Shown in pieces: positions 1 to 47,537 of a stretch of DNA of 47,537 nucleotides (its first letter is position 1; each line of letters starts with the position of its first letter). A program made the position numbers and the translations under genes. The DNA is from Acidobacteriaceae bacterium. Its GTDB lineage: Bacteria; Acidobacteriota; Terriglobia; Terriglobales; Acidobacteriaceae. The stretch lies in NCBI GenBank assembly GCA_003166855.1, contig PMUM01000083.1:32481-80017 (forward strand), written 5' to 3'. The notes under the pieces were generated by a model, which ran no database searches, was not told the DNA's origin, and saw only the letters and a program-made list of their open reading frames with translations.

Positions 1-1005
1 CGGGGAGCGTTGACGGTTGGTGGTCTGGTCGCTTTCTACGGTTACGTCTTTCGTCTGTTCGCCCCTGTCAGCATCGCGATTGACCTCCAGTCGCGGTTGC
101 AGCGCGTCAGCGCCAGCATTCAGCGCATTGAAGAAATCACCGACAGGCGGCAACAACCGGATGGACGAGCGAACACGGTGCCTTTGCGACACGACATCAA
201 GCCCGACTTGGAATTCCGGTCGGTGTGGTTTGCTTACAACGCAGACCGGCCAGTACTGCGCAATATGAACTTTCGCGTTGAGGCTGAGGAGACGGTCGCG
301 CTTGTGGGCCTCAATGGGTCGGGAAAGAGCACGATTGGCCTGCTGGCGACCCGGCTGTACGACCCGGATCGAGGATCAGTCCTGGTGGGCGGCAGGGACA
401 TTCAAGATGTCGACCGCCGAAGCCTCCGTGCCAGCATAACCTTGGTCCCGCAAGACCCATTTCTCTTCGATGAAACGATCAGGGAAAACCTTCTCTATGG
501 GAACCCAAGTGCAACCAGCAGCGATTTGGATTCTGTTGCGGCTCTGACGCAGCTCGATCGGGTCCTCCACAGGCTTCCGAGAGGTTTAGATGAACCCCTG
601 GGGCCACTGGGCAGCAGGCTTTCTGGGGGCGAAAGGAAAAGACTGGCGCTGGCACGTACTCTTTTGCAACAGCCAAGGATTCTGATTGTGGATGAAATCA
701 CGAGTTCCCTCGATGCGCCGAGTGCCGCCGGGCTGCTTGATGGGCTCGATCTATTTCGCCGAGCTCGGACGCTGGTCGTAGTTTCCCATCGGCCGGCGAC
801 AATCCTGTGGGCGGACCGGATCTTGGTGGTGGACGAGGGTGCGATCGTTGATTCGGGGAAACATTCGGAACTACTGGTCCGGTGTGAAGCGTACCGGAGA
901 ATCTGGCAGTCCCAGGATGACGAGACGCCCTCTATGAGTCTCGAAGCCGTGGATGAAATCGGGTCGACAGTAGGGAGATGCCGGGCTCCGCATCCTAGGA
1001 GCTAG
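1..1005 (+). CDS. ABC exporter, C-terminal part (5' end outside window)
   Basis: The reading frame is open from the first base, so the gene is truncated by the window edge; the TTG at 10 in the ORF track is not a credible start. The visible part begins in the last helices of a type I exporter membrane domain (GALTVGGLVAFYGYVF) and continues into a full nucleotide-binding domain. It has Walker A GLNGSGKST near residue 103, signature LSGGERKR near 207, Walker B ILIVDE ending near 232, and the switch histidine in SHRPAT. This fused membrane-ATPase layout is that of MsbA/HlyB-like exporters, which work as dimers in the inner membrane. The substrate cannot be told from this half. The next gene starts 39 bases downstream on the same strand and gives no clue to the cargo. 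Confidence 0.9.
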   Translation, partial: RGALTVGGLVAFYGYVFRLFAPVSIAIDLQSRLQRVSASIQRIEEITDRRQQPDGRANTVPLRHDIKPDLEFRSVWFAYNADRPVLRNMNFRVEAEETVALVGLNGSGKSTIGLLATRLYDPDRGSVLVGGRDIQDVDRRSLRASITLVPQDPFLFDETIRENLLYGNPSATSSDLDSVAALTQLDRVLHRLPRGLDEPLGPLGSRLSGGERKRLALARTLLQQPRILIVDEITSSLDAPSAAGLLDGLDLFRRARTLVVVSHRPATILWADRILVVDEGAIVDSGKHSELLVRCEAYRRIWQSQDDETPSMSLEAVDEIGSTVGRCRAPHPRS

Positions 1006-1044
1006 TTGGGCGAATAGACATAGAGAAATGGGGCGCAGCCAAAC

Positions 1045-1977
1045 ATGCCTAATCACAATCGCAGTTCTAACTGGCCAAGTGGTAACCCCGGGCTCGCGTT
1101 CCGCGAGGTTTGTCGTAGCGTCCTCAATCTCAACACTCTGATGTTCGTGGCAGCAAACGCACCTTCGGAAGTTGTCAGTTCGTTCGAAGTGCATCAGCAA
1201 CGGCTCGCTAGTTTCTCGCTGCAGGTTGCAAGCAAGATGCTTGTCCGGCAGCTGGCTGAGAGGAGAACCAGGCCGTTCAATGGCTCACTTTCACGGTTCT
1301 TTCAATCTTCTACATCGAAAGCAAAGAATGCCTTCTTGCTGGTTGCCTGCACACTTGGGCGCCTGAGCCTCGGTGTCCTACGAACCCTGAGACCAGGCAT
1401 TCCGCCGCGTCTACAACTCTCCGTGTCGGCCAACATTCTGAAGAATGTCGGGAATCTGTTGATTGACACAGAACTCGCTGGTGAGCCGATAGTCGAAGGT
1501 CTGACCGATGGAGAGGTTGGCCACAACGCGATTGCAACGCTATCTATGGAGGAGTCCGGCCAGAGCGTCGTCACGGAGGACGTTCTAAGAGCTCTCAATG
1601 TGTCTTTGCCCAATGACCTGTCTCGGCTGATATTTCTGGCGACTCTGCGCGACAACAACTCCGGCCACTACTACCACCCGGAAGTGGCGCGCCGGTTCTC
1701 GGAGCAGATCGCTGGTCGGGCAATGCTTGCGTGTCATCAGCGGATCTATGAACGGGTTGTAGCCCTCCCCATCGAGGATTTAACCGATCAACTTGACGTA
1801 TACATCGCGACCGTGCCGGTGCCGAGGGGGCGCCTAATCGAGAGTTGGACAAAACTGAAGGCGTATCGAGCGACGATTCCAATGGATACAGATCTCATCT
1901 CAGCAGAGATTTTCTTCATGAAGGTTGAAGTTGCTGTTGCGATTCTAGAAGCAAGGCTCCCGGGCAAGATTTGGTGA
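1045..1977 (+). CDS. Uncharacterised protein upstream of hybrid kinase
   Basis: A 310-residue protein without signal peptide or clear membrane segments. I do not recognise a named family. The C-terminal half (from RLIFLATLRDNNSGHYYHP onward) is an alpha-helical region that resembles conserved hypothetical acidobacterial proteins found beside signalling genes, but that is an impression from memory. The stop lies 15 bases before the GTG of the hybrid histidine kinase, so the two are probably co-transcribed, and an accessory role in that signalling pathway is a reasonable guess. The N-terminal 100 residues are less regular and the true start could lie further downstream. Confidence 0.6.
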   Translation: MPNHNRSSNWPSGNPGLAFREVCRSVLNLNTLMFVAANAPSEVVSSFEVHQQRLASFSLQVASKMLVRQLAERRTRPFNGSLSRFFQSSTSKAKNAFLLVACTLGRLSLGVLRTLRPGIPPRLQLSVSANILKNVGNLLIDTELAGEPIVEGLTDGEVGHNAIATLSMEESGQSVVTEDVLRALNVSLPNDLSRLIFLATLRDNNSGHYYHPEVARRFSEQIAGRAMLACHQRIYERVVALPIEDLTDQLDVYIATVPVPRGRLIESWTKLKAYRATIPMDTDLISAEIFFMKVEVAVAILEARLPGKIW

Positions 1978-1992
1978 TCGGAGCGGATCGTC

Positions 1993-4224
1993 GTGTCTGT
2001 TGCGCACAAGCTGTTCCTCGATTTGCCGGTTCAGAAGAAGCTAGTCGTAATCCTATGGCTGTTTCTTGTGGTCGTCATCGGCCTGTTGGGCCTGAGTTAT
2101 ATGACCATTGAAAACCTGTCCGCCGCGAGGGCGTACGTGGGAGGGGAAGGCCTTTGGTCCAAGGCGCAGAAACAAGCCATCCACGACCTGCTGTGCTACT
2201 CAATCTCGCACTCGGAAAGAGATTTCGAAGCCTATCAAGAGGCGCTTCTAGTGCCCCTGGGAGACAAGCAAGCGCGCCTGGAGTTGGAAAAGCCGGTTCC
2301 GGACATGAGCGTTGTCCGCAGAGTTTTGACCCAAGGCCGGAATAATCCGGAGGATGTCAAAGGAATGGCGGCGATGTTCCGGCACTGCCGGCACTTGAAC
2401 CACATGTCGGAGGCAATCAGCATCTGGTCACAGGGTGACGCGCTCATCGAACAACTGCAACGGCTTGGGGGCGACCTGCACCGCGAAATCTCCTCCGAGA
2501 GACCCAATGCTCTTAGGATCGCGGAGATAGCTCGGCAAGTGGACGTCCTTGGAGATCAGCTCACCCCGCTCGAAGACAGGTTTTCCTATGCACTGGGAGC
2601 AGGAGCGCGCCAGGCAAAGAGTTTATTTCTGCTGGTCACGTTCAGCGCAACTGCCATTTCCTTGATTGGAGGGTTACTCTTCACTGCCTTCATATTGCGA
2701 CACATGCGCCAGACAGAGCAACGATACAAACATCTCATCGACACCGCTAACGATGCGATTCTCGTGATCGACGCGGAGACAGGGATCGTACTGGAGGCCA
2801 ATGCCAGGAGCAGTGCATTCCTGGGGCGGCCAACACGAGAGATTGTCGGCACACGAGCCGAGTCGATCATTCTGGAGAGCGATCATGAAGCGTACCGCGG
2901 AATGTGGAAAGCGGCGTTGGGTGGTACTGCTGTTGCCGGAAGGGAGTTGCACCTGATTCATTCCGATGGGAGCGCGCTAGCGGTCGAGGTCAACGCGAGC
3001 CTGACGGAGTTTGAAGGAAGAAAGATCGTTCAGGGCATCTTTCGCGATATCCGGGAGCGAAAACGTCTCGAAGAAGAGGTGCGCCAGACCCAGAAGATGG
3101 AGGTAGTTGGTCGATTGGTGGGCGGGATCGCCCACGACTTCAATAATCTGCTGATGGTGATTCTCACGCAGATCGCGAAAGTGCACAGCTTGTCCAGCCA
3201 ACCGCAAATCCTGGAGCATGCCGAGACAGTTCGAATCGCCGCCGAAAAGGCTGCCTCGCTTACGAAACAGCTGCTTGCGTTTGGCCGCCGGCAAGTGTTG
3301 GTGCTTCAGGTGCTGGACTTGAACGAGCTGCTCGGGGAAGTCAACGAGATGCTGTCCACCCTTCCGACAGAGCAGGTTCAGTTGATGATGGCGCCGAGTT
3401 CGCAACTACTTCACGTCAAGGTGGACCCAGGTAAGATCGAGCAGGTGATCATGAATTTGGCTGTGAACGCCTGTGACGCTATGCCCTCCGGAGGAGTACT
3501 GAAAATAAGGACGGCGCAAGTATCCCGACCTCCTTCGGAAGCATCGGTAACGAACCATTCAGCCCCGTTTGCGATGGTGGAGATGACTGACACCGGTTGT
3601 GGCATGGATGCCGACACCAAGGCTCATCTCTTCGAGCCCTTCTTCACCACCAAGCCAATTGGCAAGGGCACGGGCCTCGGGTTGTCTACCGCGTATGGCA
3701 TTGTGAAACAGAGCGGCGGCACGATCGAAGTAGACAGTGTGCCCGGTGAGGGCACTACTTTCAGAGTTTATCTTCCCATCGTGGAGCAACCGGTAAGCCC
3801 ACGAAAGGCCCCCAAGGTCTCGAGTCCGGCAACGACTGGCTCGGAAACGGTGCTCTTGGCGGAGGATCAGTCTTCCATTAGGACCGTATTGCGCGAGTTC
3901 CTGGAATCCGAAGGGTACAAGGTATTGGAGGCTCAGAACGGTAACGAAGCGCTTGAAATCGCGAAGCACTACACGGGATCGATTGACGTGCTGGTCACCG
4001 ACGTGATCATGCCACAACTCCGAGGGATCGAATTGGCGACGCGTTTGACCGAGATTGATCCGGGTATTTGCGTCATCCTCATGTCAGGCTATTCCGAGGA
4101 TGCGTTAGTCGAAAACCGATTGTTGTCAGAGAGGAATATGACCCTGATCCAAAAGCCATTTGATCCAGAGGAATTGGCTCTGAAGATCAGGGCATCCCTG
4201 AACGCCCGGAACTGTAGTGCCTAA
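1993..4224 (+). CDS. Hybrid sensor histidine kinase with PAS and C-terminal receiver
   Basis: A 743-residue membrane-bound hybrid kinase starting at GTG. Order of parts: transmembrane helix about 16-37, an extracytoplasmic helical sensor region, second helix about 209-234, PAS domain about 245-360, dimerisation/phosphoacceptor domain with GGIAHDFNNLL (His381), ATPase domain with N box NLAVNACDAM, G1 box DTGCGMD and G2 GKGTGLGLS, then a receiver domain from about 613 with phosphoacceptor Asp670 (VTDVIMP) and conserved Lys in QKPFD. The His box is of the ntrB/hybrid type (HDFNN). The C-terminal receiver suggests a phosphorelay or feedback control; no cognate output regulator lies beside it. It follows the unknown gene at 1045 by 15 bases. 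Confidence 0.95.
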   Translation: MSVAHKLFLDLPVQKKLVVILWLFLVVVIGLLGLSYMTIENLSAARAYVGGEGLWSKAQKQAIHDLLCYSISHSERDFEAYQEALLVPLGDKQARLELEKPVPDMSVVRRVLTQGRNNPEDVKGMAAMFRHCRHLNHMSEAISIWSQGDALIEQLQRLGGDLHREISSERPNALRIAEIARQVDVLGDQLTPLEDRFSYALGAGARQAKSLFLLVTFSATAISLIGGLLFTAFILRHMRQTEQRYKHLIDTANDAILVIDAETGIVLEANARSSAFLGRPTREIVGTRAESIILESDHEAYRGMWKAALGGTAVAGRELHLIHSDGSALAVEVNASLTEFEGRKIVQGIFRDIRERKRLEEEVRQTQKMEVVGRLVGGIAHDFNNLLMVILTQIAKVHSLSSQPQILEHAETVRIAAEKAASLTKQLLAFGRRQVLVLQVLDLNELLGEVNEMLSTLPTEQVQLMMAPSSQLLHVKVDPGKIEQVIMNLAVNACDAMPSGGVLKIRTAQVSRPPSEASVTNHSAPFAMVEMTDTGCGMDADTKAHLFEPFFTTKPIGKGTGLGLSTAYGIVKQSGGTIEVDSVPGEGTTFRVYLPIVEQPVSPRKAPKVSSPATTGSETVLLAEDQSSIRTVLREFLESEGYKVLEAQNGNEALEIAKHYTGSIDVLVTDVIMPQLRGIELATRLTEIDPGICVILMSGYSEDALVENRLLSERNMTLIQKPFDPEELALKIRASLNARNCSA

Positions 4225-4325
4225 TAGTTGACACCTGATGACCTGATTCTGATCTGATCCTCAAAGATCAGCGCGTAGTCTTATTGCTTTGGGACACGCT
4301 AGATGCGAGACAATAAGCCGGCTTC

Positions 4326-5018
4326 TCACCAAACTGAGCCGGACTCCAGCGCAGCAATCAGGTCCTGTTCCACATCTAGAGGAAGTGACAGAGCCCGAAG
4401 TTTCGCAACGGTTTTCGCCACAGGATATCGATATGACTTCAACTGAAAAGAACCGTCTTCCCACACCGCGTAGCAAGCGTCTGGTTTGCCAGTCTTCGGT
4501 TGGCCAAGGCTGCCAGGGTTGACGATCAGGCGCTCGCCGATGCGGCGCATAAAAGGCGTATGGGTATGGCCAACGAGAAGCGCATCGGCGGACACCGTCC
4601 GAACTTCACTGATCCATTCGTGAGAATCTGCCGGGCAATAACTGTACAGTGGATCGGACGGCTTCGCGTGACAGAGATAAAAGCGCGTGTTTTGTCGACG
4701 GAGTTCCTTGCGAAGAGGCAAGTTCCGCAGGAATTCCTTCTGTTCTTCATTCAGCACGGAGGCCGTGTACCGGCGGGTCGTATCTGCCATCTCTCGGCAG
4801 CGAGCGGTACAACGGGGATCTTCGTCATACCCGACGGAATGATCGTGGTTCCCACGCACAACGATCGGGCAGTTCGCCTTCACGAAATCCAGGACAACCG
4901 CCGGTTCAGGCCCGTAATTGACCAGGTCCCCCAAGACCCAGAGTTCGTTGTACGTTTCCGGCAACGCTTGTAATGCATCGAAGTTGCCGTGCAAGTCGGA
5001 GATGATCACGATCTTCAT
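4326..5018 (-). CDS. YfcE/MJ0936-type metallophosphoesterase
   Basis: A cytosolic calcineurin-like phosphoesterase of about 230 residues. All metal-binding motifs are present in order: SDLHGN at the N terminus, LGDLVNYGP, VRGNHDHS, the CHAKPSDP histidine, and VGHTHTPF. This set marks the compact YfcE/MJ0936 group of phosphodiesterases, usually dinuclear-metal enzymes with unclear natural substrates. The ORF track extends the frame to 5201, but the family begins at MKIVIISDLHGN, so I place the start at 5018; the extra 61 residues lack conservation and overlap a predicted RNA structure. The gene is convergent with the hybrid kinase. Its leader carries strong hairpins (5096-5199) and an 11-bp repeat array further upstream. 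Confidence 0.9.
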   Translation of the reverse strand: MKIVIISDLHGNFDALQALPETYNELWVLGDLVNYGPEPAVVLDFVKANCPIVVRGNHDHSVGYDEDPRCTARCREMADTTRRYTASVLNEEQKEFLRNLPLRKELRRQNTRFYLCHAKPSDPLYSYCPADSHEWISEVRTVSADALLVGHTHTPFMRRIGERLIVNPGSLGQPKTGKPDACYAVWEDGSFQLKSYRYPVAKTVAKLRALSLPLDVEQDLIAALESGSVW

Positions 5019-5095
5019 GTGCGTTCTTCGAGATCCCGGGGGCAATCCTTCTTTAAGCGTGTGGTCGTACTCAGACGTCGCGACTGGGGAAGAGG

Positions 5096-5199
5096 GGGCC
5101 TTCGTCTCGCTGAACGACGAAGGCCCTTCTCGCGGGCGGTTTGCACTCCACTGGCCGAAGCCAGCGGACAGGCTGATCCGGGGGAAGCGCACCGCCCGC
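5096..5199 (-). ncRNA. Candidate structured RNA or leader element upstream of the phosphoesterase
   Basis: Two adjacent folded elements are visible. A 9-bp stem (GCGGGCGGT at 5132-5140 with ACCGCCCGC at 5191-5199) encloses two smaller hairpins. One of them on the minus strand is CTGGC-TTCG-GCCAG, the very stable cUUCGg tetraloop; the other is a short CGGA/TCCG stem. Just 3' on the minus strand is an 11-bp perfect hairpin (GGGCCTTCGTC / GACGAAGGCCC, 5096-5126). The UUCG loop exists only in the minus-strand RNA, which argues for that strand. I could not match it to a known riboswitch. It may be a leader regulating the phosphoesterase or an independent small RNA. Confidence 0.4.
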
Positions 5200-5514
5200 A
5201 CACCATGGAAACTTCGACCTCCTCGACCGGTGTCGGTGCTCGATTTTTATGACTCTCCTCCAGGTTAGGCTCAATTCCGACCTTGGCAGGAAATGGCTAG
5301 AACGGGTGGGCACGAGTGCTGACCGTCTGCCGCTGCCGCCGCACGCGGGACACGTTTCCCGCAAGAGAATTGTTGGGTCAGGAAGAGATTGAGAGATTCT
5401 TGGTCTTGTTATCAAACCCAGACCGCCCCAGCCCGGACACTCATCTCCAGCGAGCGGGTTTTCCCATGAAAAGCCCGTGCATCCGATTTAACGTCAATGA
5501 CCGCTTTTTCCTGC

Positions 5515-5558
5515 GTTAAGAGTTTGAAAAGCATGGGTAAAGTTTTTGTGATCAGGGC
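5515..5558 (-). promoter_or_regulatory. 11-bp phased repeat array (GTAAA orientation)
   Basis: Units GTTAA (5515), GAAAA (5526), GTAAA (5537) and GTGAT (5548) are each exactly 11 bases apart. Read on the minus strand this is TTTAC...TTTTC...TTAAC, pointing toward the candidate RNA leader and phosphoesterase about 500 bases away. It matches the pattern of the other arrays in the window, although two units are imperfect. Confidence 0.45.
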
Positions 5559-6014
5559 TGTTGCCGCCAGACCAACACAACGTGCTGGAGAGGTTCCGCA
5601 TCGGATGCTACTGAACACTCTGCCTCCAGAGTGCGTCGTCAACGGCTGTGCCGCGGAGCCATATCTGCGCGGTCACCGGAAAGGAGGGAGCAGCGCGATC
5701 AGGAGCGAGGAGAGAGCACCAAAGAGGCGAGGGGTTCGCGCGCGGGAACGTGCGGGGAGAGAAGGTGAGTTCCTTGCCCTGATCGCATCGATAACCTGAG
5801 TAATCTTGATGTTCATTGGCATCGCGTCAATTCTGTCTCATCCAATGATTCCAGCGACAGGAACCTAAACGTGCCAACGAGCAGTCTCCAACAACTCGGA
5901 AAGCTGTTCCCGCGCGATAGCACTGCCGGTCCTTGGGCATTTCCGGTTGCCGCACGGATCCATGGCGAACCAACGCAAGAGGATTCTCGCGGGAATATAC
6001 AAGAAAGAGCAGTG

Positions 6015-6393
6015 ATGTTTGGCTGGACACTCCTGATTGCCGCCAGCATTGTCCATGCACAAGATACGCCGCCCGCAACGGCTGTGGGGCCGCGGAGAAC
6101 AGGTGTAGCCGTTACGTGCCCCGATGGGCACACCATTCCCGCCGGTTCAAGAAAAAGACGCTGTCAAAGCTATTGCGGAGTACACAGCGGCACTAACGAT
6201 CTACCCCACCTGGCCGGAAGGGCAGTCCAATCTGGCACTGCTATGCGGCAACACTGGCAACTACAACGCGGCCGTCGAGCACATGCAGGCATATCTCGAA
6301 TTGATGCCAGATGCTCCGGACGCCCGGGCAGCGAAAGATAAGCTCATTGTCTGGCGAGGCAAACTAGGCAAGTCACCAACCAGCGACCAGTAA
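6015..6393 (+). pseudogene. Remnant of an exported TPR protein
   Basis: Two pieces in different frames look like one decayed gene. From 6015 one frame gives a signal peptide (MFGWTLLIAASIVHAQDTPP). About 35 codons later the homology-like signal continues in the next frame from about 6124: KAIAEYTAALTIYPTWPEG, GNYNAAVEHMQAYLELMPDAPDARAAKDK, which is a typical acidobacterial TPR tail ending at a stop at 6391-6393. Full-length relatives, as I recall them, have a larger region between the signal peptide and the TPRs, so both an internal deletion and a frameshift are likely. A short intact TPR protein starting at ATG 6124 is the alternative. Confidence 0.5.
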
Positions 6394-6765
6394 CAGCGAA
6401 CCTGTCTCAATCTCAACCGAAAACGAAACGCCCAGGCACTCGCCTCCGAATTTCGGATTCGCGCAGGGATGAGAAAACCGCATACCTTACCACTAGATAC
6501 CAGGCAGAACCCGCCCGGTGGGCGGCTGAGTTCGTTCGCCCTCGCACAAAGCTCCCTAACTGTTGACGCGATCAGAATCAGTGGCCTGACTCTTAGCTAG
6601 AAACAGGAGTCATAGCGTAGTAGCTGTCCCCCGGTATCCGTCCCCAATCGGATATCGTCTGTAACATTAGTTCGCTCCACACCTTGTCGTTCCAAACCAT
6701 GCACTGACAGTACCGACACTCCCGGCTTGTGCAAACAGAGCACCAGAACTGGCAGACAAACTACC
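6394..6765. other. Intergenic stretch, hairpin only
   Basis: No gene is visible. A strong small hairpin, CCGCCC-GGT-GGGCGG at 6511-6525, has no T-run after it and so is not a standard intrinsic terminator. The rest shows no recognisable structure until the repeat array at 6766. Confidence 0.5.
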
Positions 6766-6798
6766 TTTACAAAAGCATAACCGAATGTTTACGCAAGA
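6766..6798 (+). promoter_or_regulatory. 11-bp phased repeat array before the Spy-like gene
   Basis: TTTAC (6766), ATAAC (6777) and TTTAC (6788) are spaced by exactly 11 bases, on the coding strand and 45 bases upstream of the start at 6843. The sequence is almost the same as the array before the M48 protease (20772-20804), including TTTACAAAA.CATAAC. Eleven-base direct repeats are the normal target form for OmpR/PhoB-family regulators. Confidence 0.65.
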
Positions 6799-6842
6799 CG
6801 ATCTTGAAAGTCGCATCTGTGTTAGGAAGGAGGATGTTCACA

Positions 6843-7661
6843 ATGAGGACAACTCTCGCACTCATTTTCAGCCTTTTAAGTTTTGTTCCCTTATTTCAGG
6901 CGCCGGCGTTCGGCAGAGATGATTCAGACGCTCCACCACCGCAGATTAAAGTGTCACCGACTAGCGCTGATCTGCCGAGCACGTTGGCAACCATTTTGAC
7001 GGCAAATCCGGTAACCCCACGCGGGCCGAACGATTTGCTCCGAGATTACGAAGCACAGATGGAGGCAGTCTCACGGCGCTTCTCAAATGAGTTGGGTGCG
7101 ATCTCACAAGCGGTTCAATACGGTCAGCTAAGCCGAGAACAGGCTGAAGAGACCACCGGCGAGCGTTATCAGGTGGCGATGATGCAATTTCAGCTACTCA
7201 GTGCACTTCATGCGATGCTGAAGCGAGACGTCGATCGGGATCAGGCGGCGCGACACGGAATGAAGGCATCGCAACAGGCCGAAACCGTGCAGGTTGTGCT
7301 GCCGTTTTCATCGCTGCAATTGAACCCTTCGCTGATTCAATATCTGCAGTTAACGCAAGCACAGGCCGTCGCTATTGAAGAACTCATGGAGGATGAGCGT
7401 CGCAACCTCGAACCCATTATGGCGGAGATTAAAACTGCCGGCCAAAGACTGTTGTGGCTCAACCGAGACCACGTCGAGGGCAAGGACCCTGAGGAAGAAG
7501 TTCATGCCGTGGCCGCTTCGCAGGCTGCGGCGCTTTCCAAACTGATCGTTGCGAATTCACACATGCACGCCAGAATCTACCAACTGCTGAATGGGGAGCA
7601 GCGCCGCAAACTGGACAAACTGGAGCGGACTGATGATTTGTGGACGAGCAAGGCAGACTAG
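6843..7661 (+). CDS. Spy/CpxP-like periplasmic protein
   Basis: Exported helical protein of about 272 residues. I choose ATG 6843 because AAGGAGG (6827-6833) lies nine bases upstream and a good signal peptide follows (TLALIFSLLSFVPLFQAPAFG). The mature part is charged and helical and contains two LTxxQ-like motifs, YLQLTQAQAVAIEEL and LLNGEQRRKLDKL, the hallmark of the Spy/CpxP family of periplasmic chaperones and stress sensors. The pair is separated by an unusually long helical stretch, so it is a distant relative. The array at 6766-6798 sits in its promoter region, which fits an envelope-stress gene. The next gene, the DUF5666 protein, has its own array. Substrate and partner are unknown. 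Confidence 0.7.
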   Translation: MRTTLALIFSLLSFVPLFQAPAFGRDDSDAPPPQIKVSPTSADLPSTLATILTANPVTPRGPNDLLRDYEAQMEAVSRRFSNELGAISQAVQYGQLSREQAEETTGERYQVAMMQFQLLSALHAMLKRDVDRDQAARHGMKASQQAETVQVVLPFSSLQLNPSLIQYLQLTQAQAVAIEELMEDERRNLEPIMAEIKTAGQRLLWLNRDHVEGKDPEEEVHAVAASQAAALSKLIVANSHMHARIYQLLNGEQRRKLDKLERTDDLWTSKAD

Positions 7662-7680
7662 GCAGCGAACAATTCCGGCC

Positions 7681-7723
7681 TTTACAGATCTTTACGCTTG
7701 CTTAACGGATGTTTTACTACCGG
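7681..7723 (+). promoter_or_regulatory. 11-bp phased repeat array before the DUF5666 gene
   Basis: TTTAC at 7691, TTAAC at 7702 and TTTAC at 7713 are spaced by 11 bases; a further TTTAC lies 10 bases before, at 7681. The array ends about 49 bases before the ATG at 7772, close to the distance seen at the Spy-like gene (45 bases). Confidence 0.6.
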
Positions 7724-7771
7724 TTTGAAGGCACTGGAGCATAGTACAAGCAAGCGGAAAGGTGTGTTCTT

Positions 7772-8425
7772 ATGCGGAAAATGTGCATTGTCGCGATGTT
7801 TGCTCTCACCAGTGTTTTGGGTTGGAGTCAGGATGGGCAGGCCAGTCCGGCTCTGCAGGAGCCGGGAAGTGAACAGGCAGGACCGCGCCATCGTGGTCCT
7901 GGAGTCGCTGGAACCATTACAGCAATCGATGACAGCAAAATAACCATCAAGACGTCTGATGGCGCAACCGTTCAGGTTACGACCACCGAGGGCACTCAAT
8001 TCCGCAAGAACCGTGAGCCGGCCAAGCTAAGTGACTTCAAGGTGGGAGATGACATCTTCGTTGCGGGTGACCTGAAAGATGGAGTTGTGCAAGCAAGAAT
8101 GGTTGGTAGCCGTCCAGCGGGAGGACCGGGTCCTGAGTTCCGGGAAGCTCTCGGCAAACACTTTATCGCGGGCGAAGTCAAAGCGATCAACGGAACACAG
8201 ATAACCGTTCTTCGTCCCGACGGCGTGAGTCAGAAGATTACCGTTGATGAGAACACATCATTTCGCAAGGATCAGGAAAGCATAACCCTTGCGGACATTA
8301 AAGTCGGAGATCATGTATTTGGACGCGGCGAGGTCAAAAAAGACGTCTTCATACCAGCAGACCTAAATGTGGGTGAGCCGTCCTTTATGGGCCCGCCCCC
8401 GGATGGCAAGCCCGGGCCCCAATAG
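7772..8425 (+). CDS. Exported DUF5666 protein
   Basis: A 217-residue secreted protein. The N terminus is a signal peptide (MCIVAMFALTSVLGWSQ). The body holds two copies of an OB-like beta module of the DUF5666 type: GTITAIDDSKITIKTSDG...KVGDDIFVAGDL at about 45-105 and GEVKAINGTQITVLRPDG...KVGDHVFGRGEV at about 130-185. The end is rich in Pro and Gly. DUF5666 proteins are envelope or periplasmic proteins of unknown biochemical function. GGAAAGG lies upstream of the ATG as a plausible ribosome-binding site. The Oar-like receptor follows 66 bases later on the same strand. Confidence 0.75.
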   Translation: MRKMCIVAMFALTSVLGWSQDGQASPALQEPGSEQAGPRHRGPGVAGTITAIDDSKITIKTSDGATVQVTTTEGTQFRKNREPAKLSDFKVGDDIFVAGDLKDGVVQARMVGSRPAGGPGPEFREALGKHFIAGEVKAINGTQITVLRPDGVSQKITVDENTSFRKDQESITLADIKVGDHVFGRGEVKKDVFIPADLNVGEPSFMGPPPDGKPGPQ

Positions 8426-8491
8426 CCTTCTGCTTTGCCACGGCGCTGATCAAGAAATGTCGTTTGAGAAAGGTAGCTCAAGACTTCAAGC

Positions 8492-11400
8492 ATGGGGGTG
8501 GGTTCCGCGCAATGCAGCCATTGGACAACTACGGCGCCGCTCTTAGTCAGCGCAGCCGTGGCACTGCTTTTTTTTGCCTCTCCACTTCTTGACGCACAGA
8601 ACTCTTTTCCCATCAATGAAGCCCGTGCCATTCGCGGCGCGGTGAAGTCATCGGGAACCGCCATTCCCGGTGTGACCATCACTGCAGCCAATACGCTCAG
8701 CGGGCAAAAAACCAGCACGTCCACTGATGTCAACGGGAAGTACAACTTGGAGGTGAGCGCAAAGGGCCGCTATGTTGTGCGCGCACAGATGGCGGCCTTT
8801 GCTTCATCGACCCAAGAGGTGATGATCCATGACAACGCGCCCATAGCTAAGGCGGATTTTGATCTGATCTTACTTTCGCGGGCGCAGGAACTCGACAAAA
8901 AACGGGGGCAGCAAGCAAGCCTTGCATCCGGGCCGGCAACTCAAGGTTTCCGGACTCTATCGTTGCTTCAGAGCGACAGCACATTTGCTGGGGCCAATGG
9001 TGTCACTGGGGGAGCGGAGTCGGTGAACTCCGATCTGCTCGCCCCTGGAATGTCCAACACAAGCGGCACCGAGTCCGTATCAGTTTCTGCCAACACGGCT
9101 ACATCGTTCGCCAACATGAGCAGTGAAGAGATGCGCCAGCGTTTTGAAGAGTTCCGACAACAAAATGACGGGCCAGGCGGAAGTGCCGGAGGTGGTGGAG
9201 GGCTTGGCGGTCCCGGTGGCGGTGGACCTGGAGGTGGGCCGGGATCGGGATTCGGTGGACCAGGCGGGGGTCCGCCGCCGTTCGCGCTATTTGGAGGGAA
9301 CCGTGGGCGGCTCAATCTGAATCGTCCGCATGGTTCGTTGTTTTACACAGTTGGGAGCGATGCCCTGAATGCAGCGCCTTACTCACTGACTGGTCAGCCT
9401 GTTGCCAAGCCGGGATACTTGCAGAATCAGTTCGGCGTGAATTTGGGTGGGCCGTTAAGAATTCCAAAAGTCTACGCGAACAATAAGACGTTCTTCTTTT
9501 TCAACTACAACGGTTCGCGGAGCGAAAATCCATACGATGCTTTCTCGACGGTACCAACGGCGGCGGAACGCGGCGGAGACTTTTCGCATTCGACCTATCA
9601 GGGAAATGCCGTTCAGATCTTTAATCCGTATACGGGAACAGTGATCCCAGGGAACAATCTGCAGAATTCGGGACTCGCGGTAAGTCCGATTGCAACCGGT
9701 CTTTTGCAATATGTTCCGTTGCCTAATGTTGCGGGAGCCACGGCCGACACGCAGAATTTTCACTACGTCACTACCGCGAAGAACAACAGCGATGATCTGA
9801 ACATCCGGCTAAACCGTTCCCTTGGAGCCGGTGCCGCGCAATTGCCTCCCGGCCCGCCGGGCCCCGGCGGCTTTCAAGGACCCCACAACGACTTGCTCTT
9901 CGGCTTTCACTATCACTCGTCCAACACCGGTTTGACGAATCCGTTTCCGAGCGTGGGAGGCACGACGACTGTGCGGAGCTTTGATATCCCTCTGGGCTAC
10001 GTCCACAGCTTCGGAAAGATTACAAATTTGGCGCACGTGGATTTCAACCGTAGCCGCACGTCGACGCAAAACCTCTACGCTTTCTCCCAGAATGTCGCCG
10101 GCGACCTAGGGATTGGCGGCGTCTCTCAGAATCCCTTCGATTGGGGGCTCCCCAATTTGTCATTCGTGGATTTCGGCAGCTTGACAGATACGAATCCGCA
10201 GTTCGTGCGCAATCAGACCTGGACGTTCTCAGACAATATGATCTGGCACAGCGGCAAGCACACTTTACGCTGGGGAGGCGATTTTCGGCGGATCCAGCTG
10301 AACACCGAGGCGAGTAGCGATGCCCGCGGAACGTTCGTGTTTACCGGGCTGAATACAGCCCAAACTGTGAGTGGAACACAGGTGGCTAACACCGGGTTTG
10401 ACTTTGCCGACTTTCTACTGGGGCTGCCCGGGCAGACACGCTTGCAGACCACGGAGGCCGGTGCGAACAATTACCACTTCCGCGGAAATTTCTGGGATTT
10501 GTATGCGCAGGAAGATTGGCGAATGCGCGGCAACCTGACGCTGAACTTGGGCGTGCGTTATGAGTATGTTTCACCCTTCAAAGAGCTGAACGGTCACATT
10601 GCAAGCCTCGACGTGTCGCCTGCCTTTCTCGCGAAGGCGACGGTTGACTCGCCGAACTCCGTGCAGCTCGTGCTGCCGGGTGCAAGCAGTTCCTATCATG
10701 GGGTATACCCGTCCACCTTGATGCATCCGGATCGCACCAACTTTGCTCCCCGGATCGGGATTGCGTGGAAGCCTTGGCAAAAGACGATCGTTCGCGCGGG
10801 GTACGGGATCAACTACAACACGACGGCGTATCAAAACATTGCACAGCAGCTTGCGTTCCAGCCGCCATTCGCGACCACCGCCACCAACGTCCAAACCAAT
10901 GCCGGAAGTCTCACATTGCAGAACGGCTTTCCTGCACCGGCACTTCCTATATGCCAGACGAGTGGCGAAACTGACTGTCAATTAACCAACAACTACGCTG
11001 TCAATCCGAACTACCGGCTAGGGTATGTGCAGATCTGGAACTTGAATATACAGCGCGAGATCAGGCCGACGCTTCTGCTGAACATCGACTACACCGGAAC
11101 GAAAGGTACAAGGCTCGACATCTTGGAGGCGCCCAACCGCGATCAAGCGGGAATTCGCATTGCGGCGATCGATGCGTTCAACTGGGAATCCTCCGGCGCC
11201 GATTCCCACGCCAGCGCAGGATCGGTACGACTTAGGAAACGCCTGCACGCTGGTTTCTCCATCGGTGGAACCTACACATTCGCCAAGTCTATCGATGATG
11301 CCGCTACGGTAGGGGGAACTGCAACGACGGTTGCACAGAATCCCTTCAATCTGTCAGCGGAACGGGCTCTGTCGTCTTTCAACCAGACCCACAAGTTTAC

Positions 11401-11968
11401 CGGCGACTACCTGGTTGAGTTTCCCTTCGGTCACGACAAGCGCTGGCTTTCTGATGCAAGTCCGTGGCGGGCAATTTTGGGTGATTGGCAGCTGAGTGGA
11501 GATTGGACGATTGCCTCGGGGCTGCCATCCACTCCGACGGTGTTCGGGGCCGATGTGGAGAGCGGCACGACCGGTACGGTTCGTGCGAACGTGGTACCGG
11601 GGTCATCGATTAGCATCGCCGATCCGACAATTCACCGCTGGTTCAACACCGCGGCATTCCAGGCTCCGGCGTCGCTGGTGGATTGTAACAATCCCGCCGA
11701 TAATCCCCTGAACCTTCCCTGTGTTTATGGAGATGCGCGTCGAAACAGCATTATTGGTCCCGGCACGCTGCTCTTCGACATGTCGCTGACGAAGGTTGTT
11801 GCGATGCGCGAAGGGCGTGTTTTGGAATTCCGCGCATCGGCCTCGAACGTCTTCAACCGCCCACAGTATTCCTCGATCGATACAACGCTGAACTCACCCA
11901 CGTTTGGCCAAGTGACGGCCGTGGGCTCGATGCGGACGATTCAACTGACGGCGAGGGTGCGATTTTGA
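8492..11968 (+). CDS. Oar-like TonB-dependent outer-membrane receptor
   Basis: A 1158-residue outer-membrane protein. After a signal peptide (ALLFFASPLLDAQ) comes a carboxypeptidase-regulatory-like beta-sandwich (about 48-115: IRGAVKSSGTAIPGVTITAAN...NGKYNLEVSAKGRY), a linker with a striking Gly/Pro-rich run (about 230-265), then plug and beta-barrel segments typical of acidobacterial Oar relatives (NKTFFFFNYNG, VPTAAERGGDFS, ILGDWQLSGDWTI). It ends in aromatic IQLTARVRF, the usual beta-signal. These receptors are thought to move large ligands such as peptides or glycans with TonB. No TonB box is clear. The stop overlaps or touches the next gene, indicating co-expression with the VWA protein. 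Confidence 0.9.
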   Translation: MGVGSAQCSHWTTTAPLLVSAAVALLFFASPLLDAQNSFPINEARAIRGAVKSSGTAIPGVTITAANTLSGQKTSTSTDVNGKYNLEVSAKGRYVVRAQMAAFASSTQEVMIHDNAPIAKADFDLILLSRAQELDKKRGQQASLASGPATQGFRTLSLLQSDSTFAGANGVTGGAESVNSDLLAPGMSNTSGTESVSVSANTATSFANMSSEEMRQRFEEFRQQNDGPGGSAGGGGGLGGPGGGGPGGGPGSGFGGPGGGPPPFALFGGNRGRLNLNRPHGSLFYTVGSDALNAAPYSLTGQPVAKPGYLQNQFGVNLGGPLRIPKVYANNKTFFFFNYNGSRSENPYDAFSTVPTAAERGGDFSHSTYQGNAVQIFNPYTGTVIPGNNLQNSGLAVSPIATGLLQYVPLPNVAGATADTQNFHYVTTAKNNSDDLNIRLNRSLGAGAAQLPPGPPGPGGFQGPHNDLLFGFHYHSSNTGLTNPFPSVGGTTTVRSFDIPLGYVHSFGKITNLAHVDFNRSRTSTQNLYAFSQNVAGDLGIGGVSQNPFDWGLPNLSFVDFGSLTDTNPQFVRNQTWTFSDNMIWHSGKHTLRWGGDFRRIQLNTEASSDARGTFVFTGLNTAQTVSGTQVANTGFDFADFLLGLPGQTRLQTTEAGANNYHFRGNFWDLYAQEDWRMRGNLTLNLGVRYEYVSPFKELNGHIASLDVSPAFLAKATVDSPNSVQLVLPGASSSYHGVYPSTLMHPDRTNFAPRIGIAWKPWQKTIVRAGYGINYNTTAYQNIAQQLAFQPPFATTATNVQTNAGSLTLQNGFPAPALPICQTSGETDCQLTNNYAVNPNYRLGYVQIWNLNIQREIRPTLLLNIDYTGTKGTRLDILEAPNRDQAGIRIAAIDAFNWESSGADSHASAGSVRLRKRLHAGFSIGGTYTFAKSIDDAATVGGTATTVAQNPFNLSAERALSSFNQTHKFTGDYLVEFPFGHDKRWLSDASPWRAILGDWQLSGDWTIASGLPSTPTVFGADVESGTTGTVRANVVPGSSISIADPTIHRWFNTAAFQAPASLVDCNNPADNPLNLPCVYGDARRNSIIGPGTLLFDMSLTKVVAMREGRVLEFRASASNVFNRPQYSSIDTTLNSPTFGQVTAVGSMRTIQLTARVRF

Positions 11969-11979
11969 GGACTGCTAGC

Positions 11980-14049
11980 ATGCGCGCTTGCACCAAGAAA
12001 TCCGGTTTGACCTTGCTGCTGTTGGCATATTTTGTAACCGCGGCGCAGGCGCAGCAGCAATCCTACACATTCAAATCGAATGCGGAACTGGTTTTGGTGA
12101 ATGTCGGCGTTCGGGACAAGAGCGGCCGCTTTGTGCGCAATCTAAAGGCTGAAGACTTCACGCTGCTCGAGGACGGAAAGCAGCAGCAGATCGCGTCCTT
12201 CGACATGGAGAACGTAGATGCGCTTCCTTTAAATGAAGTTTCCGCAGACACCACGCATTCCAGTCCAGAGACGCCAACAAATGTCGGGAAGCCACTCGCA
12301 AATTCTGACAACAGCTACCGGGATCGGCGGCTGATGATCTTCTTTTTTGATTTGGCGGACATGGAACCTGAAGAAATTGCTCGCGCCGCAACTGCTGCCA
12401 TCAGTTACGTAGACAAACAGATGCTTCCCGCTGACCTGGTTTCGATTGTTTCCTTGGGAAGCTCATTGCAGATCAATCAAGCGTTTACAGTGGATCACGC
12501 CAGGCTCAAACAGGTTCTTGCATCATTCAGCCCTGGATCAGGACAGGGATATCAGTCCGGCTCCACGGGTTCGACCGAAGGCACCTCCGATACTGCCAAC
12601 CCTTTTACGGTGGACGACACCGAATACAACATCTTCAACACCGATCGGAGGCTTGAAGCTCTCCGCTCGATCGCACAGAGCCTGGAAAAGGTCGAACAGA
12701 AGAAATCACTCATCTATTTCTCCAGCGGCATGGAACGCACCGGGGTCGAAAATCAGTCCGAACTCCGAGCTGCGATCAATGCCGCCGTCCGCGCGAACCT
12801 CGCGATTTATTCGATGGACACGCGCGGGCTACAAGCGATCGTCCCTGGAGGGGAAGCTCAGAACGCCAGCTTGCGCGGAACTTCTCCCTATTCGGGACAG
12901 GCAACATTGAACGCTTTTGATTCGAACTTCAGCAGCCAGGAGACGCTCGTTACCCTGGCAGAAGACACCGGTGGGCGTGCCTTTCTCGACTCAAATGACT
13001 TCGGGCAGGTTTTCCGAGGAGTTCAGGAAGACACCTCGATCTACTATATTCTCGGCTATCGCAGTACGAACCCCGCTCGAGACGGCAAATATCGGCATAT
13101 CACTGTGCGGTTGAAGGCTCCAAATTACAAGTTAGAGTATCGCCGCGGCTATTATGCACCGGCCGATTTCAGGCACTCGAACCAGGAGGATCGGGAATTG
13201 CAGTTGCAGCAAGAGTTGGCCTCGGAGCTGCCGAGCACAGACATGCCTGTCTATCTTTCGGCTGGTTACTTCCGGATGAGCGGCGATAAGTTCTTCGTGC
13301 CAGTGTCGATCGTTGTGCCCGGCTCAGAGATTCCGTTCGTCAGCAAAAGCGACGAGGATCGAGCCACGCTAGACATTATAGGGATGGTGCAAGACCTGCC
13401 CGGCAGGCGGCCGGTGGATCAGATTCGCGATACGGTCAAGCTCTCAGTGAACACTTCCGCACAAGTCCGTCAGAAAAATGTGCAATACAACAACGCTTTC
13501 TTTCTCACGCCCGGACATTATCATCTCAAGTTCGTGGTGCGGGAAAATCAAACCGGACGCATGGGATCGTTCGAGACCGATATCGCGATTCCCGAGCTCA
13601 AAACTCAACCTTTGAAGTTGAGTTCGGTAGTCCTTTCGAGTCAATTGCAGCCTTCGAAAAAAAAGAAGTACGACGATCCGCTGGTTCGCGATGGTTCAGA
13701 AATCGTCCCCAGCGTGACCCACGTATTCACGGCCGCTCAGCATCTTTATTTATATTACGAAGTCTACGATGCTACCGAGGTAAGCGGGGGCAAAGCAAAA
13801 CGCTCCGCTACAAATGACGTCCGCGTGTTAAGCAATGTCCTATTTTTTCAAGGCACCGCAAAGGTATTCGAGACGCCGATTGTGGAAGTGAAAACGGTCA
13901 ATCAGGCTGACCGCAATGCGACTGTGTTTCAATTGGATGTTCCCTTGAACCAGCTCAAGCCCGGTTTCTATACCTGCCAAGTCACCGTCATCGATGACGT
14001 CGCCGGAAAGTTCCTGTTTCCCAGGCTGGCTCTGCTCGTGCGAGAGTGA
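11980..14049 (+). CDS. VWFA-related secreted protein (acidobacterial type)
   Basis: About 689 residues with a signal peptide (LTLLLLAYFVTAAQAQ). The first conserved block, VNVGVRDKSGRFVRNLKAEDFTLLEDGK, is the typical opening of the acidobacterial VWFA-related domain; the Rossmann-like VWA core spans about 105-395 (LMIFFFDLADM, LIYFSSGMERTG, IYYILGYRS). The MIDAS DxSxS motif is not intact (FFDLADM), so metal-dependent adhesion in the classic way is doubtful. The ORF track starts at TTG 11965, but ATG 11980 has GAGGA about eight bases upstream and directly precedes the signal peptide. It follows the Oar-like receptor by about 11 bases, so translation is likely coupled. Function unknown; possibly a surface partner of the receptor. 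Confidence 0.85.
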   Translation: MRACTKKSGLTLLLLAYFVTAAQAQQQSYTFKSNAELVLVNVGVRDKSGRFVRNLKAEDFTLLEDGKQQQIASFDMENVDALPLNEVSADTTHSSPETPTNVGKPLANSDNSYRDRRLMIFFFDLADMEPEEIARAATAAISYVDKQMLPADLVSIVSLGSSLQINQAFTVDHARLKQVLASFSPGSGQGYQSGSTGSTEGTSDTANPFTVDDTEYNIFNTDRRLEALRSIAQSLEKVEQKKSLIYFSSGMERTGVENQSELRAAINAAVRANLAIYSMDTRGLQAIVPGGEAQNASLRGTSPYSGQATLNAFDSNFSSQETLVTLAEDTGGRAFLDSNDFGQVFRGVQEDTSIYYILGYRSTNPARDGKYRHITVRLKAPNYKLEYRRGYYAPADFRHSNQEDRELQLQQELASELPSTDMPVYLSAGYFRMSGDKFFVPVSIVVPGSEIPFVSKSDEDRATLDIIGMVQDLPGRRPVDQIRDTVKLSVNTSAQVRQKNVQYNNAFFLTPGHYHLKFVVRENQTGRMGSFETDIAIPELKTQPLKLSSVVLSSQLQPSKKKKYDDPLVRDGSEIVPSVTHVFTAAQHLYLYYEVYDATEVSGGKAKRSATNDVRVLSNVLFFQGTAKVFETPIVEVKTVNQADRNATVFQLDVPLNQLKPGFYTCQVTVIDDVAGKFLFPRLALLVRE

Positions 14050-14119
14050 TCTCAATCATTGTAAGATGCTGAGCGTACCGAATGGTATTCGAAGATGCCC
14101 CGGTTTTCGGTGGATCTAG

Positions 14120-15565
14120 CTAGCGCTGCGAAGTTTCGTGTGCGGGTGGGCTTTCGGATTTTTGACCGTTCAGTACGGCAACTTGTTCACGCGAAAGACG
14201 CAAATGGCCGTCCAGTGCAAGGGCGAGCGTGCCACCGTTACTGTCCCGAACGAATTTGGCAGTTTCAATGGTGGCTGAGTCGGGCCGCATTGGCTGCAAC
14301 ACTGCGCTAAGGTTCAAGCTATCCTGCAGCGCTGTAACAAAGCTCCTCTTTATCTTCGCGCACACCGCGTCGCCCAGGGGACCAGAGCGCAGCATGTCGG
14401 CCAACATTCCAGTTGCTTCCACTGCCTCTAAGTGCGTGAGAATCGACAGTGATCCATCCTTATCGACTGCGGGTGTGACCTTGACCGTTATGCTACCGTT
14501 AGCCTCGATGACTTCCACGGGCGTTTTTGACGGCGACGGGCCTAGGCACGCCCATCGTTCAAAATGCAATTGCACCCAGACATCAGTCGTTGGGGAGGAA
14601 GTGCCAACCATGGCCTGCTGAATCGTAACCTGCTCACCACATGGATCGGAGTGCGCCATTTGAGATTGCAATATCGAGGTGACGGATTGCTGCAGATCAC
14701 CCAGATTTGCGGTCATCTGGAGATGCACTAAGCCATCGAAGTTTGCTGTCGAAGTGCGCGAAATCGCGCTGGAAGTGCGAACCGCGATCGTCTGGTTGCC
14801 TATCGTTACGGAATTTGTTGAGGCTGGCATTGTGAAGAGGGGTTGCTCTTCGCCCGGGTCTGGAAGGGCGTACATTTGCTCTCCCAGCACACGCTGTTGC
14901 TCACGAAAGTCAGTGAAGGCCTTCTCAAATCTGTGCGATGCACTGACGAAGTCGCCCTTCTTCGTTGTCAGATCGCTGACGCTTACGTCGAGCGCCTTGG
15001 CCTGGTCCACGAGCCGAGAATCGGCACGAATCAATTTCGAGGTGACTACCGTTAACGCCCCTTTTTGTGACTCGGAAAAGCCTTCTACGAAAGCCTTGTT
15101 CAAGATGCGAGCCTTCTTGAGAGACTCATCAAATTCGACTTTCTTGGCTGGCCATTCCGCGCTAGCACTCTGCTGATCCAGGAGCGCCCGTAAATCCTCG
15201 AATCTGCTGATAACAGTCCGCGTGCTCTTTAGAAGAGAGAGGTAGTCGGACACCTGCGCCGGCGTGGCTTGAGCAGCCAAGGCACGGCGAAAGGCTTCGA
15301 GCTCAGTGTCATCGCTCGGGCGGGGTGGCGCCGGTGCGGCAGCAGTTGGTCTAGGGCCACCGGGTGAGATGCCGGGACCAGTCGGAGGTCTGGGGAGATT
15401 GATCTTGATGCCGTCAGTTCCAATGCTAATGGTTGGGATAGGGATCCCGGCTCCAGCAGGAGGCTTCTGCGCAGCTGCTTTCAAAGGGAAGCCTAAGGCT
15501 AATAGAGCCATGCCTACGGTGAATATAACTGAACGCGTCGCTGGAGCTCTGTTTTGCGGCTTCAT
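14120..15565 (-). CDS. Exported protein of unknown function
   Basis: A 481-residue protein with a signal peptide (FTVGMALLALGFPLKAAAQ), followed by a Pro/Gly-rich segment (about 35-90), a helical region rich in Lys/Glu/Ser (about 95-240), and a beta-rich C-terminal domain with two widely spaced cysteines around DPCGEQ and WACLGP that may form a disulfide. I do not recognise the family. It lies 95 bases downstream of the beta-barrel gene on the same strand, so the two may share a transcript, and it is convergent with the VWA gene. Confidence 0.7.
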   Translation of the reverse strand: MKPQNRAPATRSVIFTVGMALLALGFPLKAAAQKPPAGAGIPIPTISIGTDGIKINLPRPPTGPGISPGGPRPTAAAPAPPRPSDDTELEAFRRALAAQATPAQVSDYLSLLKSTRTVISRFEDLRALLDQQSASAEWPAKKVEFDESLKKARILNKAFVEGFSESQKGALTVVTSKLIRADSRLVDQAKALDVSVSDLTTKKGDFVSASHRFEKAFTDFREQQRVLGEQMYALPDPGEEQPLFTMPASTNSVTIGNQTIAVRTSSAISRTSTANFDGLVHLQMTANLGDLQQSVTSILQSQMAHSDPCGEQVTIQQAMVGTSSPTTDVWVQLHFERWACLGPSPSKTPVEVIEANGSITVKVTPAVDKDGSLSILTHLEAVEATGMLADMLRSGPLGDAVCAKIKRSFVTALQDSLNLSAVLQPMRPDSATIETAKFVRDSNGGTLALALDGHLRLSREQVAVLNGQKSESPPAHETSQR

Positions 15566-15660
15566 TCAAATTCTCCGTCGGATCCACTTTTCACTCGAAA
15601 GTGCGAAGAATCTCGAGATTCAGCAAGCCGTACGAGAAGCACTCTGGCATCCGACTGCAT

Positions 15661-16257
15661 TTAGAAATGGAAGGCCAGGCCGACTGAAGGCAGAGCTGAA
15701 TGCGTAATGGAAGTACTCAAGGCGCTCTGCCCGAAATTCGGTGCCGAATACACCAGACCCCGGTATTCGACGCGGAAGGAGATTCGCTTGGAAAGAGCGT
15801 AATTCACCCCGCCTCCGTAAACGACCGTTAGCTTCGCTTGCGTTTCTGCTCCTGATAGCGAATGAGACCGCGGGCTAAAGATTAGAGCGCCCCCTCCTGC
15901 CAAGACATACGGACTGAATCTTCCCCTGCCGAATGACGGCAAAGCCTCGACCAAACCCGCCGTCGCCTGGTGATTGTTCGATTGAGTGCCGAACGCCCCT
16001 CCGGTGTAGTCGTATTTTTGGGTGTCTCGATTGAAGCCGTAAACAAACTCCGCTGACAATCCACGACGCAAACGATAACGGTAGGCAATGAGGAAACCGC
16101 CGGTCTCTGTGGGACTATAGGTGTACGCGCTCCCACTGGTAGACTTGGTAAAAAATCCGTTCCCCTGCAAACTGAATTCAGAGCGGCTTTCTTGAGCAAA
16201 ACAAGCGACTGTACTTAGTAAGACGAAAACTCCACAACCAATACTTCTTCGCCACAT
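15661..16257 (-). CDS. Small outer-membrane beta-barrel protein
   Basis: A 198-residue protein with signal peptide (GVFVLLSTVACFAQE) and alternating amphipathic strands: YRYRLRRGLSAEFVYGFNR, RFSPYVLAGGGALIF, KLTVVYGGGVNYALS, ISFRVEYRGLVY. It ends SVGLAFHF, with the terminal aromatic of outer-membrane proteins. Size and strand pattern fit an eight-stranded OmpA/OmpW-like barrel without a peptidoglycan-binding domain. Upstream on its strand are two 11-bp arrays (16424 and 16633) and an inverted repeat (16335-16358), so regulation looks elaborate for so small a gene. Confidence 0.8.
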   Translation of the reverse strand: MWRRSIGCGVFVLLSTVACFAQESRSEFSLQGNGFFTKSTSGSAYTYSPTETGGFLIAYRYRLRRGLSAEFVYGFNRDTQKYDYTGGAFGTQSNNHQATAGLVEALPSFGRGRFSPYVLAGGGALIFSPRSHSLSGAETQAKLTVVYGGGVNYALSKRISFRVEYRGLVYSAPNFGQSALSTSITHSALPSVGLAFHF

Positions 16258-16334
16258 GTTTGAGGAACTCCCCTGGATTTAGTGTGCGTTCTTCGGGAGG
16301 TAACTTCTCGGCCTCACGCGTCTACGCCTGACGT

Positions 16335-16358
16335 AACTAGGGTTGTAACGCCCTAGTT
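16335..16358. repeat. Inverted repeat AACTAGGG-N8-CCCTAGTT
   Basis: Perfect 8-bp arms separated by eight bases. There is no T-tract after it on either strand, so an operator is more likely than a terminator. It lies about 80 bases upstream of the OMP start. Confidence 0.5.
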
Positions 16359-16423
16359 GTCAGAATTCATAAACTGTGATTCTTACCATTTATCGACAGT
16401 TGTGCGCTGAGCGCCGCAAAAAG

Positions 16424-16450
16424 GTTAAGGAAGTGTAAAGAGTTGGTTGG
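16424..16450 (-). promoter_or_regulatory. 11-bp phased repeats upstream of the OMP gene
   Basis: GTTAA (16424) and GTAAA (16435) are 11 bases apart, with a weak third unit GTTGG at 16446. On the minus strand this reads TTTAC...TTAAC toward the beta-barrel gene starting at 16257. Confidence 0.5.
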
Positions 16451-16632
16451 CGGCCTGACCTTCACATTCAATGGTTCAAATTGTCAACGTCCTGAATTAA
16501 CCCCCGCTCACAAGGCTCTGCCCCGTGAGGCGTAGCGCAGTGCACACAAAGCGACGCCGCTGATGGTGCTGCTGAGCAATGACCAGGGAAAAATGCGTTC
16601 CCACGACGAAAGAAAACATCCGGCGCAGTTTT

Positions 16633-16665
16633 GTAAAGAATGTGTAAAGAGAAGGTAAACCGTCA
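16633..16665 (-). promoter_or_regulatory. Three perfect GTAAA units at 11-bp spacing
   Basis: GTAAA at 16633, 16644 and 16655. This is the cleanest array in the window, with three identical cores in exact phase. It reads TTTAC toward the minus strand. The next minus-strand gene is the OMP at 16257, nearly 400 bases away, so an unseen transcript start or a small RNA is possible. Confidence 0.6.
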
Positions 16666-16862
16666 GCGACAAGCTAGCAGCAGGTAATCGGCGTGCCGAT
16701 ATCAAGACAAGCTGCGGCAAGAGAGGTCAGATAGGTTAAGGAAAATCTAATCCGCAGCCACTGGCGGAATCGCACGTCGGGCTGAACCGTAATCTCAGTC
16801 TGCAATCAGAATGGGCCAGGCTGTAAGTGGATTCAAAGACAAATCAAAAGGAGATAAACAGC

Positions 16863-17344
16863 ATGTCTATCACAGGGATTTCGAGCAGCAATTTCCAGAA
16901 CAACATCAACGAGATTCAACAGGAGTTCCAGCAACTCGGTAGGATCTACAGTCGGGGGATCTGTCGGCCGCTCAGACTGATTTTGCAACCCTGCAACAGG
17001 AAGGCCCGCAGAGTAGCTCTGCCCAGAACAACAACCCAATCGCCCAAGAATTCCAGAAGCTGGCGCAAGATCTCAAATCTGGAAACCTTTCAGCCGCCCA
17101 GCAGGACTACAAGACGATTCAGCAAGCCTTTCAGAATCGAGCAGAGCATTCTAGCTCGCAAAACGGGTCGGGCGGAGCCGGCAGCGAGGTTCAGAGTCTC
17201 TTTTCGCAGCTTGGCACACAGTTGAACTCGGGTGACCTATCCTCCGCTCAGCAGACCTACAACAGCTTGTTGAACACTCTGCAACAGTCCGGTTTCAACG
17301 AATCAGAAGGGTCGAGCAGCAGCGGCGTCTCAGTCACAGCATGA
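16863..17344 (+). pseudogene. Frameshifted Gln/Ser-rich repeat protein
   Basis: A good ribosome-binding site (AAAGGAG, 16847-16853) precedes ATG 16863, which opens MSITGISSSNFQNN...EFQQLG. At 16940/16941 the frame breaks. Adding one base (GGT-CAG-GAT for the observed ggtaggat) restores a clean reading through DLQSGDLSAAQTDFATLQQ to a stop at 17342-17344. The restored protein of about 160 residues has three repeats of the form (F)QQLxxDLxSGNLSxAQxDYxxL. The ORF track shows only the out-of-frame 132-residue product. The family occurs, as I recall, in acidobacteria with no known function. The missing base is either a true mutation or a sequencing error. Confidence 0.75.
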
Positions 17345-17686
17345 GTGTCTGTCCGGTGTTGCAGGAGGCTGAGCAAGAGGTCTATGGACAGCCTAGTTGG
17401 CATAGGGACTTGAAGAAACTGGCCGACCTGGGCCTCTTTTGCCTTTAACGATCATCCTTTGTCGCAGCTAGTCGGCACCTGTCCGTGGTTCAGGCTCGCC
17501 CCTGGGGCACGACATGCTCGTAGCTAGCGGGATGACGTGGCGTCATCTCCCTAGGTATAAATGTCATACGCGCGTGATGGCGACCGTTTCAGCGCAGTTG
17601 TCTGATGAGTGTTGGGAATGCGTTAAGTGAGTGTAAAGATTCTGTGTCAATTTTCCCGAGCAGAGAAGGCACGATAGAGTAGGACG
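17345..17686. other. Intergenic region upstream of pilT
   Basis: No gene seen. It contains a short perfect inverted repeat, GATGACG-TGG-CGTCATC (17531-17547), and the phased array at 17611-17654. Confidence 0.5.
17611..17654 (-). promoter_or_regulatory. 11-bp phased array upstream of pilT, reversed orientation
   Basis: GTTGG (17611), GTTAA (17622), GTAAA (17633) and GTGTC (17644) are each 11 bases apart; the two middle units are strong. The TTTAC direction points away from pilT, whose ATG lies only about 32 bases downstream, unlike most other arrays. Confidence 0.45.
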
Positions 17687-18814
17687 ATGACAGGAGCAGG
17701 AAATCCAGTTCGCGTTCAAGTCAGTCACCCGGAGCCCGACACCCACGACTCCGGTCAGCTAAATTCATGGCTACAGGAGCTGGTCTCACGCAATGGTAGC
17801 GACCTGCTGTTGGTCGCGCAGGCGCCCGCCTCTATCCGCGTCGAGGGATCTCTTGTCAGCATCGGCAACGACCCTCTCTCGCACGAGGAGATTGAAGCCG
17901 CGGTGCTCTCAGCGCTGGCACCACATGCACGTCAAGAGTACGAACAAAACCACGTCGCGGACTCGTCCTATCGAATCGAAGGTTGGGGTCGTTTCCGCAT
18001 CAATCTGCATCGCGAACGAGGACGGGCGGCTGCCACGGTTCGGGCTCTTCCCTCCAAGATACCGGCGCTCGACGAACTTCGTCTGCCGCCGGGAATCGCA
18101 GCCTTGGCGAAGTTGCAGCGCGGGCTGGTGATCATCGGCGGAGCGACCGGCTCCGGGAAGACCACGACTCTCGCTGCCTTGGTGAACGAAATCAACCGGC
18201 GCGAAGCACGCCACATTGTAACGATTGAAGACCCCATCGAATACGAGCACTCCCACGGCCTTAGCATTATCGAGCAGGTCGAAATCGGGATCGACGCCCC
18301 TGACTTCCCGATCGCGCTGCGAGCTGCCCTGCGACAGGCGCCGGACGTGATCGTCGTGGGCGAGATGCGCGACCCGGAGACTGCAAGAATCGCGCTCTCG
18401 GCGGCCGAGACCGGGCATCTGGTGTTCACGACCCTGCATACTACCGACGCGGCCTCGACGGTTTCGCGAATCGCCGACTCCTTCCCGCAGGAACGGCAGC
18501 ACTCGGTTCGCGCAGAGATGGCGATGGCGCTCGCCGCCATGCTGACACAGACCCTGATTCCGCGGCGGAACGGAGGGCGTGTTCCTGCAGTGGAACTGCT
18601 GATGGTCGGCTACGGGGCGCGGCAGCATATCCGCAAGAACGCCCTGCAGCACCTGCAGCAGGAGATCACGATCACCCGCAAGCAAGGTTCCTTCACGCTT
18701 GAAGAATCGCTGGCTCAGTTGGTGTTTCAGAACGAACTGGGCCGTGAAGACGCTCTGGTGAGGGCGCTCCACCCGGAGGATCTCGACACCATGCTGAAGG
18801 CGAAAGGGTTTTAA
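17687..18814 (+). CDS. pilT: PilT-like twitching ATPase
   Basis: A 375-residue cytosolic ATPase of the type IV pilus retraction family, normally hexameric at the pilus base. It shows Walker A GGATGSGKTTT (151-161), the Asp box IVTIEDPIEY, Walker B PDVIVVGEMRDPETA and His box GHLVFTTLHTTDA. The N-terminal PAS-like domain (GSDLLLVAQAPASIRVEGSLV) is present but diverges from the usual ASDLHL motif. Length is normal for PilT/PilU. No other pilus gene is next to it except a distant secretin at 33000, so it may be one of several PilT paralogues. A hairpin (18818-18843) follows the stop. Confidence 0.92.
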   Translation: MTGAGNPVRVQVSHPEPDTHDSGQLNSWLQELVSRNGSDLLLVAQAPASIRVEGSLVSIGNDPLSHEEIEAAVLSALAPHARQEYEQNHVADSSYRIEGWGRFRINLHRERGRAAATVRALPSKIPALDELRLPPGIAALAKLQRGLVIIGGATGSGKTTTLAALVNEINRREARHIVTIEDPIEYEHSHGLSIIEQVEIGIDAPDFPIALRAALRQAPDVIVVGEMRDPETARIALSAAETGHLVFTTLHTTDAASTVSRIADSFPQERQHSVRAEMAMALAAMLTQTLIPRRNGGRVPAVELLMVGYGARQHIRKNALQHLQQEITITRKQGSFTLEESLAQLVFQNELGREDALVRALHPEDLDTMLKAKGF

Positions 18815-18817
18815 TAT

Positions 18818-18843
18818 CTGCGCGTTAACGCTCTTACGCGCAG
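18818..18843. terminator. Hairpin after pilT (weak terminator candidate)
   Basis: CTGCGCG (18818-18824) pairs with CGCGCAG (18837-18843), a 7-bp GC-rich stem with a 12-base loop just after the stop. No T-run follows, so if it terminates transcription it would need Rho. Confidence 0.35.
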
Positions 18844-19316
18844 TCGAGGGAATCCTGGGGAAGGGCGATGTCAAGCCTCTGTCTTCTCAGAGGTAGTCGC
18901 TTCCATGAGGACCCGGTCGAGCTACGTCGCCGCTTGCTCTTAATACGGCTCGTGCCCAAGCCGCGTTGCCTATCTGTTCTTGCACTCAGCCGTTCTTGAT
19001 GTTTTCACCTTCCATGAGAAGGCGTGTAATGTCAACCGAAGTTCTTGGTTTTGGGCTTCGATTGTGTGCCTTCGTTTCATAGCGGAGAGGTCTTTAGCAG
19101 ACGGGCGAGGGTTCAGTCAGAGGTCGAGCGAAGCGAGACGGGGGGCAACCTTAACGGGTTCCTCGCCCGTATGCACGATTCGCGTCAAAACGAAGGCAAA
19201 AGCTAGCGTGAGAGCAGGTAGGAGGGGCATGAAGTACGAAAGCGAAGGTTAAAGACGCGGTAATAGAACCCGGATGTTACGTCGAGCGTCTCGCAGGAAG
19301 ATCGGGATGCCCGTGT
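18844..19316. other. Intergenic region with a long hairpin
   Basis: No gene is convincing; the ORF at 18980-19252 has an unrecognisable translation. The main structure is a perfect 10-bp stem, ACGGGCGAGG (19101-19110) with CCTCGCCCGT (19161-19170), enclosing 50 bases. It could be a small RNA or a degraded mobile repeat; I see no tRNA features. Confidence 0.4.
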
Positions 19317-20438
19317 TTAAGGGGCAGCAGGAGGAGGTTGGTTGAACAGGTCAGAGGCGATGTGGTCGCCTAGCTCCCAAGGCTTGTATGAATCGAGGTT
19401 TGACAATATGACGATGGAGACTCGATCGTTGGGATAGCGCTGAATGCTGCTTGAAAATCCTTCGATGCCTCCTCCATGATAGTAGAGCAGCTTTCCAAAT
19501 TTAAGCCTCGAGATCACGACTCCATAGCCATAGTGCTGTCCTTCATGCGTGGCCTCTGGATATTCGGTAAACATCTGTTTCAGCGAATCCGCCGATAGCA
19601 GTTTCCCATTCTCGGCGAGCGCTTCGCTCCAGCGGTACATATCCTCAACAGTCGAATAAATGCCTCCCGCTGAAAATGGAACACTCATGTCGAGGAAATC
19701 GGCATTGGCGATGTGGCCCCCCAGCATGTCGTATCCGGACGCCCGTTCTTTCACGATGTCCCTGGCGTTGTCATATCCAGAATTCTCCATCGCCAATGGA
19801 TCAAGAATGTTGGTCTTCAAGAAGTCGGCATAGGGTTGACCAGAGACCTTTTCAATAATCATGCCCAGCAAAATATATCCAGTGTTGGAGTAGCTCCATT
19901 TCGTGTCAGGTCTGAAATCCAGCGGCTTTTCGGCAACCAGCGCGGTCATCTGCTGCGGAGTTGCCCCGGTGCGGTTGATTCTGGTGATTTGAGGGCTGCT
20001 CGTGTAGTTCGGGATTCCCGAAGTATGTGTAAGGAGTTGGTGCACGGTGACGGTCTGCCACGACGCCGGAAGACCGGAGAGGTATCGTGAGATTGGGTCG
20101 TGCACGTTCAAACGACCTCGTTCCTGGAGAAGCAAAATACAGGCAGCCGTAAACTGCTTGCCGAGGGAAGCGATTCTGAATCTAGTATGGACAGTGTTTG
20201 CTGCGCCCCACTCCTCATCGCCCAGCCCGTAAGCTTTCTCGAAGACAATTCTTCCGTCGATTCCGACTAGAACGGCTCCCCGAAAGAAGTGGGTAGCGGT
20301 CTCAGAGTGAATGTATGCGTCTTCTTTCTCGAACAATTTCGATCTATCGGTTTGTCCAAAAGTGCTCGCAGCAGAGATGACGCCACACACAATCACCGCT
20401 CCGAGCGCAACACGGGAGGAGTGTACTTGGAATGCCAT
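19317..20438 (-). CDS. Class C beta-lactamase-family serine hydrolase
   Basis: A 373-residue exported hydrolase. It has a signal peptide (ALGAVIVCGVISAASTFGQ), SxxK motif SLGK (Ser91, Lys94), YSN motif in WSYSNTGYI, and the third motif HGG in YYHGGGIEGF in place of KTG. This is the AmpC/EstB/D-alanyl-D-alanine carboxypeptidase-like group; many members are esterases or peptidases rather than true beta-lactamases. The HGG replacement is common in the esterase and peptidase branch. It stands alone on the minus strand, divergent from the M48 gene, with no evidence of inducible resistance genes such as ampR beside it. Confidence 0.88.
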   Translation of the reverse strand: MAFQVHSSRVALGAVIVCGVISAASTFGQTDRSKLFEKEDAYIHSETATHFFRGAVLVGIDGRIVFEKAYGLGDEEWGAANTVHTRFRIASLGKQFTAACILLLQERGRLNVHDPISRYLSGLPASWQTVTVHQLLTHTSGIPNYTSSPQITRINRTGATPQQMTALVAEKPLDFRPDTKWSYSNTGYILLGMIIEKVSGQPYADFLKTNILDPLAMENSGYDNARDIVKERASGYDMLGGHIANADFLDMSVPFSAGGIYSTVEDMYRWSEALAENGKLLSADSLKQMFTEYPEATHEGQHYGYGVVISRLKFGKLLYYHGGGIEGFSSSIQRYPNDRVSIVILSNLDSYKPWELGDHIASDLFNQPPPAAP

Positions 20439-21113
20439 CGGGAGATTATCATCACTCTCGATATGCGTGGCAAACGGCGCTAGCTGTGGTAATCAGGAAT
20501 TTACATCGAATCCCCTGTCCGGATTACTGATCGGAGAATGGTTTCCAGACCTGCGCTAGGCAACCGCGACCCAGAACGACCGTTCAGGTACGTACGCATA
20601 CGTCACACTCCAAAGGTCATTCTCGGCCGCAGAATGGCGCCAAACTTTACGCGACCAAAACCAAGTCGTTACGAATGATGTTCAAGAAACGACATCCACC
20701 CCGGACGAAGAATCGATTTGAGAACCGCGTTTGTAAGTGGCCAATTGGTGTTTCTTCGTGGGGTACAAAACTTTACAAAAACATAACGAAGCATTTACGT
20801 AGGGGGCGAGAGGGTTCGCATCTCCTTGAGGGTGCGAAGTGACAGACCGGGTTGTGCGCGAGAGCTCCATTCCTCTTTGATCGCTGCAGCAGACTCCTGT
20901 CGCCGGGGCGATGAAGAGGTTACAAAAACGATGAGCATGACGAAATTGCTTGACTCTCTACGGAAACGCAGGCGAGGTTGCCTTTCGTCGGCGGTTCTGT
21001 CTTTTCTCAATACCGTGTTGCTGGCAGAGACACCCACACGGGGATCAGGATCGTACCGCGCGGGCGGGCGTACACGAGTCGGTAAGAATATGTTTGGCGG
21101 AAGGGAGTTTCCC
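20439..21113. other. Divergent intergenic region and M48 leader
   Basis: The strong array at 20772-20804 lies here. A weaker candidate stands further upstream: TTTAC 20646, AAAAC 20657 and GTTAC 20668, also 11 bases apart. An imperfect hairpin (TTCGCATC/GGTGCGAA, about 20815-20838) follows the strong array. The ORF track extends the M48 frame to 20826, but that stretch does not look like protein, so the gene has a leader of up to 300 bases. Confidence 0.5.
20772..20804 (+). promoter_or_regulatory. 11-bp phased repeat array upstream of the M48 protease
   Basis: TTTAC (20772), ATAAC (20783) and TTTAC (20794) in exact 11-base phase. Sequence and spacing are nearly the same as the array before the Spy-like gene (6766-6798), although the two genes are unrelated and 14 kb apart. 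Confidence 0.65.
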
Positions 21114-22220
21114 ATGAAATTGCGATGGCTGGCAATCGCGATGGCAATGCCGACCTTCAGCGTAGGCCTCTGGACGTTGGCGCAGGTTCAGGATCAGAAT
21201 AAAGACCAACCCAAGTCGGGTGATGTTCAGAATGCACCCGCGCAGGCTCCGGCCGCCCTGCCCACACAGGACGACAGCCAGATCAAGCACGATGGCACAA
21301 AGAAGGACGTAAATGCGGTGGGAAGCCGCAACGTCGGTTGCGGGCGCGGCGTCGGCAACTGGTACTCGGTGGAAAGCCAGGTGGCGCAAGGCCGGAAGTA
21401 CGCGCAGCAGATCGAGTCGCAAATCAAGCTGCTAGATGATCCGGTGGTAACGGAGTATGTCAACCGGATCGGCCAAAACCTGGTGCGGAACTCTGACGCA
21501 CAGGTACCCTTCACAATCAAGGTGATCGACTCCGACGTGGTAAATGCAATGGCGCTTCCGGGCGGATTCTTTTACGTGAACTCGGGGTTACTCCTGGCGG
21601 CCGACGAAGAAGCGGAAATGGCGGGCGTAATGGCTCACGAAATCGCCCACGTGGCGGCGTGCCACTACGGGCGCGAAATGACCAGGGCGCAGTTGTTGCA
21701 GATGTCCTCGATTCCGCTGATCATCATTGGCGGACCGATTGGCTACGGAGCGTACGAAGCGTCGGGGCTGGCGATCCCCATGACCTTCCTGAAGTTCTCC
21801 CGCGACTTCGAGTCCGAGGCCGACTATCTGGGCGTGGAGTGTATGTACCACGCCGGATATGACCCGTCGGCGTTTGTCTCGTTCTTCGAAAAGATTCAGG
21901 CGATGGAGAAGAAGAAGCCTGGGATACTGTCTAAGGCATTCGCCTCGCACCCGCAGACTCCGGATCGCGTTGAGAAGACGCAGGAGGAAATTAAAAGGAT
22001 CCTGCCGTCAAGGCCGCAGTACGTTGTGACCACCTCGGAATTTGACGAGGTCAAAGCACGACTGGCGTCGATCGAGAATCGCCACAAGGTGCTGGATCCG
22101 AAAGACGCCAACAAGCCCAGCTTGCGGCGGACTTCCGCCGGCAGCGACGGCAATACCGGGAATGGCCAGAGCGATGATGATCGTCCGACCTTGAAGCGTC
22201 GGGATGATTCGTCGAACTAG
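21114..22220 (+). CDS. Exported M48 family metalloprotease
   Basis: About 368 residues from ATG 21114, chosen because GGAAGGGAG (21099-21107) lies seven bases upstream and a signal peptide follows (WLAIAMAMPTFSVGLWTLAQ). The zinc site is MAHEIAHVAACH (His175, Glu176, His179) with the third ligand in FESEADYLG near residue 233-235. The domain resembles BepA/LoiP-type periplasmic quality-control proteases of M48 but has no TPR domain; after the protease comes a helical, charged tail. A GCGRGVGNWYS motif precedes the catalytic domain. BepA-like enzymes degrade misassembled outer-membrane proteins, in keeping with the envelope-stress type array upstream. Confidence 0.88.
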   Translation: MKLRWLAIAMAMPTFSVGLWTLAQVQDQNKDQPKSGDVQNAPAQAPAALPTQDDSQIKHDGTKKDVNAVGSRNVGCGRGVGNWYSVESQVAQGRKYAQQIESQIKLLDDPVVTEYVNRIGQNLVRNSDAQVPFTIKVIDSDVVNAMALPGGFFYVNSGLLLAADEEAEMAGVMAHEIAHVAACHYGREMTRAQLLQMSSIPLIIIGGPIGYGAYEASGLAIPMTFLKFSRDFESEADYLGVECMYHAGYDPSAFVSFFEKIQAMEKKKPGILSKAFASHPQTPDRVEKTQEEIKRILPSRPQYVVTTSEFDEVKARLASIENRHKVLDPKDANKPSLRRTSAGSDGNTGNGQSDDDRPTLKRRDDSSN

Positions 22221-22245
22221 CGGTGGAATTAGTTAGGAGTCAGCG

Positions 22246-22268
22246 ACCGGGCGGGCTGCCGGTTTTGT
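22246..22268 (+). terminator. Probable intrinsic terminator after the M48 gene
   Basis: ACCGG (22246-22250) pairs with CCGGT (22259-22263) and is followed by TTTGTCT. It sits 26 bases after the stop codon. The stem is short but the T-rich tail fits. Confidence 0.45.
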
Positions 22269-22356
22269 CTGTGAAATGCAAACGCCGGTGTTGAGGCTTC
22301 CCACTTTGTGAATGGTCAGTGCTCTCTCTTTGGGACGCTCAATAGACCGTCGATGC

Positions 22357-23565
22357 TCACTCATGTCTTAAAGCCTCGATCGGATCGAGTCGTGCTGCGC
22401 GTCTGGCCGGCAAGTATCCAAACATCACGCCGATTGCTCCCGAAAACACGAAAGCCACTGTGTTGATCTGAAGATTGAAGAGAAAGGGCACCTGCATGAG
22501 CCGCGCAAGGAGCGCAGACGCCGCAGTGGCTAGAAGGATTCCAACCAATCCGCCGACCGAGGAGAGCGTTACGGCCTCCACCAGAAACTGCAACAGAACT
22601 TCGTGCTCGCGCGCACCAACCGCAAGCCTCGTGCCGATTTCCCGAGTGCGTTCGGTGACCGAAACCAACATGACATTCATGATACCAATGCCGCCCACCA
22701 GTAGACTGACTGCGGCTACCGCGCCCAGCAGTGCTGTAAGCACGCGGGTCGCGCCCGACATCGTTTCGGCGATTTCTTTTGTGTCTAGAACATTGAAATC
22801 GTCGTCTTCGTCGCCCGGGATATGGCGACGCTCGCGCAAAAGAGATTCGATCTGTTTCTGCGCACTTTCGGTGGACCGGCCCTCACTGACGGATACCATC
22901 ACAGTGCCCACATCCTGCGTGCCCGCAAGCCGCCGCTGAAATGTCTCGAAGGGCATGACAACCGTGTCGTCCTGGTCTCTTCCCATCGATGCTTGCCCCT
23001 TGGAAGTGAGGAGACCCACGATCTCGCAGGAGAAATTCTTGACGCGGATTTCGCCGCCGACAGGGTTTTGAGTCCCGAAAAGCGTCCTTCTCACCGTCTC
23101 GCCCACGATGCATACAGCTTTCCCGGCGCGCTCTTCCGTTTCTGTGAACGTCCTCCCAGAACTCAGATGCCAACTGCCGGCCGTGAAGTAGTCATCCGTG
23201 GTGCCAGTGATCGTCGTCGTCCAGTTTTTGCCCTCCGACACAACTGTGACACTTTCACTCGCGGCCGGCGCGACCGCCTTAAGGCCAGTGATCTGCGAGC
23301 GGATGGCATCGGCATCGCTGATCTTGAATGATGGCGCACTGGCGCCGGCGCGGCTCGCACCGAAACGCTGGCCGGGCATCACAATCAGCAGATTACTGCC
23401 CAAGCTGGCGATTTGATCCGTTACCGCCTTGGTGGCTCCGTTCCCGAGCGAGACCATCGTGATCACCGCAGAAACGCCAATCACAACACCCAGGACGGTG
23501 AGAAATGAACGCATCACATTGCGTTCCATCTGCTTCAGCGCGATCACCAGACTGTTCCAGATCAT
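22357..23565 (-). CDS. MacB/FtsX-type ABC permease
   Basis: A 402-residue inner-membrane permease. The N-terminal helix (VMRSFLTVLGVVIGVSAVITMVSLG) leads to a large periplasmic domain (about 45-280), followed by three helices (RVLTALLGAVAAVSLLVGGIGIMNVMLVSV, then VSSVGGLVGILLATAAS-like segments, and VAFVFSGAIGVMFGYLPARRAARLDPIEALR). This is the four-helix MacB_PCD plus FtsX topology. In canonical MacB the ATPase is fused; here it is a separate gene whose stop overlaps this start by four bases. It is the last gene of the efflux operon and works as a mechanotransmission pump with the adaptor and the outer-membrane channel. Confidence 0.92.
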   Translation of the reverse strand: MIWNSLVIALKQMERNVMRSFLTVLGVVIGVSAVITMVSLGNGATKAVTDQIASLGSNLLIVMPGQRFGASRAGASAPSFKISDADAIRSQITGLKAVAPAASESVTVVSEGKNWTTTITGTTDDYFTAGSWHLSSGRTFTETEERAGKAVCIVGETVRRTLFGTQNPVGGEIRVKNFSCEIVGLLTSKGQASMGRDQDDTVVMPFETFQRRLAGTQDVGTVMVSVSEGRSTESAQKQIESLLRERRHIPGDEDDDFNVLDTKEIAETMSGATRVLTALLGAVAAVSLLVGGIGIMNVMLVSVTERTREIGTRLAVGAREHEVLLQFLVEAVTLSSVGGLVGILLATAASALLARLMQVPFLFNLQINTVAFVFSGAIGVMFGYLPARRAARLDPIEALRHE

Positions 23566-24317
23566 CGGCGCGCCCTCTGGGTAGAGGTATCGGATTCGAT
23601 CTGCCCGTCAACAAATCGAACGATGCGATTCGCGTAAGCTGCGATATCGGGATCGTGCGTGACTATCAGGACGGTGATCCCACGATCGCGGTTCAGGGAT
23701 CGCAACAGTTCCATGATCTCGCGCCCGCGTTGCGAGTCCAGATTCCCGGTGGGCTCATCGGCCAACAGCACCAATGGTTGCGTAACCAGCGCGCGGGCTA
23801 TTGCCACTCTCTGCTGCTGTCCCCCGGAAAGTTCAGCGGGCGTATGCGTTTCCCAGCCGGCCAGTCCTACCGAATCGAGGGCTTGCCCCGCGGCTTCCCG
23901 CCGCTCTGAAGCGGGCCGGTTGCGGTAGAGCAGCGGAAGTTCGACGTTTTCCAGCGCTGTCGTGCGCGCCAGCAAATTGAAACCCTGGAAGACAAATCCA
24001 AGAAAGTGCCTTCGCAACAAAGCGCGCTGGTCGCGCGACAATCTCTCTACCTGCACTCCCTGGAATTTATAGATGCCCGAGCTAGGCGTGTCCAAACAGC
24101 CAAGCAAATTCATTACCGTGGATTTGCCGGAGCCGCTCGGGCCCATGACCGCGACAAACTCCCCTTCTTCGACGCGCAGATCGATCCCCGAGAGCGCCTC
24201 GAAGGCTGAAGCCCCCTGCCCATATGTTTTGGTAACTCCGAGCAATTCGATCAGCGCGTCATCCGGTTCCCCGGATCTGATCTCCTCGGGCCGAACATGA
24301 TCGAATGTGCAGTTCAT
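23562..24317 (-). CDS. MacB/LolD-type ABC ATPase
   Basis: A 251-residue ATPase with Walker A GPSGSGKST, Q loop FVFQGFNLL, signature LSGGQQQRVAIARA, Walker B LLADEPTGNLDS and switch His THDPDIA. These match the LolD/MacB/FtsE group that couples to FtsX-like permeases. It overlaps the permease by four bases downstream and the adaptor by four bases upstream, so translation of the three is coupled. It would power export of a macrolide, peptide or other envelope substrate. Confidence 0.93.
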   Translation of the reverse strand: MNCTFDHVRPEEIRSGEPDDALIELLGVTKTYGQGASAFEALSGIDLRVEEGEFVAVMGPSGSGKSTVMNLLGCLDTPSSGIYKFQGVQVERLSRDQRALLRRHFLGFVFQGFNLLARTTALENVELPLLYRNRPASERREAAGQALDSVGLAGWETHTPAELSGGQQQRVAIARALVTQPLVLLADEPTGNLDSQRGREIMELLRSLNRDRGITVLIVTHDPDIAAYANRIVRFVDGQIESDTSTQRARR

Positions 24318-25606
24318 TTTGCTGGAGACACGTTGTCGTTGATGACGAGCATGCCTTGTTTAAGGTTTCCGGCCACGATCTCGGTGAGGGTTCCATCGCT
24401 TACACCGGTAGTCACCGGAATCGCCAGAGGAATCCCATTTGCCAAGGTCCAGACCTGCTGTGAATTTCCTTTTGACGTGGTCACCATCCTTTGGGATGAA
24501 TTGTCGGGCGGCGGTCCGGGCATAATGCTGCCAATCAGCCCGTGACTTGGTGGCGCGCTTGCGGTGGTCGACGGCGTGAAACGTAATGCCGCATTGGGAA
24601 CCAGCAATGCATTCTCGCGGGTTACGGTCGCTATCTCGGCGGTGCCTGTCATCCCGGGACGCAAACTGAGGTCATCATTCTTGACCTTCAACACAGTCGA
24701 ATACGAAACCACGTTGTTTTTTGTTGTTGAGCCGTAGGCGACGCGGGTCACTCGGGCCGAATATTCGCGGCCCGGGTACGCATCCACGGTAAATGTCGCG
24801 TTCTGGCCATCTTTCACACCGCCCACATCCGCCTCATCGACATCGACCTTCAGCTCCATCTGGCGTAGATCCTCAGCAACGGTAAACAGAGTGGTCACTT
24901 GCAGAGAAGCTGCCACGGTTTGGCCTGGCTCAACCGCACGCGAAAGCACCACCCCATCCACGGGTGAGCGAATAGAAGCTTTGGAAAGGTTCGTCTGGTC
25001 AGAACTGAGCGTGGCGCGTGCCTGATTGACGTCCGCTTGCGCGCTGCGCACATCCGCTTCCGCACGAGCCAGTGCGGCCTCGGCGCTCTCCATTTCCGTT
25101 TTTGACGGAACCTTCCCGCCCGACAAGCGCGAGACTTCTCGATCCCGATCAAGGCTGACCCTATCCTGGTTCAGCGTAGCCTCAGCCTGCGCAAGTTTTG
25201 CCTGGGACGAGGCCAGGGCGGCTTCGGACTTCGTGATCTCATCTTGCAATTTGGAAACATCCAGTTGGGCCAGTATCTGCCCCTTCTTCACGCGGTCGTT
25301 TTCCTGGGCCAGGACAGTTTCGACCAAACCAGAGAGTTCGCTGCCAACATCAACTTTGTTAGTGGGTGCCAGGTTTCCCGTCGCCGACACCCTAACCCGT
25401 AACTTGCCACGGATTACTTGCACGGTCTGATAACGAGGGACCACATTTTGTGTTCGCACGGCCAAGACACGGTATCCGGCCACGAGCACCAGTAGCGCTA
25501 ATGCACCAAGGATCCACCGGACGTAATTGGTCCGTCGAGCGCTCGCCCGTTCACCGCTGAGAATTTGCGCAAGTTCCTCATTCGGCTTAGCGATAGTTTT
25601 GCTCAC
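24314..25606 (-). CDS. MacA-like periplasmic adaptor (HlyD/RND family)
   Basis: A 430-residue membrane fusion protein. The N-terminal anchor is YVRWILGALALLVLVAGYRVLAV (about 25-47). It is followed by the lipoyl half motif (VRVSATGNLAPTNKVDVGSELSGLVETVLAQENDRVKKGQ), a long coiled-coil hairpin (about 125-215), the second lipoyl half (IRSPVDGVVLSRAVEPGQTV) and beta-barrel domains. This order is that of MacA. It bridges the ABC permease to the outer-membrane channel encoded immediately upstream. Both ends overlap neighbouring genes by four bases. Confidence 0.93.
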   Translation of the reverse strand: MSKTIAKPNEELAQILSGERASARRTNYVRWILGALALLVLVAGYRVLAVRTQNVVPRYQTVQVIRGKLRVRVSATGNLAPTNKVDVGSELSGLVETVLAQENDRVKKGQILAQLDVSKLQDEITKSEAALASSQAKLAQAEATLNQDRVSLDRDREVSRLSGGKVPSKTEMESAEAALARAEADVRSAQADVNQARATLSSDQTNLSKASIRSPVDGVVLSRAVEPGQTVAASLQVTTLFTVAEDLRQMELKVDVDEADVGGVKDGQNATFTVDAYPGREYSARVTRVAYGSTTKNNVVSYSTVLKVKNDDLSLRPGMTGTAEIATVTRENALLVPNAALRFTPSTTASAPPSHGLIGSIMPGPPPDNSSQRMVTTSKGNSQQVWTLANGIPLAIPVTTGVSDGTLTEIVAGNLKQGMLVINDNVSPAK

Positions 25607-27126
25607 GATTGTTGTCCTTGCTTTGCCGATATGGGGTTCGTTCCCGCCGCAGAGGACCAGCCACCTCCCAGAGCTTTGTAGAGCTTGATGAGGGCCGTAG
25701 TGCGATCTGCTTGAGTTTGCGCCGCACTATCCTCAATCGAAAGCACGGTGCGTTCGGTATCGAGTACCGTCTGGAAATCGACCAAGCCCGCGGTGTACCG
25801 AGTGCGAGCGAGCACGGCAGCATTGCGTGCCGCGTCGGCAGCCGTGTTCAGAGCCGCCAAACGTTCTCGGCTTTTCTCAAACGAAACGAGCGAGTCCTCA
25901 ACGTCCTGCAACGCGGTGAGCACGGTTGATTCGTACGAGATGACGGCTTGTTCCTGCACGGCGCTTTGAATTTCAATCTGCTGGCGAATACGGCCACGGT
26001 CAAAAAGAGTCTGGGTTATAGTGCCGGAGCCTGAGCCCAGCAACGTGGTGCCGCTCATCAAGGCGATCGTGGTGCCTCCCGATACCGCTCCTCCCGAAGC
26101 TGTGCCCAGCAGTTGCTCGACCAAGAATGAACCACTCAATGAGAAGCTCGGGTAGCGTGCGGCATTCTTCTGCCCGAGGCGCGCCGTCTCGGCAACGATC
26201 TTCTGCTCCGCAGCCCGCACATCGGGACGCTGTCGCAGGGTATCGGCAGGAATTCCGATCGCTACGGTATCCGGCACCGACGGAATCGGTGCTGGCGCGG
26301 CTAACTGATGACTCAAAGTACCCGGACTGACGCCGAGCAGCGTACTAAGGGCATGTTCGCTTAGCGCCACATCGATTTCCAGGGAAGGTATCCCGGCGCG
26401 AGTTTGCTCCAGGGTATAGCGCGCCTGCTCCACATCGATACTGCTTACCAGGCCCGCCTGCGCTCTCCATTCGGTGATCTGAAGTGTTTCGGCTTCGCTC
26501 GCTGCATTTTGCCGAGAAATCTCCAGCCGCATCTGGTAGGAGCGCAAATCCACGTAGTCCAACGCGACTTCGGCCACCAACGATACCAGAGTATTCTGAA
26601 GGGTGGCCTCGCTGTTTCCAACATCGGCCCTTGCCGCTCTCAGGGCGTTGCCGTAGGAACCGAACACGTCGGGCTCCCAACTCGCATCGAGCCCCTCCGA
26701 CAAGACGTTTCCAGTGGATCCTCCGGGAGAATTGCTTGCGTTACCAGTACCCGATAACGACGCAGTGACGGTCGGAAAGCGATTTGCTGCTGCAAGATTT
26801 CGCTCCGCACGGGCCTCCCGTAGATTTGCCCGCGCGGTCCGAAGGCTGGTGTTGTTCTTAAGCGCCCGCCCAATCAGGTCAGACAAAATGTCGTCGCCAA
26901 ATCGCTTCCACCACTGCGACAAATCTCCGGCTGGACTTTGCACGGTATCGGCGTTCATGCTATTCCATGACGGAGGCACCGTTATCGCTGGCTTTGTGGC
27001 CCGGGTCGGGGCTATGCATCCGTTGAGCAACAAAACGACCGAAACCACTGCCGCTACCGCCGCGTACCGAGCTAACTTGCTGGCCCACGCTCTCAGCCTT
27101 TGCTTTACGATGTCGGAATTATTCAT
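25603..27126 (-). CDS. TolC-family outer-membrane efflux lipoprotein (NodT-like)
   Basis: About 507 residues from ATG 27126; the ORF track adds 14 residues to 27168. The shorter start gives a normal lipoprotein signal peptide ending LLLNGC (lipidated Cys37). Two OEP repeats with long helical hairpins are visible, including FGDDILSDLIGRALKNN and TLRQRPDVRAAEQKIVAETARLGQKNAARYPSFSLSGSF, which are typical of the NodT/OprM subgroup. It provides the outer-membrane channel for the MacAB-like pump and is first in the operon. A three-unit 11-bp array lies just upstream (27183-27215), suggesting stress control of the whole operon. Confidence 0.92.
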   Translation of the reverse strand: MNNSDIVKQRLRAWASKLARYAAVAAVVSVVLLLNGCIAPTRATKPAITVPPSWNSMNADTVQSPAGDLSQWWKRFGDDILSDLIGRALKNNTSLRTARANLREARAERNLAAANRFPTVTASLSGTGNASNSPGGSTGNVLSEGLDASWEPDVFGSYGNALRAARADVGNSEATLQNTLVSLVAEVALDYVDLRSYQMRLEISRQNAASEAETLQITEWRAQAGLVSSIDVEQARYTLEQTRAGIPSLEIDVALSEHALSTLLGVSPGTLSHQLAAPAPIPSVPDTVAIGIPADTLRQRPDVRAAEQKIVAETARLGQKNAARYPSFSLSGSFLVEQLLGTASGGAVSGGTTIALMSGTTLLGSGSGTITQTLFDRGRIRQQIEIQSAVQEQAVISYESTVLTALQDVEDSLVSFEKSRERLAALNTAADAARNAAVLARTRYTAGLVDFQTVLDTERTVLSIEDSAAQTQADRTTALIKLYKALGGGWSSAAGTNPISAKQGQQS

Positions 27127-27182
27127 CAGCAGGTCGCAATGACCCTCATCCATTATTTGACCATGCACGCCAGTTTGCGGGT

Positions 27183-27215
27183 GTTAAGTATCAGTTAGCG
27201 AAGGGTAAACTTTTG
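27183..27215 (-). promoter_or_regulatory. 11-bp phased array heading the efflux operon
   Basis: GTTAA (27183), GTTAG (27194) and GTAAA (27205) in exact 11-base phase. On the minus strand it reads TTTAC...CTAAC...TTAAC into the efflux operon, about 57 bases from the preferred start at 27126. Confidence 0.6.
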
Positions 27216-27316
27216 TGGCGGTTAGGAATCTCAGACTGACAGATACTCAGGATCGCGTCTCAGTCGCACCTGCTCGCAGCCATCAACTCGGTGGGCGACG
27301 ATCCGTGGGATGATAC

Positions 27317-28333
27317 CTAATACGGCCGACGGCGGGGCATATTACCGGCAGGGCGTCCGCTCTGCCGGTTTCCCGTTTGCTGCGGTGCGATCTTCAGCAC
27401 TCGATTGTTGCGGGTGTCGGCGATATAGACATTTCCGGCGGCATCCAGTGCCACACCGTTGGGGCCATCCAGATCTTTGCCTACTTCCGCCGGCGCCCGA
27501 TAGGAGCTAGTGGCGCTGTCCCGAGGAAGCAGAATCACTTGATTGTTGTTGGGTTGAGTCACATACAGATTTCCGCTCGAACTGACCACGAGATCCCTTG
27601 GGTAGGACAATCCATTCTTTGCTTGATCGGCTACGATCGTCTGGGAGGTACAACGGTGCGATGCGTCGCAGCCAGCCGGAACTTCGAGCACGCTACTATT
27701 GCCGCTGTTTGCGATGTACACTTTCCCGCCTTCGCCGAAGGCAACCCCTAATGGATTGAACAATTCAACGCCCACCGTTGTTTGTGGGCCGTAAGCGCCA
27801 GTGTGGCGATCGAAGGGAATCTCGACAACACGATTATTTCCAGTATCGGCGATGTAGACGCTTCCGCCGGGGGCCACGGCCACCCCCATAGGGCTATTCA
27901 ATCCAGAGCCCAACGTCGCCTCCTGGCCGTAAGCTCCAGAACTCTGATTCCACGGCAGCACAACCAGGCGATTGTTGCCCGTATCCACTATAAATAAACT
28001 CCCAGTGGTGCTGACCGCGACTCCACTCGGGTTGAATAGATCGCTGCTAACGGTTGTTTGCGTGCCATAGGTTTTGGTGCGGCTATTCCACGGTTCCTCC
28101 ACCACACGATTGTTTCCACTATCAACGATAAAGACACTCCCGTCTGCAGCCACCGCCAGTGCGTTAGGGGTATTCAATCCGTTGTTGCTGTAATCGGCAA
28201 TGACAGTCTGAGAGTTAGTTGGCTTGTTGCCCTGCGCAAGTGTCGGAAGAGAGAATGCTCCAAGCAGAACCAGCAGGATCACAATCTTGATACTGCTGCG
28301 GAAGGACCTGGCAACGAAGTCGAGAGGGTGCAT
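27317..28333 (-). CDS. Secreted NHL-repeat beta-propeller protein
   Basis: About 338 residues from ATG 28333, chosen because AAGGAG stands five or so bases upstream and a signal peptide follows (SIKIVILLVLLGAFSLPTLAQ). Six NHL repeats of about 50 residues can be read by their cores NTPNALAV, FNPSGVAV, NSPMGVAV, FNPLGVAF, SYPRDLVV and DGPNGVAL, each followed by VYIADTGNNRV-like strands. This is enough for a six-bladed propeller. Secreted NHL propellers usually bind proteins, glycans or nucleic acids, and some act as lyases; no catalytic motif is evident. An array at 28577-28614 faces the gene. Confidence 0.85.
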   Translation of the reverse strand: MHPLDFVARSFRSSIKIVILLVLLGAFSLPTLAQGNKPTNSQTVIADYSNNGLNTPNALAVAADGSVFIVDSGNNRVVEEPWNSRTKTYGTQTTVSSDLFNPSGVAVSTTGSLFIVDTGNNRLVVLPWNQSSGAYGQEATLGSGLNSPMGVAVAPGGSVYIADTGNNRVVEIPFDRHTGAYGPQTTVGVELFNPLGVAFGEGGKVYIANSGNSSVLEVPAGCDASHRCTSQTIVADQAKNGLSYPRDLVVSSSGNLYVTQPNNNQVILLPRDSATSSYRAPAEVGKDLDGPNGVALDAAGNVYIADTRNNRVLKIAPQQTGNRQSGRPAGNMPRRRPY

Positions 28334-28576
28334 ACGTCTCCTTAGAAAAGACAAAAAGTCTGAATCACGAACAGTAGCAACCAAATTCCCTACCTCTAAC
28401 AGAAATCAGGCGCCTACAAAGCCAGGGTACTGGCGACCGTCACGACGCGCAGAATACGGCCAGCCGTCGATGTGAGGTGCCAGATTGGGGGTTCCTTGTT
28501 GACATAAGGTTGTGCGGTCGACGTTCATTTGGGTGATTGGCTTCGTTCCCGAGTTGCCCGATGTAAACCTGACCGG

Positions 28577-28614
28577 GTTAAGAGTCGGTAAAGCCTGTGC
28601 AAACATTTGTAAAC
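28577..28614 (-). promoter_or_regulatory. 11-bp phased array toward the NHL gene
   Basis: GTTAA (28577), GTAAA (28588) and GCAAA (28599) are 11 bases apart, and a further GTAAA follows after 10 bases (28609). Read on the minus strand it is TTTAC...TTTGC...TTTAC...TTAAC. Confidence 0.6.
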
Positions 28615-28698
28615 TGAGACATTCGCCCTCGTCCGTAACTGCTAACTGCCTTCACACTCAGCAGGGCGGACGATACCTTTGATGGCGAACGTCGACGC

Positions 28699-28742
28699 GT
28701 TACAGAATCTTTGCAGACTCTTCACAGTTTCTTAACTCGAGG
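28699..28742 (+). promoter_or_regulatory. Four-unit 11-bp array toward the DUF4397 gene
   Basis: GTTAC (28699), TTTGC (28710), TTCAC (28721) and TTAAC (28732) keep exact 11-base phase over four units, each followed by an A/T/C-rich hexamer ending TC. The array ends about 78 bases before the ATG at 28820. Confidence 0.6.
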
Positions 28743-28819
28743 CGGACAACGCATGGATATCCCTAAGTCACCTAATAGGTCATCCACCAACAACTCTCTT
28801 GTCTCGAAAGGACACCTGA

Positions 28820-29500
28820 ATGAAGCAACGCCAGCAGCTCGCAGTCGTCTGTGTCGGTTTGTTGTGCCTTATAGCGGCCGGATTGGCCGGATGTGGATCT
28901 TCATCCGCCAAAGCGAGAATCGTGAATGCATCACCGGGCGAAGGCGCCATCACAGCAACGATCGGCGGTACCAGCGTGGCGAGCAGCCTCGATTACGGTA
29001 CGGGGTCAAGTTATGCCACCGTCAGTGCCGGGTCAGTTAGTCTGAACGTCGAGCAATCGAGCACCTCCAATTCAGTTTTGGATGAGACCGTCAGTCTCAC
29101 TTCGAAGAGTACTTACACAATCCTGCTTGCGAATTACTCGACCAGTGTGACCGCGGTGACGCTAACGGATAACAACTCCTCCCCGTCTTCAGGTCAATTT
29201 AACCTTCGCCTAGTCCAAGCTTCTCCGGGCTTGGGAGCGGCCGACGTTTATGTCGTTTCTCCGGGCACCAGTCTCTCTTCGACCGCCGCCAGCGTCACTG
29301 ATCTTAATTTCGAATCCGCATCAACATACTTGCCATTGGCGGCGGGCACCTACGAGATCTACTTCACCCCAACTGGGCAGAAAACGGCCTCCATCGATAG
29401 CGGAGCGATCTCATTCAGCTCCGGGGAGGTTCGGACGGTCGTGGGTCTCAACGGATCGAACGGTGGATTTACGACAACAGTTCTGGATGACTTGAACTAG
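28820..29500 (+). CDS. DUF4397 lipoprotein
   Basis: A 226-residue lipoprotein: signal peptide with lipobox LAGC (VCVGLLCLIAAGLAGCGSSS), then two DUF4397 beta-sandwich repeats. Each has the characteristic phrase of a short strand plus NASPG or QASPG: ARIVNASPGEGAITATIGG near residue 32 and LRLVQASPGLGAADVYVV near 130. Ser/Thr content is high, as in surface proteins. DUF4397 has no known biochemical role. AAAGGA stands upstream of the ATG. It is convergent with the sensor kinase at 29560 and has its own four-unit array. Confidence 0.82.
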   Translation: MKQRQQLAVVCVGLLCLIAAGLAGCGSSSAKARIVNASPGEGAITATIGGTSVASSLDYGTGSSYATVSAGSVSLNVEQSSTSNSVLDETVSLTSKSTYTILLANYSTSVTAVTLTDNNSSPSSGQFNLRLVQASPGLGAADVYVVSPGTSLSSTAASVTDLNFESASTYLPLAAGTYEIYFTPTGQKTASIDSGAISFSSGEVRTVVGLNGSNGGFTTTVLDDLN

Positions 29501-29559
29501 CCAAGACTCGTTTGCGAGTACGGAGAATCGTCTTGCCTATCGCCGATTCTAATGGGCTG

Positions 29560-30981
29560 CTATGAGTTCACAGGCTCTTTGAGGAGCGGCTCGACCTGAG
29601 CTCCGACGCGTAGCGCAGGCAAGCTAATGGTTATCTCGAGGCCGCCGTCTGGCGCATTCGCGGCTTCGACACTACCGCCGTGCAGAGTCACAGCCTGTTT
29701 GGTAATCGCCAATCCGAGGCCGACGCCTCCTGTCTTCCGTTCCCGTGAATCGTCGAGGCGATAGAAAGGACGGAATAGTGCCTCAAGCGACGCTTCTGGC
29801 ACTCCCGGACCATGATCTCGAACTTTCACGGTGGCCGTTCGCATTTCAGCCGTGCCGACAGAATGAAGCGAAACTTCCACCTCGGTGCCTACTCTCGTGT
29901 AACGAATTGCATTCGTAATGACGTTCTCCAACGCACTTCGAAGCAGGTCTTTATTACCTAGAACACGACAGAGTTCAAGTCTGCATAGCACGACTCGGCG
30001 CTGTTCGGCTTGGGCTTCGAAGTCTGTATCAGCCACCACCTCATTCAAAATCTCACCCAGTTGCAGCTCTGATTGTTGAATCAGTTGTCCCTCGGCTTCC
30101 AGCCGTGACAGGGTCAGCAGCTTTCGTACCATTTCATCGAGTCGACCCGTTTCTAGCTCGATCCGCTCAATCGCTGTCACGACGCTGGAATTTTCGACTT
30201 TGCGTATAGGCTCCAGCGCTAGGTTGATGCGAGTCAGCGGCGACCGAAGCTCATGCGACACGTCTCCGATGAGCCTTTTTTGAGCATTCACGAGTGACTG
30301 GATCTGCGCCGCCATTTTGTCGAAGTCTCCGACGAGGTCAGCGATCTCGTCCCGGCGGCTTTCGTTCCGCATTCCCGCACGGACCGAAAGATCCCCTTTC
30401 GATAACTGTTGGGCCGCAACCCGGAGGCGTGCAATGGGTGACGTCAGGTAACGCGCCAATCCGAAGCAGACGATTCCAGAAATCACCACTCCTACCCCCA
30501 AGTCGCGGAGCGGCTGTGCCCCGGGGGGACGAGGAGGAGGGGCGGGCGTTGGCAGTTGAGCGATGGCGACGAGGAGATATCCTCCATCCCAAACCACCGG
30601 ATCCGCGAGTAGAGTGTTCTCTGCTCCGCTACTCTGCTCTGCTCGTTGGCTTTGAACGACACGTTCGGCAAGCAGCTGTTCTTCACGTGAGACAGGGGTC
30701 TGTGAAATCGATTCGCCTCTGTCGTTCACAATGGATAAGTGAACCCCCGAAGTCTGCTGTAGGTCTTTCAGGTACTGTTCCAAGGCGTCACTGCCGGACT
30801 TCTCGTAAATGTTAACTGCCTCGTACTCGCAAGAAACTAGCAAGCTCCTCGTGGTGGACGATCCGGGAGGATGAGTTTCAGGCAAGGCCCTTCGAAACAT
30901 CAGCGCGGTGACTGCGAAAAATGCGGCCTGAACGAGCCAAAACGATAGGAAGATTTTCGAGAAAAGGGTTCTCATGTGCAT
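29560..30981 (-). CDS. CpxA-like sensor histidine kinase
   Basis: A 473-residue membrane kinase. The first helix (TLFSKIFLSFWLVQAAFFAVTALMF) resembles the CpxA N terminus; a periplasmic sensor (about 35-150) and second helix (LGVGVVISGIVCFGLARYL) follow. The cytoplasmic part has HAMP (SPIARLRVAAQQLSKGDLSVR), HisKA box GDVSHELRSPLTRI (His243), N box NVITNAIRY, G1 DHGPGVP, F box FRPFYRLDDSR and G2 GVGLGLAI. Its start overlaps the stop of the response-regulator gene. Together they form a standard OmpR-family pair that senses the periplasm, as CpxA does in Proteobacteria; the signal here is unknown. A second Met two codons in could be the true start. Confidence 0.92.
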   Translation of the reverse strand: MHMRTLFSKIFLSFWLVQAAFFAVTALMFRRALPETHPPGSSTTRSLLVSCEYEAVNIYEKSGSDALEQYLKDLQQTSGVHLSIVNDRGESISQTPVSREEQLLAERVVQSQRAEQSSGAENTLLADPVVWDGGYLLVAIAQLPTPAPPPRPPGAQPLRDLGVGVVISGIVCFGLARYLTSPIARLRVAAQQLSKGDLSVRAGMRNESRRDEIADLVGDFDKMAAQIQSLVNAQKRLIGDVSHELRSPLTRINLALEPIRKVENSSVVTAIERIELETGRLDEMVRKLLTLSRLEAEGQLIQQSELQLGEILNEVVADTDFEAQAEQRRVVLCRLELCRVLGNKDLLRSALENVITNAIRYTRVGTEVEVSLHSVGTAEMRTATVKVRDHGPGVPEASLEALFRPFYRLDDSRERKTGGVGLGLAITKQAVTLHGGSVEAANAPDGGLEITISLPALRVGAQVEPLLKEPVNS

Positions 30982-31778
30982 CAGTCCGTCCCATTATTAT
31001 TCGGAGTGCACAGGTACACGTAGCCAACGCTTCGAATGGATCGAATTCGCTCGTCTCCTGAAGGCAAGTTTCCCAACTTCCGTCGTAGCTTACTGATATG
31101 CACGTCAATGCTGCGATCAAAAGAATTCAGATTCCGCCCCAACACCAACTCAGCTACCTGCTCGCGGGTGACGACGCGGCCGGCTGAGCGCAGCAATAAC
31201 TCCAATAAATCGAATTCGACGGCGGTCAAGGTTATAGGCTTCCCGCTGAGACGAACGGTTCGTGTTCCAAAGTCCATCTCGATATCATTCAGCAGAATCG
31301 GTGCTGTCCTTGGGACCGCGCGCTTGGCCTGGGGATCCACCACCGGACGTCGGAGGATGGCGCGAATCCGAGCCAACAGCTCTCTGGGACTAAACGGCTT
31401 GGATACATAATCGTCGGCCCCCACTTCCAAACCCACGATGCGATCCACCTCCTCTCCACGGGCGGTCAGGAGTACCACTCGTGCGGCTGATTCTGAACGC
31501 AGCCGTCGCAACAGCTCCAAACCGCTAATTCCAGGCAGCATGACATCCAGAACAATCAGCGCATGCTCGTCGGAGAGGGCCCTCTTTAGTCCCGTGGTTC
31601 CGTCGTGCACGACCTCGGTTTGTAACCCTTCGGACTCAAGATATTCGGCGAGCATCGTACACATCTCGACATCATCATCAATGAGCAAAATACGATCCAA
31701 TCCGACGCCTCTCCTCTGTGCAGGTGTCACCATGATGACACAAGCACTCCTACTGAAATTGGTATTATTCGCGTTCAC
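30981..31778 (-). CDS. CpxR/OmpR-family response regulator
   Basis: A 265-residue transcription factor. The receiver has the acidic pair LLIDDDVEM, phosphoacceptor Asp in LIVLDVMLPG, Thr in LLTARGEE and Lys in SKPFSPREL. The C-terminal winged helix has LNDIEMDFGTRTVRLSGKPITLTAVEFDLLELLLRS-type sequence and NSFDRSIDVHISKLRRKLG, very close in form to the CpxR recognition-helix region. The GTG start at 31778 has GAGGA upstream; an internal ATG at 31733 is the alternative. It is the only regulator in the window with a DNA-binding output, so it is the best local candidate for reading the 11-bp TTTAC arrays. It lies 31 bases after the receiver gene at 31810. Confidence 0.93.
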   Translation of the reverse strand: MNANNTNFSRSACVIMVTPAQRRGVGLDRILLIDDDVEMCTMLAEYLESEGLQTEVVHDGTTGLKRALSDEHALIVLDVMLPGISGLELLRRLRSESAARVVLLTARGEEVDRIVGLEVGADDYVSKPFSPRELLARIRAILRRPVVDPQAKRAVPRTAPILLNDIEMDFGTRTVRLSGKPITLTAVEFDLLELLLRSAGRVVTREQVAELVLGRNLNSFDRSIDVHISKLRRKLGNLPSGDERIRSIRSVGYVYLCTPNNNGTD

Positions 31779-31809
31779 CTCGGTTTTCCTCAGCCTCTTT
31801 AATCATGAA

Positions 31810-32205
31810 TCATGCCGCGCTCGACACGAAAATGCGCCCTGCAAGGGCTTCCCGGATGGCGATTCTGAGGTCCCGCCAGAGTGAAATCTTCCATACAAAG
31901 GCGGCACCTCCGGCGTCTATGGCATCGTCTGCCCACGAGTCGTCAGAACTCAAAAAAACGATACTTGCTCGGCAACCGAAGCTGCGAAGAATTGTAAGGA
32001 CCGCGAAACCGTCAAGACGAGGCAGGCAAATGTCGAGCACAATGACGTCAGGATCTAGAGCCGCACACAGGTCTATTGCGGCCCAGCCATCGGACGCTGT
32101 ACCAACCACCTCATAGTCTTCGTTCAAGAGCTCAGAGCAGTACTCCAAAATTTCCGCAGTGTCGTCAATAAGGAGAACCCTAGATCGTTGCACGGAGAGC
32201 CTCAC
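31810..32205 (-). CDS. Stand-alone receiver protein
   Basis: A 131-residue protein that is only a CheY-like receiver: acidic pocket VLLIDDTAE, phosphoacceptor in IVLDICLPRLDG, Ser in VFLSSDD and Lys in FVWKISLW. No output domain is present, so it would act by protein contact or as a phosphate sink. It is followed at 31 bases by the CpxR-like gene and preceded at about 120 bases by another stand-alone receiver, all on the same strand. Confidence 0.85.
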   Translation of the reverse strand: MRLSVQRSRVLLIDDTAEILEYCSELLNEDYEVVGTASDGWAAIDLCAALDPDVIVLDICLPRLDGFAVLTILRSFGCRASIVFLSSDDSWADDAIDAGGAAFVWKISLWRDLRIAIREALAGRIFVSSAA

Positions 32206-32325
32206 TTGTTTTCAGCGAACCAGTTTGCAAGAAAAGGCCAGGAAAGCGGGGATGGGGGAAAAGCTGTCCCGGCCTTGTCCCGTGGCTCTTGCGAATCACC
32301 CCCTCTGAGCCACGATTCATGCGCA

Positions 32326-32799
32326 TCATTTAGCATCGTTGCCAACGGCCGCTGAAACCCCGTCCCTGATCTGAGCTAGTACAGGGGGAAACTGTTCGTG
32401 GAACTTCGCTTTTTGAACAACGTATTTGGTTCCGGAAGCCTGGCACGTGGCGCGGAGCCGCGGCGAATCGTGGTCGGCCATCAAGACCACATCCAGCAAA
32501 GGAAATTGGTGACGCAAGAGGCTGGTCGTCGTTAAGGCGTCCAGGCTGCCGATTCTGAGATCTAGGATGGCTAACTCAGGGTGGAGGACCGTCACCGCCT
32601 CAATGGCTTCTTGTCCATTTTCCACGTGGGCCACAACCTCGACATCGTCTTCCATCTTGAGCAGGACAGCAACTACAGAGCGCCAATCGGAGGAGTCGTC
32701 AGCTACGACTGCACGCATCCTTCTCCGGTCGAAGTGAGGCACTTGCCGCTCTCCAGATGTTGAGTCGACCGACGACTCCGCCGATATACGCTCGCCCAT
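32326..32799 (-). CDS. Stand-alone receiver protein, first of the signalling cluster
   Basis: A 157-residue protein with a short disordered N-terminal extension and one receiver domain: MRAVVADDSSDWRSV, phosphoacceptor in LAILDLRIGSLDAL, Lys in YVVQKAKFHEQF. The position that is usually Thr/Ser is Ala (VVLMADHD), so signalling may be altered. The receiver resembles the NarL type but the helix-turn-helix output is absent. A three-unit 11-bp array lies about 36 bases upstream, making it the likely head of a receiver-receiver-regulator-kinase operon. Confidence 0.82.
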   Translation of the reverse strand: MGERISAESSVDSTSGERQVPHFDRRRMRAVVADDSSDWRSVVAVLLKMEDDVEVVAHVENGQEAIEAVTVLHPELAILDLRIGSLDALTTTSLLRHQFPLLDVVLMADHDSPRLRATCQASGTKYVVQKAKFHEQFPPVLAQIRDGVSAAVGNDAK

Positions 32800-32834
32800 C
32801 CTTCGATTAGAACGTAGAGAGGTGTGGGACCAAC

Positions 32835-32867
32835 GTTAAGATTGCGATAAGACTATGTAAATATTTG
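32835..32867 (-). promoter_or_regulatory. 11-bp phased array heading the signalling cluster
   Basis: GTTAA (32835), GATAA (32846) and GTAAA (32857) in exact 11-base phase; on the minus strand TTTAC...TTATC...TTAAC toward the receiver at 32799. It also lies about 135 bases upstream of the secretin gene on the other strand, so it might serve both. Confidence 0.6.
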
Positions 32868-32999
32868 TGACACACCTGCGGGTAGCGTCTCTTTCAACGT
32901 TCTCAGGAGTTGCAACGCCTTGCCGTACAGTCATTGCCGAGTTCAAGCGGGGGCACTGGCGGGTCGACTTGGCAAACTTTTTCCTGAGGAATAAAAAAA

Positions 33000-35291
33000 A
33001 TGTTAAATGTTCAGTCTGATGTGGGGAAAACCTGTGTTCTTCGAAAGCTCGTACTGACGCCACTCATAGCTCTCGTTGCACTCGGCTTCTTGTCCCTGGC
33101 TGCGACTGCGGCCGCTGAAAGCGGTCAATCAGCCTTCAAAGAGGGTCGTTCTCTCGAGGCTCAGCAGAAATACGAGGCCGCCTATGACGCCTATCAAAAG
33201 GCGTACGATGCCAACCCCAAGAATACGGAATATCGGACCGCGATCACTCGGATGCGATTCCTGGCGGCAGCGGCGAAGGTCCACCGCGGCACGCTGCTGC
33301 AGCAAGCGGGAGATCTCGAGGAGGCCCTGAAGGTGTTTGAAGAGGCTTCAAGGATTGACCCCTCGAGTGCGATCGCCACTCAGCAAATCAACAATACACG
33401 CATCATGATTCAGAAGGTCTTGGGGCATTCCGGACCGCGTGATTCTTTGCCTTCAGGGGATTCTGATATGAACCCGGACATTCTAGATGCGCAAGGGCCA
33501 GTTAAGCTCATCAATGTTTCAAACGCTCCCATTACCTTGAAATTGACAGAAGACACCAAGATGGTTTACGACACGGTCGGCAAACTTGCCGGTGTCAACG
33601 TGCTTTTTGATCCGGACTTTACTTCGCGGCGACTCAGTATTGAACTCACCGGAGTCACACTGACCGAAGCGCTCGATCTGGTTGCTGCCGAGTCGAAGAC
33701 CTTTTGGAAGCCAATGACGGCGAATACCATTTTCGTCGCCGCCGATAATCCGGCGAAACGCAAGGAACTGGAAGAGAATGTGGTGAAGACGTTCTATCTT
33801 TCCAACCTCACGGCTCCCACAGAATTGCAGGATATTGTGAATACCTTGCGCGCCGTGCTAGACGTGAATCGAGTTCAACAACTGCTTTCCCAGGAAGCGA
33901 TCGTGATTCGTGGAACTCCGGACCAAGTCTTGTTGGCCGAGAAGATGGTCAACGATTTTGACAGAGCATCGCCAGAAGTCGTCATCGATTTCGCCTTAAT
34001 GCAAGTGAGCCGGGATACAGTGCATACTCTCGGGATCAGTCCGCCCACGAGCGCGACCGTGCAGTTGCAAGCCAACACCAGCAGCTCCAGCAGTTCGTCG
34101 AGCAGCAGTAGCAGTTCGTCAAGCTCAAGCAGCAGCACCGGCATCAACTTGAACACGCTGGCCAATCTGAACGCGACCGACTTCACCGCCACGATTTCAA
34201 GCGCTAACGCAACTGCCTTGTTCACGGACAGCAACACGAAAATCATCCAAAATCCGCAGATTCGGTCCGTCGATGGGCAGAAAGCGTCGATCAAAATTGG
34301 GGACCGAGTACCTATTGCAACCGGCACAAGCTCATCTGCGGTCAGCGGAGTCTCCCTGACAGGTCTTAACACCACGCAATTCCAGTACATCGACGTAGGA
34401 GTCAACGTAGACATTACGCCCCACATCCATCCAGATGGAGAGATCACGCTGAAGATTTCGCTGGACGTCTCCTCCGTGGCCTCTTATCAAAGTATCGGGG
34501 GTATCAATGAGCCCGTGATCGGTCAGCGGAAAGTGGAACATGAAATCCGCCTCAAAGATGGAGAGGTCAGCCTGCTGGGTGGAATGTTGGAGCAGGACGA
34601 CACGCAGTCGTTGACAGGGTATCCGGGATTGTCGCAGATCCCAATTTTGAAATACTTCTTTTCTCAGAAGAACAAGGAGATTTCAAATACGGAGGTCGTC
34701 TTCGCCGTAATCCCTCATGTAGTTCGGCGCAGGGACTTCGACGAATTCAATCGCAGAGCGATTGATGTCGGTACCGCGAACTCCGTTCATCTCCGCCATG
34801 CTCCAAAACAGCTCTTGCAGAGCGAGCCGGACAAGACTTCGGTGACTACCCCCACCGCGAAAGCCGGGGGAGAGGCAACTGCAGCCTTGGACCTGGATCC
34901 CAGCGGAATCTCCGTGTCTAAGGGGTCTACCTTCATGGTGAACGTCGACTTAAGTGGAGGCGAAAATGTGCAGGCTGTTCCGCTGCAAGTCGCGTTCGAC
35001 AAGCAAGGCTTGGAACTATTGAACATTTCAAACGGAGAATTCCTCTCCCAGGGAAACCAGATCGTTGCCTTGGTTCATCGAGAAAATGAAGTCACTGGCG
35101 TTGTGGATATCACCGCGTCGCGGCCGACGAATTCAGGGGGAGTATCGGGCCATGGGGTTGTTACAACACTGACATTTCAGGCAAAGGCGGTCGGCCGTTT
35201 CCCGGTGAAGGTTACGAAAGGAGCCGTTGTTCAACCTGATCAGCACGTAACCGCTGTTTCGGGCTCTGAAATCAGCGTATCTGTGCAGTAA
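33000..35291 (+). CDS. GspD/PilQ-like secretin with TPR and cohesin-like domains
   Basis: A 763-residue secreted protein, ATG at 33000 with GAGGA nine bases upstream. Order: signal sequence (IALVALGFLSLAATAAA), TPR region about 40-130, short secretin N domains about 175-340 (LKLTEDTKMVYDTVGKLAGV, VVKTFYLSNLTAPTELQDIVNTLRAV), a run of 19 serines (361-379), secretin core about 400-585 (NPQIRSVDGQKASIKIGDRVP, LGGMLEQDD, GYPGLSQIPILKYFF), and a cohesin-like beta-sandwich about 630-763. The secretin core forms outer-membrane rings in type II secretion or type IV pili; the cohesin-like tail is known in relatives from several phyla. No other secretion genes are adjacent. Confidence 0.88.
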   Translation: MLNVQSDVGKTCVLRKLVLTPLIALVALGFLSLAATAAAESGQSAFKEGRSLEAQQKYEAAYDAYQKAYDANPKNTEYRTAITRMRFLAAAAKVHRGTLLQQAGDLEEALKVFEEASRIDPSSAIATQQINNTRIMIQKVLGHSGPRDSLPSGDSDMNPDILDAQGPVKLINVSNAPITLKLTEDTKMVYDTVGKLAGVNVLFDPDFTSRRLSIELTGVTLTEALDLVAAESKTFWKPMTANTIFVAADNPAKRKELEENVVKTFYLSNLTAPTELQDIVNTLRAVLDVNRVQQLLSQEAIVIRGTPDQVLLAEKMVNDFDRASPEVVIDFALMQVSRDTVHTLGISPPTSATVQLQANTSSSSSSSSSSSSSSSSSSSTGINLNTLANLNATDFTATISSANATALFTDSNTKIIQNPQIRSVDGQKASIKIGDRVPIATGTSSSAVSGVSLTGLNTTQFQYIDVGVNVDITPHIHPDGEITLKISLDVSSVASYQSIGGINEPVIGQRKVEHEIRLKDGEVSLLGGMLEQDDTQSLTGYPGLSQIPILKYFFSQKNKEISNTEVVFAVIPHVVRRRDFDEFNRRAIDVGTANSVHLRHAPKQLLQSEPDKTSVTTPTAKAGGEATAALDLDPSGISVSKGSTFMVNVDLSGGENVQAVPLQVAFDKQGLELLNISNGEFLSQGNQIVALVHRENEVTGVVDITASRPTNSGGVSGHGVVTTLTFQAKAVGRFPVKVTKGAVVQPDQHVTAVSGSEISVSVQ

Positions 35292-35413
35292 AGGCCAGAA
35301 TGAAAGTTGGCAATCCGGAAGCCTCACGTCGAGGCCTCGAAGGTTGGGCGCTGTAAAACGTCAAATCGGTACGTGTGTTCTTTCCAGGAGGCCGCCATCG
35401 GGAGCGATACCGC

Positions 35414-35851
35414 TCAGGTCGCGTCGGACCACGATGTTCTTAAGCGGGTGACCGTTCCCATGGTATCGGCGGCGACCAACGTCCTTAGATTTTCTATGAG
35501 GTCATCCAACGTGGTGTTTGGGCCAAAATACCCGTCCACAAACACCAATTCAGATTGCGAAACCGAAGCATGGCCAGCAAGGAGCACGACAGGAACGTCG
35601 GGCACCAAGAATTTCAGTTCCTCGGCGAGCTGAGAACCCGTCATTACCGGGATATCGTAATCCAGAAGCGCCAGGTCGATCGCGAAGTTCTTGCACACTC
35701 CGCGCGCTTCCACTGGGTCATTGGCCGTGGTCACGCCGAATCCACATTCCTCGAGGACCGCGGTTAAGAATCGGCTCGATCTCAGATTGTCGTCCACATA
35801 AAGCACCACCGGTGGCTGCCGATGCATTGGGTTTCTGTTTGCAGCTTCCAT
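35414..35851 (-). CDS. Degenerate stand-alone receiver protein
   Basis: A 145-residue single-domain receiver with acidic pocket VLYVDDNLR and phosphoacceptor in LALLDYDIPVM. The usual Thr/Ser after strand 4 is Ala (VVLLAGHAS) and the usual Lys after strand 5 is missing (DGYFGPNTT). It may therefore be phosphorylated but not switch in the normal way, or be a phosphorylation-independent pseudo-receiver. The start may be Met8 (MHRQPPV). It sits between the secretin and the S53 protease, with a weak array at 35921-35952 in the right direction. Confidence 0.8.
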   Translation of the reverse strand: MEAANRNPMHRQPPVVLYVDDNLRSSRFLTAVLEECGFGVTTANDPVEARGVCKNFAIDLALLDYDIPVMTGSQLAEELKFLVPDVPVVLLAGHASVSQSELVFVDGYFGPNTTLDDLIENLRTLVAADTMGTVTRLRTSWSDAT

Positions 35852-35920
35852 AAGGACCTCGGGACAAGTATTTGCCTTTCCTGATGTACGCAGTCTTCCG
35901 CTCTACTTGCACCCGAGTTT

Positions 35921-35952
35921 GTTAAGTGTTTCCTAAGTTTCGTAAGCCTCTG
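35921..35952 (-). promoter_or_regulatory. Weak phased array toward the degenerate receiver
   Basis: GTTAA (35921), CCTAA (35932, 11 bases on) and GTAAG (35942, 10 bases on). Spacing and cores are less regular than in the other arrays, so this one could be chance. Confidence 0.35.
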
Positions 35953-35995
35953 CACACTGGCCCCCAAAGGGGAGCCGTCTGACGAGAGAACTGGC

Positions 35996-36039
35996 GTTAC
36001 ATATTCTTTACGTAATCATCACTAACCCTTTACGCAAGG
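35996..36039 (+). promoter_or_regulatory. Four-unit 11-bp array toward the S53 protease
   Basis: GTTAC (35996), TTTAC (36007), ATCAC (36018) and TTTAC (36029) in exact 11-base phase. The last unit, TTTACGCAAG, is identical over ten bases to the last unit of the array before the Spy-like gene. Confidence 0.62.
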
Positions 36040-36227
36040 TATGTATAGAACCCGCATCTTGGTCTTTGAGCGGAGTTTCAGATCTGACATCTACTCGGAG
36101 CAGTCAAAAGTCAGGATTGAGCTTCGTTTGGACAAGGCTATGGCGCCGCCACACGAAGTGCCTCTCTTGGCTTTTTCCAGCGCGGTAGCGTGCCTGCGGA
36201 TCAGTTCGCATCAGAAGAAAGACGTTT

Positions 36228-39041
36228 ATGCGTCATACAAATCAACGCGGTCGGGGAGCAATCTGGTTGGCGGCAGCTCTCTTTCTTTGCTCACAGGTGT
36301 CCGGCGCTCAGCAGGAGCCACCCACAAGGATTACAACGATCGACAATTCGGTACGAGTAACGATCTCCGTGACGCCGCCGATGGCAAGGCCCGCAAACGA
36401 TGTTGGGGTTGTGCCTGGCTCCATGTCTCTATCCGGTATCAGCCTGGTTTTCCGCCGTTCCTCTGGGCAGGAAACCCAACTGCAAGTCCTCATCTCGGCA
36501 CAGCAGGATCCGGCCTCAGCGATGTATCACAACTGGCTCACTCCGGAGCAATTCGCCGGCGCCTTTGGAATGGCTCAAAGCGACATTGCTAAGGTGTCGG
36601 CGTGGCTCAGCCAGCAAGGATTTTCGGTAGATGGCGTTTCTCACAGCAAGAATCGGATCTATTTCTCGGGAACCGTCGGCCAGGTGAACCAGGTCTTCGA
36701 CACAGAGTTGCATTACTACAATGTCAATGGAGTAAAGCAATATGCTCCATCCAAGAACATCACTGTGCCGGCGGCGCTTGCTTCAGTAACGGAAATGATC
36801 GCGAATCTCTCAAGCTTTCGTCCGAAGCCGCACGTGCGGTTTCGAAAGAAGTTTACTTCCAGCCAGTCGGGCGACCACTTCCTTACTCCGAAGGACATCG
36901 ATACCATTTACGACATCACGAAAGCCTATAACGCTGGCTATACGGGAAGCGGTCAGTCGATTGCCATCGTCGGTCAATCCGAGGTCTACGTATCGGACAT
37001 TGAGAATTTTCAAAATGCGGCTGGGCTAACAGTCAAAGACCCGACGCTAGTACTCGTGCCCGATTCTGGGAGTGCTGCAGTCAGCTCGGGGGACGAAGCC
37101 GAGTCCGATCTTGACCTGGAGTACTCGGGCGGTATCGGCACCGGCGCAACCATCTATTTCGTTTATGTAGGGAACAATACGAGCTACAGCGTCTGGGACT
37201 CGATCAACTACGCTGTAGATACGAGAATTGCTCCAATCATTAGTGCCAGTTATGGGGATTGTGAAACCGACCTTGGGTCAAGCAATTACGCGACGCTCAA
37301 TGCTATTCTTGAGCAAGCTGCAGCCCAGGGGCAGACCATGATCGCCGCCGCGGGCGATAATGGCTCGACGGACTGCTTCGGTTACTCCAATCTGACCAAC
37401 TCTGAACAAGAGGCATTAGCTGTCGATTTTCCGGCAAGTAGCCAGTATGTAACCGGGATGGGGGGAACGGAATTTCCCTCTGCGGACGTGACCGCCTCAA
37501 ACACCACCTATTGGGCCTCCGCCAATGGCAGCGACGTAATCAGTTCGGCGCTTTCCTACATTCCCGAGCAGGTGTGGAATGATGATTCCTCCCTGAGCAG
37601 CCAGTCCTCGGTGACTCAGCTTTCCTCGGGTGGCGGCGGAATCAGTACGCTAACGGCCAGGCCGAGTTGGCAAACCGGCGTGACCGGAATTCCCTCCGGC
37701 AGTTACCGCCTGGTGCCGGACATTTCCCTCGACGCCTCGCCGAACAATGCAGGTTATCTTTTCTGTTCCAGTGATTCCAGCGCCACCGGAATCACTGGAA
37801 GTTGTTCGAATGGCTTTCGCGACAGCAATGACGAATATCTCACTGTGGCTGGAGGCACCAGCTTCGACGCCCCGATCTTTTCCGGAATGGTCGCCATCAT
37901 CAATCAGAAGCTGAACTCAACAGGACAGGGAGTCATTAATTCGACGCTTTACAGTCTTGCCGCCGACTCGAGTACCTACGCTTCAGCTTTTCATGACATC
38001 ACCAGTGGTGGGAACGAATGTGCGGCAGGCTCTAGCTACTGTTCAAGCGCAGGCGAATCCGAGTACTTTGCCGGAACTGGATACGACGAAGCCTCAGGCT
38101 TAGGGTCTGTCGATTTCTATAACCTCCTGACAGCGTGGCCGACAACGACGTCGTCGTCGTTGGATGCGTCGCTGACGACCCTCTCGGCTGCGACTACTTC
38201 GCCGGCATCGGGAGCAAACGACACCGTCACAATCACAGTGGCCTCCGCGTCAAGCTCGCTGCTAACAACTCCGACTGGCACGCTGAGCCTTGCGGTCGAC
38301 GGTACGAGCGAGAACCCTTCTCTCGCACTCTCGAACGGGTCCGCGACGTACACATTTTTTTCGACGACTGCGGGTTCTCACGTGATCACTGCGACCTATT
38401 CCGGCGATGCAACGTATGCCAACTCAACCGGTACGCTGGTAGTGACGGTAGGCGGCACGTCCGCCAGTGGGAGCTTCACCCTTTCGGCGACGAACGTGAC
38501 AGTCTCCGACGGCAGCTCGGGCACTTCGACGATAACCGTCACTCCCAGCAACGGCTACACCGGAACAATCGGGTGGTCGGTGTCCACGAACGCCTCGCTC
38601 TCAAATGCGTGCTATTCCATTTCAAATCTACCAGTGTCTAGCTCGAGCGCCACCACGACGGCCATGACGATTTATACGACTGCCTCAGCGTGCTCGAGCG
38701 CATCCATGCGAGGGACAAGCGGGAAGCGCAAATTTGTGGGCGCGAGCTCGATAGGCTCTGGCAATGAGCCGACGTTGCCGATGTCACAGCGACAGCTCGT
38801 TAGTTTCGGCCTCGTGATCGTCTTGTTGGCGGAAATACTCAGACGACGCCCGCGCAGATTGTGTACCTACGCTGGAATTCTGGTTATGGTGCTCAGTCTC
38901 GGATCCATGGGCTGCGGTTCCGGATCTTCATCGAGTTCTTCCGACGCAACCAAGGGGACCTACACGCTGACTGTCGTTGGCACCGATACATCATCGTCAT
39001 CCATAACAGCATCGACGACGATGACGCTCACCATCGACTGA
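36228..39041 (+). CDS. Kumamolisin-like S53 peptidase with Ig-like domain and membrane hairpin
   Basis: A 937-residue exported protease. Signal peptide (AIWLAAALFLCSQVSGAQQ), pro-kumamolisin domain about 35-195 (TPEQFAGAFGMAQSDIAKV), then the catalytic S53 domain with ESDLD (Glu292, Asp296), SYGDCETD carrying the likely oxyanion Asp, and GGTSFDAP (Ser545). The calcium-binding end HDITSGGN...GYDEASGLG is present. These enzymes are secreted, acid-active serine-carboxyl peptidases matured by self-cleavage. After an Ig-like repeat (PTGTLSLAVDG...ATYSGDATYANS) comes a beta domain interrupted by two hydrophobic helices separated by RRRPRR, then a final beta stretch. An array at 35996-36039 lies upstream. 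Confidence 0.9.
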   Translation: MRHTNQRGRGAIWLAAALFLCSQVSGAQQEPPTRITTIDNSVRVTISVTPPMARPANDVGVVPGSMSLSGISLVFRRSSGQETQLQVLISAQQDPASAMYHNWLTPEQFAGAFGMAQSDIAKVSAWLSQQGFSVDGVSHSKNRIYFSGTVGQVNQVFDTELHYYNVNGVKQYAPSKNITVPAALASVTEMIANLSSFRPKPHVRFRKKFTSSQSGDHFLTPKDIDTIYDITKAYNAGYTGSGQSIAIVGQSEVYVSDIENFQNAAGLTVKDPTLVLVPDSGSAAVSSGDEAESDLDLEYSGGIGTGATIYFVYVGNNTSYSVWDSINYAVDTRIAPIISASYGDCETDLGSSNYATLNAILEQAAAQGQTMIAAAGDNGSTDCFGYSNLTNSEQEALAVDFPASSQYVTGMGGTEFPSADVTASNTTYWASANGSDVISSALSYIPEQVWNDDSSLSSQSSVTQLSSGGGGISTLTARPSWQTGVTGIPSGSYRLVPDISLDASPNNAGYLFCSSDSSATGITGSCSNGFRDSNDEYLTVAGGTSFDAPIFSGMVAIINQKLNSTGQGVINSTLYSLAADSSTYASAFHDITSGGNECAAGSSYCSSAGESEYFAGTGYDEASGLGSVDFYNLLTAWPTTTSSSLDASLTTLSAATTSPASGANDTVTITVASASSSLLTTPTGTLSLAVDGTSENPSLALSNGSATYTFFSTTAGSHVITATYSGDATYANSTGTLVVTVGGTSASGSFTLSATNVTVSDGSSGTSTITVTPSNGYTGTIGWSVSTNASLSNACYSISNLPVSSSSATTTAMTIYTTASACSSASMRGTSGKRKFVGASSIGSGNEPTLPMSQRQLVSFGLVIVLLAEILRRRPRRLCTYAGILVMVLSLGSMGCGSGSSSSSSDATKGTYTLTVVGTDTSSSSITASTTMTLTID

Positions 39042-39136
39042 GCGATCGCGGCCGAAGTGGGATGGAGTTGCGGACAGAACTGTTCGACGTACCAGATCGG
39101 ATTGAACGCCCAAGAGATCGTTTAGGGGTTAGGGCT

Positions 39137-40237
39137 ATGACCAAACTCACTGCGAACTTTCTCGGAGTGCTTTTGCTCGCGCAAGTAGTGTTCGCGCAAG
39201 AAAGCCGCGAGAAGGTGCATGTCGATGATGTAGAGCGCACGTACGTAGTACGGCTTCCAAAGGGCTACAACTCTCAGCAGCGTTATCCCGTTGTGCTCCT
39301 GCTTCACGCCATGAATCAGAATGCCGATGATATGGAACGGCTGACGCAGTTTGATGATCTTGCAGATAAGAACGGCGTTATCGCAATCTATCCAAGTGCC
39401 CTTCACGGGCGCTGGAATATTGGTGTACGTCCAGAGCTGAACGATCCAATGGCGCGGCGCGGCGGCGGGCCGGGAAGTACCGGAGGAGGATGGCCTGGGA
39501 GCGGGTATCCCGGAGGTGGCAACTGGCCAGGAGGAGGATATCCGAGCGGAGGTGGTGGATATCCAGGAGGCGGACGCCCGGGAGGACAACAAGGAGGACA
39601 GAATACCCCTCCCGGACCGCCGCCACCGGATCTTGACAAGAAGCTGCCCGGAGCAGACGATCTTGCTTTCTTTAACCTCATGCTTGACGATGTTTCCTCC
39701 AAGTTTTCGGTGGACACGTCGCGAATCTATGCCACTGGACTTTCCGAAGGAGGGCTCATGGCCTTTCGAATCGGATGTGCTCTGGCGGACCGCTTGGCAG
39801 CGATCGCGCCGGTAGGGGCGGCAATGCCGAAAACAATGACATGCTTGCCCTCGCGCCCGATGCCAGTGGTGATGATCAACGGAAAGTCGGATCCGATTGT
39901 GCCTTTTGGGGGTGGCAGGGCGCACAACTTGGATCTATCAACCATTTCTGTGGAAGACAGCGCAAAGATGTGGGCCAAGATCAATCGCTGCTCGGAGAAA
40001 CCGAATCGATCCAAAGTTGCTCCACGGGATAAAGGCGGTACCGAAATGAATGTGGATACATACGGAGATTGTCAGAAGAGTGCAAAGGTTTTGCTCTACG
40101 GTCTGAAAGGCACCGGGAACACTTGGCCGAGTGGCGAGCAGTATGCGTCGGAGCGGGAAGTCGGAAAAACCAGCCATGATATCGACGCCAATCAACTGAT
40201 TTGGAGCTTCTTGGGCGAGCACCGCCTGGAGCAGTAA
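39137..40237 (+). CDS. LpqC/PHB-depolymerase-like esterase with Gly-rich insertion
   Basis: About 366 residues from ATG 39137, where a signal peptide begins (LTANFLGVLLLAQVVFAQ); the ORF track start at 38861 overlaps the protease gene and is wrong. Alpha/beta-hydrolase features: VVLLLHAMNQNADDM oxyanion loop, nucleophile GLSEGG (Ser203), Asp in NGKSDPIVPF and His in TSHDIDANQ. The family includes polyhydroxybutyrate depolymerase-like and feruloyl esterases. Between the first strands and the nucleophile lies a low-complexity run of about 55 residues built of GGG, PGG and YPGG units. Such an insert is not part of the fold and may be a surface linker. It follows the protease by 95 bases. Confidence 0.85.
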   Translation: MTKLTANFLGVLLLAQVVFAQESREKVHVDDVERTYVVRLPKGYNSQQRYPVVLLLHAMNQNADDMERLTQFDDLADKNGVIAIYPSALHGRWNIGVRPELNDPMARRGGGPGSTGGGWPGSGYPGGGNWPGGGYPSGGGGYPGGGRPGGQQGGQNTPPGPPPPDLDKKLPGADDLAFFNLMLDDVSSKFSVDTSRIYATGLSEGGLMAFRIGCALADRLAAIAPVGAAMPKTMTCLPSRPMPVVMINGKSDPIVPFGGGRAHNLDLSTISVEDSAKMWAKINRCSEKPNRSKVAPRDKGGTEMNVDTYGDCQKSAKVLLYGLKGTGNTWPSGEQYASEREVGKTSHDIDANQLIWSFLGEHRLEQ

Positions 40238-40297
40238 ACTTCGGATCTCGGAACTAAAACCGGGATAATCGTTTGCGCGGACAATGGGAACTCGCCC

Positions 40298-40675
40298 ATG
40301 CCAAAGAGCACAATTAGCTTCGACACGGTGCGCGAGATCGGCTTGGCGCTGCCCGGAGTGGAGGCGAGCACCGCCTACGGGTCACCCGCGCTCAAGGTCG
40401 GTGAAAAACTTCTGGCATGTGTGCCTACTCACCGTTCGGCTGAGCCGGGGTCGCTTGTGGTTCGCGTTGGCTTCGACGACCGCGCCGAACTGCTCGCAGC
40501 CGCTCCCGATGTTTACTACGTGACCGATCACTATCTCGGGTACACCGCCGTGCTGGTTCGCATGTCCCGCGTCACGCCCGATGTCCTGCGCGACTTGTTC
40601 GGCATGGCTCACAAGTTCGTGACCGCCGACGTGGCACGCCGTTCTCCATCGCGCCGCCGACGCAAGCCTGTCTGA
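40298..40675 (+). CDS. MmcQ/YjbR family protein
   Basis: A 125-residue cytosolic protein of the YjbR (DUF419) double-wing fold: REIGLALPGVEASTAYGSPALKVGEKLLACV, then VVRVGFDDRAELLAAAPDVYYVTDHYLGYTAVLVRM. Members resemble DNA-binding folds but function is unknown. The C terminus is a basic tail (RRSPSRRRRKPV), which might bind nucleic acid. It starts 60 bases after the esterase. Confidence 0.8.
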   Translation: MPKSTISFDTVREIGLALPGVEASTAYGSPALKVGEKLLACVPTHRSAEPGSLVVRVGFDDRAELLAAAPDVYYVTDHYLGYTAVLVRMSRVTPDVLRDLFGMAHKFVTADVARRSPSRRRRKPV

Positions 40676-40861
40676 TTCTGGCTGGCTTCCGAGTAATCCG
40701 AGAGCGACGGACCTTTAGCTGCTACGGAAAGCGCACTAGCAGAATGGCAGCGGAAACATAGGAGGCGACGACGAAGCGAGAACGGGCAGTCAAGGTTGGT
40801 GGTGGTATCGCTCTTTTGCGCTGTCGTCTACCCTTGCAGCACCGCAGCGGGAGACTGGCAG

Positions 40862-42121
40862 TTATGATCCTTGGAATGCGTTCGCCATGAGATCCTGTTC
40901 TCCCTTTGGAATGTTCAGCCGGATTGCTTCCTCACGCCAGCCGGCAACTGCGTCCTGCACTTGCTTCAACAAATCTGCCGCTTCGTGCGGGTTCAATCCA
41001 TAATCCTGGGACGCCTCCATGGCGATCGAAACATCGCAGGCAGTCTCCACCTCGTTGATCGCCAGCGTCAATTCCCGCCGATCGACCGAGGGATTGATGT
41101 CGTAAGCAGGCGAGAGTCGGACCCCACCTACGTCGATAAAGAACCCGTGGTTGCGAAGGTGATCGTCCGTGTTGTGAATAAGGATGTTGAACAGCACCCG
41201 TCGAAACAATTGAATGCAGTCCGCGCGTGTGTCGGCACCGCGCGATTGCAATAGATCAACCAGTTCGAGATAGCTTGCTCCTGGTTCGCCATCAGTATGC
41301 TGAGTCAAAGTCATGGCGGAAATGAACGCCAGCCGGCCTCCCCTTGTCGTGCGGTCGAAACGCTTCACCAGAAACGTGGTGTAGGGACTCTCCGGGAAGC
41401 GGAGGGGTCTGGCATCGGGGACAATGATCCCCGCCTTTCTCGCGAGGCTGTGAGCGACGAGTTCCCATCGGCCCATATCGCGAGTGTCGTTTCTACTGGG
41501 GAATTTTGCCATGCATAACATCCCGGCTTCATCCCGCACCGATGCTTTCGGTCGGGCTCCTCCCAGGGAAGATCCGGGTGCGAACAGTTGTGTCAGCCAT
41601 TTTTCATAGAGGGGATTGTCTTCGTCGTCGATGTGCTTCTCAAATTGCAGACTGGCTGCCTGTAACTCACGCAGGGACGTCAGAGGTGGGGCCGCAAATT
41701 GCGTGTCGCTGTCGATGAAGGTTGTATTGCTGGACTCTCGAAAGCGCAATGCGCCCAAGCGAGTTTCGTCGTGAACACCGAGCAGAAAATCCCACTCGGT
41801 CAGGGCTCTCGGTTTGCGTTTTTCGTGGCGCGCGCGCGCGTTTTCGCTGCGCTGCATGAGCACTCTTCCCCAGCGGTCCGGGGCGGAGTCGAGGAATATG
41901 CCAAAATTCTTGCGCTGCGGCGCGGGGTACTGATGACCGGCTGCTAGAGCAAGGTCTGGATCGAAGGAGAAGACTTCCGGTTGTTCTAACCAGGCGCGGT
42001 CATATTCGAAGGAGAAGACTTCCCCCGAGCCGCTTTGCTGGCGATGAAGCTGGCCCATGAGAACTGGATGGCCAAACCGCTCTAGATCAATGCACGCATC
42101 GACTGTATCGAGACCTGCCAT
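40862..42121 (-). CDS. hipA: HipA-type serine/threonine kinase toxin
   Basis: A 419-residue HipA kinase. It has an N-terminal HipA domain (about 1-110), a Gly-rich P-loop-like motif (PGSSLGGARPKA), Lys in FLVKRFDR, catalytic NTDDHLRNHGF and the metal-binding LSPAYDINPS. HipA toxins phosphorylate glutamyl-tRNA synthetase in E. coli and cause growth arrest; the substrate here is not known. Its start overlaps the hipB stop in a TAATG arrangement, giving tight coupling. All key residues appear intact, so the toxin is probably active when free of antitoxin. Confidence 0.92.
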   Translation of the reverse strand: MAGLDTVDACIDLERFGHPVLMGQLHRQQSGSGEVFSFEYDRAWLEQPEVFSFDPDLALAAGHQYPAPQRKNFGIFLDSAPDRWGRVLMQRSENARARHEKRKPRALTEWDFLLGVHDETRLGALRFRESSNTTFIDSDTQFAAPPLTSLRELQAASLQFEKHIDDEDNPLYEKWLTQLFAPGSSLGGARPKASVRDEAGMLCMAKFPSRNDTRDMGRWELVAHSLARKAGIIVPDARPLRFPESPYTTFLVKRFDRTTRGGRLAFISAMTLTQHTDGEPGASYLELVDLLQSRGADTRADCIQLFRRVLFNILIHNTDDHLRNHGFFIDVGGVRLSPAYDINPSVDRRELTLAINEVETACDVSIAMEASQDYGLNPHEAADLLKQVQDAVAGWREEAIRLNIPKGEQDLMANAFQGS

Positions 42122-42486
42122 TAAGAGGTTTCCTTTGGCTTGTTCACGCTGTCAACTGATGGACTCGGGGATGACGGACGTTTCGGAGCGCGCCGTTTCG
42201 GCGATAAGGCGGTGTCTTGTAATTTTCGACCCAGCGGGTCGTCCACGGCCAGTTTCGCGAGATCCTCTTCGAGGCGCAGCACCTGCATCACCCGTGCGTA
42301 AATTCCAAGTGCGACTGCCGAATCTCCTTTTTCCACTCTCGACAAAGTCTTTCGGGAAATGCCGGCGCGCTGGGCCACCATTTCCGCCGAGTATCTGCGA
42401 CGGAGGCGGGCCAGCTTCAAGTTCTCCCCGTAGCCTCGCAAGAGGCGGGAAACTCGAGGTAGCAGTGATGGTTTGGTTCTAGCCAT
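42121..42486 (-). CDS. hipB: HipB-type antitoxin, XRE helix-turn-helix
   Basis: A 121-residue DNA-binding protein. The XRE-type helix-turn-helix spans about 20-80 (LARLRRRYSAEMVAQRAGISRKTLSRVEKGDSAVALGIYARVMQVL) and is followed by a charged, proline-containing tail that would be flexible. As in other hipBA modules it lies directly before the toxin and likely represses the shared promoter. It is longer than E. coli HipB because of the tail. Confidence 0.9.
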   Translation of the reverse strand: MARTKPSLLPRVSRLLRGYGENLKLARLRRRYSAEMVAQRAGISRKTLSRVEKGDSAVALGIYARVMQVLRLEEDLAKLAVDDPLGRKLQDTALSPKRRAPKRPSSPSPSVDSVNKPKETS

Positions 42487-42888
42487 AATGGGTCTTAGCT
42501 TACCCAGGTTGTCGCACTATTGCAACTGATATGACACATTGAATCTTCCCGTGGTCTTAGCCTCTTCTGGACTTGGGGGGCTGTTTCGCTCTCCTCCCGG
42601 CTTTGCGGACCGCATGCATAGGCCAGTGGCGGCTAGTTGCGAACGATTGAGAAGCAATTCCGGATCATTTGGGGAGGAATTTTCCAGAGCTGAGGGACGG
42701 ATGTTACAAATCGGCCTTTTTGCGTCCGGCTATGTATGAAGGCATAAGTTCACGGCCTCGTCACCTCGGTGACGAAAGTTTTGGAGCGTGATGAGGCCAA
42801 GTGCATAAAATTCAGGAAAGGTACACTCCGCGAGCATTGCCAGCGTGATAGGCAGCGAGCTCAGAGCGTGTAACAGGTACATCGAGAA
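42487..42888. other. Intergenic region upstream of hipB
   Basis: No gene seen. A near-perfect palindrome TCGTCACC-TCG-GTGACGA-like hairpin (about 42759-42776) is present within GGCCTC...GAGGCC flanks. No hipB operator pattern of repeated palindromes was found. Confidence 0.4.
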
Positions 42889-43557
42889 ATGGGTGCACAA
42901 CCAACATTCGACACAGCCGAGCAATATAGGAGACTTTCGCGCGAATGGTTTAGAGAGCGGAGGCCGGACTCGCCTTTTATCCCACGCGACTGGGCAGACG
43001 ATCTAATAAAGGGAGCCGCCGGCTGGATTGAGAGCAGTGACATTCCTGAGTGGCTCCATCTCAGGATTGCAACTGTGCCCAACGTGCTGCTGCAACTTCC
43101 GAGGCCGGATAACCGTTGGGTTTTGCAATTTAGAGAGGTTTTCTTCGGGCCCTTTGATTTTCGTTTGGCTGGGTGGCGTGACGCGCACGATTTGATCAGC
43201 GCGCGTACAAAGTCGCTCGTTGGCAAGGTCAAATTGGAACAGACTGGAATGGCTGGCGAAGCGACACTCAGCGGTTCAGGCAGAAGCTGCGCGGATAGCT
43301 ATTCCGAGGCAGTGCGCAAGCGAATTGAACGCTGGATGAAAATGCTGATGCGACAGATGACGCCGAAAATGGCGGGGAATTTTCAAGATTGTTCGTGTTG
43401 GAAAACGGTCGGGTTCTTCTTTGGCCGAACACAGGTAGGGATTGCAAGTGCACCGCCCGTCTTGTGCTTTCGCATCTACTTCATTGGGGAGAAAGTGATT
43501 CGAGCGTTGCTAGGGGATCCACCTGTCAACATCGAACTTCCTCGAGACGGGAAATGA
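42889..43557 (+). CDS. Uncharacterised protein
   Basis: A 222-residue protein without signal peptide. Aromatic- and Arg-rich N terminus (QYRRLSREWFRERRPDSPFIPRDWADDL), a beta-like middle (WVLQFREVFFGPFDF) and Cys pair in FQDCSCW. I recognise no family. The frame is the longest in this part and its amino-acid make-up is protein-like, but the surroundings contain broken genes, so it may be a relic or lineage-specific gene. Confidence 0.5.
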   Translation: MGAQPTFDTAEQYRRLSREWFRERRPDSPFIPRDWADDLIKGAAGWIESSDIPEWLHLRIATVPNVLLQLPRPDNRWVLQFREVFFGPFDFRLAGWRDAHDLISARTKSLVGKVKLEQTGMAGEATLSGSGRSCADSYSEAVRKRIERWMKMLMRQMTPKMAGNFQDCSCWKTVGFFFGRTQVGIASAPPVLCFRIYFIGEKVIRALLGDPPVNIELPRDGK

Positions 43558-43748
43558 CGCGAGGGGCTGGAACAAGCCTTTCCTGGTGGGGAACAGCGAG
43601 CATGGAGAGCAGCGTGCGTGAACTTGAGCCAATCACCTTTCTGGTATCAGAGTCACTATTCAGGAACCACTTCTCAGAGAGCGGAGATCCAGCGAAAAGC
43701 AGTGCTTCCCGCTGTGTGGTCGACGACAAGAGCCTATCCGCCGACGGC

Positions 43749-44114
43749 ATGTGCCTGGTATTGCTGGCGCATGGTAGTAAGGACCCACGATGGTGTGCGC
43801 CCTTCTAGCGGATTGCTCAAGAGCTGCAAAAGGAATTGGGAGTACAAAGAGTGCGACTGGCTTACATGGAGTTCATGGCGCCGACGTTGATGGACGTGGC
43901 TCACGAATGCGTGCAACAACTGACGCTAAATTTAGGGCTGTTGCCCCTGTTCATGGCCGTAGGTGCCCATCTCGCCACGGACATTCCCGAACAGGTAGCA
44001 CTTGTGCGACGCCAGTTCCCCCAGATTACAGTCGAGGTCTTACCGCCAATCGGCGAGGACGCGCGTGTTATGCGATTGGTTGAGCAAATTGCCATCAAAG
44101 CCGCCAACCAGTAA
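43749..44114 (+). pseudogene. cbiX: CbiX-like sirohydrochlorin chelatase with internal amber stop
   Basis: Reading from ATG 43749 gives CLVLLAHGSKDPRWCAPF, then TAG at 43806-43808, then in the same frame RIAQELQKELGVQRVRLAYMEFMAP...MAVGAHLATDIPEQV to a stop at 44112-44114. The two halves join without any gap into a normal short CbiX of about 120 residues, with both metal-site histidines (LAHGS and GAHLATD) retained. A single change, for example CAG or GAG to TAG, explains the break. CbiX inserts cobalt or iron into sirohydrochlorin for cobalamin or siroheme synthesis. The ORF track shows only the C-terminal half starting at 43836. Confidence 0.75.
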
Positions 44115-44528
44115 ATCAGATTTCACTAATACCCTCAGCTGAGGCTAAACGCTCAAGCCGATGAACATCCATGAATCTGGCCCAATCGGTCGGCGACAAC
44201 AACAAACCAGCGTCGCCAGAGACGCGGATGTTGAGAACCCGCCAGTGCGGAACGACATTTTACGAGACATCCGCAAAAAGAGGGATATTGGTAGAGGCGA
44301 CGGGAGTGCGAACTATTCAACGCGTGAATTGCACACGTTGATTCTTCGATTCTTCGTATGGCTGGAAGAGCTAAAAAGGCCCCATTGCCCGATCCATTGT
44401 ACGTTTATTTTAAGACAATCCTTTTCCCGCCGAGGTCGAGTCAAACGCCGCCACAAGCGAAGTATCCACCAGTTTGGGTCTCTTAGAAAGAGAATTGCCC
44501 CGCCCGAATATCAACCCGCAGCAGTTCG

Positions 44529-44563
44529 ACTGAGGTTTGGAATCTATTGTTTCAAACCTTAGT
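44529..44563. repeat. Inverted repeat ACTGAGGTTTG-N13-CAAACCTTAGT
   Basis: Eleven paired positions with one G-T wobble and a 13-base loop. It could be a terminator for transcription in either direction, although the tail (TTTGC) is short, or an operator upstream of the arabinofuranosidase. Confidence 0.4.
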
Positions 44564-44592
44564 TTGCAATCGAATTCACCAACTCAAGCGTA

Positions 44593-44823
44593 TCAAGGAA
44601 AGACCCTGGCGCGCCCACGTAAAATGTGGGTCCTGAGCCCGACTCTGTCGAGATCAACCCACACTGCCGAAGCCCGGAATTGGAGTTGACCAGCATTCTG
44701 TAACTGCTCGATCTGACTGGCAGAAAGAGACTCCGGTGTCTCCAGACACAACCCGATCAGGCGGCGATTTTTCTCGAGATACACCCTGTTTCCGATGAGT
44801 CTTGAGCTATCATGACCCTGCAA
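44593..44823 (-). CDS. Possible small protein
   Basis: A 76-residue frame starting with TTG. The translation has a plausible amphipathic segment (ESLSASQIEQLQNAGQLQFRA) and codon use like the neighbours, but no recognisable family and no strong ribosome-binding site. It overlaps the over-extended start of the GH51 ORF, not its true start. Confidence 0.25.
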   Translation of the reverse strand: MQGHDSSRLIGNRVYLEKNRRLIGLCLETPESLSASQIEQLQNAGQLQFRASAVWVDLDRVGLRTHILRGRARVFP

Positions 44824-45026
44824 AAGAGATGCCAGTCGGCGCCGAGTCTGCGGAGAAGAGAGAAGAACAGATGGCCTTTACGCTCGCTCATGGATCTCAA
44901 TCCAAAGTCCGATCCCCGATAGTTCATGTCGATCCTCTCCCAGCGAGGAGAGAATCCTCAATTCAATCCTCCTCATTCGTTCGTCGTTTGTCCCTGACAC
45001 TTCCGCCTCCAAGGGTATCGCTTCTT

Positions 45027-46601
45027 ATGCGTGCATTTCTTGTCGTTGTCACTCTGATCGTTATGGCTATCGCCGCGCCGAGAGTGGCGGCACAGAAAGT
45101 CGAGTTGTCGATTGACGCATCCAAGCCCGGCGCGAAGATTGACCGCAATCTTTTCGGGCAGTTCGCCGAGCATCTCGGACACGGCATTTACGACGGAATC
45201 TGGGTCAGTTCCGATTCCACAATTCCGAATACACGCGGCATTCGCAACGATGTGGTTACCGCATTGAAAGCGATTCATGTGCCGAACGTACGCTGGCCCG
45301 GAGGCTGCTTCGCCGACGGATATCACTGGCGCGACGGGATCGGGCCGCAGCGAGTTGTGAGGCTGAATCCCGACTGGGGCGGCGTGATCGAGTCGAACAC
45401 TTTTGGGACGCACGAATTCATGGACTTCATCGACCAGATCGGGAGCGAGGCTTACGTCTCGGTCAACCTGGGCTCGGGCTCTCCCCAGGAAGCGGCCGAT
45501 TGGCTGGAGTACATGACCGCCGCGCAGGCGACGACGCTCGAGAAGGAGCGCGCCGCAAACTGGCATCCGGCGCCGTACAAAGTCGCATGGCTCGGGCTTG
45601 GCAATGAAAGCTGGGACTGCGGCGGCAACATGACGCCCGAGTACTATCTGGACCGGATGAAGAGTTTCAGCCACTTCGTTCGCAACTACAATCCGGCGCA
45701 GACGGAGAAGAACCAAATGCTGAAGATCGCCGTCGGTCCGGGCGGCGGCGAACAGCGCTGGACCGACTGGACTGAAACCGTCATGAAGGCCTACCAGCAG
45801 CACACGTGGAGCTGGGACATTAACGGCCTTTCCATGCACAGCTACACGGTCGTGAAGTGGCCGCCAGCGTTCAAGTCGGTTGGATTCGGAGAAGACGAGT
45901 ACGCCCAGATTATCAAGACGACGCTAGACATGGATGACCTGATCAAAAAGCATTCGGCCATCATGGACAAGTACGATCCGCAGAAGAAGGTCGCGCTCGT
46001 GGTGGATGAATGGGGCAGCTGGTATGCGCCATTGCCCGGCAGCAATCTGGGCTTTCTCGTGCAGCAGAACAGCATGCGCGACGCAGTACTCGCGGCCCTG
46101 AATCTGAACATCTTTGCCCGTCACGCCGACCGCGTACGCGGGGCCAACATCGCACAGATGATCAATGTGCTGCAGGCAATGATACTGACCGACCACGAGA
46201 AGATGGTGCTAACGCCGACCTACTACGTTTACAAGATGTACGTGCCATTCCAGGATTCCACATTCGTCCCCGTTACGTTCGACGCGGGCAGCTACAAGCA
46301 CGGCGACTTCACCCTGCCACGCATCGATGCCATGGCTGCAAAAAGCAAAGACGGCAAGGTGTGGGTGGAGATTACGAATGTCGATCCCCATCAACCGGCC
46401 GAGGTCGAGTTGAACGTGAGTGGGATCAACGCCAAGTCTGCCTCGGGAGAGACACTCACTGCGCCTAAGGTGGACAGCGTGAACACCTTCGAAGCCCCGA
46501 ACACCGTCGTGCCCAAGCCGATTTCGGCGAGGGCACAAGGCGGCAAGTTGATTCTGCAGCTCGAGCCTAAGTCCGTGACCGTGGTCTCGGTCGAGCAATA
46601 A
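45027..46601 (+). CDS. GH51 alpha-L-arabinofuranosidase
   Basis: A 524-residue exported glycoside hydrolase from ATG 45027, where a signal peptide begins (FLVVVTLIVMAIAAPRVAAQ); the ORF start at 44802 adds 75 residues without conservation. GH51 markers: FGQFAEHLGHGIYDGIW, RWPGGCFADGYHWRDGIGP, acid/base Glu194 in GLGNESWDCGG, and nucleophile Glu328 in VVDEWGSW. The catalytic barrel is followed by a C-terminal beta-sandwich. The enzyme releases L-arabinose from arabinoxylan or arabinan outside the cytoplasm. The esterase gene follows after 76 bases, so the pair would together debranch feruloylated arabinoxylan. Confidence 0.93.
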   Translation: MRAFLVVVTLIVMAIAAPRVAAQKVELSIDASKPGAKIDRNLFGQFAEHLGHGIYDGIWVSSDSTIPNTRGIRNDVVTALKAIHVPNVRWPGGCFADGYHWRDGIGPQRVVRLNPDWGGVIESNTFGTHEFMDFIDQIGSEAYVSVNLGSGSPQEAADWLEYMTAAQATTLEKERAANWHPAPYKVAWLGLGNESWDCGGNMTPEYYLDRMKSFSHFVRNYNPAQTEKNQMLKIAVGPGGGEQRWTDWTETVMKAYQQHTWSWDINGLSMHSYTVVKWPPAFKSVGFGEDEYAQIIKTTLDMDDLIKKHSAIMDKYDPQKKVALVVDEWGSWYAPLPGSNLGFLVQQNSMRDAVLAALNLNIFARHADRVRGANIAQMINVLQAMILTDHEKMVLTPTYYVYKMYVPFQDSTFVPVTFDAGSYKHGDFTLPRIDAMAAKSKDGKVWVEITNVDPHQPAEVELNVSGINAKSASGETLTAPKVDSVNTFEAPNTVVPKPISARAQGGKLILQLEPKSVTVVSVEQ

Positions 46602-46635
46602 CAAACTCTCGGTAGCGCGGTCAGCGAATCCATGA

Positions 46636-47537
<902 letters not shown>

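Follow-up and report, generated by a model that had tools for sequence, protein, structure and literature searches.

The closest described relatives of the system reported here are the Cpx responses of Escherichia coli and Pseudomonas aeruginosa. In E. coli, cpxP is divergent from cpxR, a layout that is a feature of E. coli and not common to all Cpx systems. The E. coli cpxP promoter carries TTTAC-N5-TTTAC, and E. coli has about 100 CpxR promoters genome-wide (PMC12802237). The published CpxR box is GTAAA-N4-8-GTAAA (PMC5063474), and in E. coli the Cpx-controlled M48 protease is HtpX (PMC6737893). In P. aeruginosa, the CpxR sites of cpxP, mexA, muxA and yceJ read GTAAA-N6-GTAAA, with an 11-bp period, and muxA and yceJ each have two listed sites 11 bp apart (PMC12802237); such pairs probably amount to three units, as in the arrays described below. 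A literature search combining Acidobacteria and CpxR found no regulon study.

We compared these systems with a window of 47,537 nucleotides (the whole stretch of DNA analysed) from an Acidobacteriaceae bacterium. A family name returned by the family searches, acidobact_VWFA, likewise points to this phylum. The arrays and genes of the locus are as follows.

5515-5541, minus strand: array, target uncertain; a phosphoesterase gene is about 500 nt away (array scan).
6766-6792, plus strand: array, TTTAC-N6-ATAAC-N6-TTTAC, 77 nt ahead of the Spy-like ATG.
6843-7661, plus strand: Spy/CpxP-like periplasmic protein, LTXXQ family (Pfam PF07813, E 8.8e-7).
7691-7717, plus strand: array of the DUF5666 gene, plus a fourth upstream unit (CTTTACAGAT) (pattern scans).
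7772-8425, plus strand: DUF5666 secreted protein (family searches).
8492-11968 and 11965-14049, plus strand: Oar-like outer-membrane receptor and VWA-domain protein, after the DUF5666 gene; possible operon.
15661-16257, minus strand: outer-membrane beta-barrel protein (Pfam PF13505, E 3e-11).
16424-16450, minus strand: second, weaker array of the beta-barrel gene (score 15; could be chance).
16633-16659, minus strand: array TTTAC-TTTAC-TTTAC of the beta-barrel gene (score 18 of 18).
17611-17637, minus strand: weaker array without clear target (score 15; could be chance).
20646-20672, plus strand: weaker array of the M48 gene, 468 nt upstream (pattern scans).
20772-20798, plus strand: array of the M48 gene, 342 nt from the ATG at 21114.
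21060-21100, plus strand: predicted remains of the ancestral M48 promoter, GGGCGTACACG against GGGCGTATAAT in relatives (promoter comparison).
21114-22220, plus strand: secreted M48 metalloprotease, nearest BepA (Pfam PF01435, E 1.4e-30).
22357-27168, minus strand: MacAB-TolC-type efflux operon of four genes (family searches).
27183-27209, minus strand: array of the TolC-MacA-MacB efflux operon (score 16).
28577-28603, minus strand: array of the NHL-repeat protein gene 27317-28384 (score 16).
28699-28736, plus strand: four-unit array of the DUF4397 gene 28820-29500 (array scan).
29560-30981, minus strand: CpxA-like sensor histidine kinase, here CpxA2 (best NCBIfam family CpxA, E 1.7e-97, below cut-off).
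30981-31778, minus strand: CpxR-like response regulator, here CpxR2 (domain and family searches).
31810-32799, minus strand: two stand-alone receiver proteins, head of the cpxRA2 operon (Pfam PF00072 in both).
32835-32861, minus strand: array of the receiver-receiver-cpxR2-cpxA2 operon (proposed autoregulation).
35996-36033, plus strand: four-unit array of the kumamolisin-type protease gene 36228-39041 (pattern scans).

The first-pass annotation had singled out two near-identical sites ahead of the Spy-like and M48 genes. These are real: TTTACAAAAGCATAACCGAATGTTTACGCAAGA lies at exactly 6766-6798 and TTTACAAAAACATAACGAAGCATTTACGTAGGG at exactly 20772-20804, and they are identical at 24 of 33 positions. 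The two genes also bear out their names, with products that match the LTXXQ/Spy family (E 9e-7) and peptidase M48 (E 1e-30). The pattern TTTAC-N5-CATAAC-N6-TTTAC has two exact matches in the window and six at up to two mismatches, against none in 100 shuffles. Both sites can be read as the units TTTAC, ATAAC and TTTAC at 0, 11 and 22, that is, as 11-bp direct repeats, and many sites have a fourth unit upstream, of the form nnYACAnAAnC. Scanning the window for three units at 11 bp gave 19 matches, some overlapping (ten first-order random sequences averaged 1.1). When unit-pair spacing in the locus was counted with no period presupposed, peaks appeared at 11 (15 pairs; 1.1 in shuffles) and at 22; the last 10 kb of the window had no unit pairs at spacing 11. 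What did not survive was the special status of the pair, as the 5.5-36 kb region of the window contains about a dozen similarly built arrays, most of them directly ahead of genes. About ten transcription units in the window carry predicted CpxR-type sites, and TTTAC is oriented in the direction of the target gene in every assigned array.

Replication iterons and mobile-element ends were considered and rejected: most arrays occupy promoter positions of different genes, and their spacers are variable. An Rfam search of the window returned no RNA family. The contig stretches ahead of the window yielded no tRNA, nor did the corresponding loci of the related genomes G030 and G006.

Which protein might read these arrays? 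An OmpR/PhoB-type response regulator adjoins a HAMP-HisKA-HATPase kinase in the window (Pfam domains), as in CpxRA systems. CpxR2 shares 42% identity with E. coli CpxR and has a similar recognition helix (FDRSIDVHISKLRRKL in CpxR2, FDRAIDMHISNLRRKL in E. coli CpxR); over 275 aa, CpxA2 shares 36% identity with E. coli CpxA. The kinase scores best against the CpxA family, at 327 bits, under the cut-off of 800, and CpxR2 scores near-equally as OmpR (206), CpxR (205) and CreB (204), all under cut-off. TTTAC-N6-TTTAC is the reverse complement of GTAAA-N6-GTAAA and falls inside the published CpxR box. Further CpxRA-type features are the box-like sites ahead of genes, the Spy/CpxP-type gene with a site and the system's own operon with a site.

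The locus thus shares with E. coli CpxRA/cpxP its tandem GTAAA-type half-sites reading toward the target (in the same orientation at cpxP), a Spy/CpxP-family target and a kinase and regulator that are 36-42% identical. With P. aeruginosa CpxR it shares the 11-bp period and, among its putative targets, efflux pumps. It differs from E. coli in its repeat period, 11 bp rather than the 10 bp of cpxP, and no divergent cpxP in the E. coli layout lies beside cpxR2, which is preceded by receiver genes instead. Moreover, the E. coli sites are spread over the genome and the P. aeruginosa targets are dispersed, whereas the window sites lie within about 31 kb and probably belong to a system that is bound to its locus and comes second to another CpxR of the genus, CpxR1. 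We consider it highly probable that the arrays are operators of CpxR2 (30981-31778), through which a compact, local envelope-stress regulon would be activated. Weighing against this reading are the scores of CpxR2 and CpxA2 under curated cut-offs, a weak -10 signal, the arrays at 5515 and 17611 without clear target and the distance of the M48 array, 342 nt.

Perhaps another OmpR-family regulator binds the arrays, and the proximity of CpxR2 is coincidental? Tandem repeats at 10-11 bp are shared across the OmpR/PhoB family, and the genome has many OmpR-family regulators (154 first-look candidates). However, the half-site matches CpxR in particular, and the arrays precede the CpxR2 operon and track CpxR2 across genomes. 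Among the 45 genomes of the genus, a close CpxR2 (68-87%) is found elsewhere only in G030, G006 and G026, and the four carriers, including the window genome, form one clade (support 100/99). Exact arrays occur in 3 of these 4 carriers versus 0 of the 41 other genomes (hypergeometric p about 3e-4). We regard binding by another OmpR-family regulator as very unlikely. Sampling 397 genomes from the order added two, of other genera, with a CpxR2-type regulator just past threshold; neither had 11+11 arrays near the regulator. A scan of genome contigs with CpxR2 returned, among the matches listed, only distant OmpR-family regulators (36-46% identical).

The arrays are also confined to the locus. All five strict matches in the 6.94-Mb genome fall in the window, as do 11 of 16 relaxed matches (the reversed control pattern gives 7 matches). 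In G006, a clean, complete genome of 30 contigs, 3 of 3 exact matches to a second pattern and 2 of 2 strict matches fall in a 13-kb part of contig C9 that surrounds the G006 cpxR2. The window's own bin has 6.3% contamination, and its contig, C346, is about 55% GC, compared with about 59% in most other contigs read. The host of C346 is not certain, and the contig may belong to another bin member; locus confinement hence rests more firmly on G006, and the case from G006 and G030 is independent of the host question. The bin also holds two cpxP-box loci (G000:C57:9200 and G000:C230:3746) and two M48 genes, which suggests either a mixed bin or real duplicates. An array-like site, TTTACGGAACGTTTGCGAAGTCTTAACGCC, lies ahead of a KdpD-like kinase gene at G000:C34:331-368 (L191), on a contig whose composition resembles that of C346; it may be an outside target or chance.

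We then asked which bases of the arrays are kept. Between the window and relatives, core units are 75-100% identical and upstream flanks 18-41%. The arrays of the DUF5666 and DUF4397 genes are kept in G030 (L085:5422, core 100%, flank 29%; L084:97, core 80%, flank 18%), and that of the cpxRA2 operon is kept in both G030 (87%, flank 41%) and G006 (79%, flank 31%). Homologues of the kumamolisin-type gene in these two genomes are also preceded by arrays. Conservation of the Spy site, which had been proposed as a check, was borne out: the G006 orthologue has the array at 73 nt, the G026 Spy gene has at most a degenerate array upstream, and the Spy homologues of four genomes without CpxR2 have none.

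The first-pass annotation had read additional meaning into the spacers, since these agreed between the Spy and M48 sites. Their agreement, 9 of 18 spacer bases, is ordinary: the mean over 253 array pairs is 6.1, this pair ranks 18th, and 10-11 bases agree in some pairs ahead of unrelated genes. In the orthologous G006 Spy promoter, only 22% of spacer bases are kept compared with 95% of the cores. We dropped the idea, as spacers are not conserved where cores are. That cores are kept while spacers vary also indicates selection on the half-sites rather than descent of one copied block. Chance, or recent copying of one promoter segment, would account for two sites identical at 24 of 33 bases, but none is expected by chance and many other arrays share the half-sites only; we find this explanation hardly credible.

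A genus-wide regulator deserves closer consideration. Nearly every genome of the genus encodes CpxR1, which shares 57-60% identity and a similar recognition helix with CpxR2. In the loci read, its neighbor is a divergently oriented LTXXQ (cpxP-like) gene, the arrangement seen in E. coli. The two genes flank TTTAC-N5-TTGAC-N6-TTTAC, a 10+11 register, and the first step is 10 bp in 25 of 27 loci (spacing count). Most genomes have one or two such sites. The window genome carries its own CpxR1 copy on contig C230. Another conserved box of the CpxR1 type, TTTTACAAATC and then TTTAC-N5-TTGAC-N6-TTTAC, occurs near position 1501 in L246, L247, L252, L254, L264 and L268, and secondary boxes such as TTTACTCGCTTTGACTGTAGGTTTAC are found in L247, L252 and L254.

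Since CpxR1 is so similar to CpxR2, and its own box uses TTTAC units, might the arrays be bound by CpxR1, with this locus as its main target cluster? Its box in most genus genomes is 10+11, usually with TTGAC in the middle, not 11+11, and genomes with CpxR1 alone have no exact 11+11 arrays; we judge this unlikely. We favor CpxR2 as the reader of the arrays. The two systems are alike in their TTTAC half-sites and LTXXQ-family target and differ in box, number of sites and divergent cpxP layout; the two regulators seem to read similar half-sites at different register, 10+11 for CpxR1 and 11+11 for CpxR2. We infer that register discriminates between them, with the counterpoint that CpxR boxes in the literature allow spacers of 4-8 bases. 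A literature search on paralogue-specific spacing found no report. If correct, the genus would offer a natural case in which the spacing of half-sites may keep two paralogous regulators from cross-talk.

The product of the M48 gene has BepA as nearest named family (NCBIfam E 4.7e-43), far below the model cut-off: the match reaches 148 bits against 570 and covers residues 84-320 only, not the full-length model. The first-pass annotation had placed Spy/CpxP and BepA-like proteases in one stress response of Proteobacteria; in E. coli, bepA is usually counted in the sigma-E regulon, and HtpX is the M48 protease that Cpx controls. Of the 45 genomes of the genus, 41 have the M48 gene, which makes it a core gene. 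TATAAT lies 24-44 nt ahead of its ATG in 28 relatives and also in the other M48 copy of this bin, on contig C178; L236, whose M48 promoter was misaligned, was left out of this judgement. No arrays precede M48 in 29 relatives. The window copy has TACACG in place of TATAAT, and arrays 342 and 468 nt upstream. On the simplest reading, a housekeeping promoter was left for a predicted CpxR2 promoter. Because its array is private to the lineage, M48 looks like a recruited rather than an ancestral target, a natural case in which a core gene may shift from a constant to a stress promoter.

The first-pass interpretation is upheld in part. Co-regulation of the Spy-like and M48 genes by a Cpx-like response has good sequence support, from the CpxR-type motif, the CpxR/CpxA-like genes in the window and the conserved Spy site; the weight placed on spacer identity does not. 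More broadly, we suggest, tentatively and as slightly less likely than not, that two Cpx systems exist side by side and are kept apart by register, with the CpxR2 regulon confined to its locus and M48 recruited to it after losing its housekeeping promoter and gaining an array.

How might the arrays act? We infer that CpxA2 (29560-30981) would sense envelope stress, leading to phosphorylation of CpxR2, and that CpxR2 would activate rather than repress its targets. On the model of OmpR/PhoB-family activators, dimers of CpxR2 would sit head to tail along three to four TTTAC half-sites with 11-bp spacing and contact RNA polymerase. The last half-site would lie at or adjoining the -35 position, and polymerase would be recruited to a weak -10 about 27 nt past the start of that half-site. 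The -10 sequence signal is weak, yet the best of all offsets. Jointly activated would be the Spy-like chaperone, the M48 protease, the MacAB-TolC operon, outer-membrane and secreted proteins and the cpxRA2 operon itself. The system seems to be a self-contained version of a known envelope-stress response, the second in this bacterium. For a group that has received little study, the locus provides a predicted Cpx-type regulon that is complete and has defined sites.

Stand-alone receivers recur in the CpxRA2 locus, at 31810-32205, 32326-32799 and 35414-35851 of the window and likewise at L087:466-939, 5904-6338 and 12697-13134; some are under arrays. The phospho-acceptor Asp is present in 7 of 7 aligned, and some are without the usual Thr/Ser or Lys. 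They might be phosphate sinks or connectors. A TPR-secretin protein gene (33000-35291) is divergent from the cpxRA2 operon, which it adjoins also in G030 and G006; in the window, it shares one intergenic region with the operon's array. Just outside the locus, at 40862-42486, inspection by eye revealed a HipA-like and helix-turn-helix pair, a possible HipBA toxin-antitoxin.
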